From positions 1 to 40,088 of the IMG/VR virus record IMGVR_UViG_3300020202_000150: a stretch of 40,088 bases of DNA, one strand, 5' to 3'. The notes beneath the pieces are model-generated. The model made no database searches. It was not told where the DNA came from and saw nothing but the letters and a program-made list of their open reading frames with translations. This DNA is from a virus. The position numbers and the translations under genes are program-made. Shown here piece after piece: positions 1 to 40,088 of the stretch. Numbering within the stretch: position 1 is the stretch's first letter; each line of letters starts with the position of its first letter.

Positions 1-127
1 AATCTCCAAAACGCGATTCGCTCAAAACGCCAACAGCTAAACGGCGAGATTTCACAAGCATTGAAAGAATCAAGCGATGAACCTATTTTAAATGCTATTC
101 CAGCTCTTGAAGAACTGCGAAAGGTTA
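1..127. repeat. terminal direct repeat, left copy (circular-contig overlap)
   Basis: This stretch is identical to 39962..40088. It lies inside one reading frame that continues across the junction, so it is best read as the overlap left when a circular molecule was assembled, not as a biological terminal redundancy. The length of 127 matches a k-mer size commonly used by short-read assemblers. The real circle is 39,961 bp. Confidence 0.93.
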
Positions 128-963
128 AGATGCGTCTTAATCCAAGACTTCAAGGAGATGACATTGCGGTAATTGATGATCTCATCTCAAAAATTCGCGG
201 AGAAACTCAAGGCGGTCTTGGCAGCGTTAAAAATCTTTTTGATCTCAAAGATTACCTTCAAACAAAAGCATCATCTGCATACATGAAAGATGGCCAAGTG
301 TTTATGGTTGGCAAAGAGGCTCAGCAAGCCGCAAAAGCCGCTGCGGCCGTGATCCGTAAGGAATTAAATAAGGCTTCACCTGAGATTGCAAAAGCCAACA
401 ACACGCTTTCTCTACTTCATTCTTTAGAATCTAAGCTTAATAAAAATCTCATTAAAGAGGGCGCATCTGATTCGGCGCTGTTATCGGCTGGCGCTGGACG
501 AAACCCAAGAAACGCGCGAATGCTGCAAAGGCTTGGGCAGTTCACCGACACAAATCCTTTGGCAGAGGCTCAATTACTGTCAACAGCTAAAACATTTGGA
601 AACGTCTCGCTTAATCCGCTTGATCAAACAGGTAAAGCTGCAGCAAGAATGGCACTGGGCGGGACGGCAGGATATTTAACAGATGGTAATGAGGGGGCAG
701 CTTGGGGTGCAATGTTAGCAAATCCCGCAGCTCTTAAATATTCAATAATGGCTGGAAAAATTCCTATCAATGTTGTTCAAGGAATTGTTCAGAGAGTAAC
801 AGGTAGCAAGGCATTAAATGATGCTGCAATAAAGAAAACGACTGACTTTTTGAAGACACCTGAGGGCCAAGCCATGATGACAAATCTTGGTCTTGGTCAA
901 AAGATAGTTGAAAAAGCAGCTAGTCCGTCTGAAGCAATTCAACGGCGCGCTAGCGGCAGATAA
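1..963 (+). CDS. 3' part of origin-spanning internal virion/ejection-type protein
   Basis: This is the C-terminal part of the gene that starts at 39143. The frame is open from base 1 and stops with TAA at 961-963; joined through the circle the product has 593 residues. This part is helical and rich in Ala, Lys and Leu, with a Gly/Ala stretch (around GGTAGYLTDGNEGAAWGAM) that could insert in a membrane. It is the last of four genes (36901 to 963) between the tail-hub gene and the tail fibre, where P22-like phages keep proteins ejected with the DNA. No catalytic motif is seen. The ejection role rests on position and composition only. Confidence 0.7.
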   Translation, partial: NLQNAIRSKRQQLNGEISQALKESSDEPILNAIPALEELRKVKMRLNPRLQGDDIAVIDDLISKIRGETQGGLGSVKNLFDLKDYLQTKASSAYMKDGQVFMVGKEAQQAAKAAAAVIRKELNKASPEIAKANNTLSLLHSLESKLNKNLIKEGASDSALLSAGAGRNPRNARMLQRLGQFTDTNPLAEAQLLSTAKTFGNVSLNPLDQTGKAAARMALGGTAGYLTDGNEGAAWGAMLANPAALKYSIMAGKIPINVVQGIVQRVTGSKALNDAAIKKTTDFLKTPEGQAMMTNLGLGQKIVEKAASPSEAIQRRASGR

Positions 964-980
964 TAGTTCTGACCCACTGA

Positions 981-992
981 TTTAAATTCCCA
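981..992 (+). repeat. TTTAAATTCCCA motif copy
   Basis: This 12-mer lies in the 67-bp gap before the tail-fibre gene. The same word occurs at 28379..28390, and the 11-mer TTAAATTCCCA at 28363..28373 in the gap after the portal gene. All copies are in non-coding gaps of the late region, so a shared late regulatory signal is possible. Confidence 0.35.
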
Positions 993-1030
993 GATCTCAA
1001 AACGGATTTCGATCCAAGGGGATTTAAATT

Positions 1031-2200
1031 ATGGCGTCACCCGCAGTGACTTACAACTTTACAAATGGAACGACCGCTGATGCGGATCAGGTAGACCAAA
1101 ACTTTACCGATATCATTAACGGGATCACTGACGGCACAAAAGATTTGTCTATCAGTGCTCTTACTTGCGCTGGCGCCGTTACACTAAACGGAAACGTTAC
1201 GTTAGGTAACGGAACACCTGACGATATTACGGTAACTGGATCACTTGCCTCAAGTATCCCAATCAAAACGACAAACTCATTTGATATTGGCTCTAGCACA
1301 TTGGGCTTAAGGTCAATCTACTTTGGCTCATCGGGCGGCGCGTTTTCAACACGGCTTATCGGCGGGGCAGCGGCATCAAGTTACACCATTACCTTGCCGG
1401 CAAGTGGTCCGAGTGTGACTGGTAAAACAATAATCTCTGATGCGTCGGCCGGACTATCATTTCGTTATGCTGAGAAATTCACTGGATCAAAAACGTCTGC
1501 ATATACCGCAACGGGTGATGAAACGATTATTCCTGTTGATACGTCTGGCGGCGCATTCACAGTCACACTACCGGCCGCTGCAAGCTATGCAGGAAAACAA
1601 CTTACCATTGTTAAGACATCAACCGATTTCAATGCCTGCACCATTGACGGAGATGGTTCCGAGACGATTAACGGATCGGCAACCACCTCTATCAATACGC
1701 AATACGAGTCACTCACTATCGCCTGTGATGGTTCTAACTGGTATATCCGCCAAAGGTATATCCCTTCAGAGTGGGCATCATATACGCCGACTATTTCAGG
1801 CTTTGGTACCGTTACGTCATTGGCGGCATTTTGGCGCAGGGAAGGCGATTCAGCACGCGTGAGATGTTATTTTGTCGCTGGTACTGTTGCAGCATCTGAC
1901 GCAAAAATCACGCTCCCAGGCGGAACATCGATTGATACCAATAAACTCACGACTGCTCAGTCTGCATATCTTGGTGTGTTCTTCTCAAACGTCACAACTA
2001 CAGGAACCGCATTTCCGGCAACAACTCGCGGTCCTTTCGTTATCACGACAAAAATTGGCGATACGGACGAGCTATTTTTCGCTGTCGCTGTTGATAAGGA
2101 TGACGTTGTGTTTAGACCTGATCAGGGCACAGTAGTCGGCACAACCAGTGCTTCAGTCGTGATTGAATTTAGCGTTCCGATCTCTGGCTGGAAAGGATGA
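1031..2200 (+). CDS. tail fibre / receptor-binding structural protein
   Basis: This is a 389-residue beta-rich protein. The N-terminal ~60 residues (SPAVTYNFTNGTTADADQVD, then NGN/LGNGT repeats) resemble the virion-attachment and repeat regions of phage fibres. The middle is Ser/Thr/Gly rich, with the TLPA pattern seen in fibre beta-helices. The last ~150 residues start with a W-x-SYTPT motif and contain ITLPGG, typical of C-terminal trimeric fibre domains in many phages. It follows the ejection-type genes and precedes lysis, the usual fibre slot in podoviruses. AAGGGG about 10 bases upstream acts as ribosome site. No enzymatic tailspike motif is visible. Its many Ser/Thr residues make it a conceivable target of the phage glycosyltransferase. 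Confidence 0.75.
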   Translation: MASPAVTYNFTNGTTADADQVDQNFTDIINGITDGTKDLSISALTCAGAVTLNGNVTLGNGTPDDITVTGSLASSIPIKTTNSFDIGSSTLGLRSIYFGSSGGAFSTRLIGGAAASSYTITLPASGPSVTGKTIISDASAGLSFRYAEKFTGSKTSAYTATGDETIIPVDTSGGAFTVTLPAAASYAGKQLTIVKTSTDFNACTIDGDGSETINGSATTSINTQYESLTIACDGSNWYIRQRYIPSEWASYTPTISGFGTVTSLAAFWRREGDSARVRCYFVAGTVAASDAKITLPGGTSIDTNKLTTAQSAYLGVFFSNVTTTGTAFPATTRGPFVITTKIGDTDELFFAVAVDKDDVVFRPDQGTVVGTTSASVVIEFSVPISGWKG

Positions 2201-2204
2201 TCGA

Positions 2205-2384
2205 ATGGACCAGGAAAAGCTGGTTGATTATTTCATTGCAAAAACTGATGCGAGATTTGATCGGCTTGAGGCGAAAGTAGATCGATTAATTGCTTTTCGA
2301 GTTCTTCTCATAGGGGCCGCCGTGGGAATAAGCGGCTTAGTTTCCGTAATATTTCAAATAGCAATAGCAATGGCTAAACATTAA
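2205..2384 (+). CDS. XhlA-like small membrane protein (holin-associated)
   Basis: This 59-residue protein has an N-terminal amphipathic coiled coil (KTDARFDRLEAKVDRLIAF), then one transmembrane segment (LLIGAAVGISGLVSVIFQIA) and a short charged tail. That is the layout of haemolysin XhlA-type proteins that work with holins. The ATG at 2205 is chosen because AAGGA lies just upstream; a TTG at 2163 in the same frame would overlap the fibre gene. It opens the lysis block. The family call rests on topology, not on diagnostic residues. Confidence 0.55.
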   Translation: MDQEKLVDYFIAKTDARFDRLEAKVDRLIAFRVLLIGAAVGISGLVSVIFQIAIAMAKH

Positions 2385-2393
2385 GGGGGAAAG

Positions 2394-2711
2394 ATGAAGA
2401 AATTAGCTCTGATCACTGGTGTGATCTTAATAGCATCTGTTGCCGTGGCACAAGAGGCACCGGCACTCGGTTGGGTTGATAAAGTGCTTGCACTTATCCC
2501 GGTTGATGGCGCAGTGGTCGCGACAATCGCAATGGTGCTTGAGTTTGGTTTGCGTCTAATTAAGACAGAAAAACCAAAATCAATGATCTACCTTGTGGCT
2601 GACGCAATTAAAGGTGTGGCACTTATCTTGGCAAAAGTCGGTTTGCTTTTAGATAAAGTTCTTCCGCAAAGAGTTAAAGCTCCGGAACCTCAAGAGGCTC
2701 CGAAGGCTTAA
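2394..2711 (+). CDS. candidate holin with signal sequence
   Basis: This is a 105-residue membrane protein with a cleavable-looking signal (MKKLALITGVILIASVAVA, then QEAP). Two hydrophobic or amphipathic stretches follow (about residues 27-55 and 65-90), and the tail is Pro/Glu/Lys rich. AGGGGGA lies directly upstream of the ATG. Its place between an XhlA-like gene and the endolysin supports a role in membrane permeabilisation. It could instead be a periplasmic membrane-associated protein, since an N-terminal export signal is not universal in holins. Confidence 0.5.
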   Translation: MKKLALITGVILIASVAVAQEAPALGWVDKVLALIPVDGAVVATIAMVLEFGLRLIKTEKPKSMIYLVADAIKGVALILAKVGLLLDKVLPQRVKAPEPQEAPKA

Positions 2712-3398
2712 ATGCGCATACTCTTATTGGCCCTGTTTATTTCCGGCTGCGCTTCATTGGTAAACCAGGAGTTAAATCCTGATGTTTTCTATAAGCGGGA
2801 CATCCAGCTTGAGATAAACGGGGTCAAGTTTTTAGGCGTAGCTGTTCCCAAACGCGCAGATAAATACGAGATCAAAATCAAAGCGCGCGGGAAAATCGAC
2901 ATGCTGACCGTCACAAGCTGTCATCGGGAATTTGTGATTGAAGACCCAACAGTCATGCCTGGCACGTCGAGATCATTTAGCTTCACCTACGTTCCTATCA
3001 AAGGAATTGAAGACGGTAGAGGCTGCCTTCTTGATATCGGAGCTTTTGAGAAAAAGCGCGGCCGGCATTCATGGGCCACAATTGACTTTGAGACTGAAAC
3101 GGAGAATCTCCCGGCAATTCTAAAGTGTAATGGTGAGAAATGGGATACTAACCCCTCATCTGTCTCAATCTGCCAAGGGAAAACTGGGCTCATTCAAAAA
3201 ATTAGATTTGATCATCGAGTAAAAGTCTCACCTGACACAGAGATGTGCAATGTCATGAAGACCGAGGATGAGATGACTTACACCTACGTAATGCCGCGCG
3301 GGGAATGCACTTACTATTTTGGCGACAAATACGGCAATTTCCATAGGCATACAACAATTGGTTATGAATCAATTTTGATTAGGGAGGTTGGCGAATGA
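2712..3398 (+). CDS. phage lipoprotein of unknown function
   Basis: This 228-residue protein has a lipoprotein signal: a hydrophobic start (MRILLLALFISGC) with lipobox I-S-G-C, so Cys13 would be acylated. The mature part is beta-rich with several Cys residues (in VTSCHRE, GRGCLLD, LKCNG, SICQG, MCNV, GECTYYF) that could form disulfides in the periplasm. The start follows the previous stop without a gap, and the end overlaps the next gene by 4 bp (ATGA). Within the lysis block it might help disrupt the outer membrane or block superinfection. It is far longer than Rz1-type spanins. Confidence 0.6.
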   Translation: MRILLLALFISGCASLVNQELNPDVFYKRDIQLEINGVKFLGVAVPKRADKYEIKIKARGKIDMLTVTSCHREFVIEDPTVMPGTSRSFSFTYVPIKGIEDGRGCLLDIGAFEKKRGRHSWATIDFETETENLPAILKCNGEKWDTNPSSVSICQGKTGLIQKIRFDHRVKVSPDTEMCNVMKTEDEMTYTYVMPRGECTYYFGDKYGNFHRHTTIGYESILIREVGE

Positions 3399-3532
3399 AA
3401 GTCTGGCGCGATGATGTTCTAGTTGTGGCTCTCATTTGTGCTGCGGTCGCTTTCTGCGCAACGCAAATTAAAAGCTGCGCTCCGCAAAATCCTGAAATGC
3501 ATTATCACCAATACGGAAGCTCCCAGGGATAA
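3395..3532 (+). CDS. 45-residue membrane-anchored peptide in lysis block
   Basis: This short gene starts with an ATG overlapping the TGA of the lipoprotein gene (ATGA), with AGGGAGG upstream, and ends 2 bp before the next ATG. The product has one hydrophobic segment (DDVLVVALICAAVAFCATQI), then a short polar tail with a Cys (KSCAPQ). It could be an outer-membrane spanin, but the sequence before the Cys (I-K-S-C) is a poor lipobox, so a plain single-pass membrane peptide is as likely. Tight spacing and the ribosome site are the main evidence that it is real. Confidence 0.55.
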   Translation: MKVWRDDVLVVALICAAVAFCATQIKSCAPQNPEMHYHQYGSSQG

Positions 3533-3534
3533 CG

Positions 3535-3771
3535 ATGATTCTAACCATTATCCAAGCCGCAATTAAACTCTTCTTACCAGTGCTTGATTATTACTTGCGT
3601 AAGTCCGCCGCCAATGAAGAGGCGCGTAAGGATTATTTGGCCTTTGTTGAGATCATGAACCGTAAAGGCTTAGCAAGCGTAAGTATGCGCATGAAAGCTA
3701 AAGATCAAATAGGGCGTGTCGCTGACATGTGGAAAAAAGAAAGCGAAGAGGCAGAAAAAAATGGCTACTAA
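3535..3771 (+). CDS. small membrane-anchored helical protein (inner-membrane spanin-like)
   Basis: The 78-residue product has an N-terminal hydrophobic helix (ILTIIQAAIKLFLPVLDYYL) and a charged helical tail ending in KKESEEAEKNGY. The shape, one anchor plus a periplasmic coiled coil, fits an i-spanin, although it is short. It overlaps the endolysin gene by 11 bp. No sequence motif proves the role. Confidence 0.5.
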   Translation: MILTIIQAAIKLFLPVLDYYLRKSAANEEARKDYLAFVEIMNRKGLASVSMRMKAKDQIGRVADMWKKESEEAEKNGY

Positions 3772-4237
3772 AGAACTCCTTTTCATGGACGGAATGCCCC
3801 CTTGGATTGATATCGCGCTAAAAGAAGTTGGCCAAAAGGAAATCAAAGGGGATGAGGATAATCCAAGGATTATTGAATATCACTCGGCTACAAAACTTAA
3901 GGCAACCGAGGATGAGGTCCCTTGGTGTTCAAGCTTTGCTAACTGGTGCATGAAAATAGCAGGCTTAATTGGAACGTCCAGTGCGGCAGCAAGGTCTTGG
4001 ATGAGTTGGGGTTATCCTTGTTCTGAGCCAGTGAAATACTGTGTTGTGATTTTACGCCGAGGCTCTAAGTCGTGGCAGGGTCATGTCGGCTTTTTAATGG
4101 ACTGGGATGACAGAGAAATTAGAGTGCTTGGCGGTAATCAAAAAGATTCCGTATCATTTCAAACATTCAAGCGCACTGATGTACTTGGCTACCGATGGCC
4201 AAAAAAAGAATATATCTTGGTTCAGAAAAATAATTGA
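3761..4237 (+). CDS. endolysin, TIGR02594-type CHAP/NlpC-P60 family
   Basis: This 158-residue protein should cleave peptidoglycan. It carries the family signature in order: PPWIDIALKEVGQKEIKG (13-30), NPRIIEY (34-40), DEVPWCSSFANWCM (51-64) with catalytic Cys56, GTSSAAARSW (71-80), GHVGF with His108, and VLGGNQ (122-127). Full-length members of this family are about this size. ATG 3761 is chosen because it follows AAGAGG and matches the family N-terminus; an upstream GTG at 3716 would add basic residues in the frame overlap. There is no signal peptide, so a holin is needed for export. It is the last lysis gene. Confidence 0.88.
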   Translation: MATKELLFMDGMPPWIDIALKEVGQKEIKGDEDNPRIIEYHSATKLKATEDEVPWCSSFANWCMKIAGLIGTSSAAARSWMSWGYPCSEPVKYCVVILRRGSKSWQGHVGFLMDWDDREIRVLGGNQKDSVSFQTFKRTDVLGYRWPKKEYILVQKNN

Positions 4238-4246
4238 AATTCGCTA

Positions 4247-4275
4247 TTGACACATAATTTTGCCTTGAGACGCTT
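4247..4275 (+). promoter_or_regulatory. candidate promoter ahead of the sugar operon
   Basis: TTGACA at 4247-4252 lies in the only gap between the lysis block and the sugar genes. The 12-mer GCTATTGACACA around it recurs at 19874-19885. At 17 bp spacing the -10 would be ACGCTT, which is weak, so an activator may be needed. A separate promoter here would allow expression in the lysogen. Confidence 0.45.
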
Positions 4276-4298
4276 GAATGCGTTGGAGGCGGATTTAT

Positions 4299-4508
4299 AT
4301 GCTGGTCTCAATTTTGTTTTTCCTTTTGGGTCTCTCTGTTTCACTTAACGTTTTTCTATTCATTAAATTCCGTAAGACCAAATTAGAACGACCAAAATCT
4401 CAGGATTTGAGGGAATTCCTAGGGGATTTAGCTCGCGGTAAAGCTGTTATTAAGATCGAGGTTCTTGATCCAAATGGATTATTTCATCACTCAATGAGGG
4501 GAATTTGA
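4299..4508 (+). CDS. small single-pass membrane protein, unknown
   Basis: This is a 69-residue protein with an N-terminal transmembrane helix (LVSILFFLLGLSVSLNVFLF), a basic stretch (KFRKTKLERPK) and a polar C-terminus ending near KAVIKIEVLDPNGLFHHS. ATG 4299 is preferred because GGAGG lies 10 bases before it; an in-frame ATG at 4278 has no ribosome site. It overlaps the next gene by one base (TGATG), so translation is probably coupled to the dehydratase. No family was recognised with confidence. Confidence 0.6.
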   Translation: MLVSILFFLLGLSVSLNVFLFIKFRKTKLERPKSQDLREFLGDLARGKAVIKIEVLDPNGLFHHSMRGI

Positions 4509-5359
4509 TGAAAGTATTTATTACGGGAATTACGGGTAGCCTTGGGACGGCGGTAACTAAGTATCTCTTAGAGCATTATCCAGATTGCCAAATTTACGGC
4601 TATTCAAGAGACGAATTAAGACAGCAAAAATTCATGAGAGATAAAAGAATCACTCTTACGCTTGGATGCATCCGGGATCGCGATAGACTCTTAGAGGCAA
4701 CGCGCGGAATGGACATTATATTTCATCTGGCGGCCGTGAAACACGTTGACCTTTTAGAGCTAAATCCAGAAGAGGCAGCAAGCGTAAACATCGACGGCAC
4801 AAGGAATGTTCTTTACGCGCAGAGAATGAACCGAATTCCGAGAGTTGTACTCTCATCAACGGATAAGGCTGTTTACCCTGTCAATGCCTACGGTGATTCT
4901 AAAGCAATGGCCGAAAAGCTTATTTTGAGAAACCCCAAAAATCTCGTTTTTCGCTGGGGGAACGTAATAGCGTCAAACGGTTCAGTGGTTCCGCAATTTG
5001 TTAAATCAATTAAAGATCATCAAACAGCATATGTGACTGACACAAATATGATTAGATTTTGGATTACCCTGAATGAAGCTGCGAAATTTATTGTAACCAA
5101 TAGTCTTGATCAGAACTCTTCAGGTCTTATCATTCCTGAAATGCGTGCCGCAAAAGTTGTTGATGTCGCGTTAGCGGTTGCTGCAATCCTTGGAGTTTCA
5201 ACCACCATTAAAACGACTGGACCAAGACCTGGCGAAAAACTGAGCGAATGTCTTAGGACTCAGTATGAAGGCGCTGAGATTCATGCGCACACGGTTCCGC
5301 AATTTTCAATGGATGAACTGATTCAAACTCTCACTCCTGTTGTGCAGGCAATCGCATGA
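4508..5359 (+). CDS. UDP-sugar 4,6-dehydratase, PseB/FlaA1-like
   Basis: This 283-residue SDR enzyme should convert UDP-GlcNAc to a 4-keto-6-deoxy sugar, the first step to pseudaminic or legionaminic acid. Seen motifs: Rossmann GITGSLG (7-13), AAVKHVDLLELNPEEA (75-90), STDKAVYP with the Asp119/Lys120 pair, YGDSK (Tyr128, Lys132), RWGNVIASNGSV (149-160), MIRFWITLNEA (181-191) and GPRPGEKLSE (238-247). All are hallmarks of the PseB/CapD soluble subfamily. It is slightly shorter than PseB (~330). ATG 4508 follows GAGGGG. It overlaps the next gene by 4 bp. Whether it also epimerises C5, as PseB does, cannot be read from the motifs. Confidence 0.88.
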   Translation: MKVFITGITGSLGTAVTKYLLEHYPDCQIYGYSRDELRQQKFMRDKRITLTLGCIRDRDRLLEATRGMDIIFHLAAVKHVDLLELNPEEAASVNIDGTRNVLYAQRMNRIPRVVLSSTDKAVYPVNAYGDSKAMAEKLILRNPKNLVFRWGNVIASNGSVVPQFVKSIKDHQTAYVTDTNMIRFWITLNEAAKFIVTNSLDQNSSGLIIPEMRAAKVVDVALAVAAILGVSTTIKTTGPRPGEKLSECLRTQYEGAEIHAHTVPQFSMDELIQTLTPVVQAIA

Positions 5360-5949
5360 TTTTAATTGTTGGGCACAAAGGCGTGATGGGCAGACGTTAC
5401 TCGTGTATCCTCAATTACCTGGGCAAAAAATGGATCGGCACGGATATTGATGGGCCAACGCAAGAATTTCAGTCAAAAGACATTAGCGGCATTATTATCG
5501 CAACTCCAACGGAAACTCATGCGGCACTCATTAAGGTTTATGCGGAATTCGGAAAACCAATTTTAGCCGAAAAACCAATTTGCAAAGATCTTAATCAGCT
5601 TAAAGAAGTACTTTATGCGGTTAAAGATATTCCGTTTGAAATGGTCTATCAATACAAGCAAATAGCACGTCTTGGCGATGGTCCGTCACATTACAATTAT
5701 TGGAACCACGGTAGAGACGGACTTCACTATGATTGCATTCAGATCATTGGTCTCGCTCGCGGGCCAGTTGAGTTAGCAGAGGATTCACCGATTTGGGATT
5801 GCAGGATTAATGGGGATTTTCTTTTCATTGAGCAAATGGATTTCGCCTATGTATCAATGATCAAGAATTGGCTCAAAAAGCCGGGGATGGATTTAAACGA
5901 AATTTACGCAATTCATGAAAAAGTCCATGACATGGTGAAATCCGCATGA
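5356..5949 (+). CDS. shortened Gfo/Idh/MocA-type NAD(P)-dependent oxidoreductase
   Basis: The 197-residue product starts with a Rossmann fold (GHKGVMGRR, 6-14), then IIIATPTETHAAL (46-58) and the family hallmark AEKPI (71-75), so it should oxidise or reduce a sugar with NAD(P). Family members are usually 300-400 residues; much of the C-terminal substrate-binding sheet is reduced here to ~100 residues (YWNHGRDGLHYDC, then a helical end). Both ends overlap neighbours by 4 bp, so it is an intact gene and not a remnant. Such oxidoreductases occur beside SpsF and aminotransferase genes in flagellar sugar clusters. Substrate unknown. Confidence 0.72.
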   Translation: MILIVGHKGVMGRRYSCILNYLGKKWIGTDIDGPTQEFQSKDISGIIIATPTETHAALIKVYAEFGKPILAEKPICKDLNQLKEVLYAVKDIPFEMVYQYKQIARLGDGPSHYNYWNHGRDGLHYDCIQIIGLARGPVELAEDSPIWDCRINGDFLFIEQMDFAYVSMIKNWLKKPGMDLNEIYAIHEKVHDMVKSA

Positions 5950-6671
5950 GCGCACCGATTAGGGTCTTAATTGGCATTCAAGCAAGGAGCACGTCAAAGC
6001 GCTTTCCAGGAAAATGCTTTGCAATGCTAGGTGAGAAGACTGTTTTAGATCACGTTATCGACAATGCAATTGAATGCTGTACATACTTAAATAACTTCAA
6101 GGAAAAGAATGGTTTCGTCGCATCCGCAGCACTTTGCATTCCGTATAATGATCCCATTAAAGAGCGATATCAGAACAAGATTAACATCATTGTTGAAGGT
6201 CCAGAGGATGATGTTTTAGAGCGGTATAAAATACTAGTTTCTAAAATGGACCCGGATTATCTCGTCCGCGTAACTGGCGATTGTTGTTTACTTCCAGGAT
6301 ATGTCATCACAAAGCATATCAATGTCGCTGTTAAAAATACCTATGATTACGTCTCAAATGTTGATGAGCGCATTCGCACAACGCTCGATGGGTTTGACGT
6401 TGAGGTCATTTCGCGGAGGCTCTTTGATTACACTGCAGAGTGCGCAAAAATCCAACACGACAGAGAACACGTCACAACATGGATGAGGCGCTGTACACCG
6501 ACCTGGGCGCGCGTTGGGCACGTTGTGGGTTATCTTGATTTTGCAGACGTGAAACTCTCAGTTGATACGCCAGAGGATTTAGAAAGAGTTAGAAAGCACT
6601 ACGACAAAATTCAATTAGCAATTAAAGTCGCGGAGGATTTGCATGGTAAACGCAACGTCCACCGACTTTAG
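5946..6671 (+). CDS. SpsF-type cytidylyltransferase (CMP-sugar synthesis)
   Basis: This 241-residue enzyme probably activates a nonulosonic acid with CTP. The nucleotide-binding motif is IQARSTSKRFPGK (11-23), close to the IQARxxSTRLPGK of SpsF/NeuA/KdsB relatives. Further family motifs are GPEDDVLERY (85-94), VRVTGDC (107-113), DGFDVEV (148-154), DREHVT (172-177) and VDTPEDL (206-212). These favour the SpsF branch over NeuA/PseF. It overlaps the oxidoreductase by 4 bp and the aminotransferase by 29 bp. In this operon it would do the job of PseF; the acceptor sugar is inferred. Confidence 0.82.
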   Translation: MSAPIRVLIGIQARSTSKRFPGKCFAMLGEKTVLDHVIDNAIECCTYLNNFKEKNGFVASAALCIPYNDPIKERYQNKINIIVEGPEDDVLERYKILVSKMDPDYLVRVTGDCCLLPGYVITKHINVAVKNTYDYVSNVDERIRTTLDGFDVEVISRRLFDYTAECAKIQHDREHVTTWMRRCTPTWARVGHVVGYLDFADVKLSVDTPEDLERVRKHYDKIQLAIKVAEDLHGKRNVHRL

Positions 6672-7857
6672 TTGGTACCGTAGGGCGCAAGACTGTATCG
6701 CTCAAGGCGCACTGACAAACTCTAAACGCCCTGAGTGTTTTGTTCTGGGAGCATATCCGACACACCTAAAAAGAGGCGAGGGCTGTCATGTATACGATAC
6801 GACCGGTAAGCGTTACATTGATTATATTACTGGGCTTGGCAGCAATTTATTTGGCTACGGCAATTCTTATATTCATGAGAGTGTCGCAAATGCTTTCAAG
6901 ACTGGCTCGGCGTTATCGCTATCGTCGGATCTTGAGATCTATTTTGCAGAAAAAGTAAAAGAGTTTTTCCCCTGGATTACTCATATTAAGATTCTAAAGA
7001 CCGGAACTGAGTCAACTCTTGCGGCATTAAGAATCGCTAGAGCATATACCGGCCGGAATTTGATATTATCTGAAGGGTATCACGGCTGGAGTGATGAATT
7101 CACCTCACTTAATCCGCCGGCTCTTGGTGTTCCGGGAACTTACACCATTGAAAAGCTTCATAAAGAATCGCGTCTTGATAAAGCTGCGGCCGTAATTGTT
7201 GAGCCTGTCATGACTGATGACGGGCCAGAAAGAATCGCTTGGCTCCGTGATCTAAGACGAAGATGTAACGCATCTGGTGCCCTGCTAATCTTTGATGAAG
7301 TAATAACCGGACTGCGTTACTTAGGTCACGGGGTCTCTAATTGCCATGGCATTGAACCAGATTTGATTTGTCTTGGGAAAGCCATTGGCGGCGGAATGCC
7401 GTTAGCCGTGGTTGGCGGTAAGACGCACATTATGAACTGCGGTGAGTATTTTGTGTCGAGCACGTTTGCGGGTGAGCGAGTCTCATTGGCAGCAGGACTT
7501 AAGGCGCTCGAATTACTTCAAACGAATCATAAATATTCAATTAATGATCTCTGGCGTGAAGGGACGAAATTTCTTTTAGGCTTTAATCGAATGTGGCCAG
7601 AGATGATTAGGATTGAAGGGTATGCCACGCGCGGAACGTTTAAGGGAAGTGATACGGCGAAAGCTCTTCTTTGGCAAGAGGCTTGTAAGGCGGGCATTCT
7701 ATTCGGCTCCTCGTGGTTCTTTAATTTCTCTCATCCAGAGCAAACTGAAATTGTTTTAAACACTTTAAGCGACATTATGGTCCGCATTAAACATGGCAAT
7801 GTGAAACTCGAAGGGACATTACCGACGAGTCCGTTTGCCGCAAAAGTAAGGGGATAA
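6643..7857 (+). CDS. class-III PLP aminotransferase, glutamate-1-semialdehyde mutase-like
   Basis: This 404-residue PLP enzyme resembles HemL. GTES (121-124), GYHGWSD (145-151), IVEPV (185-189), FDEV (217-220) and LGKAIGGGMPLA (244-255) with the PLP-binding Lys246 are all present. HemL itself is unlikely because the gene lies in a sugar operon of a phage. It would add the amino group to the 4-keto sugar or a later intermediate, replacing the DegT-fold PseC of the classical pathway. ATG 6643 follows GGAGGA and starts inside the end of the cytidylyltransferase gene. Confidence 0.85.
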   Translation: MVNATSTDFSWYRRAQDCIAQGALTNSKRPECFVLGAYPTHLKRGEGCHVYDTTGKRYIDYITGLGSNLFGYGNSYIHESVANAFKTGSALSLSSDLEIYFAEKVKEFFPWITHIKILKTGTESTLAALRIARAYTGRNLILSEGYHGWSDEFTSLNPPALGVPGTYTIEKLHKESRLDKAAAVIVEPVMTDDGPERIAWLRDLRRRCNASGALLIFDEVITGLRYLGHGVSNCHGIEPDLICLGKAIGGGMPLAVVGGKTHIMNCGEYFVSSTFAGERVSLAAGLKALELLQTNHKYSINDLWREGTKFLLGFNRMWPEMIRIEGYATRGTFKGSDTAKALLWQEACKAGILFGSSWFFNFSHPEQTEIVLNTLSDIMVRIKHGNVKLEGTLPTSPFAAKVRG

Positions 7858-7859
7858 TT

Positions 7860-8063
7860 ATGGATAGTGAAAAAACATTTGATGAACTCGTTCAATATTT
7901 CAAAGACAAACGCACCAACATTATTAAATTGGATAGTGAACTCAGAAAAGAGGCTGAACTTTATCGCGCGCAAATAAAGGCAGCCTTTGGCATTACCGAC
8001 AATGAACAGGCCAACGTGCTTGATACCATCATTGCTATTCGAAAAGTCTTGGGAATGAAATGA
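7860..8063 (+). CDS. small helical protein in sugar operon, unknown
   Basis: The 67-residue product is predicted all-helical and charged (FDELVQYFKDKRTNIIK, LRKEAELYRAQIK, VLDTIIAIRKVLGMK). Its size recalls acyl carrier proteins, but the D-S-L attachment motif is absent. It begins 2 bp after the aminotransferase stop and overlaps the acetyltransferase by 4 bp, so it is translated with the pathway. An accessory subunit is possible. Confidence 0.6.
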   Translation: MDSEKTFDELVQYFKDKRTNIIKLDSELRKEAELYRAQIKAAFGITDNEQANVLDTIIAIRKVLGMK

Positions 8064-8578
8064 TCAGACTTCGCGGGCTGATTGCTGATGATCTTGGTTA
8101 CATGTTTGAATGGCGAAATGATCCGAGGATTAATCATTGGACACGGCAAAACGATGTGATTTCATCAGCATCTCATAAAGCTTGGTTTGAACGCCAAGCG
8201 CATGACCCTAAGATTAAGATGTATGCAATTGACTCTGGCTGTGTCGGTAAACACTGGCAGGCGCCTATTTTGGGAGTTTGCGGTCTCACCGATATTGATC
8301 TAATCAACCGTAGGGCTGAGTTTTCTCTCTATATTGGCCCTGAATATCATGGGAACGGTTATGGCGAAGCGGCCCTTAGGCTCTTACTCGAAAAAGGATT
8401 TAAAACTTATGGTCTCAACTCCATTTGGGGTGAGACGTTTGACGGCAATCCCGCGGCCAAGATGTTTGAAAAGATCGGGTTTAAAAAAGAGGGAACACGT
8501 CGTGCGTTTTATTTCCGTGACGGAAAGTTCATCGATGCACATTTATATTCCATTCTAAATTCGGAGTTTCAATCATGA
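8060..8578 (+). CDS. PseH-like GNAT N-acetyltransferase
   Basis: This 172-residue RimJ/RimL-fold acetyltransferase should acetylate the amino group of the UDP-sugar, as PseH does in pseudaminic acid synthesis. Seen: EWRNDPRINHW (17-27), AWFERQ (41-46), GVCGLTDIDLINRRAEFSLY (72-91), the acetyl-CoA loop YHGNGYGEAALR (96-107), GLNSIWGE (118-125) and FEKIGFKKEGTRR (136-148). The LTDID..NRRAEF pattern and full length match PseH-type enzymes. ATGA overlap with the preceding gene; last enzyme of the operon. Confidence 0.84.
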   Translation: MIRLRGLIADDLGYMFEWRNDPRINHWTRQNDVISSASHKAWFERQAHDPKIKMYAIDSGCVGKHWQAPILGVCGLTDIDLINRRAEFSLYIGPEYHGNGYGEAALRLLLEKGFKTYGLNSIWGETFDGNPAAKMFEKIGFKKEGTRRAFYFRDGKFIDAHLYSILNSEFQS

Positions 8579-8799
8579 TGTCATTTCTCTCAGGCTTTTT
8601 TGCCTGTCTTGTACTGATGCTATTAACTTGGGCTATCTATCGTAGACACCGGCACCCAAGGACGGAAGCATTGCCGGTGCTTTCCTTTGAAGACGTGAAA
8701 AATCCGCAATTCAAAGCGTATGGGAAAATTGAGCGCAGAAAGCCCAAAGTGCATGATGATGCTGAGGCGATAAAGCGAGAAAAAGGACAGTTTAATTAA
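8575..8799 (+). CDS. small single-pass membrane protein at end of sugar operon
   Basis: The 74-residue product has one transmembrane helix (SFLSGFFACLVLMLLTWAIY) followed by RRHRH and a charged cytoplasmic tail. It starts at an ATGATG overlapping the acetyltransferase stop. Its 3' end overlaps the converging minus-strand lipoprotein gene by 4 bp. Function unknown. Confidence 0.55.
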   Translation: MMSFLSGFFACLVLMLLTWAIYRRHRHPRTEALPVLSFEDVKNPQFKAYGKIERRKPKVHDDAEAIKREKGQFN

Positions 8800-9158
8800 T
8801 CGTCTTCGGCCCTGACGTATTCAGTATCCCACCGACTCGCGATCCCATCTTTGAAATAGAGCCTTACTTGGTCATACTGTCTTACAGTTTGAACTTCAGC
8901 CGGTCTGCCCCATGCCGCTTTCCAGATGTTGGTATCAGTCTGTGATACGACCCCTTGGTCGGTGATGTAGTAATATACCTTATAAGAACCGATGTTATCA
9001 ACTCTGGCTGGCGCTCCGATTCGGCTAATGACCTCGTCCTCAGATTTTCCAATTAGCGGACTGAATTTCGAATAAGTGCTATTTTCAAACTGTTGCTTTG
9101 GAGGTGTTTCGCACGCCGCAATTGAAATGACCACAAATACAACTGCCAAAAATCTCAT
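8796..9158 (-). CDS. small BamE/SmpA-like lipoprotein
   Basis: This 120-residue protein has a lipoprotein signal (MRFLAVVFVVISIAAC, lipobox I-A-A-C, Cys16). The domain that follows, LIGKSEDEVISRIGAPARVD, resembles the start of the BamE/SmpA fold (G-x-T-x-x-E-V-x-x-x-x-G-x-P), and YKVYYYITDQ matches its first strands. ATG at 9158 is chosen for the strong GGGGGAGAGG just before it. Together with the next gene upstream it forms a minus-strand pair facing against the sugar operon, the same strand as the repressor, so expression from the prophage is plausible. A surface-exclusion role is a guess. Confidence 0.72.
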   Translation of the reverse strand: MRFLAVVFVVISIAACETPPKQQFENSTYSKFSPLIGKSEDEVISRIGAPARVDNIGSYKVYYYITDQGVVSQTDTNIWKAAWGRPAEVQTVRQYDQVRLYFKDGIASRWDTEYVRAEDD

Positions 9159-9168
9159 CCTCTCCCCC

Positions 9169-9330
9169 TCAAAAATATCCGAATGAACCAAGCATAAATC
9201 CAAAGTAAAACTTTAAGCTAATTGGCATTTTTAATTTGTACTCTTCCAACATTGCTTCAAAGGTGAAGTATTGCCACGCCAGAATGAACCAAACTTGAAA
9301 TGCCAATATTAAGTAATCACTAAGATCCAT
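9169..9330 (-). CDS. 53-residue membrane protein paired with lipoprotein
   Basis: This short minus-strand gene starts with ATG at 9330 and stops with TGA at 9169-9171, 10 bp before the lipoprotein ATG. The product is very hydrophobic and aromatic (YLILAFQVWFILAWQYFTF, then PISLKFYFGFMLGSFGYF), enough for two membrane helices separated by EAMLEEYKLK. The frame is open further upstream (back to about 9414) with protein-like composition but no start codon. It may be a small conversion or exclusion protein. The ribosome site is poor (TTAGGC). Confidence 0.5.
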   Translation of the reverse strand: MDLSDYLILAFQVWFILAWQYFTFEAMLEEYKLKMPISLKFYFGFMLGSFGYF

Positions 9331-9425
9331 GCCTAACTTATCGGCACCAAAGGTCCAGAACTTAAATAAATTTGGATTACCGTAGGAATAACGCCGCCAA
9401 CCATCTGTACGTGTTTAATATCATT

Positions 9426-9449
9426 CAATAGTTATACTGTTATTGCACA
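9426..9449 (+). promoter_or_regulatory. promoter-like element before XRE regulator
   Basis: TATACT at 9433-9438 sits 14 bases before the ATG at 9453, so the 5' leader would be only a few bases. The block TATACT-N2-TATTGCACA (9433-9449) and the CAATAG before it recur upstream of the terminase gene (23495-23523), 15 of 17 bases identical. No clear -35 box is seen, so an activator or extended contact may be involved. Confidence 0.4.
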
Positions 9450-9452
9450 CCT

Positions 9453-9713
9453 ATGGCGCGCTCCAGAAAAAGCCTTTCGAAAGTTCCGGCAAGTAAGAAA
9501 GTTTTAGTTAAATCTGAACTCGCTCGGATTGCGATGCTGTTGCGCGATTTACGACAGAATCAAAACATGACAATTGCTGAGTTTGCCGAAGCCGTAGGCG
9601 TAACGGAAGAAACCATCGGCGCCATTGAACGTCTCGACAGACTTCCGAGTGTTCCAATGCTCATAAGCATTTTGGATACATTCGGTCTTCAACTTACATT
9701 CAAGAAAAAATAG
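9453..9713 (+). CDS. XRE-family helix-turn-helix regulator
   Basis: The 86-residue product has a basic start and an XRE-type HTH at about residues 27-80: LLRDLRQNQNMTIAEFAEAV, then GVTEETIGAIERLDRLPSV. No second domain follows, so it is a one-domain DNA-binding protein. There is no Shine-Dalgarno, fitting a near-leaderless transcript from the TATACT box. The 11-mer AACCATCTGTA lies on both sides of the gene (9399-9409 and 9779-9789) and could be its operator. The shared promoter element suggests the same factor controls it and terL. Confidence 0.8.
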   Translation: MARSRKSLSKVPASKKVLVKSELARIAMLLRDLRQNQNMTIAEFAEAVGVTEETIGAIERLDRLPSVPMLISILDTFGLQLTFKKK

Positions 9714-9849
9714 TTTGCATATTTTTTAAGCACTAGTGAAAGTTAGTTTATCCTACAAATTTTAAGTTGCATTGGCCGAACCATCTGTATAGATAGCTTT
9801 ACCGAATCCTAACGTTGATGTCTTTTTCTACACAAAAAGGAGGGGCTTT

Positions 9850-10095
9850 ATGCAGACCGCCAGAGCATTGGACCAACATGAAATAATGATGATCAATTGT
9901 AGCTATGTCCTTAGAGCCTGTAATGGGCATATTGCCAAAGCAATGGTGAAATTAAGGCTTAATGATAACTCATCAATGAAACTCTGGAAGGCATTTTCTT
10001 CGGCACTTTCGGAATATAACGACGAAAAGGCATTAGAAATAAAGGAACACGGCAGTCAGGTTTTGGATTTTGATTCGCCTAAATCGGATGACTGA
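9850..10095 (+). CDS. small unknown protein in lysogeny-control region
   Basis: The 81-residue product is helical (HEIMMINCSYVLRACNGHIA, LWKAFSSALSEYNDEKALE) with an acidic end. A strong AGGAGG lies at the right distance before the ATG. A possible promoter in the 136-bp gap before it is TTGCAT at 9767 with TATAGA at 9788 (15 bp apart). The gene converges with the repressor, and the 3' ends overlap by 40 bp. It could be an establishment (CII-like) factor by position, but no HTH is obvious. Confidence 0.55.
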   Translation: MQTARALDQHEIMMINCSYVLRACNGHIAKAMVKLRLNDNSSMKLWKAFSSALSEYNDEKALEIKEHGSQVLDFDSPKSDD

Positions 10096-10460
10096 CTTCT
10101 CATGGCGATAACGATGGTATACGCAAGCTTAAACTCATCTTTTGATGCCGTTGCGAAAGCCTCTAAGAACTCCTTAGGGGCGCGTTTACCAATCATTTGG
10201 GCCCAGATTTCGCGGTCTGTGTTGAGTTTAACGACTTCACCAGTGGCGTCGCCTTCAAAGTATTCCGGCGGCTTTCCCAGCACTCTTAATAGCTCATTAT
10301 ATAAGTCTGAACCAGGAAGAGCGACGCCGTTAAGCCAGCGGCTTATGTTGCTTTCGTTCGTTCCAATAAGCTCGGCAAGCTCTTTATTAGAACGAATGCC
10401 AGCATCCAGCATCGCTTCCTTGAGACGCTGTCTAAATAGGGCTCGAATTGCTGATTTCAC
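10056..10460 (-). CDS. CI-like phage repressor, XRE family
   Basis: This 134-residue protein is read away from the early genes. The N-terminal HTH spans about residues 10-62 (SNKELAELIGTNESNISRWL is the turn and recognition helix). The rest is short and helical and lacks the Ala-Gly cleavage site and Ser/Lys dyad of S24 LexA-like repressors, so RecA-driven self-cleavage is unlikely; induction must use another route such as an antirepressor. It faces the Cro-like gene at 10579 across 118 bp with TGCGCAA sites, the classical switch layout. Confidence 0.82.
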   Translation of the reverse strand: MKSAIRALFRQRLKEAMLDAGIRSNKELAELIGTNESNISRWLNGVALPGSDLYNELLRVLGKPPEYFEGDATGEVVKLNTDREIWAQMIGKRAPKEFLEAFATASKDEFKLAYTIVIAMRSQSSDLGESKSKT

Positions 10461-10478
10461 GCACTTAGCCTATCAAAC

Positions 10479-10567
10479 TGCGCAAAATGCGCAATTTTGA
10501 TCTTAAAATATGTACATAATTACAAAATAACGAGAAATAGTATTGACAATAAGGCTTACTTGCGCAA
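10479..10567. promoter_or_regulatory. switch operator region with TGCGCAA sites and TTGACA promoter
   Basis: Between the divergent repressor and Cro-like genes, TGCGCAA occurs at 10479-10485 and 10488-10494 (9-bp period) and again at 10561-10567. TTGACA at 10543-10548 lies 36 bases before the plus-strand ATG at 10579, with the third site covering the expected -10 area. Repressor binding there would block the early promoter. Confidence 0.6.
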
Positions 10568-10578
10568 AAATGTAATTC

Positions 10579-10824
10579 ATGAAGCGGACGCTTAACATAG
10601 ATTTAATTAAAGATTGGACAAAGTCAGTCGGTGGCCTTTCTCGTGCAACGGGCATTTTGTTGCAACAAACGCAGTGGTCACTTTCAAAAGCTGAGAAGGT
10701 TGCGGCTGGTCGATATTATTTTTTGCATAAACTCGAGGACCGAAAGCTTTTATCAAAGATAACTGGGCTGAATTTTAACGTGCTTTTTCCAGTCGAGCCG
10801 AAGCGGTCCAAAAAGGCATCTTAA
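10579..10824 (+). CDS. Cro-like small regulator
   Basis: The 81-residue product is basic and helical, with a possible HTH (LSRATGILLQQTQWSLSKAE, about 20-39) and a basic C-terminus (PKRSKKAS). It is the first rightward gene after the switch, where Cro sits in lambdoid phages. There is no Shine-Dalgarno and the TTGACA is 36 bases upstream, so a leaderless transcript is likely. The HTH match is weak; position is the main evidence. Confidence 0.55.
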   Translation: MKRTLNIDLIKDWTKSVGGLSRATGILLQQTQWSLSKAEKVAAGRYYFLHKLEDRKLLSKITGLNFNVLFPVEPKRSKKAS

Positions 10825-10856
10825 ATAAAATTTGATGAGCGGCATATTGAGCCGAA

Positions 10857-10890
10857 CACACATGCGCAATGTGTGAATGGATTATTGCGC
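10857..10890. promoter_or_regulatory. inverted repeat with TGCGCAA core before exonuclease gene
   Basis: CACACAT (10857-10863) and ATGTGTG (10869-10875) form a perfect 7-bp inverted repeat around GCGCA, including another TGCGCAA (10863-10869). TTGCGCCAAAA follows at 10885. These match the switch half-sites and suggest a second operator controlling the recombination operon. The whole 85-bp gap (10825-10909) has no gene. Confidence 0.5.
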
Positions 10891-10909
10891 CAAAATTTCG
10901 AGGTGACTG

Positions 10910-11716
10910 ATGATCTCAGGTAAAGCTCTGAAAACAACTGTTGAAGAGTACAATTCGATAGACGCCGTTAGAAACACTGAGCTTGGTTACATTGCCCGAA
11001 GTCCCGCGCATTACATTGAATATAAGAAAAATCCGCCTGCATCTACAGCAAACAAAGAATTTGGCATCGACTCACACGTGGCACTTTTGCAACCTGACCT
11101 TTTTAAATCTGAATACGTCATTGCGCCGAAATTCGACAAGCGTACTAAAGCAGGAAAAGAAGAGTTTGAGAAATTTCTGATTGAGAATAATGGGAAGAGG
11201 GTCATCGAGAAAGATGCCTTTGATGCCATTCAAGGGATGATTGACTCGGTTTACACGCATCCTGCGGCCAAAAAACTTTTGTCGCTTGGGCATGCGGAAC
11301 TTACTTATTTATGGCGCGATCAAACTGGCCTTGATTGTAAGGTGCGTCCGGATTTCCTGCGCGACGGGAATCTTATTGTTGATATCAAGACCACTGAAAA
11401 CGGAGCCTTTAAACCCTTTCAAAAATCAATTGCCAATTACCGCTACCACGTTCAAGGCGCTTTTTACTGTGATGGCGTTAGCCACGCGGTTGGCTCCGTA
11501 TTTGATAAATTTGTCATCATCGCGGTTGAGAAAAAGCCACCTTATGCCGTGGCCGTTTACGCTCTTGATGAGGCCACATTGGATTGCGGTCGGTCTGAAT
11601 ACAGAGAAAACCTGGATCTTTTAGCAGAGTGTAAAGAAAAAAATCACTGGCCCGCTTATTCGACTGAAGTTCAACCAATGAACATTCCGCCGTGGGCATG
11701 GAAGGATGTTGAATGA
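10910..11716 (+). CDS. RecE-like exonuclease VIII, PD-(D/E)XK family
   Basis: This 268-residue protein matches the C-terminal nuclease domain of RecE. It should digest one strand of duplex DNA ends to give 3' overhangs for annealing. Seen: GIDSHVALLQPDLF (52-65), KFDKRTKAG (74-82), HAELTYLW (128-135), KVRPDFL (144-150) with Asp148, IVDIKTT (156-162) with Asp158/Lys160, YHVQGAFYCDG (179-189) with the Gln-x3-Tyr motif, and EKKPPYAVAVYAL. It overlaps the probable annealing protein by 4 bp, the normal pair for phage recombination. Confidence 0.85.
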   Translation: MISGKALKTTVEEYNSIDAVRNTELGYIARSPAHYIEYKKNPPASTANKEFGIDSHVALLQPDLFKSEYVIAPKFDKRTKAGKEEFEKFLIENNGKRVIEKDAFDAIQGMIDSVYTHPAAKKLLSLGHAELTYLWRDQTGLDCKVRPDFLRDGNLIVDIKTTENGAFKPFQKSIANYRYHVQGAFYCDGVSHAVGSVFDKFVIIAVEKKPPYAVAVYALDEATLDCGRSEYRENLDLLAECKEKNHWPAYSTEVQPMNIPPWAWKDVE

Positions 11717-12315
11717 AAACTTCAAAAGGAACTGAGCTTCCGATTATTAGACTCAAAGGAAAAGACTATCTTGAGGTGAAATATCGTCTTGTGTGGTTTC
11801 GCGAAGAGCGACCGCTTTGGGCAATTCAAACCGAACTTTTAAAGGCCGATGATAAAGAGGCTTTGGCTCGCGCAATTATTCTTGATGAATCTGGCCGAGT
11901 GGTTGCGACGGCTCATAAGAAAGAAACTAAATCTGGATTTGCGGATTTCATTGAAAAAGCAGAAACGGGCGCAATCGGTAGAGCTTTAGCATTGATTGGA
12001 TACGGAACACAGTTTTGCGCTGATGAGTTAGACGAGGGTGAAAGAATTGTCGATTCCCCAGTAGTTAAATCCAACAAGCCTACGGTCGCAAAAGCTAATG
12101 CCGTCCAATCAATTATCGATGCGCCGTCTGATGATCTTGGTTCTTATGTGTGCAAATTCGGAAAAAAGCATAAGGGAAAAGCTTTAAAAGAAATTGACCC
12201 TGATGAGCTTCATAGTTTTGTTCAATGGCTAACAACCAATATTCGCAATAAAGATGGCGTGACTAAAGAGTTTATTGAAAAGGCCAGCATTTATCTGGAA
12301 CTGGTGAGCGCATGA
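11713..12315 (+). CDS. probable single-strand annealing protein
   Basis: The 200-residue product has a conserved-looking core (EVKYRLVWFREERPLWAIQT, 17-36, then AIILDESGRVVATAHKKE and FADFIEKAETGAIGRALALI, 76-95) of a phage family found beside exonucleases. The C-terminus (FGKKHKGKALKEIDPDELH, ~148-166) resembles the small domain at the end of exonuclease X-like proteins. It would pair single strands made by the RecE-like nuclease. The exact SSAP family (Sak3-like or other) is not certain. Overlaps by 4 bp on both sides. Confidence 0.68.
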   Translation: MKTSKGTELPIIRLKGKDYLEVKYRLVWFREERPLWAIQTELLKADDKEALARAIILDESGRVVATAHKKETKSGFADFIEKAETGAIGRALALIGYGTQFCADELDEGERIVDSPVVKSNKPTVAKANAVQSIIDAPSDDLGSYVCKFGKKHKGKALKEIDPDELHSFVQWLTTNIRNKDGVTKEFIEKASIYLELVSA

Positions 12316-12545
12316 CACTCTTAGAACTTCGCCAGCATGGCGTAACACCTGAACTTGAATATGACTCTGATGGTGAAATCGTTGGCGTTATCTTTAAAGC
12401 ATACATTACGAGTGATCTTGAAATTGACATAACGAAGTCAGTTCAAGAGGCACTTTCGGATGCGACAATCACAGACATTCAAATTCAACTCGAAGTGGAA
12501 AGTCTAATTACGCATGAGCGGGATCAAAAAAAGGATGCAGGATGA
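12312..12545 (+). CDS. small acidic protein in recombination operon, unknown
   Basis: The 77-residue product is acidic with alternating beta and helix (EYDSDGEIVGVIFKAYITSD, VQEALSDATITDIQIQLEVE). Its ATG overlaps the previous stop and its TGA overlaps the next ATG, so it is translationally coupled. No motif is recognised. Confidence 0.6.
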   Translation: MTLLELRQHGVTPELEYDSDGEIVGVIFKAYITSDLEIDITKSVQEALSDATITDIQIQLEVESLITHERDQKKDAG

Positions 12546-12796
12546 GAGAAAAATTAAGAGCCGCAAGGGAAAAGTCTGGGTTATCACAGAAAGAACTTGC
12601 AGATAAATTGGGCTATTCATCATCACAATTTGTCAGTAATTGGGAGCGCAGTCTTGCGCTCCCGCCAATGAAAAAATGGGTTGAGCTTGAAAAGCTAATT
12701 GGAATTAGCGTCAAGGAATTGGCAGAAAATGCGAGAGAAAATCTAGAAAAGGAAATGCGTGCGACTTTAGGTCGAAAATATCCAAAACGAAAATAA
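12542..12796 (+). CDS. XRE-family HTH protein
   Basis: The 84-residue product is a single XRE HTH domain: LRAAREKSGLSQKELADKLG (5-24), then SSSQFVSNWERSLALPP (26-42), and a basic helical tail. It closes the recombination operon and may regulate excision. The coding sequence contains a perfect 9-bp hairpin (12642-12650 with 12655-12663, loop GTCT). Confidence 0.8.
   Translation: MREKLRAAREKSGLSQKELADKLGYSSSQFVSNWERSLALPPMKKWVELEKLIGISVKELAENARENLEKEMRATLGRKYPKRK
12642..12663. repeat. perfect 9-bp hairpin inside HTH gene
   Basis: GGGAGCGCA and TGCGCTCCC pair perfectly across the loop GTCT. It encodes the WERSLALPP segment. It is GC-rich and lacks a T-run, so it is not an intrinsic terminator; an mRNA structure or an autoregulatory protein site is possible. 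Confidence 0.5.
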
Positions 12797-12807
12797 ATGC
12801 ACGTGTC

Positions 12808-12866
12808 GGCGTCAGGCCCGATGAGGAGATTTAGCGGTTTTCGAGTTACGGGTCTGGCGCTTTTAG
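12808..12866 (+). terminator. long stem-loop before excisionase (terminator-like)
   Basis: In the gap before the excisionase, 12810-12820 (CGTCAGGCCCG) pairs fully with 12849-12859 (CGGGTCTGGCG), counting two G-U pairs, and two further pairs extend it outward. CTTTTAG follows. The 28-base loop is long for an intrinsic terminator, so an antiterminated or regulated site between the recombination operon and xis-int is as likely. Confidence 0.5.
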
Positions 12867-12879
12867 TATGGGGGGCAAG

Positions 12880-13071
12880 ATGGGTGAGAAAAAAATCGAG
12901 GGCTTCATAGATATTGAAGAAGCGTCCAAGTTTTTGGGCGGTATGCCGACAAATACAATCAGATGGAAAGTCAGTCTTGGTGAAATCAGGGCTTATAAAG
13001 TTGGTCGCAAACAAATATTTGACCCAAATGAATTAAGAGAATACGTCAAGCGTCGAAAAATCCAAGTATGA
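12880..13071 (+). CDS. excisionase-like winged-helix protein
   Basis: The 63-residue product carries a MerR/HTH_17-type domain as in many phage excisionases: FIDIEEASKFLGGMPTNTIR, then WKVSLGEIRAYKVGRKQIFD, then EYVKRRK. ATG 12880 is used because GGGGGG precedes it by about 5 bases; ATG 12868 has no ribosome site. It overlaps the integrase gene by 4 bp, matching an Int/Xis pair in one transcript. Confidence 0.75.
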   Translation: MGEKKIEGFIDIEEASKFLGGMPTNTIRWKVSLGEIRAYKVGRKQIFDPNELREYVKRRKIQV

Positions 13072-14108
13072 AGCTGATTAGTATACCAGGGAAGGCAAAC
13101 GCGAACTTATATCGACATCCTACAACAGGGATCATTTATGTTCGCATGTATAAAGAGGGAAAGGGCCGGCTTGAGAAATCAACCGGCACCGATAAACTCT
13201 CTGACGCGCGAATTATTGCCGACGATCTTAAATTCAAATTCCTTGGCAAAAAAAATCCAAGGCAAGGTCAAAGTCTCTGCGGTGAGCTTTTTGAGGAGTT
13301 TATCGAGCAAAAAAGTATTAAGTCTCAAGGGACAATTAACAGCATAAGAGCAAGCTGGAAACACCTTAAGCCTTATATCGAGGGAATGCTTCCGGAAGAG
13401 ATTAATGAGGTGTGGTGGGAAAAAATCTATATCCCTAAAAAAAGAATAGAAACACACAAAAACAGAAAATTCTTTAATGATCATAAATGGCTCAGAATGT
13501 TTTTGCTTTCACTACAAAGGCAGGGAGTGATTGAGCGGCGCCCGAATCTCGTAAACCCTGACCCAGAGCGCGATGCGGGAAGAGTTTATTCAGATAAAGA
13601 GATTGAGAGACTATTGGCGCACGCCGATGGCGATTTAAAATTACAAATAAAAATGGCTTACACGATGGGAATGCGGTGGGGTGAAATCCTTGGTTTAACT
13701 TTCGACCGCATCGATGTTCTACGTGGAACAATCAAGCTCAGAGCGGAAGACACGAAGATTCGTAAACAAAGAATATTTGCAATTTCAGATTCTGTCAGGG
13801 ATGAGCTGGTGGAGCGCAAAAAAATATCTGAAAGCCTTTACTTGTTTCCGATGAAAGATGATCCGACTCGGCCACGCAAAAGAGACGGCATGAAAACGCA
13901 GTGGGAAAATTGTAAAAAGAATGCCGGGGTGACTGGCCGGTTTCATTTTTTAAGGCACACGTTTTTGACCAAGGCGTTTAAGTCTCCGGGCGCCAACCCC
14001 GCACTGATTTGTCACTATGCGGGGCTATCGCTTGAGGAGGCTCAGAAGACGTATTTGCATTTTACGGTTGAGGATACAAGGGCAGTGGCCAGCATTGTGG
14101 AGCTATAG
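13068..14108 (+). CDS. tyrosine recombinase integrase
   Basis: This 346-residue enzyme integrates and excises the prophage. Residues 1-60 form a beta-rich arm-binding domain (LYRHPTTGIIYVRMYKEGKG), 65-165 a SAM-like core-binding domain, and 170-346 the catalytic domain. The catalytic set is visible: Arg203 (MGMRWGEILGL), Lys230 or Lys233, His293-x2-Arg296 (HFLRHTF), His316 (ICHYAGLS) and nucleophile Tyr329 (KTYLHF). A tRNA-derived attP lies 72 bp downstream, as expected for tRNA-targeting integrases. Confidence 0.95.
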   Translation: MKLISIPGKANANLYRHPTTGIIYVRMYKEGKGRLEKSTGTDKLSDARIIADDLKFKFLGKKNPRQGQSLCGELFEEFIEQKSIKSQGTINSIRASWKHLKPYIEGMLPEEINEVWWEKIYIPKKRIETHKNRKFFNDHKWLRMFLLSLQRQGVIERRPNLVNPDPERDAGRVYSDKEIERLLAHADGDLKLQIKMAYTMGMRWGEILGLTFDRIDVLRGTIKLRAEDTKIRKQRIFAISDSVRDELVERKKISESLYLFPMKDDPTRPRKRDGMKTQWENCKKNAGVTGRFHFLRHTFLTKAFKSPGANPALICHYAGLSLEEAQKTYLHFTVEDTRAVASIVEL

Positions 14109-14119
14109 GGGACGCTTGC

Positions 14120-14143
14120 CGTTGGGGGAAAATTGGGGGAAAG
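14120..14143 (+). repeat. 24-bp direct repeat, left copy (probable integrase arm site)
   Basis: This 24-mer recurs exactly at 14330..14353. Each copy holds two tandem TTGGGGGAAA units with an 11-bp period, one helical turn. The copies lie on either side of the attP core, as integrase arm-type sites do. Confidence 0.65.
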
Positions 14144-14179
14144 CTTGCTAACAACTGGATATTACAAAAAAGTATTAGT

Positions 14180-14225
14180 CTTCGGGAGCAAGAGGTCGCT
14201 GGTTCGAATCCAGTCGCCCCGACCA
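14180..14225 (+). other. attP core: 3' part of a tRNA-Pro(CGG) gene
   Basis: Reading 14181-14225 gives the anticodon loop TTCGGGA (anticodon CGG), 3' anticodon strand GCAAG, variable AGGTC, T arm GCTGG-TTCGAAT-CCAGT, 3' acceptor strand CGCCCCG, discriminator A and CCA. G72 with A73 implies the C1:G72 pair typical of proline tRNAs. The bases before the anticodon loop do not fold with it, so the host identity starts there. Integration would restore the 3' half of the host tRNA. The surrounding 14109-14444 has no gene. Confidence 0.88.
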
Positions 14226-14296
14226 ATTTATCTATCTAATTTCTCTAGCGATTGCCTAGGGAAAACACCCCAAAACACAACACTAGAAATTGCGGT

Positions 14297-14324
14297 AAAT
14301 GACGGCAAATGCCGGTCATTTTTA
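14297..14324 (+). terminator. intrinsic terminator-like hairpin in attP region
   Basis: AAATGACGGC (14297-14306) pairs with GCCGGTCATTT (14311-14321), leaving one bulged base and the loop AAAT, followed by TTTAG. It lies after the attP core and may end the integrase transcript. The A-rich left arm could allow a weak function in reverse too. Confidence 0.6.
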
Positions 14325-14329
14325 GCGGT

Positions 14330-14353
14330 CGTTGGGGGAAAATTGGGGGAAAG
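14330..14353 (+). repeat. 24-bp direct repeat, right copy (probable integrase arm site)
   Basis: This is an exact copy of 14120..14143, 210 bp downstream and same orientation, with the same two TTGGGGGAAA units. It would form the other arm of attP. Confidence 0.65.
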
Positions 14354-14444
14354 TTATTTCTCTCATCCGGCCACCGCCCCGCCTTAGCCGCTCCAATCTT
14401 TAGGCAACAAGACACGAAGTCAGTGAACAACTTTAGGGGGGCAA

Positions 14445-15206
14445 GTGGCACGCATCAGATACATCAAGCCAGAATTTTTTAGCGACACTCAAGTCGCAGA
14501 CTTATCGGTCTTAGCGAGACTTCTTTACATCGGCCTTTGGTGCCACTTGGACAGGCAGGGCGTTTGTGAGGATGACATGAAATTGCTTAAGCGAGAGATC
14601 TTTCCTTACGACGATGACATTACGACCCAAAAGATTGAATTGCTGATTGATGAATTGATTAGCTCAAAGCGTCTCTACCGATTTAGCTATGGCGGCAAAA
14701 ATTTGTTGTTTTGCCCATATCTTGAAAAGCATCAGAAGTTTCATCCGAAAGAAAATCATAAGTACATGATACCAGCGGATGTTTTGTTCAGCCTCTTGCA
14801 AGCAACTGGCGAGCAACCTGCTAGCAACCTGCTAGCAACTGTCGAGCCTCTTGCTAGCCGCGTGGGGAATGGGGAATGGGGAATGGGGAACCACAACAGT
14901 GACGTATCGGCCGAAGCCGATCCATCACCACCTGAAGAGCTTCGCGATGAATTGCTAGATCCATATCTCGCTAAAGTTAGAGTTGCTGCGCAAAGAGCTT
15001 GGCTTTCAGGTTTTCAAGACGCTGAGTGGGTGAAAAGTGAACTCAAGAAAGCGGTGATGTGGATGAGTGCCAATCCCAAAAGAGCCCCACGTTCTGATTT
15101 CGCTAAGTTTTTCAACAACTGGCTTAACCGTGGCTGGGAAAATTACCGCAAATCAATACCGAGCACAAAGGCGCGCACAATGTTTAACCGCGTCGTTTCG
15201 GAGTAA
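14445..15206 (+). CDS. phage replication initiator / helicase-loader-like protein
   Basis: The 253-residue product begins with a winged-helix-like domain found in phage replication proteins: MARIRYIKPEFFSDTQVADL (1-20), LARLLYIGLWCHLDRQG (23-39), LKREIFPYDDD and FCPYLEKHQKFHPKEN. The C-terminal part (~170-253) is helical and may contact the helicase. GTG at 14445 follows AGGGGGG. The helicase gene starts 3 bp downstream. The gene contains iteron-like repeats and a G4 motif, the arrangement seen when the origin lies inside an O-type initiator gene. Confidence 0.72.
   Translation: MARIRYIKPEFFSDTQVADLSVLARLLYIGLWCHLDRQGVCEDDMKLLKREIFPYDDDITTQKIELLIDELISSKRLYRFSYGGKNLLFCPYLEKHQKFHPKENHKYMIPADVLFSLLQATGEQPASNLLATVEPLASRVGNGEWGMGNHNSDVSAEADPSPPEELRDELLDPYLAKVRVAAQRAWLSGFQDAEWVKSELKKAVMWMSANPKRAPRSDFAKFFNNWLNRGWENYRKSIPSTKARTMFNRVVSE
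14790..14855 (+). repeat. six 11-bp iteron-like tandem repeats (candidate origin)
   Basis: Units start at 14790, 14801, 14812, 14823, 14834 and 14845, all beginning AGC: AGCCTCTTGCA, AGCAACTGGCG, AGCAACCTGCT (twice), AGCAACTGTCG and AGCCTCTTGCT. The period is one helical turn. The order is symmetrical, A-B-C-C-B-A. Because 11 is not a multiple of 3, the array is not a protein repeat. It probably binds the initiator encoded around it. Confidence 0.68.
14864..14890 (+). repeat. GGGGAAT tandem repeat with G-quadruplex potential
   Basis: Three GGGGAAT units followed by GGGGAA give four runs of four G separated by 3-base loops on the plus strand, a canonical G-quadruplex pattern. It starts 9 bp after the iteron array and is also in the initiator coding sequence (encodes GNGEWGMGN). 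Confidence 0.8.
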
Positions 15207-15209
15207 GTC

Positions 15210-16262
15210 ATGTTTGTATCAGCGTCGGAATGTGCTTTTAGCGAAATTGAAAAACGAAAGAATGCGACAAAAGGCCTGCTTAAGTTTGGCGTTAGCTACC
15301 TCGATGATGCGCTTAAGGGAATTATGCCAAAAGATCTCGTGCTCATTGGTGCGCCGAGCGGGATTGGGAAAACCCAGCTTTGTTGCGGCATAGCACTTTC
15401 AAATCTCGAAGCTGGTAAGCGCGTGCATTATATCGCGCTCGAAGCCGAAGAACATGAAATCGAAAGGCGGCTTAAGTACCAACTTGTCGCAAATGCCTTT
15501 TATCGCGACGTAAACAGGCCAAGGTTAAGCGCAAAATTGTCCTTTGATCGTTGGCTACTGGGTGAGTTCATCGACGAGCTATGGCCTTATGAAGAGAAAG
15601 CGGCGGAATTTTTTAAGAGCGGTTTTCAAAATTTATATTTGTATTACAAGCAGGGAAAATTCGGCGTTGTTGAACTCATCGAACAAGTTGCTGTGCATTC
15701 CCAGCCGGCGGACCTGATCATTATCGACCACGTGCACTATTTCGATTTTGAAGACGATAACGAAAATCGTGCGATTCGCGAGATTGCCAAAATCGCTAGG
15801 ACCCTTGCGCTTGAACAAGGGAAACCCATCATCTTGGTTGCGCACCTAAGAAAGCGCGACAGGCACAACCAGGAAATCGCAGCGGGCCTTGATGAGTTTC
15901 ATGGCTCATCTGATCTAACCAAGATTGCGACGAAAGTCATAACGATTGCGCCCGGAAGTGTTACCGACTCGGGCACGTATGAAACGTATTTTAGAACTCC
16001 GAAAAGCCGCTGGAACGGCGGCGCCATTAGATATTTAGGCCGACTCATTTTTGACCCGAGGACAAATTCATATGCGAAAGAATACAAAATTGGCTTTGCC
16101 GAATGCACGCGAAACGACGGCTTTGAAGAACTTGCTGACGTTAATTACCCAGACTGGGCCAGAAAACCTCAAGCACTGGCCAGCCGCGATAGTAGTTATG
16201 TTCAGAGAAAATCCGGCATGGGTTTTATGCAAGGAGGGCAGAGAACTTTTAGTGAGAGCTAA
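15210..16262 (+). CDS. DnaB-like replicative helicase ATPase domain
   Basis: This 350-residue RecA-fold ATPase lacks the DnaB N-terminal domain. Walker A is GAPSGIGKT (47-55, Lys54), ALEAEE (76-81) is the position of the catalytic Glu region, Walker B is LIIIDH (169-174, Asp173), and VAHLRKR plus GSSDLTKIAT match DnaB motifs 3-4. It should unwind DNA at the phage origin. It directly follows the initiator gene. The last ~60 residues share DNA with the next small gene in another frame. Confidence 0.85.
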   Translation: MFVSASECAFSEIEKRKNATKGLLKFGVSYLDDALKGIMPKDLVLIGAPSGIGKTQLCCGIALSNLEAGKRVHYIALEAEEHEIERRLKYQLVANAFYRDVNRPRLSAKLSFDRWLLGEFIDELWPYEEKAAEFFKSGFQNLYLYYKQGKFGVVELIEQVAVHSQPADLIIIDHVHYFDFEDDNENRAIREIAKIARTLALEQGKPIILVAHLRKRDRHNQEIAAGLDEFHGSSDLTKIATKVITIAPGSVTDSGTYETYFRTPKSRWNGGAIRYLGRLIFDPRTNSYAKEYKIGFAECTRNDGFEELADVNYPDWARKPQALASRDSSYVQRKSGMGFMQGGQRTFSES

Positions 16263-16371
16263 GCAAATGGTTGAAGGAACAGATTGGGAAGAGGCTTTGA
16301 ACTTAAACGAAACCAGGGGGGGTGGTGAAAAAATCACGGATGAACCCCATGCAAAGCGGGAGGGAGCATGA
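16072..16371 (+). CDS. small protein overlapping helicase 3' end, start uncertain
   Basis: This frame begins inside the helicase gene: ATG 16072 with GAGGA 9 bases before it would give 99 residues and a 191-bp overlap. ATG 16199 (57 residues) or ATG 16267 (34 residues) are alternatives. The sequence (ENPAWVLCKEGRELLVRAK, then MVEGTDWEEALNLNE) looks protein-like. The end overlaps the next ATG (ATGA) with a strong GGGAGGG. Function unknown. Confidence 0.5.
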   Translation: MRKNTKLALPNARETTALKNLLTLITQTGPENLKHWPAAIVVMFRENPAWVLCKEGRELLVRAKQMVEGTDWEEALNLNETRGGGEKITDEPHAKREGA

Positions 16372-16538
16372 AATCAGTGAACTGGACGAACTACGGTAGA
16401 TGTTTGCGCTGCGAGAAACCAACATCGCATTTCTCTGGCATATGTATCATCTGCCGTAAATCGATGAATCTTAAAACACGGGGAGCAAGAATTTCTAGGG
16501 CATGGGGAGATAAAACAAAACTGGAGCGCGGCGCATGA
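16368..16538 (+). CDS. 56-residue zinc-ribbon-like protein
   Basis: This short gene has a strong GGGAGGG site, and its ATG and TGA overlap both neighbours. The product holds two Cys pairs (Cys12-x2-Cys15 and Cys26-x2-Cys29: RCLRCEKPTSHFSGICIICR) that can bind one zinc, and a basic C-terminal half (KTRGARISRAW). A small nucleic-acid-binding protein is likely. Confidence 0.68.
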   Translation: MKSVNWTNYGRCLRCEKPTSHFSGICIICRKSMNLKTRGARISRAWGDKTKLERGA

Positions 16539-16792
16539 AGGTAAAAGTTTATAAACTGAGGGATGGCATGGGCATTATTAAAAAAGCACTTTACGGGAAA
16601 GCGGGCCGGGATGACGTGTTTATTTACGATGACGGCAGGATTGAAGTGAAGCCTTACGTTGTGCCGAAAGACGATATCGTAAGGCTCTATCGGCAGGGGC
16701 GCTCAGGTTATCACATTGCGAAAGTCTTAAATTGTCCTGTTGGCCAAGTTTACAAGGTGATCAAGGAAACGGGAGTTAAACGATGGGGATAA
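16535..16792 (+). CDS. small HTH protein
   Basis: The 85-residue product has a beta-rich start (KVKVYKLRDGMGIIKKALYG) and a resolvase-like HTH at 47-82: DDIVRLYRQGRSGYHIAKVL, NCPVGQVYKVIKETG. Coupled by overlap to its neighbours. It may regulate early or middle genes. Confidence 0.68.
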   Translation: MKVKVYKLRDGMGIIKKALYGKAGRDDVFIYDDGRIEVKPYVVPKDDIVRLYRQGRSGYHIAKVLNCPVGQVYKVIKETGVKRWG

Positions 16793-17190
16793 GACTGTTT
16801 TCATCAAAAAAAGAGTTGATGAAAGAAATTAAAATTCAGCTCTCAAAACGAGTTTATAAAAAGCTTTATGAAGTTGAAGTGACGGACTTAAAAGCTGGCG
16901 ATATTCTTACCGTCATGGCATCAGGACAGGCCACAAATGATACTGGCTGGAACGTTATGTTGGGTCGATTCATTACCTTCAATGACAAAGAAGTTTGCGA
17001 ATCAGCAAGTTCCAATATCACACCAGACATGCATCACGGTGCGATAGATAAATACTGGATGTTCCCTGTTGACAGAGATTATGCAACTGCAAAAGTGGCG
17101 CTAGTGATTTATGCGGCGTCAACTAGAGCGCATGGAATGAAGCTTAGAATTGATCAAGGCCGTAGCGGAATTGCAGTGAGGGTGAATTAG
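16783..17190 (+). CDS. unknown beta-rich early protein
   Basis: The 135-residue product has a short basic lead (to ~residue 25), then mostly strands (YEVEVTDLKAGDILTVMASG, GWNVMLGRFITF, YWMFPVDRDYATAKVALVIY). This looks like a jelly-roll or lectin-like sandwich. GGGAG precedes the ATG at 16783; ATG 16819 is an alternative start. The function is not recognised. Confidence 0.55.
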   Translation: MGIRLFSSKKELMKEIKIQLSKRVYKKLYEVEVTDLKAGDILTVMASGQATNDTGWNVMLGRFITFNDKEVCESASSNITPDMHHGAIDKYWMFPVDRDYATAKVALVIYAASTRAHGMKLRIDQGRSGIAVRVN

Positions 17191-17396
17191 TGGATAACGT
17201 TAAGTTCTATAGGAAACTACGTCTGTTACGCCTGAAGCAAAACCGGATTGATACGAGAAAGGCAGTCGTTATGGATTGTCTGAAATACGTGCTTGAGCAT
17301 CGGAAATACGAGGCTGGCAAAATCGAGACCGCACCGGACATCGCCATCAAAATGGCTGAGAAGGTTTTTGACTATTTGGAAAAGGACTTGCCGTGA
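17190..17396 (+). CDS. small basic helical protein, unknown
   Basis: The 68-residue product is Lys/Arg-rich at the start (FYRKLRLLRLKQNRIDTRKA) and helical. The GTG start overlaps the previous TAG by one base, with GAGGGTG upstream. It overlaps the next gene by 4 bp. Confidence 0.55.
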   Translation: MDNVKFYRKLRLLRLKQNRIDTRKAVVMDCLKYVLEHRKYEAGKIETAPDIAIKMAEKVFDYLEKDLP

Positions 17397-17758
17397 CTGA
17401 AGAGAAGTTTAAAGAGATCGTAGGCATCGCCATTGGTGAGGCGTCAGTTTGTTGGTCTGAGGTACCTAAGGGAATATTTAACAGTGATCGGGCCATTGAG
17501 ATTTGCGAGCGAATTATTAAAGCTCACAAGGAATGTCTTAATCACGAATCCCCTCCCCACTTCTCCGACCGGAGTGAGGTTAATGAAAATCTCCCAAAGC
17601 GTCTTCTGACGGCTCTTAAGGATACAGTTGAAAAGCTCAATGCGGCCCATGCGGCTGATCCGTATGTTGCAGAGGCACCGTCTCATGAGGCTTTGGATTT
17701 AATCGCCAATCGAGAAACCCTCTCCCCATACTTCTCCGATCGAAAGGAAGGAAAATGA
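17393..17758 (+). CDS. unknown early protein with repeated FSDR motif
   Basis: The 121-residue product starts at a GTG overlapping the previous TGA. The middle and end each contain SP-x-FSDR (PPHFSDRSE and SPYFSDRKE), and the DNA for both is similar, a sign of partial internal duplication. The rest is helical (KRLLTALKDTVEKLNAAHAA). No known domain. Confidence 0.55.
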   Translation: MTEEKFKEIVGIAIGEASVCWSEVPKGIFNSDRAIEICERIIKAHKECLNHESPPHFSDRSEVNENLPKRLLTALKDTVEKLNAAHAADPYVAEAPSHEALDLIANRETLSPYFSDRKEGK

Positions 17759-17895
17759 AAAACAAAAAAAGAAGACTTAAGACAAGTGAGCTTGTGGCTC
17801 TTGGTCAGATGACTGAGGGGTGGACCTGGTTCACGTGGTTTCAGGCAGTACTTTGGTTAAAGATTTGGCGCAAGAAATGGATGAAGCAGGACTAA
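17755..17895 (+). CDS. 46-residue Trp-rich basic peptide
   Basis: The ATG overlaps the previous TGA (ATGA), with AAGGAAGG before it. The product is basic and Trp-rich (EGWTWFTWFQAVLWLKIWRKK), which suggests membrane surface association. It is followed by a 15-codon frame (17897-17944) that mainly carries the next gene's ribosome site. Confidence 0.5.
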   Translation: MKNKKRRLKTSELVALGQMTEGWTWFTWFQAVLWLKIWRKKWMKQD

Positions 17896-17940
17896 GATGT
17901 TTAAGCTTTGCACTGAAAGCTGTACGCCTAAGGAGAAGAA

Positions 17941-18414
17941 ATGAGCCAAGAAAACCAAATTGCGGCAATGGACCCAAATCCATTCCCTAAAAAGATGCCA
18001 ACGAGTCTTTGGATTAATGTTTTCAAGTCCTTCGCCAAGGACGGGCCCAATGGCATTCCAGTCCTTAAGATCACACTTGAGTGCGGTGATGAGAAAGAAG
18101 AGATCATAAATACCTACGACGTTGAGGATGAATTCATTAGTCAACACACGAGTATCGGCACGATCTTCAGGCATCATGAGACGCGAATCAAAGAACTCGA
18201 AGCCGAACTCGAACGTTATCACGACATGGAATATCGATTCTCGTGTCTGCTTTGCCATGCGACTGGCTCGCGAATGAGCAAAACAAACTATGACAAAGAA
18301 ACGATGTACCAAGTCGTTGATCAGCACATTGAAGAAATGATTGAGTATCGAATTAACGACATGATCGAGGATGGCGAACTCAATCGGCTGAAGGGAGGGG
18401 CGGGGGATGAGTGA
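17941..18414 (+). CDS. unknown early protein with CxxC motif
   Basis: The 157-residue product has a beta-rich first half (TSLWINVFKSF, PVLKITLECGDEKEEI), a coiled coil (ETRIKELEAELERYHD, ~80-95), CLLC (104-107 region), and an acidic helical end. AAGGAGAAG before the ATG is a strong ribosome site. It overlaps the next gene by 8 bp. Function unknown. Confidence 0.6.
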   Translation: MSQENQIAAMDPNPFPKKMPTSLWINVFKSFAKDGPNGIPVLKITLECGDEKEEIINTYDVEDEFISQHTSIGTIFRHHETRIKELEAELERYHDMEYRFSCLLCHATGSRMSKTNYDKETMYQVVDQHIEEMIEYRINDMIEDGELNRLKGGAGDE

Positions 18415-18688
18415 GCATGAACAAATGAGACCGAAATTACTTGAGGGATATTCCTTCGACAATATCAAGCAGGAATACTTTACGGTAAAAGAGCTTGTGA
18501 GTTACTACGAAGGATACATAACTGCCGTGAGAAATTATGCAATCTGGAGAAGTGGCGAAATGCTCGTAGGATGTCTTGAACAACCATTTAAAGAGGCCGT
18601 AAAAGAGCAGCAAGAAATTAAAGATTCGCTCAGCGCCTGGCTTGCCACGATTGAAGTCAACTATCCAGATTATTGGAAGTGGTTATGA
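18407..18688 (+). CDS. unknown early protein
   Basis: The 93-residue product is acidic and aromatic, helical (FTVKELVSYYEGYITAVRNY, FKEAVKEQQEIKDSLSAWL) and ends in YPDYWKWL. GGGAGGGGCGGGG lies before the ATG. No motif recognised. Confidence 0.6.
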   Translation: MSEHEQMRPKLLEGYSFDNIKQEYFTVKELVSYYEGYITAVRNYAIWRSGEMLVGCLEQPFKEAVKEQQEIKDSLSAWLATIEVNYPDYWKWL

Positions 18689-18921
18689 GCCAATGCCCCA
18701 AATGCGTCGAGCTTGAGCGGTACGCAGACAGGTGCACACTTGAACTTGCCAAGGCAATGGCGGACGCCGGCCGAATGCGTGCGGCGCTTGAAGTTCTCAA
18801 AGATCTGGCTGAATTCTACGCGAGTTCTTATAAATCTGAACCTGCCCAATATGCTCTTGTTAAAATGGAAATGATACTTGGTAAAGAGGCCCTCAGGCCA
18901 AGCGAGGAGGGGAAGGAATGA
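18685..18921 (+). CDS. small phage early protein with CPKC start
   Basis: The 78-residue product starts SQCPKCVELERYADRC and continues as helices (MRAALEVLKDLAEFYASSY) to KEALRPSEEGKE. The ATG overlapping the previous TGA is preferred over a TTG 12 bases upstream. The helical part resembles the AL-x-FYA segment of the protein at 19118, a pattern common in phage early accessory proteins. Confidence 0.58.
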   Translation: MSQCPKCVELERYADRCTLELAKAMADAGRMRAALEVLKDLAEFYASSYKSEPAQYALVKMEMILGKEALRPSEEGKE

Positions 18922-19121
18922 ACGAACGCAGACACATTCGCTCTCATCAAGTGAAACTATCTTCGGATAGAGGAGACTTTGGCTTCAAAACATTGTGTGG
19001 AACAAAGCAAGAGTACGCCGAAACAAAACCACTTAAGCAGTTCAAGTATTGCCACGATTGTATTCGTTTACTGATGATGAAAAAAGAAGATGAGCTAAGG
19101 GAATTGGAGCGATATTTATGA
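18918..19121 (+). CDS. small Cys/His protein, unknown
   Basis: The 67-residue product has His/Cys residues spaced as a possible zinc site (TLCGTK and FKYCHDCIRLL) and a charged helical end. GAGGAGGGGAAGG lies upstream. It is coupled by 4-bp overlaps on both sides. Confidence 0.58.
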   Translation: MNERRHIRSHQVKLSSDRGDFGFKTLCGTKQEYAETKPLKQFKYCHDCIRLLMMKKEDELRELERYL

Positions 19122-19570
19122 CCGAGAGTGAGAAGAAACCGAGAGAGTGGTGGCTGGATATTGTCGTAAGAGAAAAAGATCCAATGGGAGAAGTATACTC
19201 TGTCCCGGAATTCGATGGCCTTATTCACGTTATCGAATACGAGGCCTACCAGGAGCGTGAGGCTTTTCTTCTCGGCCGCATCGAAGATCTGGAACTCCAA
19301 GTGTGCCGTCTTAAAACGCGGATTGATGAAGACTACGTTCAGTATATCGAGACAAAAGAAGAAAGAGACTATCTGTCAGTAGACCTCGACACCCTCCGCG
19401 CACAAGTCGAAGTGATGAGGGAGGCGTTGGAGTTTTATGCTAACAACCAAGGACTATCCATTGACTTCAAAACGAACGTCTTTCGAAGTAGTGACACCGA
19501 CGGCAAAGACTTTCATGGTGCTAGAGCCAGGGAAACACTCGCCAAAGCCCACGAGATGAGGAAGGGATGA
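19118..19570 (+). CDS. coiled-coil early protein
   Basis: The 150-residue product has a central coiled coil (LLGRIEDLELQVCRLKTRID and LDTLRAQVEVMREALEFYA, about 50-110) and a C-terminal ARARETLAKAHEM typical of phage Ea22-like accessory proteins. Function unknown; overlaps both neighbours by 4 bp. Confidence 0.6.
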   Translation: MTESEKKPREWWLDIVVREKDPMGEVYSVPEFDGLIHVIEYEAYQEREAFLLGRIEDLELQVCRLKTRIDEDYVQYIETKEERDYLSVDLDTLRAQVEVMREALEFYANNQGLSIDFKTNVFRSSDTDGKDFHGARARETLAKAHEMRKG

Positions 19571-19770
19571 ACCTTGAACCGAGCACATGCATAGTGTGTG
19601 GTAAACCAGTAGCTAATGAACAACTTCAATTGCCAGACGGTTGTTATCTTGGAGTTTACGCCAATGGAATGCTGGGAGTTGTACACTCAGAATGCTGGAA
19701 TGAGTATAGGGAAAAAGTTAATCCTATAATTACTGAGGATGATATTAAAGACCTCGAAAATATACTCTGA
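19567..19770 (+). CDS. small zinc-binding-like protein
   Basis: The 67-residue product has CIVCGKP near the start (Cys-x2-Cys), a later HSECW and an acidic end (TEDDIKDLENIL). The pattern suggests a treble-clef or zinc-ribbon fold. It is the last gene of the coupled early block; a 141-bp regulatory gap follows. Confidence 0.62.
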   Translation: MNLEPSTCIVCGKPVANEQLQLPDGCYLGVYANGMLGVVHSECWNEYREKVNPIITEDDIKDLENIL

Positions 19771-19796
19771 GTACAGAATCAGAGACCAAAGTAAAC

Positions 19797-19882
19797 TGTA
19801 CGCAAATAGCATACAATTGTACGTAAAATGCGAACATGACCCATTTACGAGACCTAATCGGGTCAAGAATTTGCTATTGACA
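19797..19882 (+). promoter_or_regulatory. regulatory gap before RusA-like gene
   Basis: TGTACG followed by an A-rich run occurs at 19797 and 19818 (21 bp, two turns apart), with the palindrome TACAATTGTA at 19812-19821. TGACCC (19837-19842) and GGGTCA (19860-19865) form an inverted repeat. TTGACA at 19877-19882 is 35 bases before the ATG at 19912. No gene lies in 19771-19911. Confidence 0.5.
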
Positions 19883-19911
19883 CACTTAGATCAAATGAAA
19901 TGCTCAACCTC

Positions 19912-20280
19912 ATGAGCACTAAGAAATATCATTTAGAGTTTGTAATTGAAGGTCTGCCGAAAATAACATCCAACGGCTCGCAAGGTTCATGGCGCGCTAA
20001 GTATGGGAATTCCAAGAAATGGAAACAAGCGGTTCTTCATGCGCTAGCAAGCAAGAAACTTCCAAGTGAACCACTTAAGAAAGCTAAGATCACGCTAACG
20101 AGAATCTCAAGCACTCAACCAGACTTTGATAATCTCGCAATTTCATTTAAGCCAGTCATTGATGGCTTAGTAGAGGGAAATATCCTCGTCGATGATAAGG
20201 TTAATAATGTGAACGTCACCTATCGCTGGAAAAAGGGATCACCTGGTGATGGGTCAATTAAAGTTGAGGTTTGCGCGTGA
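19912..20280 (+). CDS. RusA-like Holliday junction resolvase
   Basis: This 122-residue endonuclease should cut branched DNA before packaging. The key RusA motif is present: QPDFDNLAISFKPVIDGL (69-86), with Asp71, Asp73, Asn74 and Lys80, then Asp84 and LVDDK (92-96). The size matches E. coli RusA (120). ATG 19912 is preferred to 19900: there is no Shine-Dalgarno, and the TTGACA lies exactly 35 bases upstream, so the mRNA is probably leaderless. Confidence 0.83.
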   Translation: MSTKKYHLEFVIEGLPKITSNGSQGSWRAKYGNSKKWKQAVLHALASKKLPSEPLKKAKITLTRISSTQPDFDNLAISFKPVIDGLVEGNILVDDKVNNVNVTYRWKKGSPGDGSIKVEVCA

Positions 20281-20726
20281 GTGACTCAAAAGGACGCAAA
20301 AAGTCTCAAAAGACCAGAACAAGTACGGTTAAGCAGGGTCGTAATCAGAAAATTATTAACGAGGCAGTGAACGGTAAAAAAAATACCACCGAGTTGGGTG
20401 AAGAGTTTGGTTTATCCAGACGTCAAGTAAGTAGAATTATCAACTCTGACCAAGCAGACCAATTTATCAAGGACATAAAGCAGGCCTACGTTTCATTTCT
20501 TGATAAGGCATTAGAGGTTCAACAAACGGCTATGGACAAAGCCAATGAGGATTTAACAAATGCTCTTAAGGCGTCACGAGATTGTTTAAAATCACATGGC
20601 ATTATTACTGACTCATCTAATATCAGTGTCAGCATGCCAGAGCCAACCGTGATTGAACGTATGGACGGCGGCAAATTGGAATTGAGTGCCGGCAATAAGA
20701 GAGAAACAAAAGAGGAAAAACAATGA
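20277..20726 (+). CDS. HTH protein, probable small terminase subunit
   Basis: The 149-residue product has a basic tail, an HTH (ELGEEFGLSRRQVSRIINS, ~39-57), a long helical region (VSFLDKALEVQQTAMDKANE) for oligomer formation and a flexible acidic end. This is the domain order of small terminases, which bind pac/cos DNA. GTG 20277 overlaps the RusA stop. It lies 3 kb before terL rather than next to it, so a transcription regulator remains possible. Confidence 0.55.
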   Translation: MSDSKGRKKSQKTRTSTVKQGRNQKIINEAVNGKKNTTELGEEFGLSRRQVSRIINSDQADQFIKDIKQAYVSFLDKALEVQQTAMDKANEDLTNALKASRDCLKSHGIITDSSNISVSMPEPTVIERMDGGKLELSAGNKRETKEEKQ

Positions 20727-20935
20727 TTAGTTTTTTTGAAGCAAAAAAGAAAATCAAAGAAGACAGGTTAATGCAGAATTTCATGCTCGTATATCAGGGC
20801 TTAAGCGGCATAGAGTGTCTTTGTGAAAGCATGATGCAGGACAGGGACTTAAGGGACCGCGTTCGCAAAATCAAAGATGAAGTAATTGATTTGCGCGACG
20901 CAATTAATGCGAAAGAAATTAAAAAAGATGTCTAA
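20723..20935 (+). CDS. small helical protein, unknown
   Basis: The 70-residue product is helical and charged (FFEAKKKIKEDRLMQNFMLV, DRVRKIKDEVIDLRDAINAK). AGAGGAAAAA precedes the ATG, and it overlaps both neighbours. It is probably coupled to the HTH protein before it. Confidence 0.55.
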   Translation: MISFFEAKKKIKEDRLMQNFMLVYQGLSGIECLCESMMQDRDLRDRVRKIKDEVIDLRDAINAKEIKKDV

Positions 20936-21170
20936 CGTTTTGCCATTTGCGCGCCTCATTAAAAGCCCTGATCAATTCGATCAAATTCCAAATGGCGCTA
21001 GAATTTCGTTTAATAAGGAATTTAGCGACAGGGATAGGCGTTGGATGAGACTTCATAATGAAGAGTACCTAATCTGTGATGACGGTGGCGGCATGTGCGC
21101 TTACGATGCTTTTGCGTCCGAAGGTCAATTTTGGGTGAGAGATTTCCTTGTAGATATGGCGGCAGAGTGA
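20928..21170 (+). CDS. unknown 80-residue protein
   Basis: The ATG at 20928 overlaps the end of the previous gene by 8 bp. The product (SNVLPFARLIKSPDQFDQIP, LHNEEYLICDDGGGMCAYDA) looks like a small mixed alpha/beta protein. Its stop overlaps the synthase GTG (GTGA), so translation of the synthase may depend on it. Confidence 0.58.
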   Translation: MSNVLPFARLIKSPDQFDQIPNGARISFNKEFSDRDRRWMRLHNEEYLICDDGGGMCAYDAFASEGQFWVRDFLVDMAAE

Positions 21171-22135
21171 AATTTAACGAAGGTGTTAAGATCATAGCTG
21201 AGGTAGGTTCTAACTGGCATTCACTACAAGACTGTCTCGATAGCATTCGCATGGCAAAGCTTGCTGGTGCCGATGCGGTGAAGTTTCAGTTGTATAACCA
21301 TAAAGCACTCTATGGTATTGCCGGAATTCCGGATGAGAATGTTGTTGATAATTGGTTGCCTGGAACATTACCAGTAGACTGGCTTCCGCGATTAAAAGAA
21401 TGCGCTGACCAAGTTGGGATTGAATTCCTATGCTCAGCATTCAGTCCGGAATTGCTTGATGTCGTAAACCCGTTTGTCGAAACGCATAAGCTTGCATCAG
21501 CGGAAATGGAACATGTTGGGATGCTTGATAAGCTGATTGAATATGACAAGCCAGTCATCGTCTCAACTGGCGGACACACGATTGATGAAGTGAAGCGTGT
21601 TGTTGAATACTTAAATGGCCTTGATATTTGTGTGATGTATTGCGTGAGTGAATATCCTGCGCGATTTATTCAATACTCAAGAATTTTAGCTTTAAAAGAG
21701 CTTGAGAAACCACTGGGATTTTCTGACCATACATTAGATATGGGTTTTATCGGACGCCATTTGAGCATTCGGAACGTTAATGTTTTTGAGAAACACGTTA
21801 ATTTTGTGAATGTTAAGGACACGCCGGACGCGCCGCACTCATTGTCGTTTGATGAGTTTAAATTATATGTGAAATCTCTGCATTGGAAATTGAGAGACGA
21901 TGACGTGCAATTAGAAACCGCCATGCGTGAAAAACATAACCGCAGACTCATTGCCACCACGACAATTAAAGCTGGTGAGACATTACAATTAGGCGTCAAT
22001 TACGGGATTTATCGCTCACTTAAGCCCGCGCCGGCCGCGCTATCACCATGGAAAGCAACACTCATCGACGGTAAGCGCGCTGCGATTGATATTCAAGCTG
22101 GTGACGGAATAGCTGGCGATTCTATCACAGATTAA
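21167..22135 (+). CDS. nonulosonate synthase, NeuB/PseI/LegI family
   Basis: This 322-residue enzyme condenses phosphoenolpyruvate with a six-carbon amino sugar to make a nine-carbon nonulosonic acid. Seen: IIAEVGSNW (9-17), AGADAVKFQ (33-41), FLCSAFSPE (87-95), HKLASAEM (107-114), IVSTGGHT (131-138), GFSDHT (184-189) and FEKHVNF (207-213). His188 and His210 match the metal ligands of NeuB. A SAF domain follows (RRLIATTTIKAGETL, 259-273) but its end is divergent. GTG 21167 overlaps the previous TGA and keeps the family N-terminus. It lies 13 kb from the other sugar genes. Confidence 0.9.
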   Translation: MKFNEGVKIIAEVGSNWHSLQDCLDSIRMAKLAGADAVKFQLYNHKALYGIAGIPDENVVDNWLPGTLPVDWLPRLKECADQVGIEFLCSAFSPELLDVVNPFVETHKLASAEMEHVGMLDKLIEYDKPVIVSTGGHTIDEVKRVVEYLNGLDICVMYCVSEYPARFIQYSRILALKELEKPLGFSDHTLDMGFIGRHLSIRNVNVFEKHVNFVNVKDTPDAPHSLSFDEFKLYVKSLHWKLRDDDVQLETAMREKHNRRLIATTTIKAGETLQLGVNYGIYRSLKPAPAALSPWKATLIDGKRAAIDIQAGDGIAGDSITD

Positions 22136-22196
22136 TCCAGCGATTACCAACCTATAATTTTATTATAAGTGATTTGGTCCAGTATTAATTCCGCTG

Positions 22197-22215
22197 AAAG
22201 TCCGAAAGACTTTTT
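22197..22215 (+). terminator. small terminator-like hairpin after synthase
   Basis: AAAGTC and GACTTT pair across CGAAA, followed by TT. The stem is only 6 bp and A/T-rich, so termination would be weak; it also ends 3 bases before the next ATG and may affect its translation. A TATAAT at 22153 lies upstream in the same 82-bp gap. Confidence 0.4.
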
Positions 22216-22217
22216 CT

Positions 22218-22976
22218 ATGGCGGAAATGAAATGCGCACTCATCGTGCCAGATTGCCACGTACCTTATCACCACAAAAAAGCATACAAGCTTATGCTGAC
22301 AGTGGCGAAAGACATTGATGTGGACGCAATCTATCTCTTAGGTGACTACGCTGATTTCTATGCAGTCAATGGTCATGGGCCAAAGCATCCAAAACTTCCG
22401 CAAATGCTCGTGGATGAAGTCAATGCGGTAAACGCAGGACTTGATGAGTTAGACTTTCTTTTTCCAGATGCCAAGAAAACATTTATTCAAGGCAATCATG
22501 AATATCGCTTGGAGCGCTACCTTCAGAACAGAGCGCCTGAGTTATTCGGGTTGATCGATTGCCAAACATTATTCAAACTTAATTCTCGCCCTGGATGGTC
22601 ATGGGTGAAGTACGGGCCGAATCAACGCACTCGGGTGCTTAACTCGAAACTATACGCGCGGCATGAGCCGCTTGGGAATTCAGCCAAACTTACCGCATCC
22701 AGGGCTCTTTGTTCTTTAGTTTATGGACATATTCATCGCATTGAAGAATCGCATATGGTTGGTATTGATCACACCAATCATGTGTCTTTCAGTGTCGGCT
22801 GGCTTGGCGATAGACGTAAAGATGAAATCTATAATTACATAAAAGGCACTTATCAATGGCAGTTGGGATTTGGTCTTGTTTGGGTTCATCCGAAGACAGG
22901 ATACTTCTACCATCACAAAATCCATATTCTCGACAATTTAACATGTATGGTGAATGGTAAGAGGTATGCCGCATGA
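22218..22976 (+). CDS. calcineurin-like metallophosphoesterase
   Basis: This 252-residue enzyme has the full metal-site set: PDCHVPYHH (Asp12, His14), LLGDYADF (Asp43), QGNHEYRLER (Asn93, His94), ARHE (His149) and YGHIHR (His171, His173). It should cleave phosphoesters, perhaps nucleic acid or nucleotides. Such genes often sit just before terL in phages. ATG 22218 or 22227 may be used; neither has a clear ribosome site. Overlaps the next gene by 4 bp. Confidence 0.85.
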   Translation: MAEMKCALIVPDCHVPYHHKKAYKLMLTVAKDIDVDAIYLLGDYADFYAVNGHGPKHPKLPQMLVDEVNAVNAGLDELDFLFPDAKKTFIQGNHEYRLERYLQNRAPELFGLIDCQTLFKLNSRPGWSWVKYGPNQRTRVLNSKLYARHEPLGNSAKLTASRALCSLVYGHIHRIEESHMVGIDHTNHVSFSVGWLGDRRKDEIYNYIKGTYQWQLGFGLVWVHPKTGYFYHHKIHILDNLTCMVNGKRYAA

Positions 22977-23257
22977 AAATACCAAAGTCAGTCAACGTCT
23001 TGGGTGAAAAATATAAAGTTAAAATCTTAGACGAAATTCCGGATCATCCATATGCAGTTGGGCTTTGCGATTATAACGCGCGTGAGATTACTCTGCTTAA
23101 GAGCCTTAAAGGTAAAGATAAGCTTGCCACATTCTTACATGAGGTGAACCACGCAACCCTTTGGGAATCAGGCGCTGGTCAAACTCTCTCTAGAGATTTA
23201 ACTGAAGTGATTGTTGATACGTTGGCTAAGGTTTACGTTAAGAATTTTATGAAATGA
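22973..23257 (+). CDS. small HExxH metallopeptidase-like protein
   Basis: The 94-residue product has the zinc motif HEVNH (His56, Glu57, His60) in FLHEVNHATLWESG, preceded by YNAREITLLKSL as in ImmA/SprT-like folds, and a later Glu78 as possible third ligand. It is very short for a protease. It is coupled to the phosphoesterase. A role in cleaving a regulator is a guess. Confidence 0.65.
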   Translation: MKIPKSVNVLGEKYKVKILDEIPDHPYAVGLCDYNAREITLLKSLKGKDKLATFLHEVNHATLWESGAGQTLSRDLTEVIVDTLAKVYVKNFMK

Positions 23258-23258
23258 A

Positions 23259-23462
23259 CTAGGCCGCATCATCAGGCCAGCCGTCTAGATCTCTATCAAT
23301 CTGATCCAGCATTTTTTCTAAAAACTCTCTTGCATATTCGCCAACGGATTTATTAGTTGGTTTTAGTTTCTCAGATGCAATTCGATATCTCTTATGAATT
23401 GATTCCGTTACCGCAATTGATAGGGGAATTTCAGCTGGTTCTTTTTTTGCGACTAGCTTCAT
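23259..23462 (-). CDS. small minus-strand DNA-binding-like protein
   Basis: The 67-residue product (EIPLSIAVTESIHKRYRIAS, then VGEYAREFLEKMLDQI) has the strand-helix-helix order of ribbon-helix-helix or antitoxin-like proteins. It stands alone on the minus strand between the HExxH gene and terL. Its TTGACG box starts exactly 35 bases before the ATG, with no Shine-Dalgarno, so a leaderless transcript is likely. It may control the late promoter beside it. Confidence 0.6.
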   Translation of the reverse strand: MKLVAKKEPAEIPLSIAVTESIHKRYRIASEKLKPTNKSVGEYAREFLEKMLDQIDRDLDGWPDDAA

Positions 23463-23491
23463 GGAATTGATTGAACCAAATTAATAAAGCT

Positions 23492-23529
23492 CGTCAATAG
23501 CTATTCTATACTTATATTGCACATATAAT
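23492..23529. promoter_or_regulatory. divergent promoter region before terL
   Basis: On the minus strand TTGACG (23497-23492) serves the small regulator. On the plus strand CAATAG and TATACT-N2-TATTGCACA (23495-23523) repeat the element before the XRE gene at 9453, and TATAAT follows at 23524-23529. The two promoters overlap, so expression of the regulator and terL may be mutually exclusive. Confidence 0.5.
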
Positions 23530-23567
23530 TTTCATGTAAGTGAGCCGGATGCGTATCTTGAAAATGG

Positions 23568-24875
23568 ATGGCTGTCTACAAAATGCATTCGCTCAAACAA
23601 GAGCAAGCAATATTCTCTGAGAACCGAATTACAGTTGTTGGGACTGGTACACAGTGGGGAAAAACGACAGTCGGTGCTTTGCGTATGAAGCACAAACTAT
23701 TCACATTCAAGAATAAAGACGACGCCTTTATTATCACGGCTCCAGATTACAAAACGATGCAGCAATCAACACTTAAGGCTTTCTTACCGCTCATGAAAGG
23801 CTGGGGTGTTTACCGGAAAGCTGATGCCACGTTTGAAATGCATAAAGGCGGCATTGTTTATTTCAGAACGGAAACCCATCCTGACTCTATTGTTGGTATC
23901 ACAAATGTTCGTCACATTTGGGGTGACGAGGCTGGCAAATACTCGCTTTATTTCTGGGAAAACATGCAGGCTCGGGCTGATTTCTTGGGTGCGAGTATTG
24001 ATTTAACAACATCACCTTATTCGCTTAATTGGGTCTGGCGCGATCTCATTAAACCTTGGCGTGCCGGCAAACGCCCTGACGTAAACGTGATACAAGCTGC
24101 CTCATGGGAATCCCCATATCACTCACTACATGATCCCAAAAAGAGAGATGAAAAGCGCTCAACCATGGATGCGCGTAGGTTTCAGATGCTCTATGGCGGT
24201 GAGTTTGGCCAGATGGCTGGACTTGTTTATGACTGCTTTGATGAGCATGAAAACTTATGTGAGCCGTTTCAATTGCCGTCGGGCACAAGATACGTTGCAG
24301 GCGTTGATTGGGGTTTTACTGACCCATTTGTTTTAAAGGTGCGTGCGATTACACCAAGCGGGCATCATTACGCGATTAGTGAGTTTTATAAAACTGGGAT
24401 GACTCTTAGTAAAATTCTAGATGTCGCAAAACAAAAAAAGCAAATCTACGGGATTGAGATGTTTTACTGCGATCCCAGTCAACCTGGCCACATTGAAGAG
24501 TTTAACCAAAATGGTTTGCCTGCCGTGGGGGCTGATAACGACATACGGCGCGGCATTGATCTCCATTATGAACTCATAAAATCCCGTAGATTCAAAATAT
24601 TTAAAGGCTCATCGCCTTACACTATGGATGAATTAGAGACTTATCACTATCCAGAGCCTGAGGATTTGGGTCCAGATGATGATTCAAAAGAGCAACTCCC
24701 TGTTGGCCAAGGGGATCACGCTCTTGACGTAGATCGGTATTTAACTATAATGACTGTGAGATCCGAGCTTAAAGCTGTTCCAAAAGCGCCAGCTGAAATT
24801 AAATTCCCACACAATGAAACCTATGAACAACGCCGCAAAAGACTCATGTCTAATCGGCGTCATGAGGATTATTGA
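23568..24875 (+). CDS. terL: terminase large subunit
   Basis: This 435-residue motor packages DNA. ATPase: Walker A GTGTQWGKTT (25-34, Lys32), IITAPDY (55-61), Walker B HIWGDEAG (116-123, Asp120/Glu121), LTTSPY. RNase-H nuclease: VAGVDWGFTDP (243-253, Asp247), MFYCDPSQP (298-306, Asp302), QGDHALDVDRY (381-391). The length is typical for podo/sipho TerL. No strong ribosome site lies before ATG 23568; ATG 23583 is a possible alternative. Overlaps the methyltransferase by 4 bp. Confidence 0.95.
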   Translation: MAVYKMHSLKQEQAIFSENRITVVGTGTQWGKTTVGALRMKHKLFTFKNKDDAFIITAPDYKTMQQSTLKAFLPLMKGWGVYRKADATFEMHKGGIVYFRTETHPDSIVGITNVRHIWGDEAGKYSLYFWENMQARADFLGASIDLTTSPYSLNWVWRDLIKPWRAGKRPDVNVIQAASWESPYHSLHDPKKRDEKRSTMDARRFQMLYGGEFGQMAGLVYDCFDEHENLCEPFQLPSGTRYVAGVDWGFTDPFVLKVRAITPSGHHYAISEFYKTGMTLSKILDVAKQKKQIYGIEMFYCDPSQPGHIEEFNQNGLPAVGADNDIRRGIDLHYELIKSRRFKIFKGSSPYTMDELETYHYPEPEDLGPDDDSKEQLPVGQGDHALDVDRYLTIMTVRSELKAVPKAPAEIKFPHNETYEQRRKRLMSNRRHEDY

Positions 24876-26062
24876 AATTGATCATACGTGGGGATTGTCT
24901 CGAAAAGCTTAAAGCACTCGCTGATAATTCGATTGATTCAGTCGTTACCGATCCGCCTTACGGTCTTAAATTCATGGGAAAGAAATGGGATTATGATGTG
25001 CCGAGTGTTGAAGTTTGGCGTGAGGTGCTCAGGGTACTTAAGCCTGGTGGTCATCTGCTTAGCTTTGGTGGTACTCGTACCTACCACCGTATGGCTTGTG
25101 CTATTGAGGATGCGGGTTTTGAAATTCGTGACCAAGTGATGTGGCTTTATGGTTCAGGATTTCCTAAGTCTCATGATATTTCAAAAGCGATTGATAAAGC
25201 CGCTGGTGCTGAGCGTGAGGTGGTCGGTAAGAGAATTCGTCTTGGTGACCTGAAAGCTTATTCAGACGATCGCTCAAAAGCCTATCACGGGAATTATTCA
25301 AACGACGGCAACGAGTCACCAATAACCGTCCCCGCGACCGAATCCGCAAAACAATGGCAAGGTTGGGGTACGGCACTTAAGCCAGCTAACGAGCCAATTT
25401 GTTTAGCACGTAAGCCACTCGAAAAAGGCCTCACTGTTTCAGAGAATGTTTTGAAGTATGGAACAGGTAGCATAAATGTTGATGCGGGGAGGATTGAGTT
25501 AGCTTCGAGTGAAAATCCAGAAAAACTCAAAGCACGCAGCGGAGGTCAAGAAGGATTTAAGCCAGACGGCTATGTCGGCGGAATTGGCCAGAGACGAGAA
25601 TCACAGGGGTGGGATTGTTCAAAAGGCCGCTGGCCTGCGAATGTTTTGCTCGATGAATGTGCGGCAGAAATGCTGGATGAGATGAGTGGGATTACAAAAT
25701 CCAATATTCGCCATCCGACGGGTGGTGTCCGAGGACACCACCATGGCCAAGAGCGAAAGCTCAAAGATGTGACTGTCCGAGGACAGTCTGACTCCGGCGG
25801 CGCATCCCGCTTTTTCTATGTCGCTAAAGCCTCAAAACGGGAACGTGGTGAGGGAAATAATCATCCCACAGTCAAACCCATCAAACTCATGGAATATCTC
25901 ATCAAGCTTGTGACTCCACCAAACGGCACCGTGCTTGATCCATTCATGGGCTCAGGCTCAACAGGTGTTGCGGCTAAAAAACTTGGCTTTAATTTCATCG
26001 GTATTGAACTCTCACCGGAGTATGCGGAAATTGCTGAGAAGAGGATTTCGCATGCTGTATGA
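24872..26062 (+). CDS. DNA methyltransferase (beta-class, N4-C or N6-A)
   Basis: This 396-residue enzyme has the catalytic motif DPPY (27-30, in VVTDPPYGLKFM) near the N-terminus and the AdoMet motif DPFMGSGSTG (356-365) near the C-terminus, the beta-class order. HPTVKPIKLMEYL precedes the AdoMet site. The long middle (~110-320) should hold the target-recognition domain. No restriction partner is seen, so it probably protects phage DNA. The TTG start overlaps the terL stop. Two near-perfect DNA palindromes lie within its coding sequence. Confidence 0.88.
   Translation: MKLIIRGDCLEKLKALADNSIDSVVTDPPYGLKFMGKKWDYDVPSVEVWREVLRVLKPGGHLLSFGGTRTYHRMACAIEDAGFEIRDQVMWLYGSGFPKSHDISKAIDKAAGAEREVVGKRIRLGDLKAYSDDRSKAYHGNYSNDGNESPITVPATESAKQWQGWGTALKPANEPICLARKPLEKGLTVSENVLKYGTGSINVDAGRIELASSENPEKLKARSGGQEGFKPDGYVGGIGQRRESQGWDCSKGRWPANVLLDECAAEMLDEMSGITKSNIRHPTGGVRGHHHGQERKLKDVTVRGQSDSGGASRFFYVAKASKRERGEGNNHPTVKPIKLMEYLIKLVTPPNGTVLDPFMGSGSTGVAAKKLGFNFIGIELSPEYAEIAEKRISHAV
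25721..25742. repeat. perfect 10-bp inverted repeat in methyltransferase gene
   Basis: GGTGGTGTCC and GGACACCACC pair perfectly around GA. The inner TGTCCGAGGACA is shared with the palindrome at 25771. It lies in coding sequence (GGVRGHH). Confidence 0.75.
25771..25788. repeat. perfect 8-bp inverted repeat in methyltransferase gene
   Basis: GACTGTCC and GGACAGTC pair around GA, 48 bp from the first palindrome and with the same TGTCCGAGGACA core. It encodes TVRGQS. Confidence 0.75.
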
Positions 26063-26384
26063 CTACTCGTGCGACGAATGCAATAAAGTCCATGAAGTCA
26101 TCAAGCCCATGGCTGACTCGCGCCGTATTGAACTCTGTCCAGACTGCCAAAAAGAAATGCGCAGGATTTATTCCGCAAATTTAGAATTCTTAGGAACGAA
26201 AGTTAAAGACGCTGAATACTATCCGTCGTTTGGCCAAGTCGTAAAGTCAGATTATCAGCGCAAAGAACTCATGAAAAAACACAACGTCATTGAAGTTGGA
26301 AACGAAAAGCCAGACAGAGCCCGATATTACATGAATCGAGACCGCTTAGAGCGGCTTAAGAAACCTTATTTAGAGGATTTATAA
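26052..26384 (+). CDS. FmdB-like zinc-ribbon protein
   Basis: The 110-residue product starts MLYDYSCDECNKVHEVIKP, with Cys-x2-Cys (7,10), then ELCPDCQ (Cys-x2-Cys ~28,31), the FmdB-type zinc ribbon common beside phage head genes. The rest is charged. ATG 26052 overlaps the methyltransferase by 11 bp and starts right at the domain; an in-frame upstream extension lies inside the methyltransferase gene. Confidence 0.78.
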   Translation: MLYDYSCDECNKVHEVIKPMADSRRIELCPDCQKEMRRIYSANLEFLGTKVKDAEYYPSFGQVVKSDYQRKELMKKHNVIEVGNEKPDRARYYMNRDRLERLKKPYLEDL

Positions 26385-26385
26385 C

Positions 26386-28326
26386 ATGGAAGTTATCCCG
26401 CTTTTGGGTGAGCATGAGGCTCCCGCTAAAGATGTCGCTAATGAAAAAGGCTCTGTGTACACGCTCTCAGATGAGGAGCGTAAAACCGTAAAGCTTGTTA
26501 ATAAACTATTCTCTAGAGCTAAAAAGCATCGCGATAAATACGACGTTAAATGGATGGATTTCTACCGCATGTTTCGAGGGAAACAGTGGAAAGAAGAGCG
26601 TCCGGCTTACCGCCACGCGGCTGTGATGAATATCGTCTGGCGAGCGATTCAATCTCAAGTTCCAATTCAAACTGACAGCTTACCTAAGTTTGAATTCCTT
26701 CCGCAAAACCCTGAGGACAGAGAGATTGCAGAGATTTTAAATCAAATCTGTGAGAGTGATTGGACCAAGCATAATTGGCTCATGCAGTTAACTGAGACAA
26801 TTTATGATGCTAACATCTACGGCACTGGCTTTGGCGCTTGGACTTGGGATGAGAAGTATGATTACGGCATGGGCGGCATTTGTCATGAATCTTGGGACCC
26901 GATCCATTGCTTTCCTGATCCAGACGCTAGAGACGTAAACGGTAAGCGCACTGGATTTTTCATTCACGCTGAACCGATTGCAGTTGAAAAGCTAAAATCT
27001 GAATATCCTGAACATGCGGCATTCATTAAACCTGATGCGATAGATCTCATTGAAGACGGTGATAAGACAGATATCCATAAAGATCGCTATAAATCACCAG
27101 TTGATAATTTATCAATCGTGGCTGGAAGCCCTGAACAAGATGATTCAGCTAATCCAAGAGCACTTAAGATTACGTGCTGGTATTTTGACCCCTCTATCGA
27201 AGAGGTTGAAGAGGAAGAGGACCACGAGATTGAACAAATCAATCCAACCACTGGTGCTCCTGAGAAAGTAATGAGCAAACGCTCAGTCTTTGTTAAAAAG
27301 AAAAAGTATCCCAACGGTAGAAAGATTGTTGTTGTTAACAATATCCCTGTCGAGGATGGCCCGATTGAGTATGACGATGGGAAAATTCCTGCGGCACGTT
27401 TACTTAACTACGTTTTACCACGTGAGTTTTGGGGCGTTGGCGAAGTTGAGCAAATCGAGGGGCCTCAGACCATTTACAATAAGCTTTATAGCTATGTGCT
27501 TGATGTTTTAACTCTTATGGGAAATCCCATTTGGGTCATCTCGAAAGATTCAGGCATTGACACCGATAACGTGTTCAATAGACCTGGACTTATCTTAGAG
27601 CCAGCTAACGCTCAGTCAATCGTAAGACGCGAAGAGGGCGTCCAACTTCAGCCTTACGTAATGCAAATCCTAGATAGAGTTAAATCAGAGATTGATGATA
27701 TTGCAGGAAGTGAAGATGTCTCGCGCGGGGTTAAGCCTGAAGGGGTTACGGCCGCAAAAGCTATTGAAGCTCTGCAGGATACAGCGCAAACAAGGCTTAG
27801 ACAGAAAGCAAGATTCTTAGACGCTTATTTGCAAGAATCTGGTCAACTTTATCTCTCAAGAGTATTTCAATTCGTCACTGTTCCAAGAGTGTACCGGCTT
27901 ACAAATAACGAGAACTCCCAGAAATATTTCAAGTTTCACGTCGAGCACGCTCAGGATGAAATGGGAAATCCTGTTAAAATCGCTAAAGTCCGTGATTATG
28001 TCGAGCAACCCGATGGAACAATGGCCTATGGTGAGGAGCGCCAATACCAGATTCAAGGTGAATTTGACGTTAAAGTCTCAACCGGCTCAGCACTTCCGTT
28101 TGCTAAGACTGAGAAATATACTCTTGGCTTTCAGTTATTCGATAGACAGGCAATTGATGTTGAAGAGCTTTTGAAAGTTGCTGATTGGCCAAATAAAGAG
28201 GCTGTTTTAGAGAGGATGCGCGCTAAAGAAGAGGCTATGATGGCAGCCCAAATGGCGGCATCTGGCGGTGGAATGCCTGCTGAAGCCGGTCCTGTTCCGC
28301 AAGATCCCTCTTTACAGGCTGTTTAA
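26386..28326 (+). CDS. portal protein (P22-like)
   Basis: This 646-residue protein forms the dodecameric DNA entry ring. Seen: helical start with KWMDFYRMFRGKQW (about 55-68), VMNIVWRAIQSQVPIQTDSL (~80-99), TIYDANIYGTGFGAWTWDE (~140-158), DPIHCFPDPDARD, then LPREFWGVGEVEQIEGPQTI in the stem, DDIAGSEDVSRG and VTAAKAIEALQ (tunnel helix). Length and motifs match P22-type portals. The Ala/Gly/Met-rich end is disordered. It follows terL and precedes scaffold and capsid, the expected place. Confidence 0.9.
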   Translation: MEVIPLLGEHEAPAKDVANEKGSVYTLSDEERKTVKLVNKLFSRAKKHRDKYDVKWMDFYRMFRGKQWKEERPAYRHAAVMNIVWRAIQSQVPIQTDSLPKFEFLPQNPEDREIAEILNQICESDWTKHNWLMQLTETIYDANIYGTGFGAWTWDEKYDYGMGGICHESWDPIHCFPDPDARDVNGKRTGFFIHAEPIAVEKLKSEYPEHAAFIKPDAIDLIEDGDKTDIHKDRYKSPVDNLSIVAGSPEQDDSANPRALKITCWYFDPSIEEVEEEEDHEIEQINPTTGAPEKVMSKRSVFVKKKKYPNGRKIVVVNNIPVEDGPIEYDDGKIPAARLLNYVLPREFWGVGEVEQIEGPQTIYNKLYSYVLDVLTLMGNPIWVISKDSGIDTDNVFNRPGLILEPANAQSIVRREEGVQLQPYVMQILDRVKSEIDDIAGSEDVSRGVKPEGVTAAKAIEALQDTAQTRLRQKARFLDAYLQESGQLYLSRVFQFVTVPRVYRLTNNENSQKYFKFHVEHAQDEMGNPVKIAKVRDYVEQPDGTMAYGEERQYQIQGEFDVKVSTGSALPFAKTEKYTLGFQLFDRQAIDVEELLKVADWPNKEAVLERMRAKEEAMMAAQMAASGGGMPAEAGPVPQDPSLQAV

Positions 28327-28362
28327 AACATGTATCATTGACTTTGTCTGAGTCTTACAAAA

Positions 28363-28390
28363 TTAAATTCCCAAACAATTTAAATTCCCA
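28363..28390 (+). repeat. two TTAAATTCCCA copies after portal gene
   Basis: TTAAATTCCCA occurs at 28363-28373 and 28380-28390 (17 bp apart), matching 982-992 upstream of the tail fibre. TTGACT at 28338-28343 also lies in this 96-bp gap. These may mark late-gene control. Confidence 0.4.
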
Positions 28391-28402
28391 TGCAAAAAAC
28401 CT

Positions 28403-28422
28403 GAAACCTCATGAGGTTTTTC
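28403..28422 (+). terminator. intrinsic terminator-like hairpin overlapping a ribosome site
   Basis: AAACCTC (28404-28410) and GAGGTTT (28413-28419) form a perfect stem around AT, followed by TTC. The same GAGG is the best Shine-Dalgarno for the ATG at 28423, so folding would both end transcripts and hide the start. The two-base loop is tight. Confidence 0.5.
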
Positions 28423-28719
28423 ATGGCAATGGACCAAATGCCGCCCAAAGCTCCGGCTCCGGCAGCTCCCGAAGCTGAAGGCCCAGGCGAAGCGTCTCAA
28501 CTCGTAGTGGAAATTCAAGAATCTATGGGAAAACTCCAAGAACTTCTTGGTCAAAAATTCCCCGAAGACGCAGCAAAACTCTCTCAAATCATGGGCGCTT
28601 ATGAAGCTTTAGTAGATGGCCTTGGTCAATCTCCTGATGCTCCCAAAGTAGAGCAGCCTGGCCCCAAAGGCCCTGTGCCAATGGAATCTGGCGGTAAACC
28701 TGGAATGCCGGTGATTTAA
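28423..28719 (+). CDS. small Pro/Ala-rich head-region protein
   Basis: The 98-residue product has a Pro/Ala-rich start (PPKAPAPAAPEAEGPG), a helical middle (QLVVEIQESMGKLQELLGQ, AAKLSQIMGAYEALVDGLGQ) and a Pro/Gly-rich end. It lies between portal and scaffold and may be an assembly helper or minor capsid protein. ATG 28423 follows GAGG; the in-frame ATG at 28411 has no ribosome site. Confidence 0.62.
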   Translation: MAMDQMPPKAPAPAAPEAEGPGEASQLVVEIQESMGKLQELLGQKFPEDAAKLSQIMGAYEALVDGLGQSPDAPKVEQPGPKGPVPMESGGKPGMPVI

Positions 28720-28722
28720 TTT

Positions 28723-29607
28723 ATGGATCAAGAACAAATACAAGTTCCAGACCAAGCTGGTGATTTTGACGTTGATGCGTATATGGCTCAGGCTGATGCG
28801 CCCGGCGCTGAAATTCCAATGGATGCACCAGCTGAACAAGCTGCGCCTGCTGAACAACAAGCGCAACCTGAAACACAGGCTCAGCAAAACCATATCCTTG
28901 AATGGAATGGTAAACAAATTGAGGCAACCCTAGATCAACTCAAAAAATGGGGCCAACAGGGCTATGATTATTCCCAAAAGATTGCGGAATTTAATCGGCA
29001 AAAACAGGAATTTGAATCGAAATATCAGCCCTATCAAACCATTGATCAGTTTGCTCGGGAAAATCCAGAGTGGTGGTCGCATGTTCAACAAGCGTGGGAA
29101 CAAAGGCAAAACGCCGCCACAAATCAACAAGGAAACTTAGACCCGAACAACCCACTCACTCAAGAACTCTTAGCGGTAAAGCAAGAGTTAGCTGAACTTA
29201 AAGGCTTTAAACAAGAATTAACGCAAAAAGAACTCAATCAGAAGCGAGAGGCAGAAGACCAAAAACTCAATCAACAAATCCAATCCATGCGCGAGCAATA
29301 CAAGCATCTAGATTGGAATAAAGTTGACGAGAATGGCCATGACCTCGAAATGCAAGTCATCGCATACGCCAATAAAAATAACATTGGCAGTTTCGATGCG
29401 GCATTTAAGGCATATAACCACGACCGGTTCATGTCGCTCGCAATGGAAAAAGGAAAAGAGCTAGCGTCCCAGGAGATAAAAAAGAACACCAAGTTAGGAT
29501 TATTGGGAAAAAGCCCAACCCCTACCAAGGAAGTCACTGGTTATCAGAAAGGGAAATCTTACGACCAGCTCTTACAAGAGAGTCTACAGGAACTTGGTTT
29601 TGCCTAA
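28723..29607 (+). CDS. scaffolding protein
   Basis: The 294-residue product is the type of soluble helical protein found directly before the major capsid gene. An acidic, Ala/Gln-rich disordered start (1-57) is followed by HILEWNGKQIEATLDQLKKW (57-76), long coiled coils rich in Gln and Lys (~85-190) and a basic Lys-rich end (KELASQEIKKNTKLGLLGK) suited to binding the capsid. The NGK-x-EATLDQL element is common in podovirus scaffolds. Confidence 0.82.
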   Translation: MDQEQIQVPDQAGDFDVDAYMAQADAPGAEIPMDAPAEQAAPAEQQAQPETQAQQNHILEWNGKQIEATLDQLKKWGQQGYDYSQKIAEFNRQKQEFESKYQPYQTIDQFARENPEWWSHVQQAWEQRQNAATNQQGNLDPNNPLTQELLAVKQELAELKGFKQELTQKELNQKREAEDQKLNQQIQSMREQYKHLDWNKVDENGHDLEMQVIAYANKNNIGSFDAAFKAYNHDRFMSLAMEKGKELASQEIKKNTKLGLLGKSPTPTKEVTGYQKGKSYDQLLQESLQELGFA

Positions 29608-29621
29608 CATGGAGGTAAGGC

Positions 29622-30545
29622 ATGGCTTTAACTTATAATCAAATCAGTGCAATCACTGAGAAAAAATTTATTCCGAAAATGGTTGATAACATCTTTGATA
29701 GCAATCCGTTGCTTCAGAGATTTAAAAAAGGTGATGTCTACACGTCTGTTGACGGTGGTACAGAGATCATCCAGCCCTTGAACTACGCTCAGAACTCTTC
29801 TGGCGGTTGGTATTCAGGTGCAGAGACCCTTAGTACGCAGGATAACGAAGTTCTGACTGCCGCCAGCTATAGTTGGAAACAGCATTACGACAATATTTCA
29901 ATCTTGCGTTCAGATGAACTTAAGAACTCTGGCGGTCCCGCTATTCTTAAATTCGTTCAGCAAAAGATTAAAATTGCCGAGATGTCTGGCCAAGACCGCA
30001 TGGGAACTGGCCTCTACAATGCAGGCAGTGATTCAAAAGCAATTGCTGGTCTTCGCTCAATCGTTTCTACCAGCAATACTGTTGGCGGTATCGCTCAAGG
30101 AACATATTCTTGGTGGCAGGCTCAAGTTGATAGCACAACTACAACTTTGAGCATTGCTGCAATGAATAGCCGTTTCTCTGCTTGCCGTATCGGTGCAGAT
30201 AAACCCACCGTTATCACTTGTGGTTCCACTTTGTGGGATCTTTACTATAATCTTTTGCAACCGCAACAGCGTTTCCAGGATGCTGAAACTGCTAAGGGCG
30301 GTTTCTCTGGCCTGATGTTCAACGGCTGCCCGGTAATTGACGACTCACACGCACCCGCATCGCATATGTTCTTCTTAAACGAGAAGTATCTGCATCTTTA
30401 CTACCATAAAGATGAAAACTTCCGTTTTGAGCCGTTCCAAAAGCCGGTTAACCAGAACGCGAAAATTGCGAAAATTTACTGGATGGGTGCATTTGGAACA
30501 TCAAACGCACGTATGCAGGGCGCATTAACTGCTATCACCGCTTAA
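29622..30545 (+). CDS. major capsid protein
   Basis: This 307-residue protein directly follows the scaffold gene with a strong GGAGG. It begins ALTYNQISAITEKKFIPKMV, then NPLLQRFKKGD, EIIQPLNYAQNSSGGWYSG and a long helical spine. The middle has PTVITCGSTLWDLYYNLLQP, and the end has FNGCPVIDDSHAP and LHLYYHKDENFRFEPFQKP, as in HK97-fold capsids of podo- and siphoviruses. No protease gene is seen, so maturation is probably scaffold-driven without cleavage. Confidence 0.9.
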   Translation: MALTYNQISAITEKKFIPKMVDNIFDSNPLLQRFKKGDVYTSVDGGTEIIQPLNYAQNSSGGWYSGAETLSTQDNEVLTAASYSWKQHYDNISILRSDELKNSGGPAILKFVQQKIKIAEMSGQDRMGTGLYNAGSDSKAIAGLRSIVSTSNTVGGIAQGTYSWWQAQVDSTTTTLSIAAMNSRFSACRIGADKPTVITCGSTLWDLYYNLLQPQQRFQDAETAKGGFSGLMFNGCPVIDDSHAPASHMFFLNEKYLHLYYHKDENFRFEPFQKPVNQNAKIAKIYWMGAFGTSNARMQGALTAITA

Positions 30546-30565
30546 GGATGAGGGGGGATTAAGAT

Positions 30566-31045
30566 ATGGGATTTCAAGGTGTAGCTCCGGTAGTATTTGA
30601 AAGCGTATCGCAGGTCACTGCTACTCCCTCCGTTGAACTTGGCACACGCCGAGTTGTTGACGGTGAAGAGTATGTGTACTGCTACAACGCAGGTGGCGGG
30701 CAGGCGAGTGTTAATTTGGGCGTGAAGTTGATCACTGGCGCTTCAGGTTACTCGATTGCTCAAACGTCTATCACTGACGTATTCAATCCGCTTGTTGGTG
30801 TTGTGAAACATTCCACAATGGCAGCTGGCGATTATGGATGGGTCATGGTTAAGGGTTTTGCAACTGTGAAAGTTGTCTCTGCAATGACGGCAGATTATCG
30901 AATGATCGCCCTCGGTGCAGCTGGCTCTTTCATTGAAGCAAGCGGAACCACGACGTTTGGAACTGCAACAGTTGTTGGTCATGCTTTGAGCGCCAACACT
31001 GGTTCTGGCGGATCTGTTTACGCTTTCATCAAGGGTCTTGCATAA
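30566..31045 (+). CDS. capsid decoration-type protein
   Basis: The 159-residue product is beta-rich (RRVVDGEEYVYCYNAGGG, GDYGWVMVKGFATVKVVSAM) and rich in Gly, Ser, Thr and Val. It sits right after the capsid gene with a strong GAGGGGGG site. The GWVMVKG pattern resembles small head-stabilising proteins. The terminator just after it would keep capsid and this protein at high level. Ser/Thr content makes it a candidate glycosylation target. Confidence 0.7.
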   Translation: MGFQGVAPVVFESVSQVTATPSVELGTRRVVDGEEYVYCYNAGGGQASVNLGVKLITGASGYSIAQTSITDVFNPLVGVVKHSTMAAGDYGWVMVKGFATVKVVSAMTADYRMIALGAAGSFIEASGTTTFGTATVVGHALSANTGSGGSVYAFIKGLA

Positions 31046-31072
31046 GCAGGCCCTGACTGAAACTTAAATATG

Positions 31073-31109
31073 GTGCTAGGGGTCTTAATTGGCCCCTTGG
31101 CACTCTTTT
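31073..31109 (+). terminator. strong intrinsic terminator after capsid/decoration genes
   Basis: GTGCTAGGGG (31073-31082) pairs with CCCCTTGGCAC (31093-31103), with one bulged T and a 10-base loop, then TCTTTT. It separates highly expressed capsid genes from the Maf-like gene, which would depend on read-through. Confidence 0.78.
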
Positions 31110-31120
31110 AAGAGAAAGGG

Positions 31121-32149
31121 ATGATAAGCGTGCTCCGTAATCTAGACATGGTTTTTGAGTTTAAGAACACGATTCCAAAGCCTCCGATGGCGGCTAAGGA
31201 AATGTATGGGCAGGCGTGTTCTAATGATGAAGTGACTGTGAACACTTGGCGCGAGAAATGGATTGGCCAAGCGGAAGCAAATCACAAGCGTTTTGGATCT
31301 TTTAAAGATCATGGCATTGGTACACTCTTTGGTATCAATAAACATAAGCCCGCTATCGTAATCGGCTCCGGACCATCGCTTCAATACAATGTCGATAAAC
31401 TTAAAGATGCTAAAAAAGCAGGCATTCTTTTAATTTCATGCCTCCATAACTTTCAGTACATGGTAGATAACGGCATTGAGGTCGATTACTACGTTTCACT
31501 TGATGCGGGTGCCGTTGTAATTGAAGAGATCTCCGAGGGCGGAAAGCTTTCGCACGCTGAATATGTTGAGGCTACTAAGAACTCAACTCTCTTAGCATTC
31601 ATCGGATCAAATCCGGCGTTGTTTGATAACTGGAAGGGGAAAGTTCATCTATTTAACTGCCCAGTTCCGGATAAAGAATATATTGAGAGATCAGCGAAAT
31701 TAGAAAAATTCAACACTCTCGTCTCAACTGGCGGAAATGTTCTCGGTGCCGCCATGTATATTGCAAAAGCAATCTTTGGTTCAAACCCGATTGTTTTTGT
31801 GGGCGCTGATTTTTCATTCTCTTACACAAGAAAATTTCACGCATGGCCCTCAAAGTATGACGGCAATCTTGGTGAGGCTATCAGATGCATTGACGTCTGG
31901 GGAAACTCTGTTTTGACATGGCAGAGTTATTATAATTTTAAGACCTGGTTTGACTGGGTTTCAACACAGGTTCCAGGAATTTACATTAACTGCACCGAAG
32001 GCGGTCTTTTAGGTTCATATCCTGAAGGTAACATTGCGCAGATTAAGCAGATGCGCCTTGAGGATTTAGTTAGAATGTACTCGATGCATGAAGAGATCAG
32101 GCATCAGTGCGAAAATCCAAGTGACGATGAAAGAAAAGTTCTATTTTAA
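31121..32149 (+). CDS. DUF115/Maf-like glycosyltransferase among capsid genes
   Basis: This 342-residue protein matches the DUF115 (MptE/Maf) core: PAIVIGSGPSLQYNVDKL (77-94), AGILLISCLHN (100-110), GIEVDYYVSLDAG (118-130), VSTGGNVLGAAMYIAKAIFG (201-220) and NPIVFVGADFSFS (222-234). Maf proteins transfer CMP-activated nonulosonic acids to flagellin Ser/Thr. It is core-only, shorter than most bacterial Mafs. GAGAAAGGG precedes the ATG. With the sugar genes in the same genome it is the likely transferase; its place between decoration and other head genes points to virion proteins as targets. The other DUF115 branch (pterin kinase) is possible but unlikely here. Confidence 0.83.
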   Translation: MISVLRNLDMVFEFKNTIPKPPMAAKEMYGQACSNDEVTVNTWREKWIGQAEANHKRFGSFKDHGIGTLFGINKHKPAIVIGSGPSLQYNVDKLKDAKKAGILLISCLHNFQYMVDNGIEVDYYVSLDAGAVVIEEISEGGKLSHAEYVEATKNSTLLAFIGSNPALFDNWKGKVHLFNCPVPDKEYIERSAKLEKFNTLVSTGGNVLGAAMYIAKAIFGSNPIVFVGADFSFSYTRKFHAWPSKYDGNLGEAIRCIDVWGNSVLTWQSYYNFKTWFDWVSTQVPGIYINCTEGGLLGSYPEGNIAQIKQMRLEDLVRMYSMHEEIRHQCENPSDDERKVLF

Positions 32150-32163
32150 AAAAGGAGTTTTAA

Positions 32164-32430
32164 ATGGCTTTCACAATCGGACGTGAGAACACGGTCTTAG
32201 GGAATAAAAAAGTAGCACTTCTGTCGTGCTCTGTTGATTCAGCTTCAGGAAACATCGACACAGGTCTTGCTGTTGTTGATCACGTTTCTATTTGTCCTGT
32301 TAGCATGGCAACGGCTGCGATTGTTTTAAAGAAAAACGTGGGCTCTGGAGCCACCGCACGCGCCGGGATCATCAATATCAATGGCGCTGCAAGCGGTGAC
32401 GTTTTCCTTTTGACTGTCTACGGCAGGTAA
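32164..32430 (+). CDS. small beta-rich virion protein
   Basis: The 88-residue product (VALLSCSVDSASGNIDTGLA, AAIVLKKNVGSGATARAG) is Ser/Thr/Ala/Gly-rich with alternating strands, like a small head-surface or spike protein. AAAGGAG gives a strong ribosome site. It lies directly after the Maf-like gene, so it could be a substrate. Confidence 0.6.
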   Translation: MAFTIGRENTVLGNKKVALLSCSVDSASGNIDTGLAVVDHVSICPVSMATAAIVLKKNVGSGATARAGIININGAASGDVFLLTVYGR

Positions 32431-32434
32431 TTAG

Positions 32435-33280
32435 ATGCCATCAGCCAATTGGTCAGGTTCAGGCGGCGGCGGAGCCGTTGCCGATAGTGTTCTAACTACG
32501 CGAGGGGATCTCCTCACTCGTGATAGTTCCGCATTATCAAGAATCGCCATTGGCTCAAAAGGGTATCTTCCGCACTCAAGTGGGAGTGATCTTGAATACC
32601 AGCGCTTATTAGATCCGACAAAACGTTTGATGATCTTTGAAGACTGGATCGAAGGCGGTGCAGCGGGCGCGTCGGTTAGCTCTTATAACTGGAACGCTGC
32701 GGTCGGAACAGCTGGTGTTTTAAGTGCGAGCACAACTACCGTTACGGGTGTAAGAAACCTTGGAATTATGAGACACTCCGTCTCAACTGATACAGGGTTT
32801 GCAAACGCTTCAACGCTGACAGTGTTAAAAATTGGTGGCGGCCGAATCTTTTTTGAGGCTTGCATTCAGATAGACACACTTAATGACGGCACCAACTCTG
32901 CCCGGATGCAAGTTGGTCTTAATAGCACAACAACTGCAGCACAAAACGCCAACGGTGTTTATTGGATGTATGACTCTGCAAACACTAAATTCCAATTTTG
33001 CACAACGGCAAGCTCCTCAACTACGGCAACCGCACTTGGCTCAGACGTTGTAGCTGATGCTTGGTACAGACTTGGGTTTGAGATTAACGACGATGCTACA
33101 AGTGTTACACCTTATATTAATGGTGTAGCGCAAACAGCTCAGACCACTAACATTCCAGCAACCTCAACACTGCTTCACTTAAGTGCATGTTGGGGAAAGA
33201 CAGCTGGCTCGGGAACTTTGCTTTTGTATAATGATTATATTTTTTATGACCAACTTTTCAGCGGGAACAGACACACATGA
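32435..33280 (+). CDS. virion protein with lectin-like beta-sandwich
   Basis: The 281-residue product starts with a Gly/Ser linker (SANWSGSGGGGAVADSVL), then TTRGDLLTRDSS and GYLPHSSGSDLEYQ, a pattern common at the start of phage surface proteins. From ~70 it looks like a concanavalin-type sandwich (FFEACIQIDTLNDGTNSARM, GVYWMYDSANTKFQF, WYRLGFEIND, YINGVAQ). It is very rich in Thr and Ser (CTTASSSTTATALG). It may decorate the capsid and bind glycans. Overlaps the next gene by 4 bp. Confidence 0.65.
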   Translation: MPSANWSGSGGGGAVADSVLTTRGDLLTRDSSALSRIAIGSKGYLPHSSGSDLEYQRLLDPTKRLMIFEDWIEGGAAGASVSSYNWNAAVGTAGVLSASTTTVTGVRNLGIMRHSVSTDTGFANASTLTVLKIGGGRIFFEACIQIDTLNDGTNSARMQVGLNSTTTAAQNANGVYWMYDSANTKFQFCTTASSSTTATALGSDVVADAWYRLGFEINDDATSVTPYINGVAQTAQTTNIPATSTLLHLSACWGKTAGSGTLLLYNDYIFYDQLFSGNRHT

Positions 33281-33567
33281 AATACGTTGCAGTAAAAAAG
33301 AATGATCCAAAGCTTATGAAAAAATGCGGGCTCCCTGAGAATTATCCTCTTACCGTCTCTGAGCACTTCTCTTTAGAGGAGGCTACGAGAGCTTTCAACG
33401 GTGAAATCTGCGCCATTGAGCCAGTTGAAAAATATAATCGCGTCATGAGTGATTTGAGAAAACAACACGAGAAATCTTTGGTAAAATTAGAGAGAGTAAA
33501 ACGAATCTCTCAGATGAGTTTGTTAGGACGAATTGCCTATTGGCTGAAAGAATTGTTTTTTAAATAA
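33277..33567 (+). CDS. unknown 96-residue protein of head region
   Basis: The product starts MKYVAVKKNDPKLMKKCGLP, then has a helical charged middle (VMSDLRKQHEKSLVKLERVK) and an amphipathic end (LLGRIAYWLKELFFK) that could touch membrane. It is coupled to the lectin-like gene. Not recognised. Confidence 0.55.
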   Translation: MKYVAVKKNDPKLMKKCGLPENYPLTVSEHFSLEEATRAFNGEICAIEPVEKYNRVMSDLRKQHEKSLVKLERVKRISQMSLLGRIAYWLKELFFK

Positions 33568-33576
33568 GGGGTTTTT

Positions 33577-33924
33577 ATGAGCCATGGACCATTATCAGTA
33601 TATACCGCTACGATGGCGACTAATACGACGCTAACAAGCTCAGCTGATTTATCAAGGGCTTGGAAAACTGTTTACCTGCAAGTTCCTACGATGACATCAG
33701 GGACACAACTTCATATTCAAGCCTCTGATACTCTCGCTGGAACTTACCGCCGAGTGTATCATCCGCCAATTAACTCAAGCACCGTAGGAGTCAACGCATT
33801 TGCAATAGCATCCAGTGCAACTAACTGCCTTGTGCCGATCCCGAATGGACTGAGGTACATTAAAGTTGAAGCAACGGCGGTTGTGAGCTTTGATTGCGCG
33901 TTTAAGATTATTTGCTCAGATTAA
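33577..33924 (+). CDS. small beta-rich virion protein
   Basis: The 115-residue product is Thr/Ser-rich with strand repeats (TATMATNTTLTSSADLSRAW, TVYLQVPTMTSGTQLHIQAS, LRYIKVEATAVVSFDCAFKI), suggesting a beta-sandwich head or neck protein. AAGGGG precedes the ATG. It is another possible glycosylation target. Confidence 0.6.
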   Translation: MSHGPLSVYTATMATNTTLTSSADLSRAWKTVYLQVPTMTSGTQLHIQASDTLAGTYRRVYHPPINSSTVGVNAFAIASSATNCLVPIPNGLRYIKVEATAVVSFDCAFKIICSD

Positions 33925-33937
33925 GAGGAGGCAATAA

Positions 33938-34306
33938 ATGCCACAAGTACGTGTTTATAACGATAATAAGTATCCTTACCGTGAGAAATTTATGGATCGG
34001 GACATCGAGATTGATGCCCATCAATATATTCTTATGGATGAGAGTGAGGCCATAAAGTTTCGCGGAAGTTTTGTAGCGCCAACTAAAAAGGCCGACGGCA
34101 CATTTGAGCCGATGTCTTTTAAGATGATCAGACTTGCGCCGCATACCCAAGAAACCGTTGTTAAAGAGGCAGAGAAATTCGTCTGTCAATTTGACGGCAC
34201 TGAGCATCCTACAAAAGAGGCTCTTGAGAAGTACATCGATGAGAATCATTTGGATAAGCTCTCTGATCAAGAGTTTGCCAAAGAGAGAAAGAAAAAAGCT
34301 AAGTAA
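33938..34306 (+). CDS. unknown structural-region protein
   Basis: The 122-residue product is mixed alpha/beta (VRVYNDNKYPYREKFMDRDI, MDESEAIKFRGSFVAP) with a highly charged Lys-rich tail (DQEFAKERKKKAK). AGAGGAGG lies upstream. A 64-bp gap with the palindrome GCCCTAGGGC (34337-34346) follows. Function unknown. Confidence 0.58.
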   Translation: MPQVRVYNDNKYPYREKFMDRDIEIDAHQYILMDESEAIKFRGSFVAPTKKADGTFEPMSFKMIRLAPHTQETVVKEAEKFVCQFDGTEHPTKEALEKYIDENHLDKLSDQEFAKERKKKAK

Positions 34307-34370
34307 GTGTTCTTTTGGGTTCCATGGATGGGGCCTGCCCTAGGGCGTTTATATTTATGGAGGTTATCGG

Positions 34371-35015
34371 ATGACCCCAACGCAAATAGAAGACCAGTTT
34401 CGACTTCAATATAACGCTGTCAATGACACTTACTTTACTCAAGCGATGGTCTTTAACTGGATCTACTTCGCAGAGTATGAATTAGCGACAAAAGCTCTTT
34501 GTGTTCAGGCCACTCACACAACAACAACCGTGGCCTCGCAAACAGCCTATACATATCCAACTAATACAATCGCCATTAAGCGCGTTGAATACCAAGGTGT
34601 ACCGCTTAAAAAGGTGTCTTTCCGAGAAAACGATGCGGTGACTTTAACAAATCCCACAACCGTCGTAACGGGGCGCCCACTTTATTATTCTCAGTGGGGA
34701 GGCGAGATTAGACTTCAACCAACTCCTGTCTCAGCGAATACGTTGAGTTATTACACCTATAAAGAGCCAAGCGTTGTAACGGCTAACACAACGCTAGAGG
34801 TGCCTCAGAAATTTCATCCGCATATTGTCAATTACTGCTTAGAGCAAGCCTACGCAAAAGATCAAAATTTGCAGATGGCATCCTATTACGGCGCAAAATG
34901 GCAGGCCAATGTTCAAGAGGTTATGGACTGGCAAGCTAAAGAAAAACGCACTGACGGATTTGCTGTTGTTCAGAGCGAAGACCAACTTGAGAGCACAGTT
35001 CTGGGGGCCGTGTGA
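34371..35015 (+). CDS. head-to-tail adaptor protein
   Basis: The 214-residue product resembles podovirus adaptors (P22 gp4 / T7 tail tubular A type): helical start with FNWIYFAEYELATKAL (~28-43), strands VASQTAYTYPTNTIAIKRVE and PLKKVSF, WGGEIRLQPTP, then a helical end (HPHIVNYCLEQAYAKDQNLQ). It lies directly before the tail-hub gene and overlaps it by 4 bp. Confidence 0.75.
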   Translation: MTPTQIEDQFRLQYNAVNDTYFTQAMVFNWIYFAEYELATKALCVQATHTTTTVASQTAYTYPTNTIAIKRVEYQGVPLKKVSFRENDAVTLTNPTTVVTGRPLYYSQWGGEIRLQPTPVSANTLSYYTYKEPSVVTANTTLEVPQKFHPHIVNYCLEQAYAKDQNLQMASYYGAKWQANVQEVMDWQAKEKRTDGFAVVQSEDQLESTVLGAV

Positions 35016-36901
35016 GATTTGGTAGGAAAGTTTATCCTGCCGGCGGACATATTGTTTTTGACGGCGGGAAAAATTCCAAGTTTGAAAGGGCATTGATCCC
35101 TGATAACGAGTCCCCAGATTGCGCTAACGTCATATTTGACGCTGGCTCAGTAGAAACCCGCCAAGGATATTCAAAGCTCAATACCGCTTCAGTTGGCTCA
35201 TTTGCCTGCGATGGTCTTTACACTCGTCATGATTCTGATGGCAGTGAGACCATGTGCGCTTTCTACGGCGGACACTTCTTTACCGTTAACGGTACCTCAA
35301 TGGTAACGGTCCCAAGCGCTCAGAGTGTTTTCACGGCTGGTGTAAGAATGGCAGCGTGCGAGCAAGAGGATTATTTATTTATGGGGAACGGGGGGCAGAT
35401 TCCCTATAAATGGAACGGGGCTGAGTTCACCCGGCACGGTGTTTATCCGCCAACGACCACGTCAACGGTTGCCTCACAAGGAACGGGAGTTTTAACAGGG
35501 GATTTCACTTATAAAGTGACCACCGTGAATTCAAATTTAGTTGAATCAGATGTTGGTCCGGTGACTGCCACATTTACGGCAGCAAGTGCGACTTTAAGGG
35601 TCTCATCAATCCCCACGTTTGCTGCAAGCTACGGTGTAAACGCTAGACGCCTTTATAGGTCTGATGCTGGAACTTGGAAGAGAGTTACAACAATCTCAGA
35701 TAATACGACCACAACGTTTGACGATAACGTGACCACGGCAGCTTTAGGGGTTGCTGCTCCTACTGATAATGGTGTTCCGCCGAAATACAATGCCTGTATT
35801 TATCATCAAAATAGACTCTTCGTTAATGACCCGGCAAATCCTAACCTTGTTTGGTATTCAGAGCTTGGAAACCCCTACACATTCGCCTCAACTAACTTTC
35901 GAAACATTGGTGATTCTAGTGGCGATATCGTTAGGGGCTTTGGCGTTTACGATAACTCTGTCGTGGTTTACTGCGATAAGTCCGTGTGGCTTATTTATAT
36001 GCCAGAAACGGATGACTCAACTTGGCTTGATATCAGAGTGCAAACGCCGTTTGGCTCAAAAAGCCAGTTTGCTCCGTTTAATTTCAATGACAAGCAAATG
36101 TTTGCAGCAATGCAAAATGATAAGTTTGTTGGTTTTGCCGCAATCAAAGGAAACGCAGGCGCCCCGTCGGCAACTCTTCTTACAACTCTAGGCGTAGGCT
36201 CTGAGCTTCAGAGCGATCGGGTTGAGCCCGATATGTTTAACGTTTCTGAGTCACTTGTTGGCCAGATATCGGCCATTGTTTATAAGAATAAAGCCTGGAT
36301 CACTGTTCCTTATGGTTCAAATGCTACAGCGAATAACCGCGTTTACCATTTTGATTTTTCAATCTCAAATCTCTCTAAAAAACAAGAGGGCTCTTGGGTC
36401 CCGTTTACGGGGATGTCAGCCACTCAGTTTACCATTTGGGATGGGAATTTATATTTTGGCTCATCTACTGCAAATGGCTACATCTACCAAGCAGAAAACG
36501 GGCTTTATAGTGACGATGGTGCCGCAATTGATTCTTACTACTGGACCAAGGAATTTGCAGGCCAGCCAGGGGATGAGCATCTTGAAAAAGACTTCCGTTA
36601 TGCTAACATCTTGATAGATAACTCAGGCTCATATTACATGAACCTGACTTACCGGGTTGACTCAGATAGCGGAATTGGAACTACAAACCAGATTAACCTC
36701 GATCCAGGCGGCTCCCAGTGGGGCACCATGGAGTGGGGAGAAAACTGGGGCGGTGGTTTAGATCAAGATGAAGACCGTGTCTACCTAGGAACTTCGCGCG
36801 GGCAGCGCATTCAATTTAAATTCTCAAACCAAAATACTGTAAACCAGAAGTTCAAAGTCCACTGGATGAACTTCGCATATAATATCAAGGGGTTTAGGTA
36901 A
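35012..36901 (+). CDS. DNA-stabilisation / tail-hub protein (P22 gp10-like)
   Basis: The 629-residue product opens with a typical segment (FDGGKNSKFERALIPDNESP, 15-34, then VETRQGY) and consists of repeated WD-like strands (FMGNGGQIPYKWNG, GVNARRLYRSDAGTWKRV, YHQNRLFVNDPANPNLVWYS, VYDNSVVVYCDKSVWLIYM), a probable beta-propeller as in podovirus nozzle or needle-hub proteins. GTG start overlaps the adaptor stop. It should close the tail after packaging. Confidence 0.78.
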   Translation: MRFGRKVYPAGGHIVFDGGKNSKFERALIPDNESPDCANVIFDAGSVETRQGYSKLNTASVGSFACDGLYTRHDSDGSETMCAFYGGHFFTVNGTSMVTVPSAQSVFTAGVRMAACEQEDYLFMGNGGQIPYKWNGAEFTRHGVYPPTTTSTVASQGTGVLTGDFTYKVTTVNSNLVESDVGPVTATFTAASATLRVSSIPTFAASYGVNARRLYRSDAGTWKRVTTISDNTTTTFDDNVTTAALGVAAPTDNGVPPKYNACIYHQNRLFVNDPANPNLVWYSELGNPYTFASTNFRNIGDSSGDIVRGFGVYDNSVVVYCDKSVWLIYMPETDDSTWLDIRVQTPFGSKSQFAPFNFNDKQMFAAMQNDKFVGFAAIKGNAGAPSATLLTTLGVGSELQSDRVEPDMFNVSESLVGQISAIVYKNKAWITVPYGSNATANNRVYHFDFSISNLSKKQEGSWVPFTGMSATQFTIWDGNLYFGSSTANGYIYQAENGLYSDDGAAIDSYYWTKEFAGQPGDEHLEKDFRYANILIDNSGSYYMNLTYRVDSDSGIGTTNQINLDPGGSQWGTMEWGENWGGGLDQDEDRVYLGTSRGQRIQFKFSNQNTVNQKFKVHWMNFAYNIKGFR

Positions 36902-37599
36902 TGGGATTTAACTTCACTCCACGACCGTTTGGCATGGCTGGTCGACTATCTGACAAAAATCAACGCAATCGAATGTCGAATAGCTTAAGGCCGTTTAGTT
37001 TCGAAGAGGGTCATAAGATGATGACAGACCCCGGCGGGCTTGCATCTGCTGGTCTTTACCGCCGCGGGAAAATGCCAAAATTTGATAACACTCCACTGCC
37101 TGAGGACACGCCGATTGCACCAATGGAATTTACGGCGCGCACATCTTTGCCGGAATTTGAAGCCGCTCGCAGACGAATGACTGAGCAATTCTCATCTGAA
37201 AAGCAGGGCGGAAACGATGCCATTCAGCGCAGATTTGCCTCAATGGGAGCACTTAACTCTGGTGCCGCTATAAAACAACAACAAGTATTCCAAGATAAAC
37301 TCCGCGAACAACAGGCTAACGCTCTTGGTGACCTCGGTGCTCAAGAGGCTGGCCAGTTAGCTAACATGAACGATGAGAGAAAGTTTCAAATCGATGTTAT
37401 GAACCGAGATAACGCGTTTAAGCAAAAAGTGTTTAGCTTTGAGCGCGCATCAAAACTCAAAGAACTTGATTTGGCTAAGAAACAATTCCAAATGGATTGG
37501 GAATCTACGGAATTCAATAAACGCTTGGCTGACCTTGAAGCCGGTAGAAAGCCTCCGGGAATGCTTGCTGGAATTTTCCCGCAGTTTAAGGGGTTTTAA
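36901..37599 (+). CDS. internal virion / ejection-type protein 1
   Basis: The 232-residue product has a disordered basic start and a long helical region rich in Gln, Glu and Lys (FEAARRRMTEQFSSEKQGGN, QQQVFQDKLREQQANALGDL, FERASKLKELDLAKKQFQMD). Its ATG overlaps the previous stop (TAATG). It is the first of four genes of ejection-protein character. Confidence 0.65.
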   Translation: MGFNFTPRPFGMAGRLSDKNQRNRMSNSLRPFSFEEGHKMMTDPGGLASAGLYRRGKMPKFDNTPLPEDTPIAPMEFTARTSLPEFEAARRRMTEQFSSEKQGGNDAIQRRFASMGALNSGAAIKQQQVFQDKLREQQANALGDLGAQEAGQLANMNDERKFQIDVMNRDNAFKQKVFSFERASKLKELDLAKKQFQMDWESTEFNKRLADLEAGRKPPGMLAGIFPQFKGF

Positions 37600-37992
37600 A
37601 TGATTCCGATCAATAGACCAAAACCACAACAACAAGCTGGCGGACAGGCCATGGTGCAACAGCTTTTGCCTATGGCTGGCTCAGCGCTTGGCGGATATTT
37701 TGGCGGGCCCGCTGGTGCGAAAGCCGGCGGGATGGCTGGCGGAATGCTTGGTGATCGAATGGCAAAACAAGGTGAAACCGCACCAGAGATGCCAAAACCA
37801 GACATGGGTGATTCAGCTATGAGCCGCAGGATGATGGCAAAGCAAAGCGATACATTTCAACAGCTAAGAGACGGAATGAATGCTCTTTATGATTTACCTG
37901 ATGACTTACGGAAAGAGTATGCGCGTCCTCTTTTACAAGCATACACAATGGAAGCTAAAAAACGCGGAATTGACCCTTATTCAGTTGGGTGA
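37600..37992 (+). CDS. ejection-type protein 2 with glycine-zipper
   Basis: The 130-residue product has a Gly/Ala membrane-active segment (MAGSALGGYFGGPAGAKAGG, then MAGGMLG; ~25-52), resembling glycine-zipper pore segments, and a helical end (FQQLRDGMNALYDLPDDLRK). AAGGGG precedes it. It may help form a channel through the inner membrane during DNA entry. Confidence 0.65.
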   Translation: MIPINRPKPQQQAGGQAMVQQLLPMAGSALGGYFGGPAGAKAGGMAGGMLGDRMAKQGETAPEMPKPDMGDSAMSRRMMAKQSDTFQQLRDGMNALYDLPDDLRKEYARPLLQAYTMEAKKRGIDPYSVG

Positions 37993-38000
37993 GGTAAATA

Positions 38001-39143
38001 ATGCCAGTCGCAATTAATTCGCCACAAAATAGACCTGACAATGATCCATGGGATAAGGTCGCAAAAGCGCTTAATGTCGCATCTAGCATTTACGGCATGA
38101 AGGTTGATCATGAGAAATTGAAACTTCAACGTGATCTTTTGCCTCAGGAAATGGCAGATAAAGAGCTTGATAGAAAAGCAAAGCAATCAACTATTGAGGC
38201 TAATCAGTTTAAAATTACCGAAGAAAAAGCAACGCAAGACCGAAAGGCGAACAATCAGTTTTTGCCTGGTGAAGTTCCCGGACTATTAGAAAAATTCAAT
38301 ATTTCTGACAAGCCGTCAGAGGGCTCCATAAAGGCTCAGATTCTTGAGGGCAATACTCCAAGAGAGATTTACCTTACAAAACGAGTTTCTGAAAGTAGTG
38401 GCCCGTCAGCGTATACCGTTTGGAAAGACTCCAGGGACGATGAATTTAAGCGAGGAAAAGAAACTGACGACAAAGTTGAGAAACTAGAATCAAAAGTTGG
38501 ACCGCATCAAGAAATCATGGGTTCACTTAAGGCCGTCGATGATTACATGCGAGACACCGTTAAGGTTGGTCTTGATGAATATGATGAGAAAACAGGGATG
38601 GCCACCGTCGTTGATCCAAACACAGGTCAACTTGTCACAAAACAAGTTGATCTACCTGGAGTGTCCGTTCCTCTGCTTGGACGAGTAACTGCTCATGACA
38701 CAAAGGCAAGATCTTTGAATTCATTGATTCAAAAGGTTTTCAACGTCGAGTTAAAAGATCGATCCGGCGCTGCTGTGACGACACCAGAAATGAATCGAAT
38801 CAAAACTGAATTTGCAGCAGGAAAGTTCAACACTGAAGAGGAGATGATTGGTGCATTGAAGTTGTATCGTTCATTGGCGCTGCAAGCAATGCAGAACGCA
38901 GAGGCAGGCTTCCGTCCAGAGATTCGTTCTGAGTATCAGGCGCGTGGCGGAAAACTATCAGGCAATTATGCACCAAAGTCGGATCCGGTTGCGCCTCAAA
39001 TGGCTGCGCCTCCGCCGGCAGGCTTTCAATCAACTAATGCTGGCCAAGCGGGACCCTCGCAAGCCGATTTATTAAAAGCTATCGAGCAGGAAAAAATCAG
39101 AAGAAAAGGCATTCAATCGACTCTACCGAAGGCTAAAAAATAA
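38001..39143 (+). CDS. ejection-type protein 3, coiled coil
   Basis: The 380-residue product is mostly helical (DHEKLKLQRDLLPQEMADKE, ~36-55; EFKRGKETDDKVEKLESKVG) with a small domain around MATVVDPNTGQLVTKQVDLP and a Pro/Ala-rich tail. GAGGTAA precedes the ATG. It overlaps the next gene by one base (TAATG). No lysozyme motif is seen. Confidence 0.62.
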   Translation: MPVAINSPQNRPDNDPWDKVAKALNVASSIYGMKVDHEKLKLQRDLLPQEMADKELDRKAKQSTIEANQFKITEEKATQDRKANNQFLPGEVPGLLEKFNISDKPSEGSIKAQILEGNTPREIYLTKRVSESSGPSAYTVWKDSRDDEFKRGKETDDKVEKLESKVGPHQEIMGSLKAVDDYMRDTVKVGLDEYDEKTGMATVVDPNTGQLVTKQVDLPGVSVPLLGRVTAHDTKARSLNSLIQKVFNVELKDRSGAAVTTPEMNRIKTEFAAGKFNTEEEMIGALKLYRSLALQAMQNAEAGFRPEIRSEYQARGGKLSGNYAPKSDPVAPQMAAPPPAGFQSTNAGQAGPSQADLLKAIEQEKIRRKGIQSTLPKAKK

Positions 39144-40088
39144 TGTCATTTGATTTGTCTAAACTCTCAGACGAAGAACTTGATGCGCTAGAAAAAAAGG
39201 AAATGGCAAAGCGCAACGGCGGAATTGATCTAAGCCTATTGTCTGATGAGGAGCTTGATAAATTAGAGGCTCAGGCGCTTGCGAAACAAAACGCTCCAAC
39301 AGCAATGGAAGCGGCCGGCGTTGGATTACGGAAAGGTGTTTCTTTTGGATTTAGTCCTGTCATTGCTGGCGCAGGCGGCGCTGCTGGCGCTTTCCTGGGA
39401 ACACTTGATTCTGGGCGCAGTTTTGGTGAGGCAATTGATGCCGGTAAACGTGGCTTTCTTGATGAAAGACAAATTGAAATAGATAGACAAAAGGCGGCTT
39501 CCGAGGCTCATCCCGGCGCTGCAATGGCTGGCGAAATTGGTGGAATGGCGTTAACGCTTCCGTTTGCTGGTGCGCGTGGCCTAAAGGGCGTAGCTGGAGT
39601 TGGCGCCGCACAAGGAGTTGGAAATGCTGCGAGCACGTCTCAGAGTTGGGAAGAGGCGGCCGTTGAAATTCCAAAACAAGCTGCTATTGGTGGGTTAGCT
39701 GGTGCCGTATCTTATGGAGTGTTAAAGGGCGCCGATAAGCTTGGTTCAGCAGCAATCAATTCAAAAGTTGGCCAAAAGGCCACGGCAGTTGGAAAAAAGG
39801 CTTTGGCATTACCTGGGAAAGTCACAACAAAAGTTGCAAGTGCTTTAACAGGAATTAGCGAGCAAGAAATTAAAACGTTTGCCACTCAGACGGACAAAGT
39901 AAATGCAATCATCAAAAGATCCGGTGGAGATCTAACAGAAGAAACCGATACATTAAGAAGAAATCTCCAAAACGCGATTCGCTCAAAACGCCAACAGCTA
40001 AACGGCGAGATTTCACAAGCATTGAAAGAATCAAGCGATGAACCTATTTTAAATGCTATTCCAGCTCTTGAAGAACTGCGAAAGGTTA
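39143..40088 (+). CDS. 5' part of origin-spanning ejection-type protein
   Basis: This is the N-terminal 315 codons of the 593-residue protein that ends at 963. The start has two near-identical repeats, DLSKLSDEELDALEKKEMAK and DLSLLSDEELDKLEAQALAK, of ~24 residues. Then come long Gly/Ala segments (PVIAGAGGAAGAFLG, AAIGGLAGAVSYGVLKG) able to enter membranes, and a helical body. The acidic repeats may bind a partner protein in the virion. The junction cuts the gene; the frame is continuous across it. Confidence 0.75.
   Translation, partial: MSFDLSKLSDEELDALEKKEMAKRNGGIDLSLLSDEELDKLEAQALAKQNAPTAMEAAGVGLRKGVSFGFSPVIAGAGGAAGAFLGTLDSGRSFGEAIDAGKRGFLDERQIEIDRQKAASEAHPGAAMAGEIGGMALTLPFAGARGLKGVAGVGAAQGVGNAASTSQSWEEAAVEIPKQAAIGGLAGAVSYGVLKGADKLGSAAINSKVGQKATAVGKKALALPGKVTTKVASALTGISEQEIKTFATQTDKVNAIIKRSGGDLTEETDTLRRNLQNAIRSKRQQLNGEISQALKESSDEPILNAIPALEELRKV
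39962..40088. repeat. terminal direct repeat, right copy (circular-contig overlap)
   Basis: Exact copy of bases 1..127, in the same reading frame of the same gene. It shows the window wraps around a circle and these bases should be counted once. Confidence 0.93.

What the first reader, a model, noticed from the sequence alone, without database searches (positions are those of the whole stretch)
4508..8578. Temperate podophage carries a nonulosonic-acid-type sugar pathway
Five overlapping genes encode a PseB-like dehydratase, Gfo/Idh/MocA oxidoreductase, SpsF-type cytidylyltransferase, class-III aminotransferase and PseH-like acetyltransferase; the NeuB-type synthase is at 21167. Motifs are intact. 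Near-complete sialic-acid-like pathways are rare in a 40-kb phage. The motifs are seen; the end product, a CMP-nonulosonate, is inferred.
Basis: partly seen in the sequence, partly recalled or inferred. Interest (0 to 1): 0.92.

Follow-up and report, generated by a model that had tools for sequence, protein, structure and literature searches.

The report
Phage sugar pathway with capsid-operon glycosyltransferase
This phage, and a whole uncultured group of relatives, carries genes to make a sialic-acid-like sugar and also, next to its capsid genes, an enzyme of the kind that attaches such sugars to proteins, so it probably coats its own virus particle with the sugar.

Summary
A translationally coupled cassette at 4,505-8,578 encodes a PseB-like dehydratase, a minimal Gfo/Idh protein, an SpsF-type cytidylyltransferase, a class-III aminotransferase and a PseH-like acetyltransferase; a NeuB-family synthase lies at 21,167-22,135. 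It is not a one-off. The same cassette follows the tail gene in dozens of IMG/VR contigs (GC 37-67%), and NeuB is retained at a separate site near the terminase gene. None of this was found in 50,697 public phage records. It is a PF01973 protein whose confident model matches the Maf flagellin glycosyltransferase 5mu5 (Z 22.7) and, more weakly, CMP-sialic-acid sialyltransferases. It is present in 55 of 55 contigs with room for it. Cassette, NeuB and this gene track the phage backbone (Mantel r 0.6-0.8) under purifying selection. Best reading: the phage makes a CMP-nonulosonate and uses its own Maf-type transferase to O-glycosylate a virion protein, probably on the capsid. Inferred, not shown: the exact sugar, the missing UDP-removal step (no PseG), the role of Gfo/Idh, the acceptor, any glycan on virions. 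Host unknown.

The parts
1031..2200 (+). tail fibre/spike gene with lineage-conserved N-terminus; the sugar cassette follows it in most relatives
   Evidence: PHROG baseplate/tail hit; weak PF25692 depolymerase domain below its cut-off; N-terminal ~100 aa 44-70% identical in relatives
4278..4508 (+). small membrane-anchored ORF (76 aa) heading the cassette
   Evidence: overlaps the dehydratase start by 4 bp; homologues in the same place in several relatives; similar ORFs in G038 and G053
4505..5359 (+). PseB-like UDP-HexNAc 4,6-dehydratase (SDR, Polysacc_synt_2)
   Evidence: PF02719 215 bits; PseB model 202 bits, below cut-off 408; T119-D120-K121, Y129, K133 invariant; PDB 4j2o, 2gn4
5356..5949 (+). 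minimal Gfo/Idh/MocA-type oxidoreductase (197 aa, EKP motif kept, classical C-terminal domain not recognised)
   Evidence: PF01408 33 bits; E72-K73-P74 invariant in 5 relatives; profile hits inositol 2-dehydrogenase 4hkt
5946..6671 (+). SpsF/NeuA-type CMP-sugar cytidylyltransferase
   Evidence: PF02348; invariant IxxQARxxSxRxPxK signature; PDB cytidylyltransferase 6oew
6643..7857 (+). class-III (glutamate-1-semialdehyde type) PLP aminotransferase
   Evidence: PF00202 126 bits; PLP lysine K246 and D218 invariant; PDB GSA aminomutases
7860..8063 (+). 67-aa ORF, function unknown; small variable ORFs occur at this place in about half of the relatives
8060..8578 (+). PseH-like GNAT N-acetyltransferase
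   Evidence: PF13302; PseH model 79.3 bits (cut-off 93.1) against SpeG 49.1; the profile search of PDB ranks SpeG above PseH
10056..10460 (-). CI/Cro-type HTH repressor
   Evidence: PF01381
13068..14108 (+). tyrosine integrase
   Evidence: PF00589 62 bits, phrog_1
21167..22135 (+). NeuB-family nonulosonate synthase with C-terminal antifreeze-like region
   Evidence: PF03102 126 bits; PDB PseI 8h2c; K39, Q41, K108, H188, E208, H210 invariant in 15 phage NeuBs; GTGA start/stop overlap with the preceding ORF
23568..24875 (+). terminase large subunit; NeuB lies just upstream of it here and in relatives
   Evidence: phrog_2; NeuB next to terL in L010 and L034
29622..30545 (+). podoviral major capsid protein
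   Evidence: NF033394 286.6 bits, cut-off 80; phrog_9953
30566..31045 (+). capsid decoration/cement-like protein, candidate glycosylation acceptor
   Evidence: AF2 model (pLDDT 67); the top Foldseek PDB hits are phage capsid decoration, cement, head-fibre-base or capsid-shell chains
31121..32149 (+). Maf-type nonulosonate transferase (central MAF_flag10/PF01973 domain only), in the capsid operon
   Evidence: PF01973 80.9 bits, cut-off 34.6; AF2 pLDDT 92.6, pTM 0.90; 5mu5 Maf Foldseek E 1e-11, VIA Z 22.7, rmsd 3.0 over 242 residues; HPPK Z 14.9; ST8SiaIII Z 10.1; CstII Z 9.6; present in 55/55 contigs with the decoration gene and room
32164..32430 (+). 88-aa protein directly downstream of the Maf-type gene, conserved in the lineage, alternative acceptor candidate
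   Evidence: same place in nearly all contigs
35012..36901 (+). lineage-marker structural protein (P22 gp10-like 'stabilization protein' by distant match)
   Evidence: mostly 45-64% identical in relatives; weak match to a 'phage stabilization protein'

Best explanation
The phage carries a self-contained virion-glycosylation system. (1) The cassette plus NeuB make a CMP-activated nonulosonic acid of the pseudaminic/legionaminic type. The proposed route is: the dehydratase makes a 4-keto-6-deoxy-HexNAc from UDP-GlcNAc; the class-III aminotransferase puts an amino group on C4; the GNAT acetylates it; UDP is removed by an unidentified enzyme (host or phage); NeuB condenses the sugar with PEP; the SpsF-type enzyme loads CMP. 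The Gfo/Idh protein makes an additional oxidation/reduction or epimerisation. (2) The Maf-type transferase in the capsid operon, expressed with the capsid genes, transfers the sugar from CMP onto Ser/Thr of a virion protein, most likely the neighbouring decoration protein, the capsid protein or one of the small proteins just downstream. Shown here: gene identities by profile and fold, intact motifs, lineage-wide conservation, purifying selection and co-inheritance. Inferred: the reaction order, the exact sugar, the acceptor, and that virions carry the glycan.
For: Pathway enzymes by Pfam/NCBIfam/PDB with invariant catalytic motifs. Conserved cassette order after the tail gene, and NeuB at a separate site, in relatives with GC 37-67%. 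PF01973 protein in the capsid operon with the Maf fold (5mu5 Z 22.7; sialyltransferases ST8SiaIII 10.1, CstII 9.6); PMC11339370 states that this Pfam domain is the Cst-II-like domain of Maf. It is next to the decoration-like gene, present in 55/55 contigs with room and in 28/28 records of 30 kb or more, where the pathway is near-universal (aminotransferase recognisable in all, one degenerate; NeuB in 25). Maf tracks the aminotransferase, SpsF, NeuB and the backbone gene (Mantel r 0.64-0.77, p 0.001). dN/dS is about 0.02-0.08 for Maf and mostly 0.03-0.33 for the pathway genes. In bacteria and other contigs, related class-III aminotransferases sit beside NeuB, SpsF and dehydratase genes (Legionella Sg6 O-antigen cluster PMC3694923).
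Against: No PseG/LegG hydrolase or DegT-type 4-aminotransferase was recognised. The equivalog cut-offs for PseB, PseH and PseI are not reached. G038 and G040 lack NeuB, so those phages cannot make the sugar alone. G053 keeps Maf but has lost the pathway. The Maf-type protein has only the central domain of the three in bacterial Maf, and its second-best fold match is a pterin pyrophosphokinase. No acceptor site or glycan has been seen, and the constant gene order partly reflects shared ancestry rather than independent evidence.
Confidence: 0.6

Rival explanations
1. Serotype conversion: the phage makes the CMP-nonulosonate so that host (or Maf-type) transferases alter the host's O-antigen, capsule, pilin or flagellin, blocking other phages or helping the lysogen.
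For: The cassette sits after the tail spike, as seroconversion genes do in P22-like temperate phages (my knowledge). Prophage enzymes that alter host nonulosonates are known in A. baumannii (epaA/epaB PMC12053666; O-acetyltransferases PMC6586298). An integrase and a repressor are present.
Against: The transferase is fixed in the capsid operon between virion genes, where late, lytic expression is expected. It resembles a protein-modifying cytoplasmic Maf rather than a polysaccharide transferase. A relative of the window's integrase was seen in only one held relative (the held DNA often does not cover that region).
Confidence: 0.25
2. The cassette makes another CMP- or UDP-linked amino sugar (not a nonulosonate), or feeds a different product, and NeuB is a relic or has another substrate.
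For: No PseG. Class-III aminotransferase in place of PseC. Gfo/Idh of unclear role. NeuB missing in G038 and G040 and lacking the antifreeze-like region in several members. Equivalog cut-offs not met.
Against: NeuB is retained at a distant site in 25 of 28 records of 30 kb or more and co-evolves with the aminotransferase (r 0.77) and SpsF (r 0.68). Its catalytic residues are invariant. The only transferase recognised has the fold of CMP-nonulosonate-using enzymes.
Confidence: 0.12
3. The PF01973 protein is not a sugar transferase but a pyrophosphokinase-like or purely structural/assembly protein.
For: Second-best fold match is the archaeal pterin pyrophosphokinase HPPK/MptE (Z 14.9). Only one of Maf's three domains is present. 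It is conserved even in G053, which has lost the pathway.
Against: Maf is clearly the better match in Z (22.7 against 14.9), Foldseek E-value and sequence profile (E 3.5e-5 against 0.12), and PseD/Maf is the only NCBIfam hit. CMP-sialic-acid sialyltransferases follow HPPK and SteA in the list. The lineage also carries a nonulosonate pathway, which a pterin kinase would not explain.
Confidence: 0.15
4. The cassette is cellular DNA misassembled into, or recently acquired by, one phage.
For: Sugar genes are rare in small phages; none of the INPHARED phages showed a convincing match.
Against: The same cassette at the same place occurs in dozens of independent contigs from many samples, on a complete circular genome, with no relative found among GTDB genomes by the pattern scan.
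Confidence: 0.01

Closest known systems
Maf / PseD flagellin nonulosonate transferases (Magnetospirillum Maf, PDB 5mu5; Clostridium botulinum CbMaf)
   Same: PF01973 domain, same fold over 242 residues (Z 22.7), GSGPS motif, found together with nonulosonate synthesis genes
   Different: single central domain (342 aa) rather than three domains; sits in a capsid operon, not a flagellar island; no phage-encoded flagellin target
Pseudaminic/legionaminic acid pathways (PseBCHGIF, LegB-I; SpsE/SpsF)
   Same: 4,6-dehydratase, N-acetyltransferase, NeuB-family synthase (closest to PseI 8h2c) and SpsF-type CMP transfer
   Different: class-III instead of DegT aminotransferase, no PseG/LegG hydrolase, extra minimal Gfo/Idh, synthase gene far from the cassette, some members without the NeuB C-terminal domain
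Bacterial clusters with class-III aminotransferase beside NeuB or cytidylyltransferase (Legionella Sg6 O-antigen PMC3694923; Aeromonas flagellin islands PMC7874193; Methylomagnum plasmid L176)
   Same: same enzyme families combined
   Different: bacterial surface or flagellar glycans; different accompanying genes (PseC, AKR, transketolase, HAD)
Prophage nonulosonate-modifying enzymes of Acinetobacter baumannii (EpaA/EpaB, O-acetyltransferases)
   Same: phage-encoded nonulosonate chemistry
   Different: they edit a host-made capsule sugar; here the phage carries the synthesis set and its own transferase, with no sign of a host surface target
Virion glycosylation by viruses (mycobacteriophages with capsid-glycosylating transferases, e.g. 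Maravista PMC11256854; chloroviruses)
   Same: a virus encodes enzymes thought to glycosylate its own particle
   Different: no nonulosonate or Maf-type transferase is described for those in what I could search

Membership tests
NeuB/PseI nonulosonate synthases (PF03102) | Pfam domain above cut-off and PEP/metal site residues (Lys, Gln, Lys, His, Glu-x-His) | tested here: met
   126 bits against 22.1; K39, Q41, K108, H188, E208, H210 invariant in 15 homologues
Pseudaminic acid synthase PseI (TIGR03586) | equivalog score cut-off 340 | tested here: not met
   120.7 bits; still the best-scoring known type
PseB UDP-GlcNAc 4,6-dehydratase (TIGR03589) | equivalog cut-off 408 | tested here: not met
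   202 bits
Polysacc_synt_2 4,6-dehydratases (PF02719) | Pfam cut-off plus TDK and YxxxK catalytic motifs | tested here: met
   215 bits against 20.2; motifs invariant
PseH N-acetyltransferase (TIGR03585) | equivalog cut-off 93.1 | tested here: not met
   79.3 bits; the six GNATs tested match PseH, but the PDB profile search ranks SpeG above PseH
CMP-nonulosonate synthetases (SpsF/NeuA, PF02348) | Pfam domain and N-terminal QARxxSxRxPxK nucleotide-binding signature | tested here: met
   45.2 bits against 22.6; signature invariant
Complete Pse or Leg pathway | UDP-sugar hydrolase PseG or hydrolysing epimerase LegG | tested here: not met
   no window protein scanned, 85 hits such a family; a few small ORFs were not scanned
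Maf glycosyltransferases | PF01973 (MAF_flag10) domain above cut-off | tested here: met
   80.9 bits against 34.6
Maf glycosyltransferases | sialyltransferase-like fold of the central Maf domain | tested here: met
   5mu5 Z 22.7, rmsd 3.0, 242 aligned; CstII Z 9.6
Maf glycosyltransferases | three-domain architecture (N-terminal Rossmann-like, central, C-terminal helical) | tested here: not met
   342 aa, model residues 37-321 align to Maf 239-514 only
Maf glycosyltransferases | O-glycosylation of a protein with a nonulosonic acid | not testable with these tools
   needs enzyme assay or mass spectrometry
Phage self-glycosylation systems | glycan present on virion proteins | not testable with these tools
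   no isolate; no proteomics

The most novel reading that the evidence does not exclude
A whole uncultured group of podovirus-like phages builds its own CMP-nonulosonate by a class-III-aminotransferase/Gfo-Idh route not yet described biochemically, and sialylates its capsid with a dedicated single-domain Maf transferase, the first virus-encoded 'capsid sialylation' system in bacteria.
Probability: 0.4. Interest if true: 0.92.

Novelty: new variant of a known kind. Interest (0 to 1): 0.82.

Why it matters
If true, a small phage spends roughly 15% of its genome on making and attaching an acidic nine-carbon sugar to its own particle. This would mean the sugar matters a great deal to the virus, for example for particle stability, diffusion or adhesion in its environment, shielding, or host entry. 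It would show Maf-type transferases working outside flagella, give a compact single-domain nonulosonate transferase for enzymology and glyco-engineering, and point to a nonulosonate route without PseC/PseG. The prediction is directly testable by mass spectrometry, even on uncultured viromes.

Tried and rejected
Single-protein NeuB scan of viral contigs found nothing; the aminotransferase query and then its profile found the relatives. Two GTDB genome-contig scans (aminotransferase profile, structural-protein profile) gave pattern hits but no confirmed relative, so host and prophages remain unknown. INPHARED class-III aminotransferase hits are mostly ordinary hemL/argD-type genes in records that look like bacterial DNA; the single NeuB hit is a Moritella contig. 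Contigs L023-L033 (28-34% aminotransferase identity) were set aside as other virus or bacterial-type clusters: they lack the Maf-type gene. The metallophosphoesterase at 22218-22976 was considered as the missing UDP/phosphate-removing enzyme, but no homologue appeared in the DNA held around relatives' NeuB genes, and its PHROG is a general phage family. The small 67-aa ORF was considered as a conserved partner, but its counterparts are variable or absent. Haloarchaeal plasmid neighbours of the closest plasmid aminotransferases showed no nonulosonate genes. DNA hypermodification as the purpose was considered and dropped for lack of any DNA-sugar transferase. Literature searches for phage-encoded nonulosonate virion glycosylation found no description, within an open-access library only. 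A full phylogenetic tree of NeuB with named reference enzymes was not built: reference sequences could not be fetched, so profile scores were used instead.
Full report
What is there. The window is an IMG/VR virus record with an identical 127-base repeat at both ends, so the genome is circularised and about 39,961 bp. The cassette genes are coupled by overlaps of 4 bp or more, with one extra 67-aa ORF between aminotransferase and GNAT. The NeuB gene begins at a GTG at 21167 overlapping the stop of the preceding ORF. An integrase and a CI/Cro-type repressor, a podoviral capsid protein (NF033394) and the absence of a tape-measure-sized gene fit a temperate podovirus-like phage.

It is a lineage trait. 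A profile of the aminotransferase found 17 close relatives in IMG/VR. In them the order tail gene - dehydratase - Gfo/Idh - SpsF - aminotransferase - GNAT is kept, with occasional loss of dehydratase or Gfo/Idh, in genomes of 37-67% GC. NeuB is found in 16 of the 17 records, the exception being a 15.8-kb fragment, always away from the cassette. A second, independent entry point (structural protein 35012-36901) and a third (the Maf-type gene) recovered more members. Among 28 records of 30 kb or more, an aminotransferase is recognisable in all (degenerate in G053, interrupted in G005 and G034, one in-frame TAA in G030) and NeuB in 25 (absent in G038, G040, G053). For the 14 of these not found through the aminotransferase, the figures are 13 non-degenerate aminotransferases and 11 NeuBs, so the association is not just a search bias. 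In the diverged member G038 the whole cassette has moved to a place upstream of the terminase yet stays together. None of the lineage was found in 50,697 INPHARED records or, by pattern scan, in GTDB genomes.

The transferase. It lies after the capsid gene and ORF 30566-31045, and matches PF01973 with 80.9 bits (cut-off 34.6). NCBIfam's only hit is the flagellin modification protein PseD, weakly. The AlphaFold2 model from 22 lineage sequences is confident (pLDDT 92.6, pTM 0.90). Its best solved match is the Maf glycosyltransferase of Magnetospirillum (Foldseek E 1e-11; VIA Z 22.7, rmsd 3.0 A over 242 residues). Next come the archaeal pterin pyrophosphokinase HPPK (Z 14.9), SteA (10.5), the CMP-sialic-acid sialyltransferase ST8SiaIII (10.1) and CstII (9.6). 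PMC11339370 states that PF01973 is the central, Cst-II-like domain of Maf, and that Maf enzymes O-glycosylate flagellin Ser/Thr with nonulosonic acids. The upstream neighbour 30566-31045 gives a medium-confidence model (pLDDT 67) whose top PDB matches are phage capsid decoration, cement, head-fibre-base or capsid-shell chains. In 55 of 55 contigs that hold this neighbour with at least 1.3 kb beyond it, a Maf-type gene is present, directly downstream in the tabulated contigs. It is also present in all 28 long records.

Selection and co-inheritance. Pairwise dN/dS is about 0.02-0.08 for the Maf-type gene, like the structural genes, and 0.03-0.33 for the pathway genes. Distance matrices of Maf against aminotransferase, SpsF, NeuB, dehydratase, Gfo/Idh, GNAT and the backbone gene correlate at r 0.60-0.77, aminotransferase against SpsF at 0.86 and against NeuB at 0.77 (Mantel p 0.001 each). 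The pathway and the transferase have therefore mostly descended together with the phage backbone. These are shared-ancestry data, not independent trials.

Which sugar. The NeuB lineage profile ranks pseudaminic acid synthase 8h2c (203 bits) above SpsE (169) and SiaC (131); DAHP synthase is at 26. The synthase is therefore inside the nonulosonate family, nearest PseI. The GNATs match the PseH model, and PseH is best for the window's protein, but the PDB profile search ranks SpeG above PseH, so the acetyl step is uncertain. No enzyme reaches an equivalog cut-off for PseB, PseH or PseI. There is no PseG, and the aminotransferase is class III. Class-III aminotransferases next to nonulosonate genes are known in a Legionella Sg6 O-antigen cluster (PMC3694923) and Aeromonas flagellin islands (PMC7874193), and I found one beside an N-acetylneuraminate synthase family gene on a Methylomagnum plasmid. 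The exact product stays open.

Mechanism. The most economical reading is a phage-encoded supply of CMP-nonulosonate plus a phage-encoded transferase acting on a virion protein made at the same time and place. Position in the capsid operon, Maf-type cytoplasmic chemistry and co-inheritance support this over host seroconversion, which remains the main rival. Members without NeuB or, in G053, without the pathway still keep the Maf-type gene; they may draw the sugar from the host, or the gene may have a further role. G053 retains a shortened aminotransferase that has lost the segment with the YHGWSD motif and the PLP lysine, a natural decay case. No biochemical step is shown.

Novelty. Virus-encoded virion glycosylation and phage editing of host nonulosonates are both known in outline (PMC11256854; PMC12053666; PMC6586298). 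A phage lineage with nonulosonate synthesis and a Maf-type transferase in the capsid operon was not described in anything I could search. I file it as a new variant of a known kind, with high interest.

Noticed in passing
L038, L039, L043, L044 (NeuB loci of relatives): Several lineage NeuB proteins (248-266 aa) lack the C-terminal antifreeze-like domain that the window's NeuB keeps; G001's NeuB has a TAA before that region.
   Followed up: partly
L002:1450-1914 and L006:10383-10826: HNH/homing-endonuclease-like ORFs inserted between SpsF and aminotransferase (L002) and inside the aminotransferase gene (L006): the cassette is a target of selfish elements.
   Followed up: no
L264:8141-9091 (record G053): Degenerate aminotransferase ORF without the PLP lysine, in a phage that lost SpsF, Gfo/Idh, dehydratase, GNAT and NeuB but keeps the Maf-type gene and the small membrane ORF.
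   Followed up: partly
window 4278-4508; L170:11073-11396; L264:7933-8148: Small single-span membrane ORFs with a similar C-terminal tail (e.g. ...VLDPNGLFHHSMRG, ...VNPDHVFIRSPK) head the cassette even when it has moved; function unknown.
   Followed up: partly
window 32435-33280: SO2946-like C-terminal domain (PF22237) protein in the variable part of the virion operon just downstream of the Maf-type gene; replaced by other small beta-rich proteins in relatives.
   Followed up: no
window 24872-26062: DNA methyltransferase gene placed between terminase and portal genes.
   Followed up: no
L176 (Methylomagnum ishizawai plasmid pRS11DPr1), 10056-15668: Class-III aminotransferase, SDR, N-acetylneuraminate synthase family, HAD-IIIA hydrolase and split transketolase in one run: an undescribed-looking ulosonic acid cluster.
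   Followed up: no

Follow-up and report, generated by a model that had tools for sequence, protein, structure and literature searches.

To our knowledge, virion glycosylation has been established experimentally in few phages, and we know of no nonulosonate-coated phage described before. The enzymes of the mycobacteriophages Che8, Corndog and Myrna belong to glycosyltransferase families other than the one considered here, and act with other sugars. PMC12363180, citing Freeman et al. 2023, describes the virions of these three phages as glycosylated by an enzyme that the phage encodes and that modifies capsid or tail-tube proteins, much as is proposed below for a system known here from its genes; none of them is described there with a nonulosonate pathway. 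In the open-licence literature searched, no report of nonulosonic acid in a phage capsid was found.

In bacteria, the Maf flagellin glycosyltransferases (PF01973/MAF_flag10; PDB: 5mu5) are large proteins of 666 residues (5mu5) or 750–755 residues (Paenibacillus), with a central catalytic domain, a GSGPS motif and a GAD/GQD-like motif, and are paired in the genome with a PseB/NeuB pathway. They modify flagellin monomers in the cytoplasm (PMC4065374). According to PMC11339370, the modified residues lie around hydrophobic or low-complexity regions, and the outer domains of Maf show similarity to methyltransferases, flagellins and export chaperones. The same Pfam domain and a related fold are found in the archaeal 6-hydroxymethylpterin diphosphokinase MptE (PDB: 8sd5), which carries the signatures TDLDG and GG[FL]TDGD. 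Nonulosonate pathways such as the Bacillus subtilis Sps pathway for legionaminic acid (PMC7439481) and the Pse-Maf island of Aeromonas caviae (PMC4065374) serve surface glycans, and combine a dehydratase, an aminotransferase, an acetyltransferase, a NeuB-type synthase and a CMP-synthetase. The closest described relatives in head organization are the SU10/Mx8-like podoviruses, such as Mx8 and BUCT555, whose head genes run in the order terminase, portal, scaffold-like gene, major capsid protein (MCP), next virion gene and tail-joining genes; both a Maf-like gene and NeuB are absent from 12 complete records of this group.

The window, a stretch of 40,088 nucleotides of viral DNA analysed here at its full length, shares features with several of these systems. 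It has the podoviral head order, the central catalytic domain, both motifs and the best fold match of the Maf proteins, and the five enzyme types of the Sps and Pse-Maf systems. It differs from the Maf systems in that the enzyme has 342 residues and is encoded in the capsid block with no flagellin gene nearby, from MptE in that both signatures are missing, and from the Sps and Pse-Maf systems in its class-III aminotransferase, an extra Gfo/Idh gene and the absence of a recognisable SpsG/PseG hydrolase.

The phage lineage and its Maf-like gene

An exact direct repeat of 127 bp lies at the two ends of the window (1–127 and 39962–40088), and a reading frame from 39143 onward runs through it. These features together indicate that the genome is complete, with ~39,961 unique bases, and that the window edge is arbitrary. 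The genome encodes an MCP of the SU10 type (PF17236, 1.7e-5) and an adaptor (PF24175, 2.4e-23), and these families, along with the portal, terminase and integrase genes, point to a short-tailed, possibly temperate phage; judged from its genes, it is a member of an uncultured lineage of SU10-like podoviruses. Among 50,697 phage records no isolate was similar at the DNA level across the head block, and tblastn searches of these records with the Maf-like protein and with a divergent family member (from contig L028) gave no match, nor did a tblastn search of plasmids with the Maf-like protein. Scans of 84,980 bacterial and archaeal species genomes with the Maf-like protein and the MCP recovered no related prophage, the lone, distant MCP-like match being from Poseidoniales. 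A DNA methyltransferase gene lies at 24872–26062, between the terminase and portal genes, and only some relatives (L004, L005 and G019) have one. The features of the head region, and the integrase gene, are:

13068–14108: tyrosine integrase gene
29622–30545, + strand: MCP of the SU10/Mx8 type (phrog_9953, 4.5e-66; SU10_MCP)
30566–31045, + strand: decoration-type capsid protein, candidate acceptor by position and conservation
31048–31118, + strand: hairpin followed by TCTTTT in the gap between the decoration-type and Maf-like genes (RNA fold −25.3 kcal/mol, z = −3.1)
31121–32149, + strand: Maf-like (PF01973) putative nonulosonyl-protein transferase, catalytic domain only, by PF01973, fold and the PseD/Maf model
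32164–32430, + strand: 88-residue all-β protein, candidate acceptor or partner (AF2 pLDDT 87, seven strands)
32435–33280, + strand: Ser/Thr-rich (23%) protein with an SO2946-like C-terminal domain (PF22237, 1.5e-11)
33577–33924, + strand: small Ser/Thr-rich (24%) virion-block protein, candidate acceptor by composition and conserved order

The original prediction had placed a Maf/DUF115-like gene at 31121–32149, inside the capsid gene block and amid Ser/Thr-rich virion genes, and each part of this description is borne out. The frame is open throughout, and its product matches PF01973, a domain formerly called DUF115/MAF_flag10 and now MptE-like, with 80.9 bits (E=1.2e-22; curated cut-off 34.6). 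The gene may start at the GTG at 31130 rather than the ATG at 31121, because an AAAGGG Shine-Dalgarno-like stretch lies 9 nt before this GTG, abutting the ATG, and homologues start there. Three scans of viral contigs, two of them with the Maf-like protein or its alignment and the third with the MCP, yielded 92 distinct viral contigs with the gene, which is near full length in 87. This spread, along with dN/dS values of 0.04–0.12 in measurable close pairs, indicative of strong purifying selection, shows that it is not a chance reading frame. Its position is equally constant: of the 87 distinct contigs in which the capsid gene is present and the sequence extends far enough, all 87 carry it no more than 900 nt downstream of that gene. 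The mean identity of the Maf-like protein is 50%, as against 54% for the capsid protein, and the distances of the two proteins correlate (Mantel r = 0.62, p = 0.0002). The Maf-like gene behaves like a core gene of the lineage and not like passing cargo.

Affinities of the Maf-like protein

PF01973 covers Maf and MptE alike, and the two were separated by profile, motif and fold comparisons. Searched against the PDB, the profile of the phage family matched Maf 5mu5 at 3e-5 and MptE at 0.75; its scores were 32.8 and 28.1 bits for two Paenibacillus Mafs and did not exceed 9.3 for any of 14 archaeal MptEs. Profile-profile comparison (hhalign) gave a probability of 95.6 for the two Mafs versus 90.9 for the 14 MptEs, which puts all three in one superfamily, with the phage family on the side of Maf. 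Of 15 archaeal loci, 14 have a TDLDG-type motif, and 13 of the latter also have GG[FL]TDGD; neither signature occurs in any of the 23 phage proteins, all of which have GSGPS-like and GAD-like motifs. The AF2 model of the Maf-like protein (pLDDT 92.9, pTM 0.91) was ranked by Foldseek closest to Maf 5mu5 (8e-12), followed by MptE (1e-5) and the human ST8SiaIII sialyltransferases (~1e-4); one of the ST8SiaIII structures matched has the CMP-sialic-acid analogue CMP-3FNeu5Ac bound. By profile, motifs and predicted fold, then, the phage enzyme stands closer to the Mafs of bacteria than to the MptEs of archaea, as originally predicted, and the outcome that would have spoken against this, a predicted structure fitting the pterin-kinase branch alone, did not occur. 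Identity with the MptE pterin kinase was rejected on the missing motifs and on scores below those of Maf.

The relationship to Maf concerns one domain. The alignment spans the central domain alone (residues 41–239), and the phage protein has no counterpart of the N-terminal Rossmann-like or the C-terminal helical domain of Maf; it accordingly does not show the three-domain architecture and is termed Maf-like here instead of a full Maf. The NCBIfam PseD model gives it 18.7 bits, far from the cut-off of 670, and a weak match to the PseD/Maf model is seen in 13 of 23 family members. Linkage to flagellin genes was likewise not seen, as capsid genes adjoin the Maf-like gene in all loci. For comparison, the ORFs of a Paenibacillus Maf locus, named by us from sequence because the record has no annotation there, include flagellin, a FliD-like protein, two Mafs (755 and 750 residues), and PseB-like and PseG-like proteins. 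Larger Maf-fold proteins of 685–714 residues are present in other uncultured phages (BFVD A0A6J5PVH5, A0A6J7XC21 and A0A6J7X5Q0; one annotated as a methyltransferase), which suggests that more phage lineages have such enzymes.

The predicted nonulosonate pathway and its co-occurrence with the Maf-like gene

The sugar genes lie in an operon at 4505–8578, behind a tail-spike-like gene and with the same operon in relatives, and at a separate site upstream of the terminase genes:

4505–5359, + strand: UDP-GlcNAc 4,6-dehydratase, PseB/SpsM-like (PF02719, 1.6e-63; PseB model, 9e-60)
5356–5949, + strand: short Gfo/Idh/MocA-type oxidoreductase, kept in the operon (PF01408, 8.9e-8)
5946–6671, + strand: CMP-sugar synthetase, CTP_transf_3 (PF02348, 1.3e-11)
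6643–7857, + strand: sugar aminotransferase of class III (glutamate-1-semialdehyde type), apparently standing in for a PseC/DegT enzyme (PF00202, 2e-36)
7860–8063, + strand: small conserved sugar-operon gene (67 residues) with conserved neighbours and no Pfam match
8060–8578, + strand: PseH-like GNAT N-acetyltransferase (TIGR03585 PseH, 3e-22)
21095–22135, + strand: NeuB/PseI-type nonulosonate synthase (PF03102, 2e-36)

The prediction that the genome also encodes a sugar pathway is confirmed, with a dehydratase, a class-III aminotransferase, a PseH-like enzyme and a CMP-synthetase, and is extended by the NeuB-type synthase, a pathway member that it had not placed. The synthase matches the PseI model at 1e-34 and the NeuB model at 4e-31, both below the equivalog cut-offs, and its true start is probably nearer 21170. 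The gene lies directly upstream of terminase in relatives too, such that it and the Maf-like gene flank the head genes. The only matches of NeuB in phage records were a bacterial contig of Moritella and a single-cell virus of marine origin; among isolate phages in these records, such a NeuB is all but missing. The dehydratase has the catalytic T-x9-Y-x3-K triad, corresponding to the T-x9-M/Y-x3-K triad described for the B. subtilis Sps pathway (PMC7439481). The PseH-like protein scores 79.3 bits with the PseH model (cut-off 93.1), and the class-III aminotransferase is present in 16/16 records tested. No PseG-type UDP-sugar hydrolase was found in any of the 16 records searched. Three small conserved operon genes, the short Gfo/Idh gene, the 67-residue gene and a 74-residue gene at 8575–8799, have no clear role in known nonulosonate pathways, and one of them could supply the missing hydrolase step.

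Of the 21 records of at least 30 kb with the Maf-like gene, 20 have NeuB and 18 the CMP-synthetase, in one case via a match below the cut-off; the Maf-like gene (PF01973) and NeuB are each found in 0/12 complete phages with related capsids. The Fisher p for NeuB is 4e-8 and, the contigs being non-independent, expresses a contrast between clades and not a probability; the co-occurrence is confined to one clade, and the contrast with the 12 relatives may count few independent events. One contig of 35.8 kb, G009, retains the Maf-like gene and the Ser/Thr run of the MCP described below, and lacks NeuB, the PseB-like dehydratase and the CMP-synthetase; it may borrow a host sugar or be incomplete. 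Upstream of its terminase (L121:8427-10509) are genes for a ParB-like protein, an FkbM methyltransferase and a TET/JBP-type dioxygenase, which hint at DNA modification instead. The predicted pairing of the transferase with a nonulosonic-acid pathway thus holds at the level of the genome, and is absent from relatives without the gene. The further description of the system as self-contained goes beyond this: most pathway genes accompany the putative transferase, but a PseG-like hydrolase was not found in the 16 records and G009 has neither NeuB nor CMP-synthetase.

Candidate acceptors and probable virion glycosylation

Several products of the capsid block might receive the sugar. Residues 170–178 of the MCP (DSTTTTLSI) form a Ser/Thr run, six positions of which are Ser or Thr in at least 89% of 19 family members; the run was not seen in 10 aligned outgroup MCPs, for which the alignment in this region is uncertain. 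It may be considered a candidate acceptor site, as a lead rather than a proof. The decoration-type gene lies directly upstream of the Maf-like gene in 86/87 contigs, but one contig, L028, has kept the Maf-like gene without it, and the decoration protein therefore cannot be the sole acceptor. Homology of this protein to the 'major virion structural protein' in the same slot of Mx8 was too weak to accept (E 0.006, probability 6%), antibody matches of its profile in the PDB were weak and were discarded, and nothing else matched. The gene for the 88-residue protein follows the Maf-like gene directly in 81/86 contigs, mostly 10–19 nt away, and a Foldseek search of the PDB with its model gave no significant fold match. 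Mean Ser+Thr content is 20.8% in the family of this protein, 19.8% in the decoration family, 17.0% in the MCP and 10.2% in the Maf-like enzyme, and 13.2–15.3% in the MCPs of five relatives without the Maf-like gene. For the product of 32435–33280, no homologue was listed in the syntenic loci of relatives. The hairpin ahead of the Maf-like gene was not listed by a terminator scan, and a long gap at this place is seen in some near relatives only; the hairpin is possibly an attenuating terminator, lowering expression of the enzyme relative to the capsid proteins.

Glycosylation of the virion with nonulosonic acid is, in our assessment, the best explanation of this locus and probably the correct one; enzyme families, synteny, co-occurrence and selection are read from sequence, and donor, acceptor, timing and benefit are deduced from them. 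UDP-GlcNAc would be dehydrated, aminated and acetylated by the enzymes of the phage operon, a UDP-sugar hydrolase, supplied by the host or so far unrecognised, would release the sugar, and NeuB would add phosphoenolpyruvate before activation by the CMP-synthetase. The expected product is a nonulosonic acid activated with CMP, an acidic nine-carbon sugar resembling pseudaminic or legionaminic acid; its exact nature is uncertain because no PseG-like hydrolase was found in the 16 records and a class-III aminotransferase apparently replaces PseC. The Maf-like enzyme would then move it to Ser/Thr of capsid-block proteins, with the MCP run, the decoration protein and the 88-residue neighbour as candidate targets, in the host cytoplasm before or during head assembly; the cytoplasmic action of bacterial Maf on flagellin monomers fits capsid subunits as substrates. 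The outcome would be a negatively charged, hydrophilic, sialic-acid-like virion coat. The stronger proposition, to which we give even chances, is that a whole uncultured lineage makes its own sialic-acid-like sugar, which a stripped-down Maf builds covalently into every capsid as an obligate maturation step.

The same genes might instead act on a surface molecule of the host (flagellin, LPS or capsule), excluding other phages or altering the lysogen, with the place in the capsid block being incidental. Phage-encoded glycosyltransferases often alter host surface antigens (PMC12619734), flagellin is the normal target of Maf (PMC3426422, PMC4065374), and the integrase gene indicates that the phage may be temperate. 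We nevertheless regard this as unlikely: the Maf-like gene is just behind the capsid gene in 83/83 judgeable contigs, a position that implies late expression; the protein lacks the parts of Maf that resemble flagellins and chaperones; and the searched ORFs yielded no recognisable flippase, polymerase or lipid-linked transferase.

A yet smaller chance attaches to the transfer of a different nucleotide-activated sugar to virion proteins, or the use of a host donor, the phage sugar being a relative within the NeuB family, for instance an ulosonate with an 8-amino group or another modification. The PseB-like and PseH-like enzymes point rather to a 2,4-diamino-2,4,6-trideoxyhexose precursor, even though the class-III aminotransferase and Gfo/Idh oxidoreductase are foreign to the classical Pse pathway, PseG was not found in the 16 records, G009 is without NeuB, and, according to PMC11339370, both Neu5Ac and Kdo can serve a Clostridium Maf as donors. 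Least probable of all is that the Rossmann-like domain is an MptE-type pterin kinase or has another non-glycosyl role, including DNA modification or a structural role. The Pfam name and the shared MptE fold (Foldseek 1e-5, hhalign probability 91%) would agree with it, but the MptE motifs are missing in 23/23 proteins, Maf scores higher on every comparison, and no pterin genes were recognised among the ORFs searched, in a genome with a sugar pathway.

Virion glycosylation as such is already known in mycobacteriophages; nonulosonate glycosylation of the virion with the phage's own pathway would be new. The phage enzyme represents a natural minimal Maf without the flagellin-associated domains, and would be useful for studies on acceptor choice. 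As transferase and pathway are near-universal in the lineage, it becomes testable whether a sugar coat serves assembly, stability, spread or evasion. If the stronger proposition above holds, this would be the first nonulosonate-coated phage that we know of, and a case of a flagellin enzyme re-purposed for viruses.
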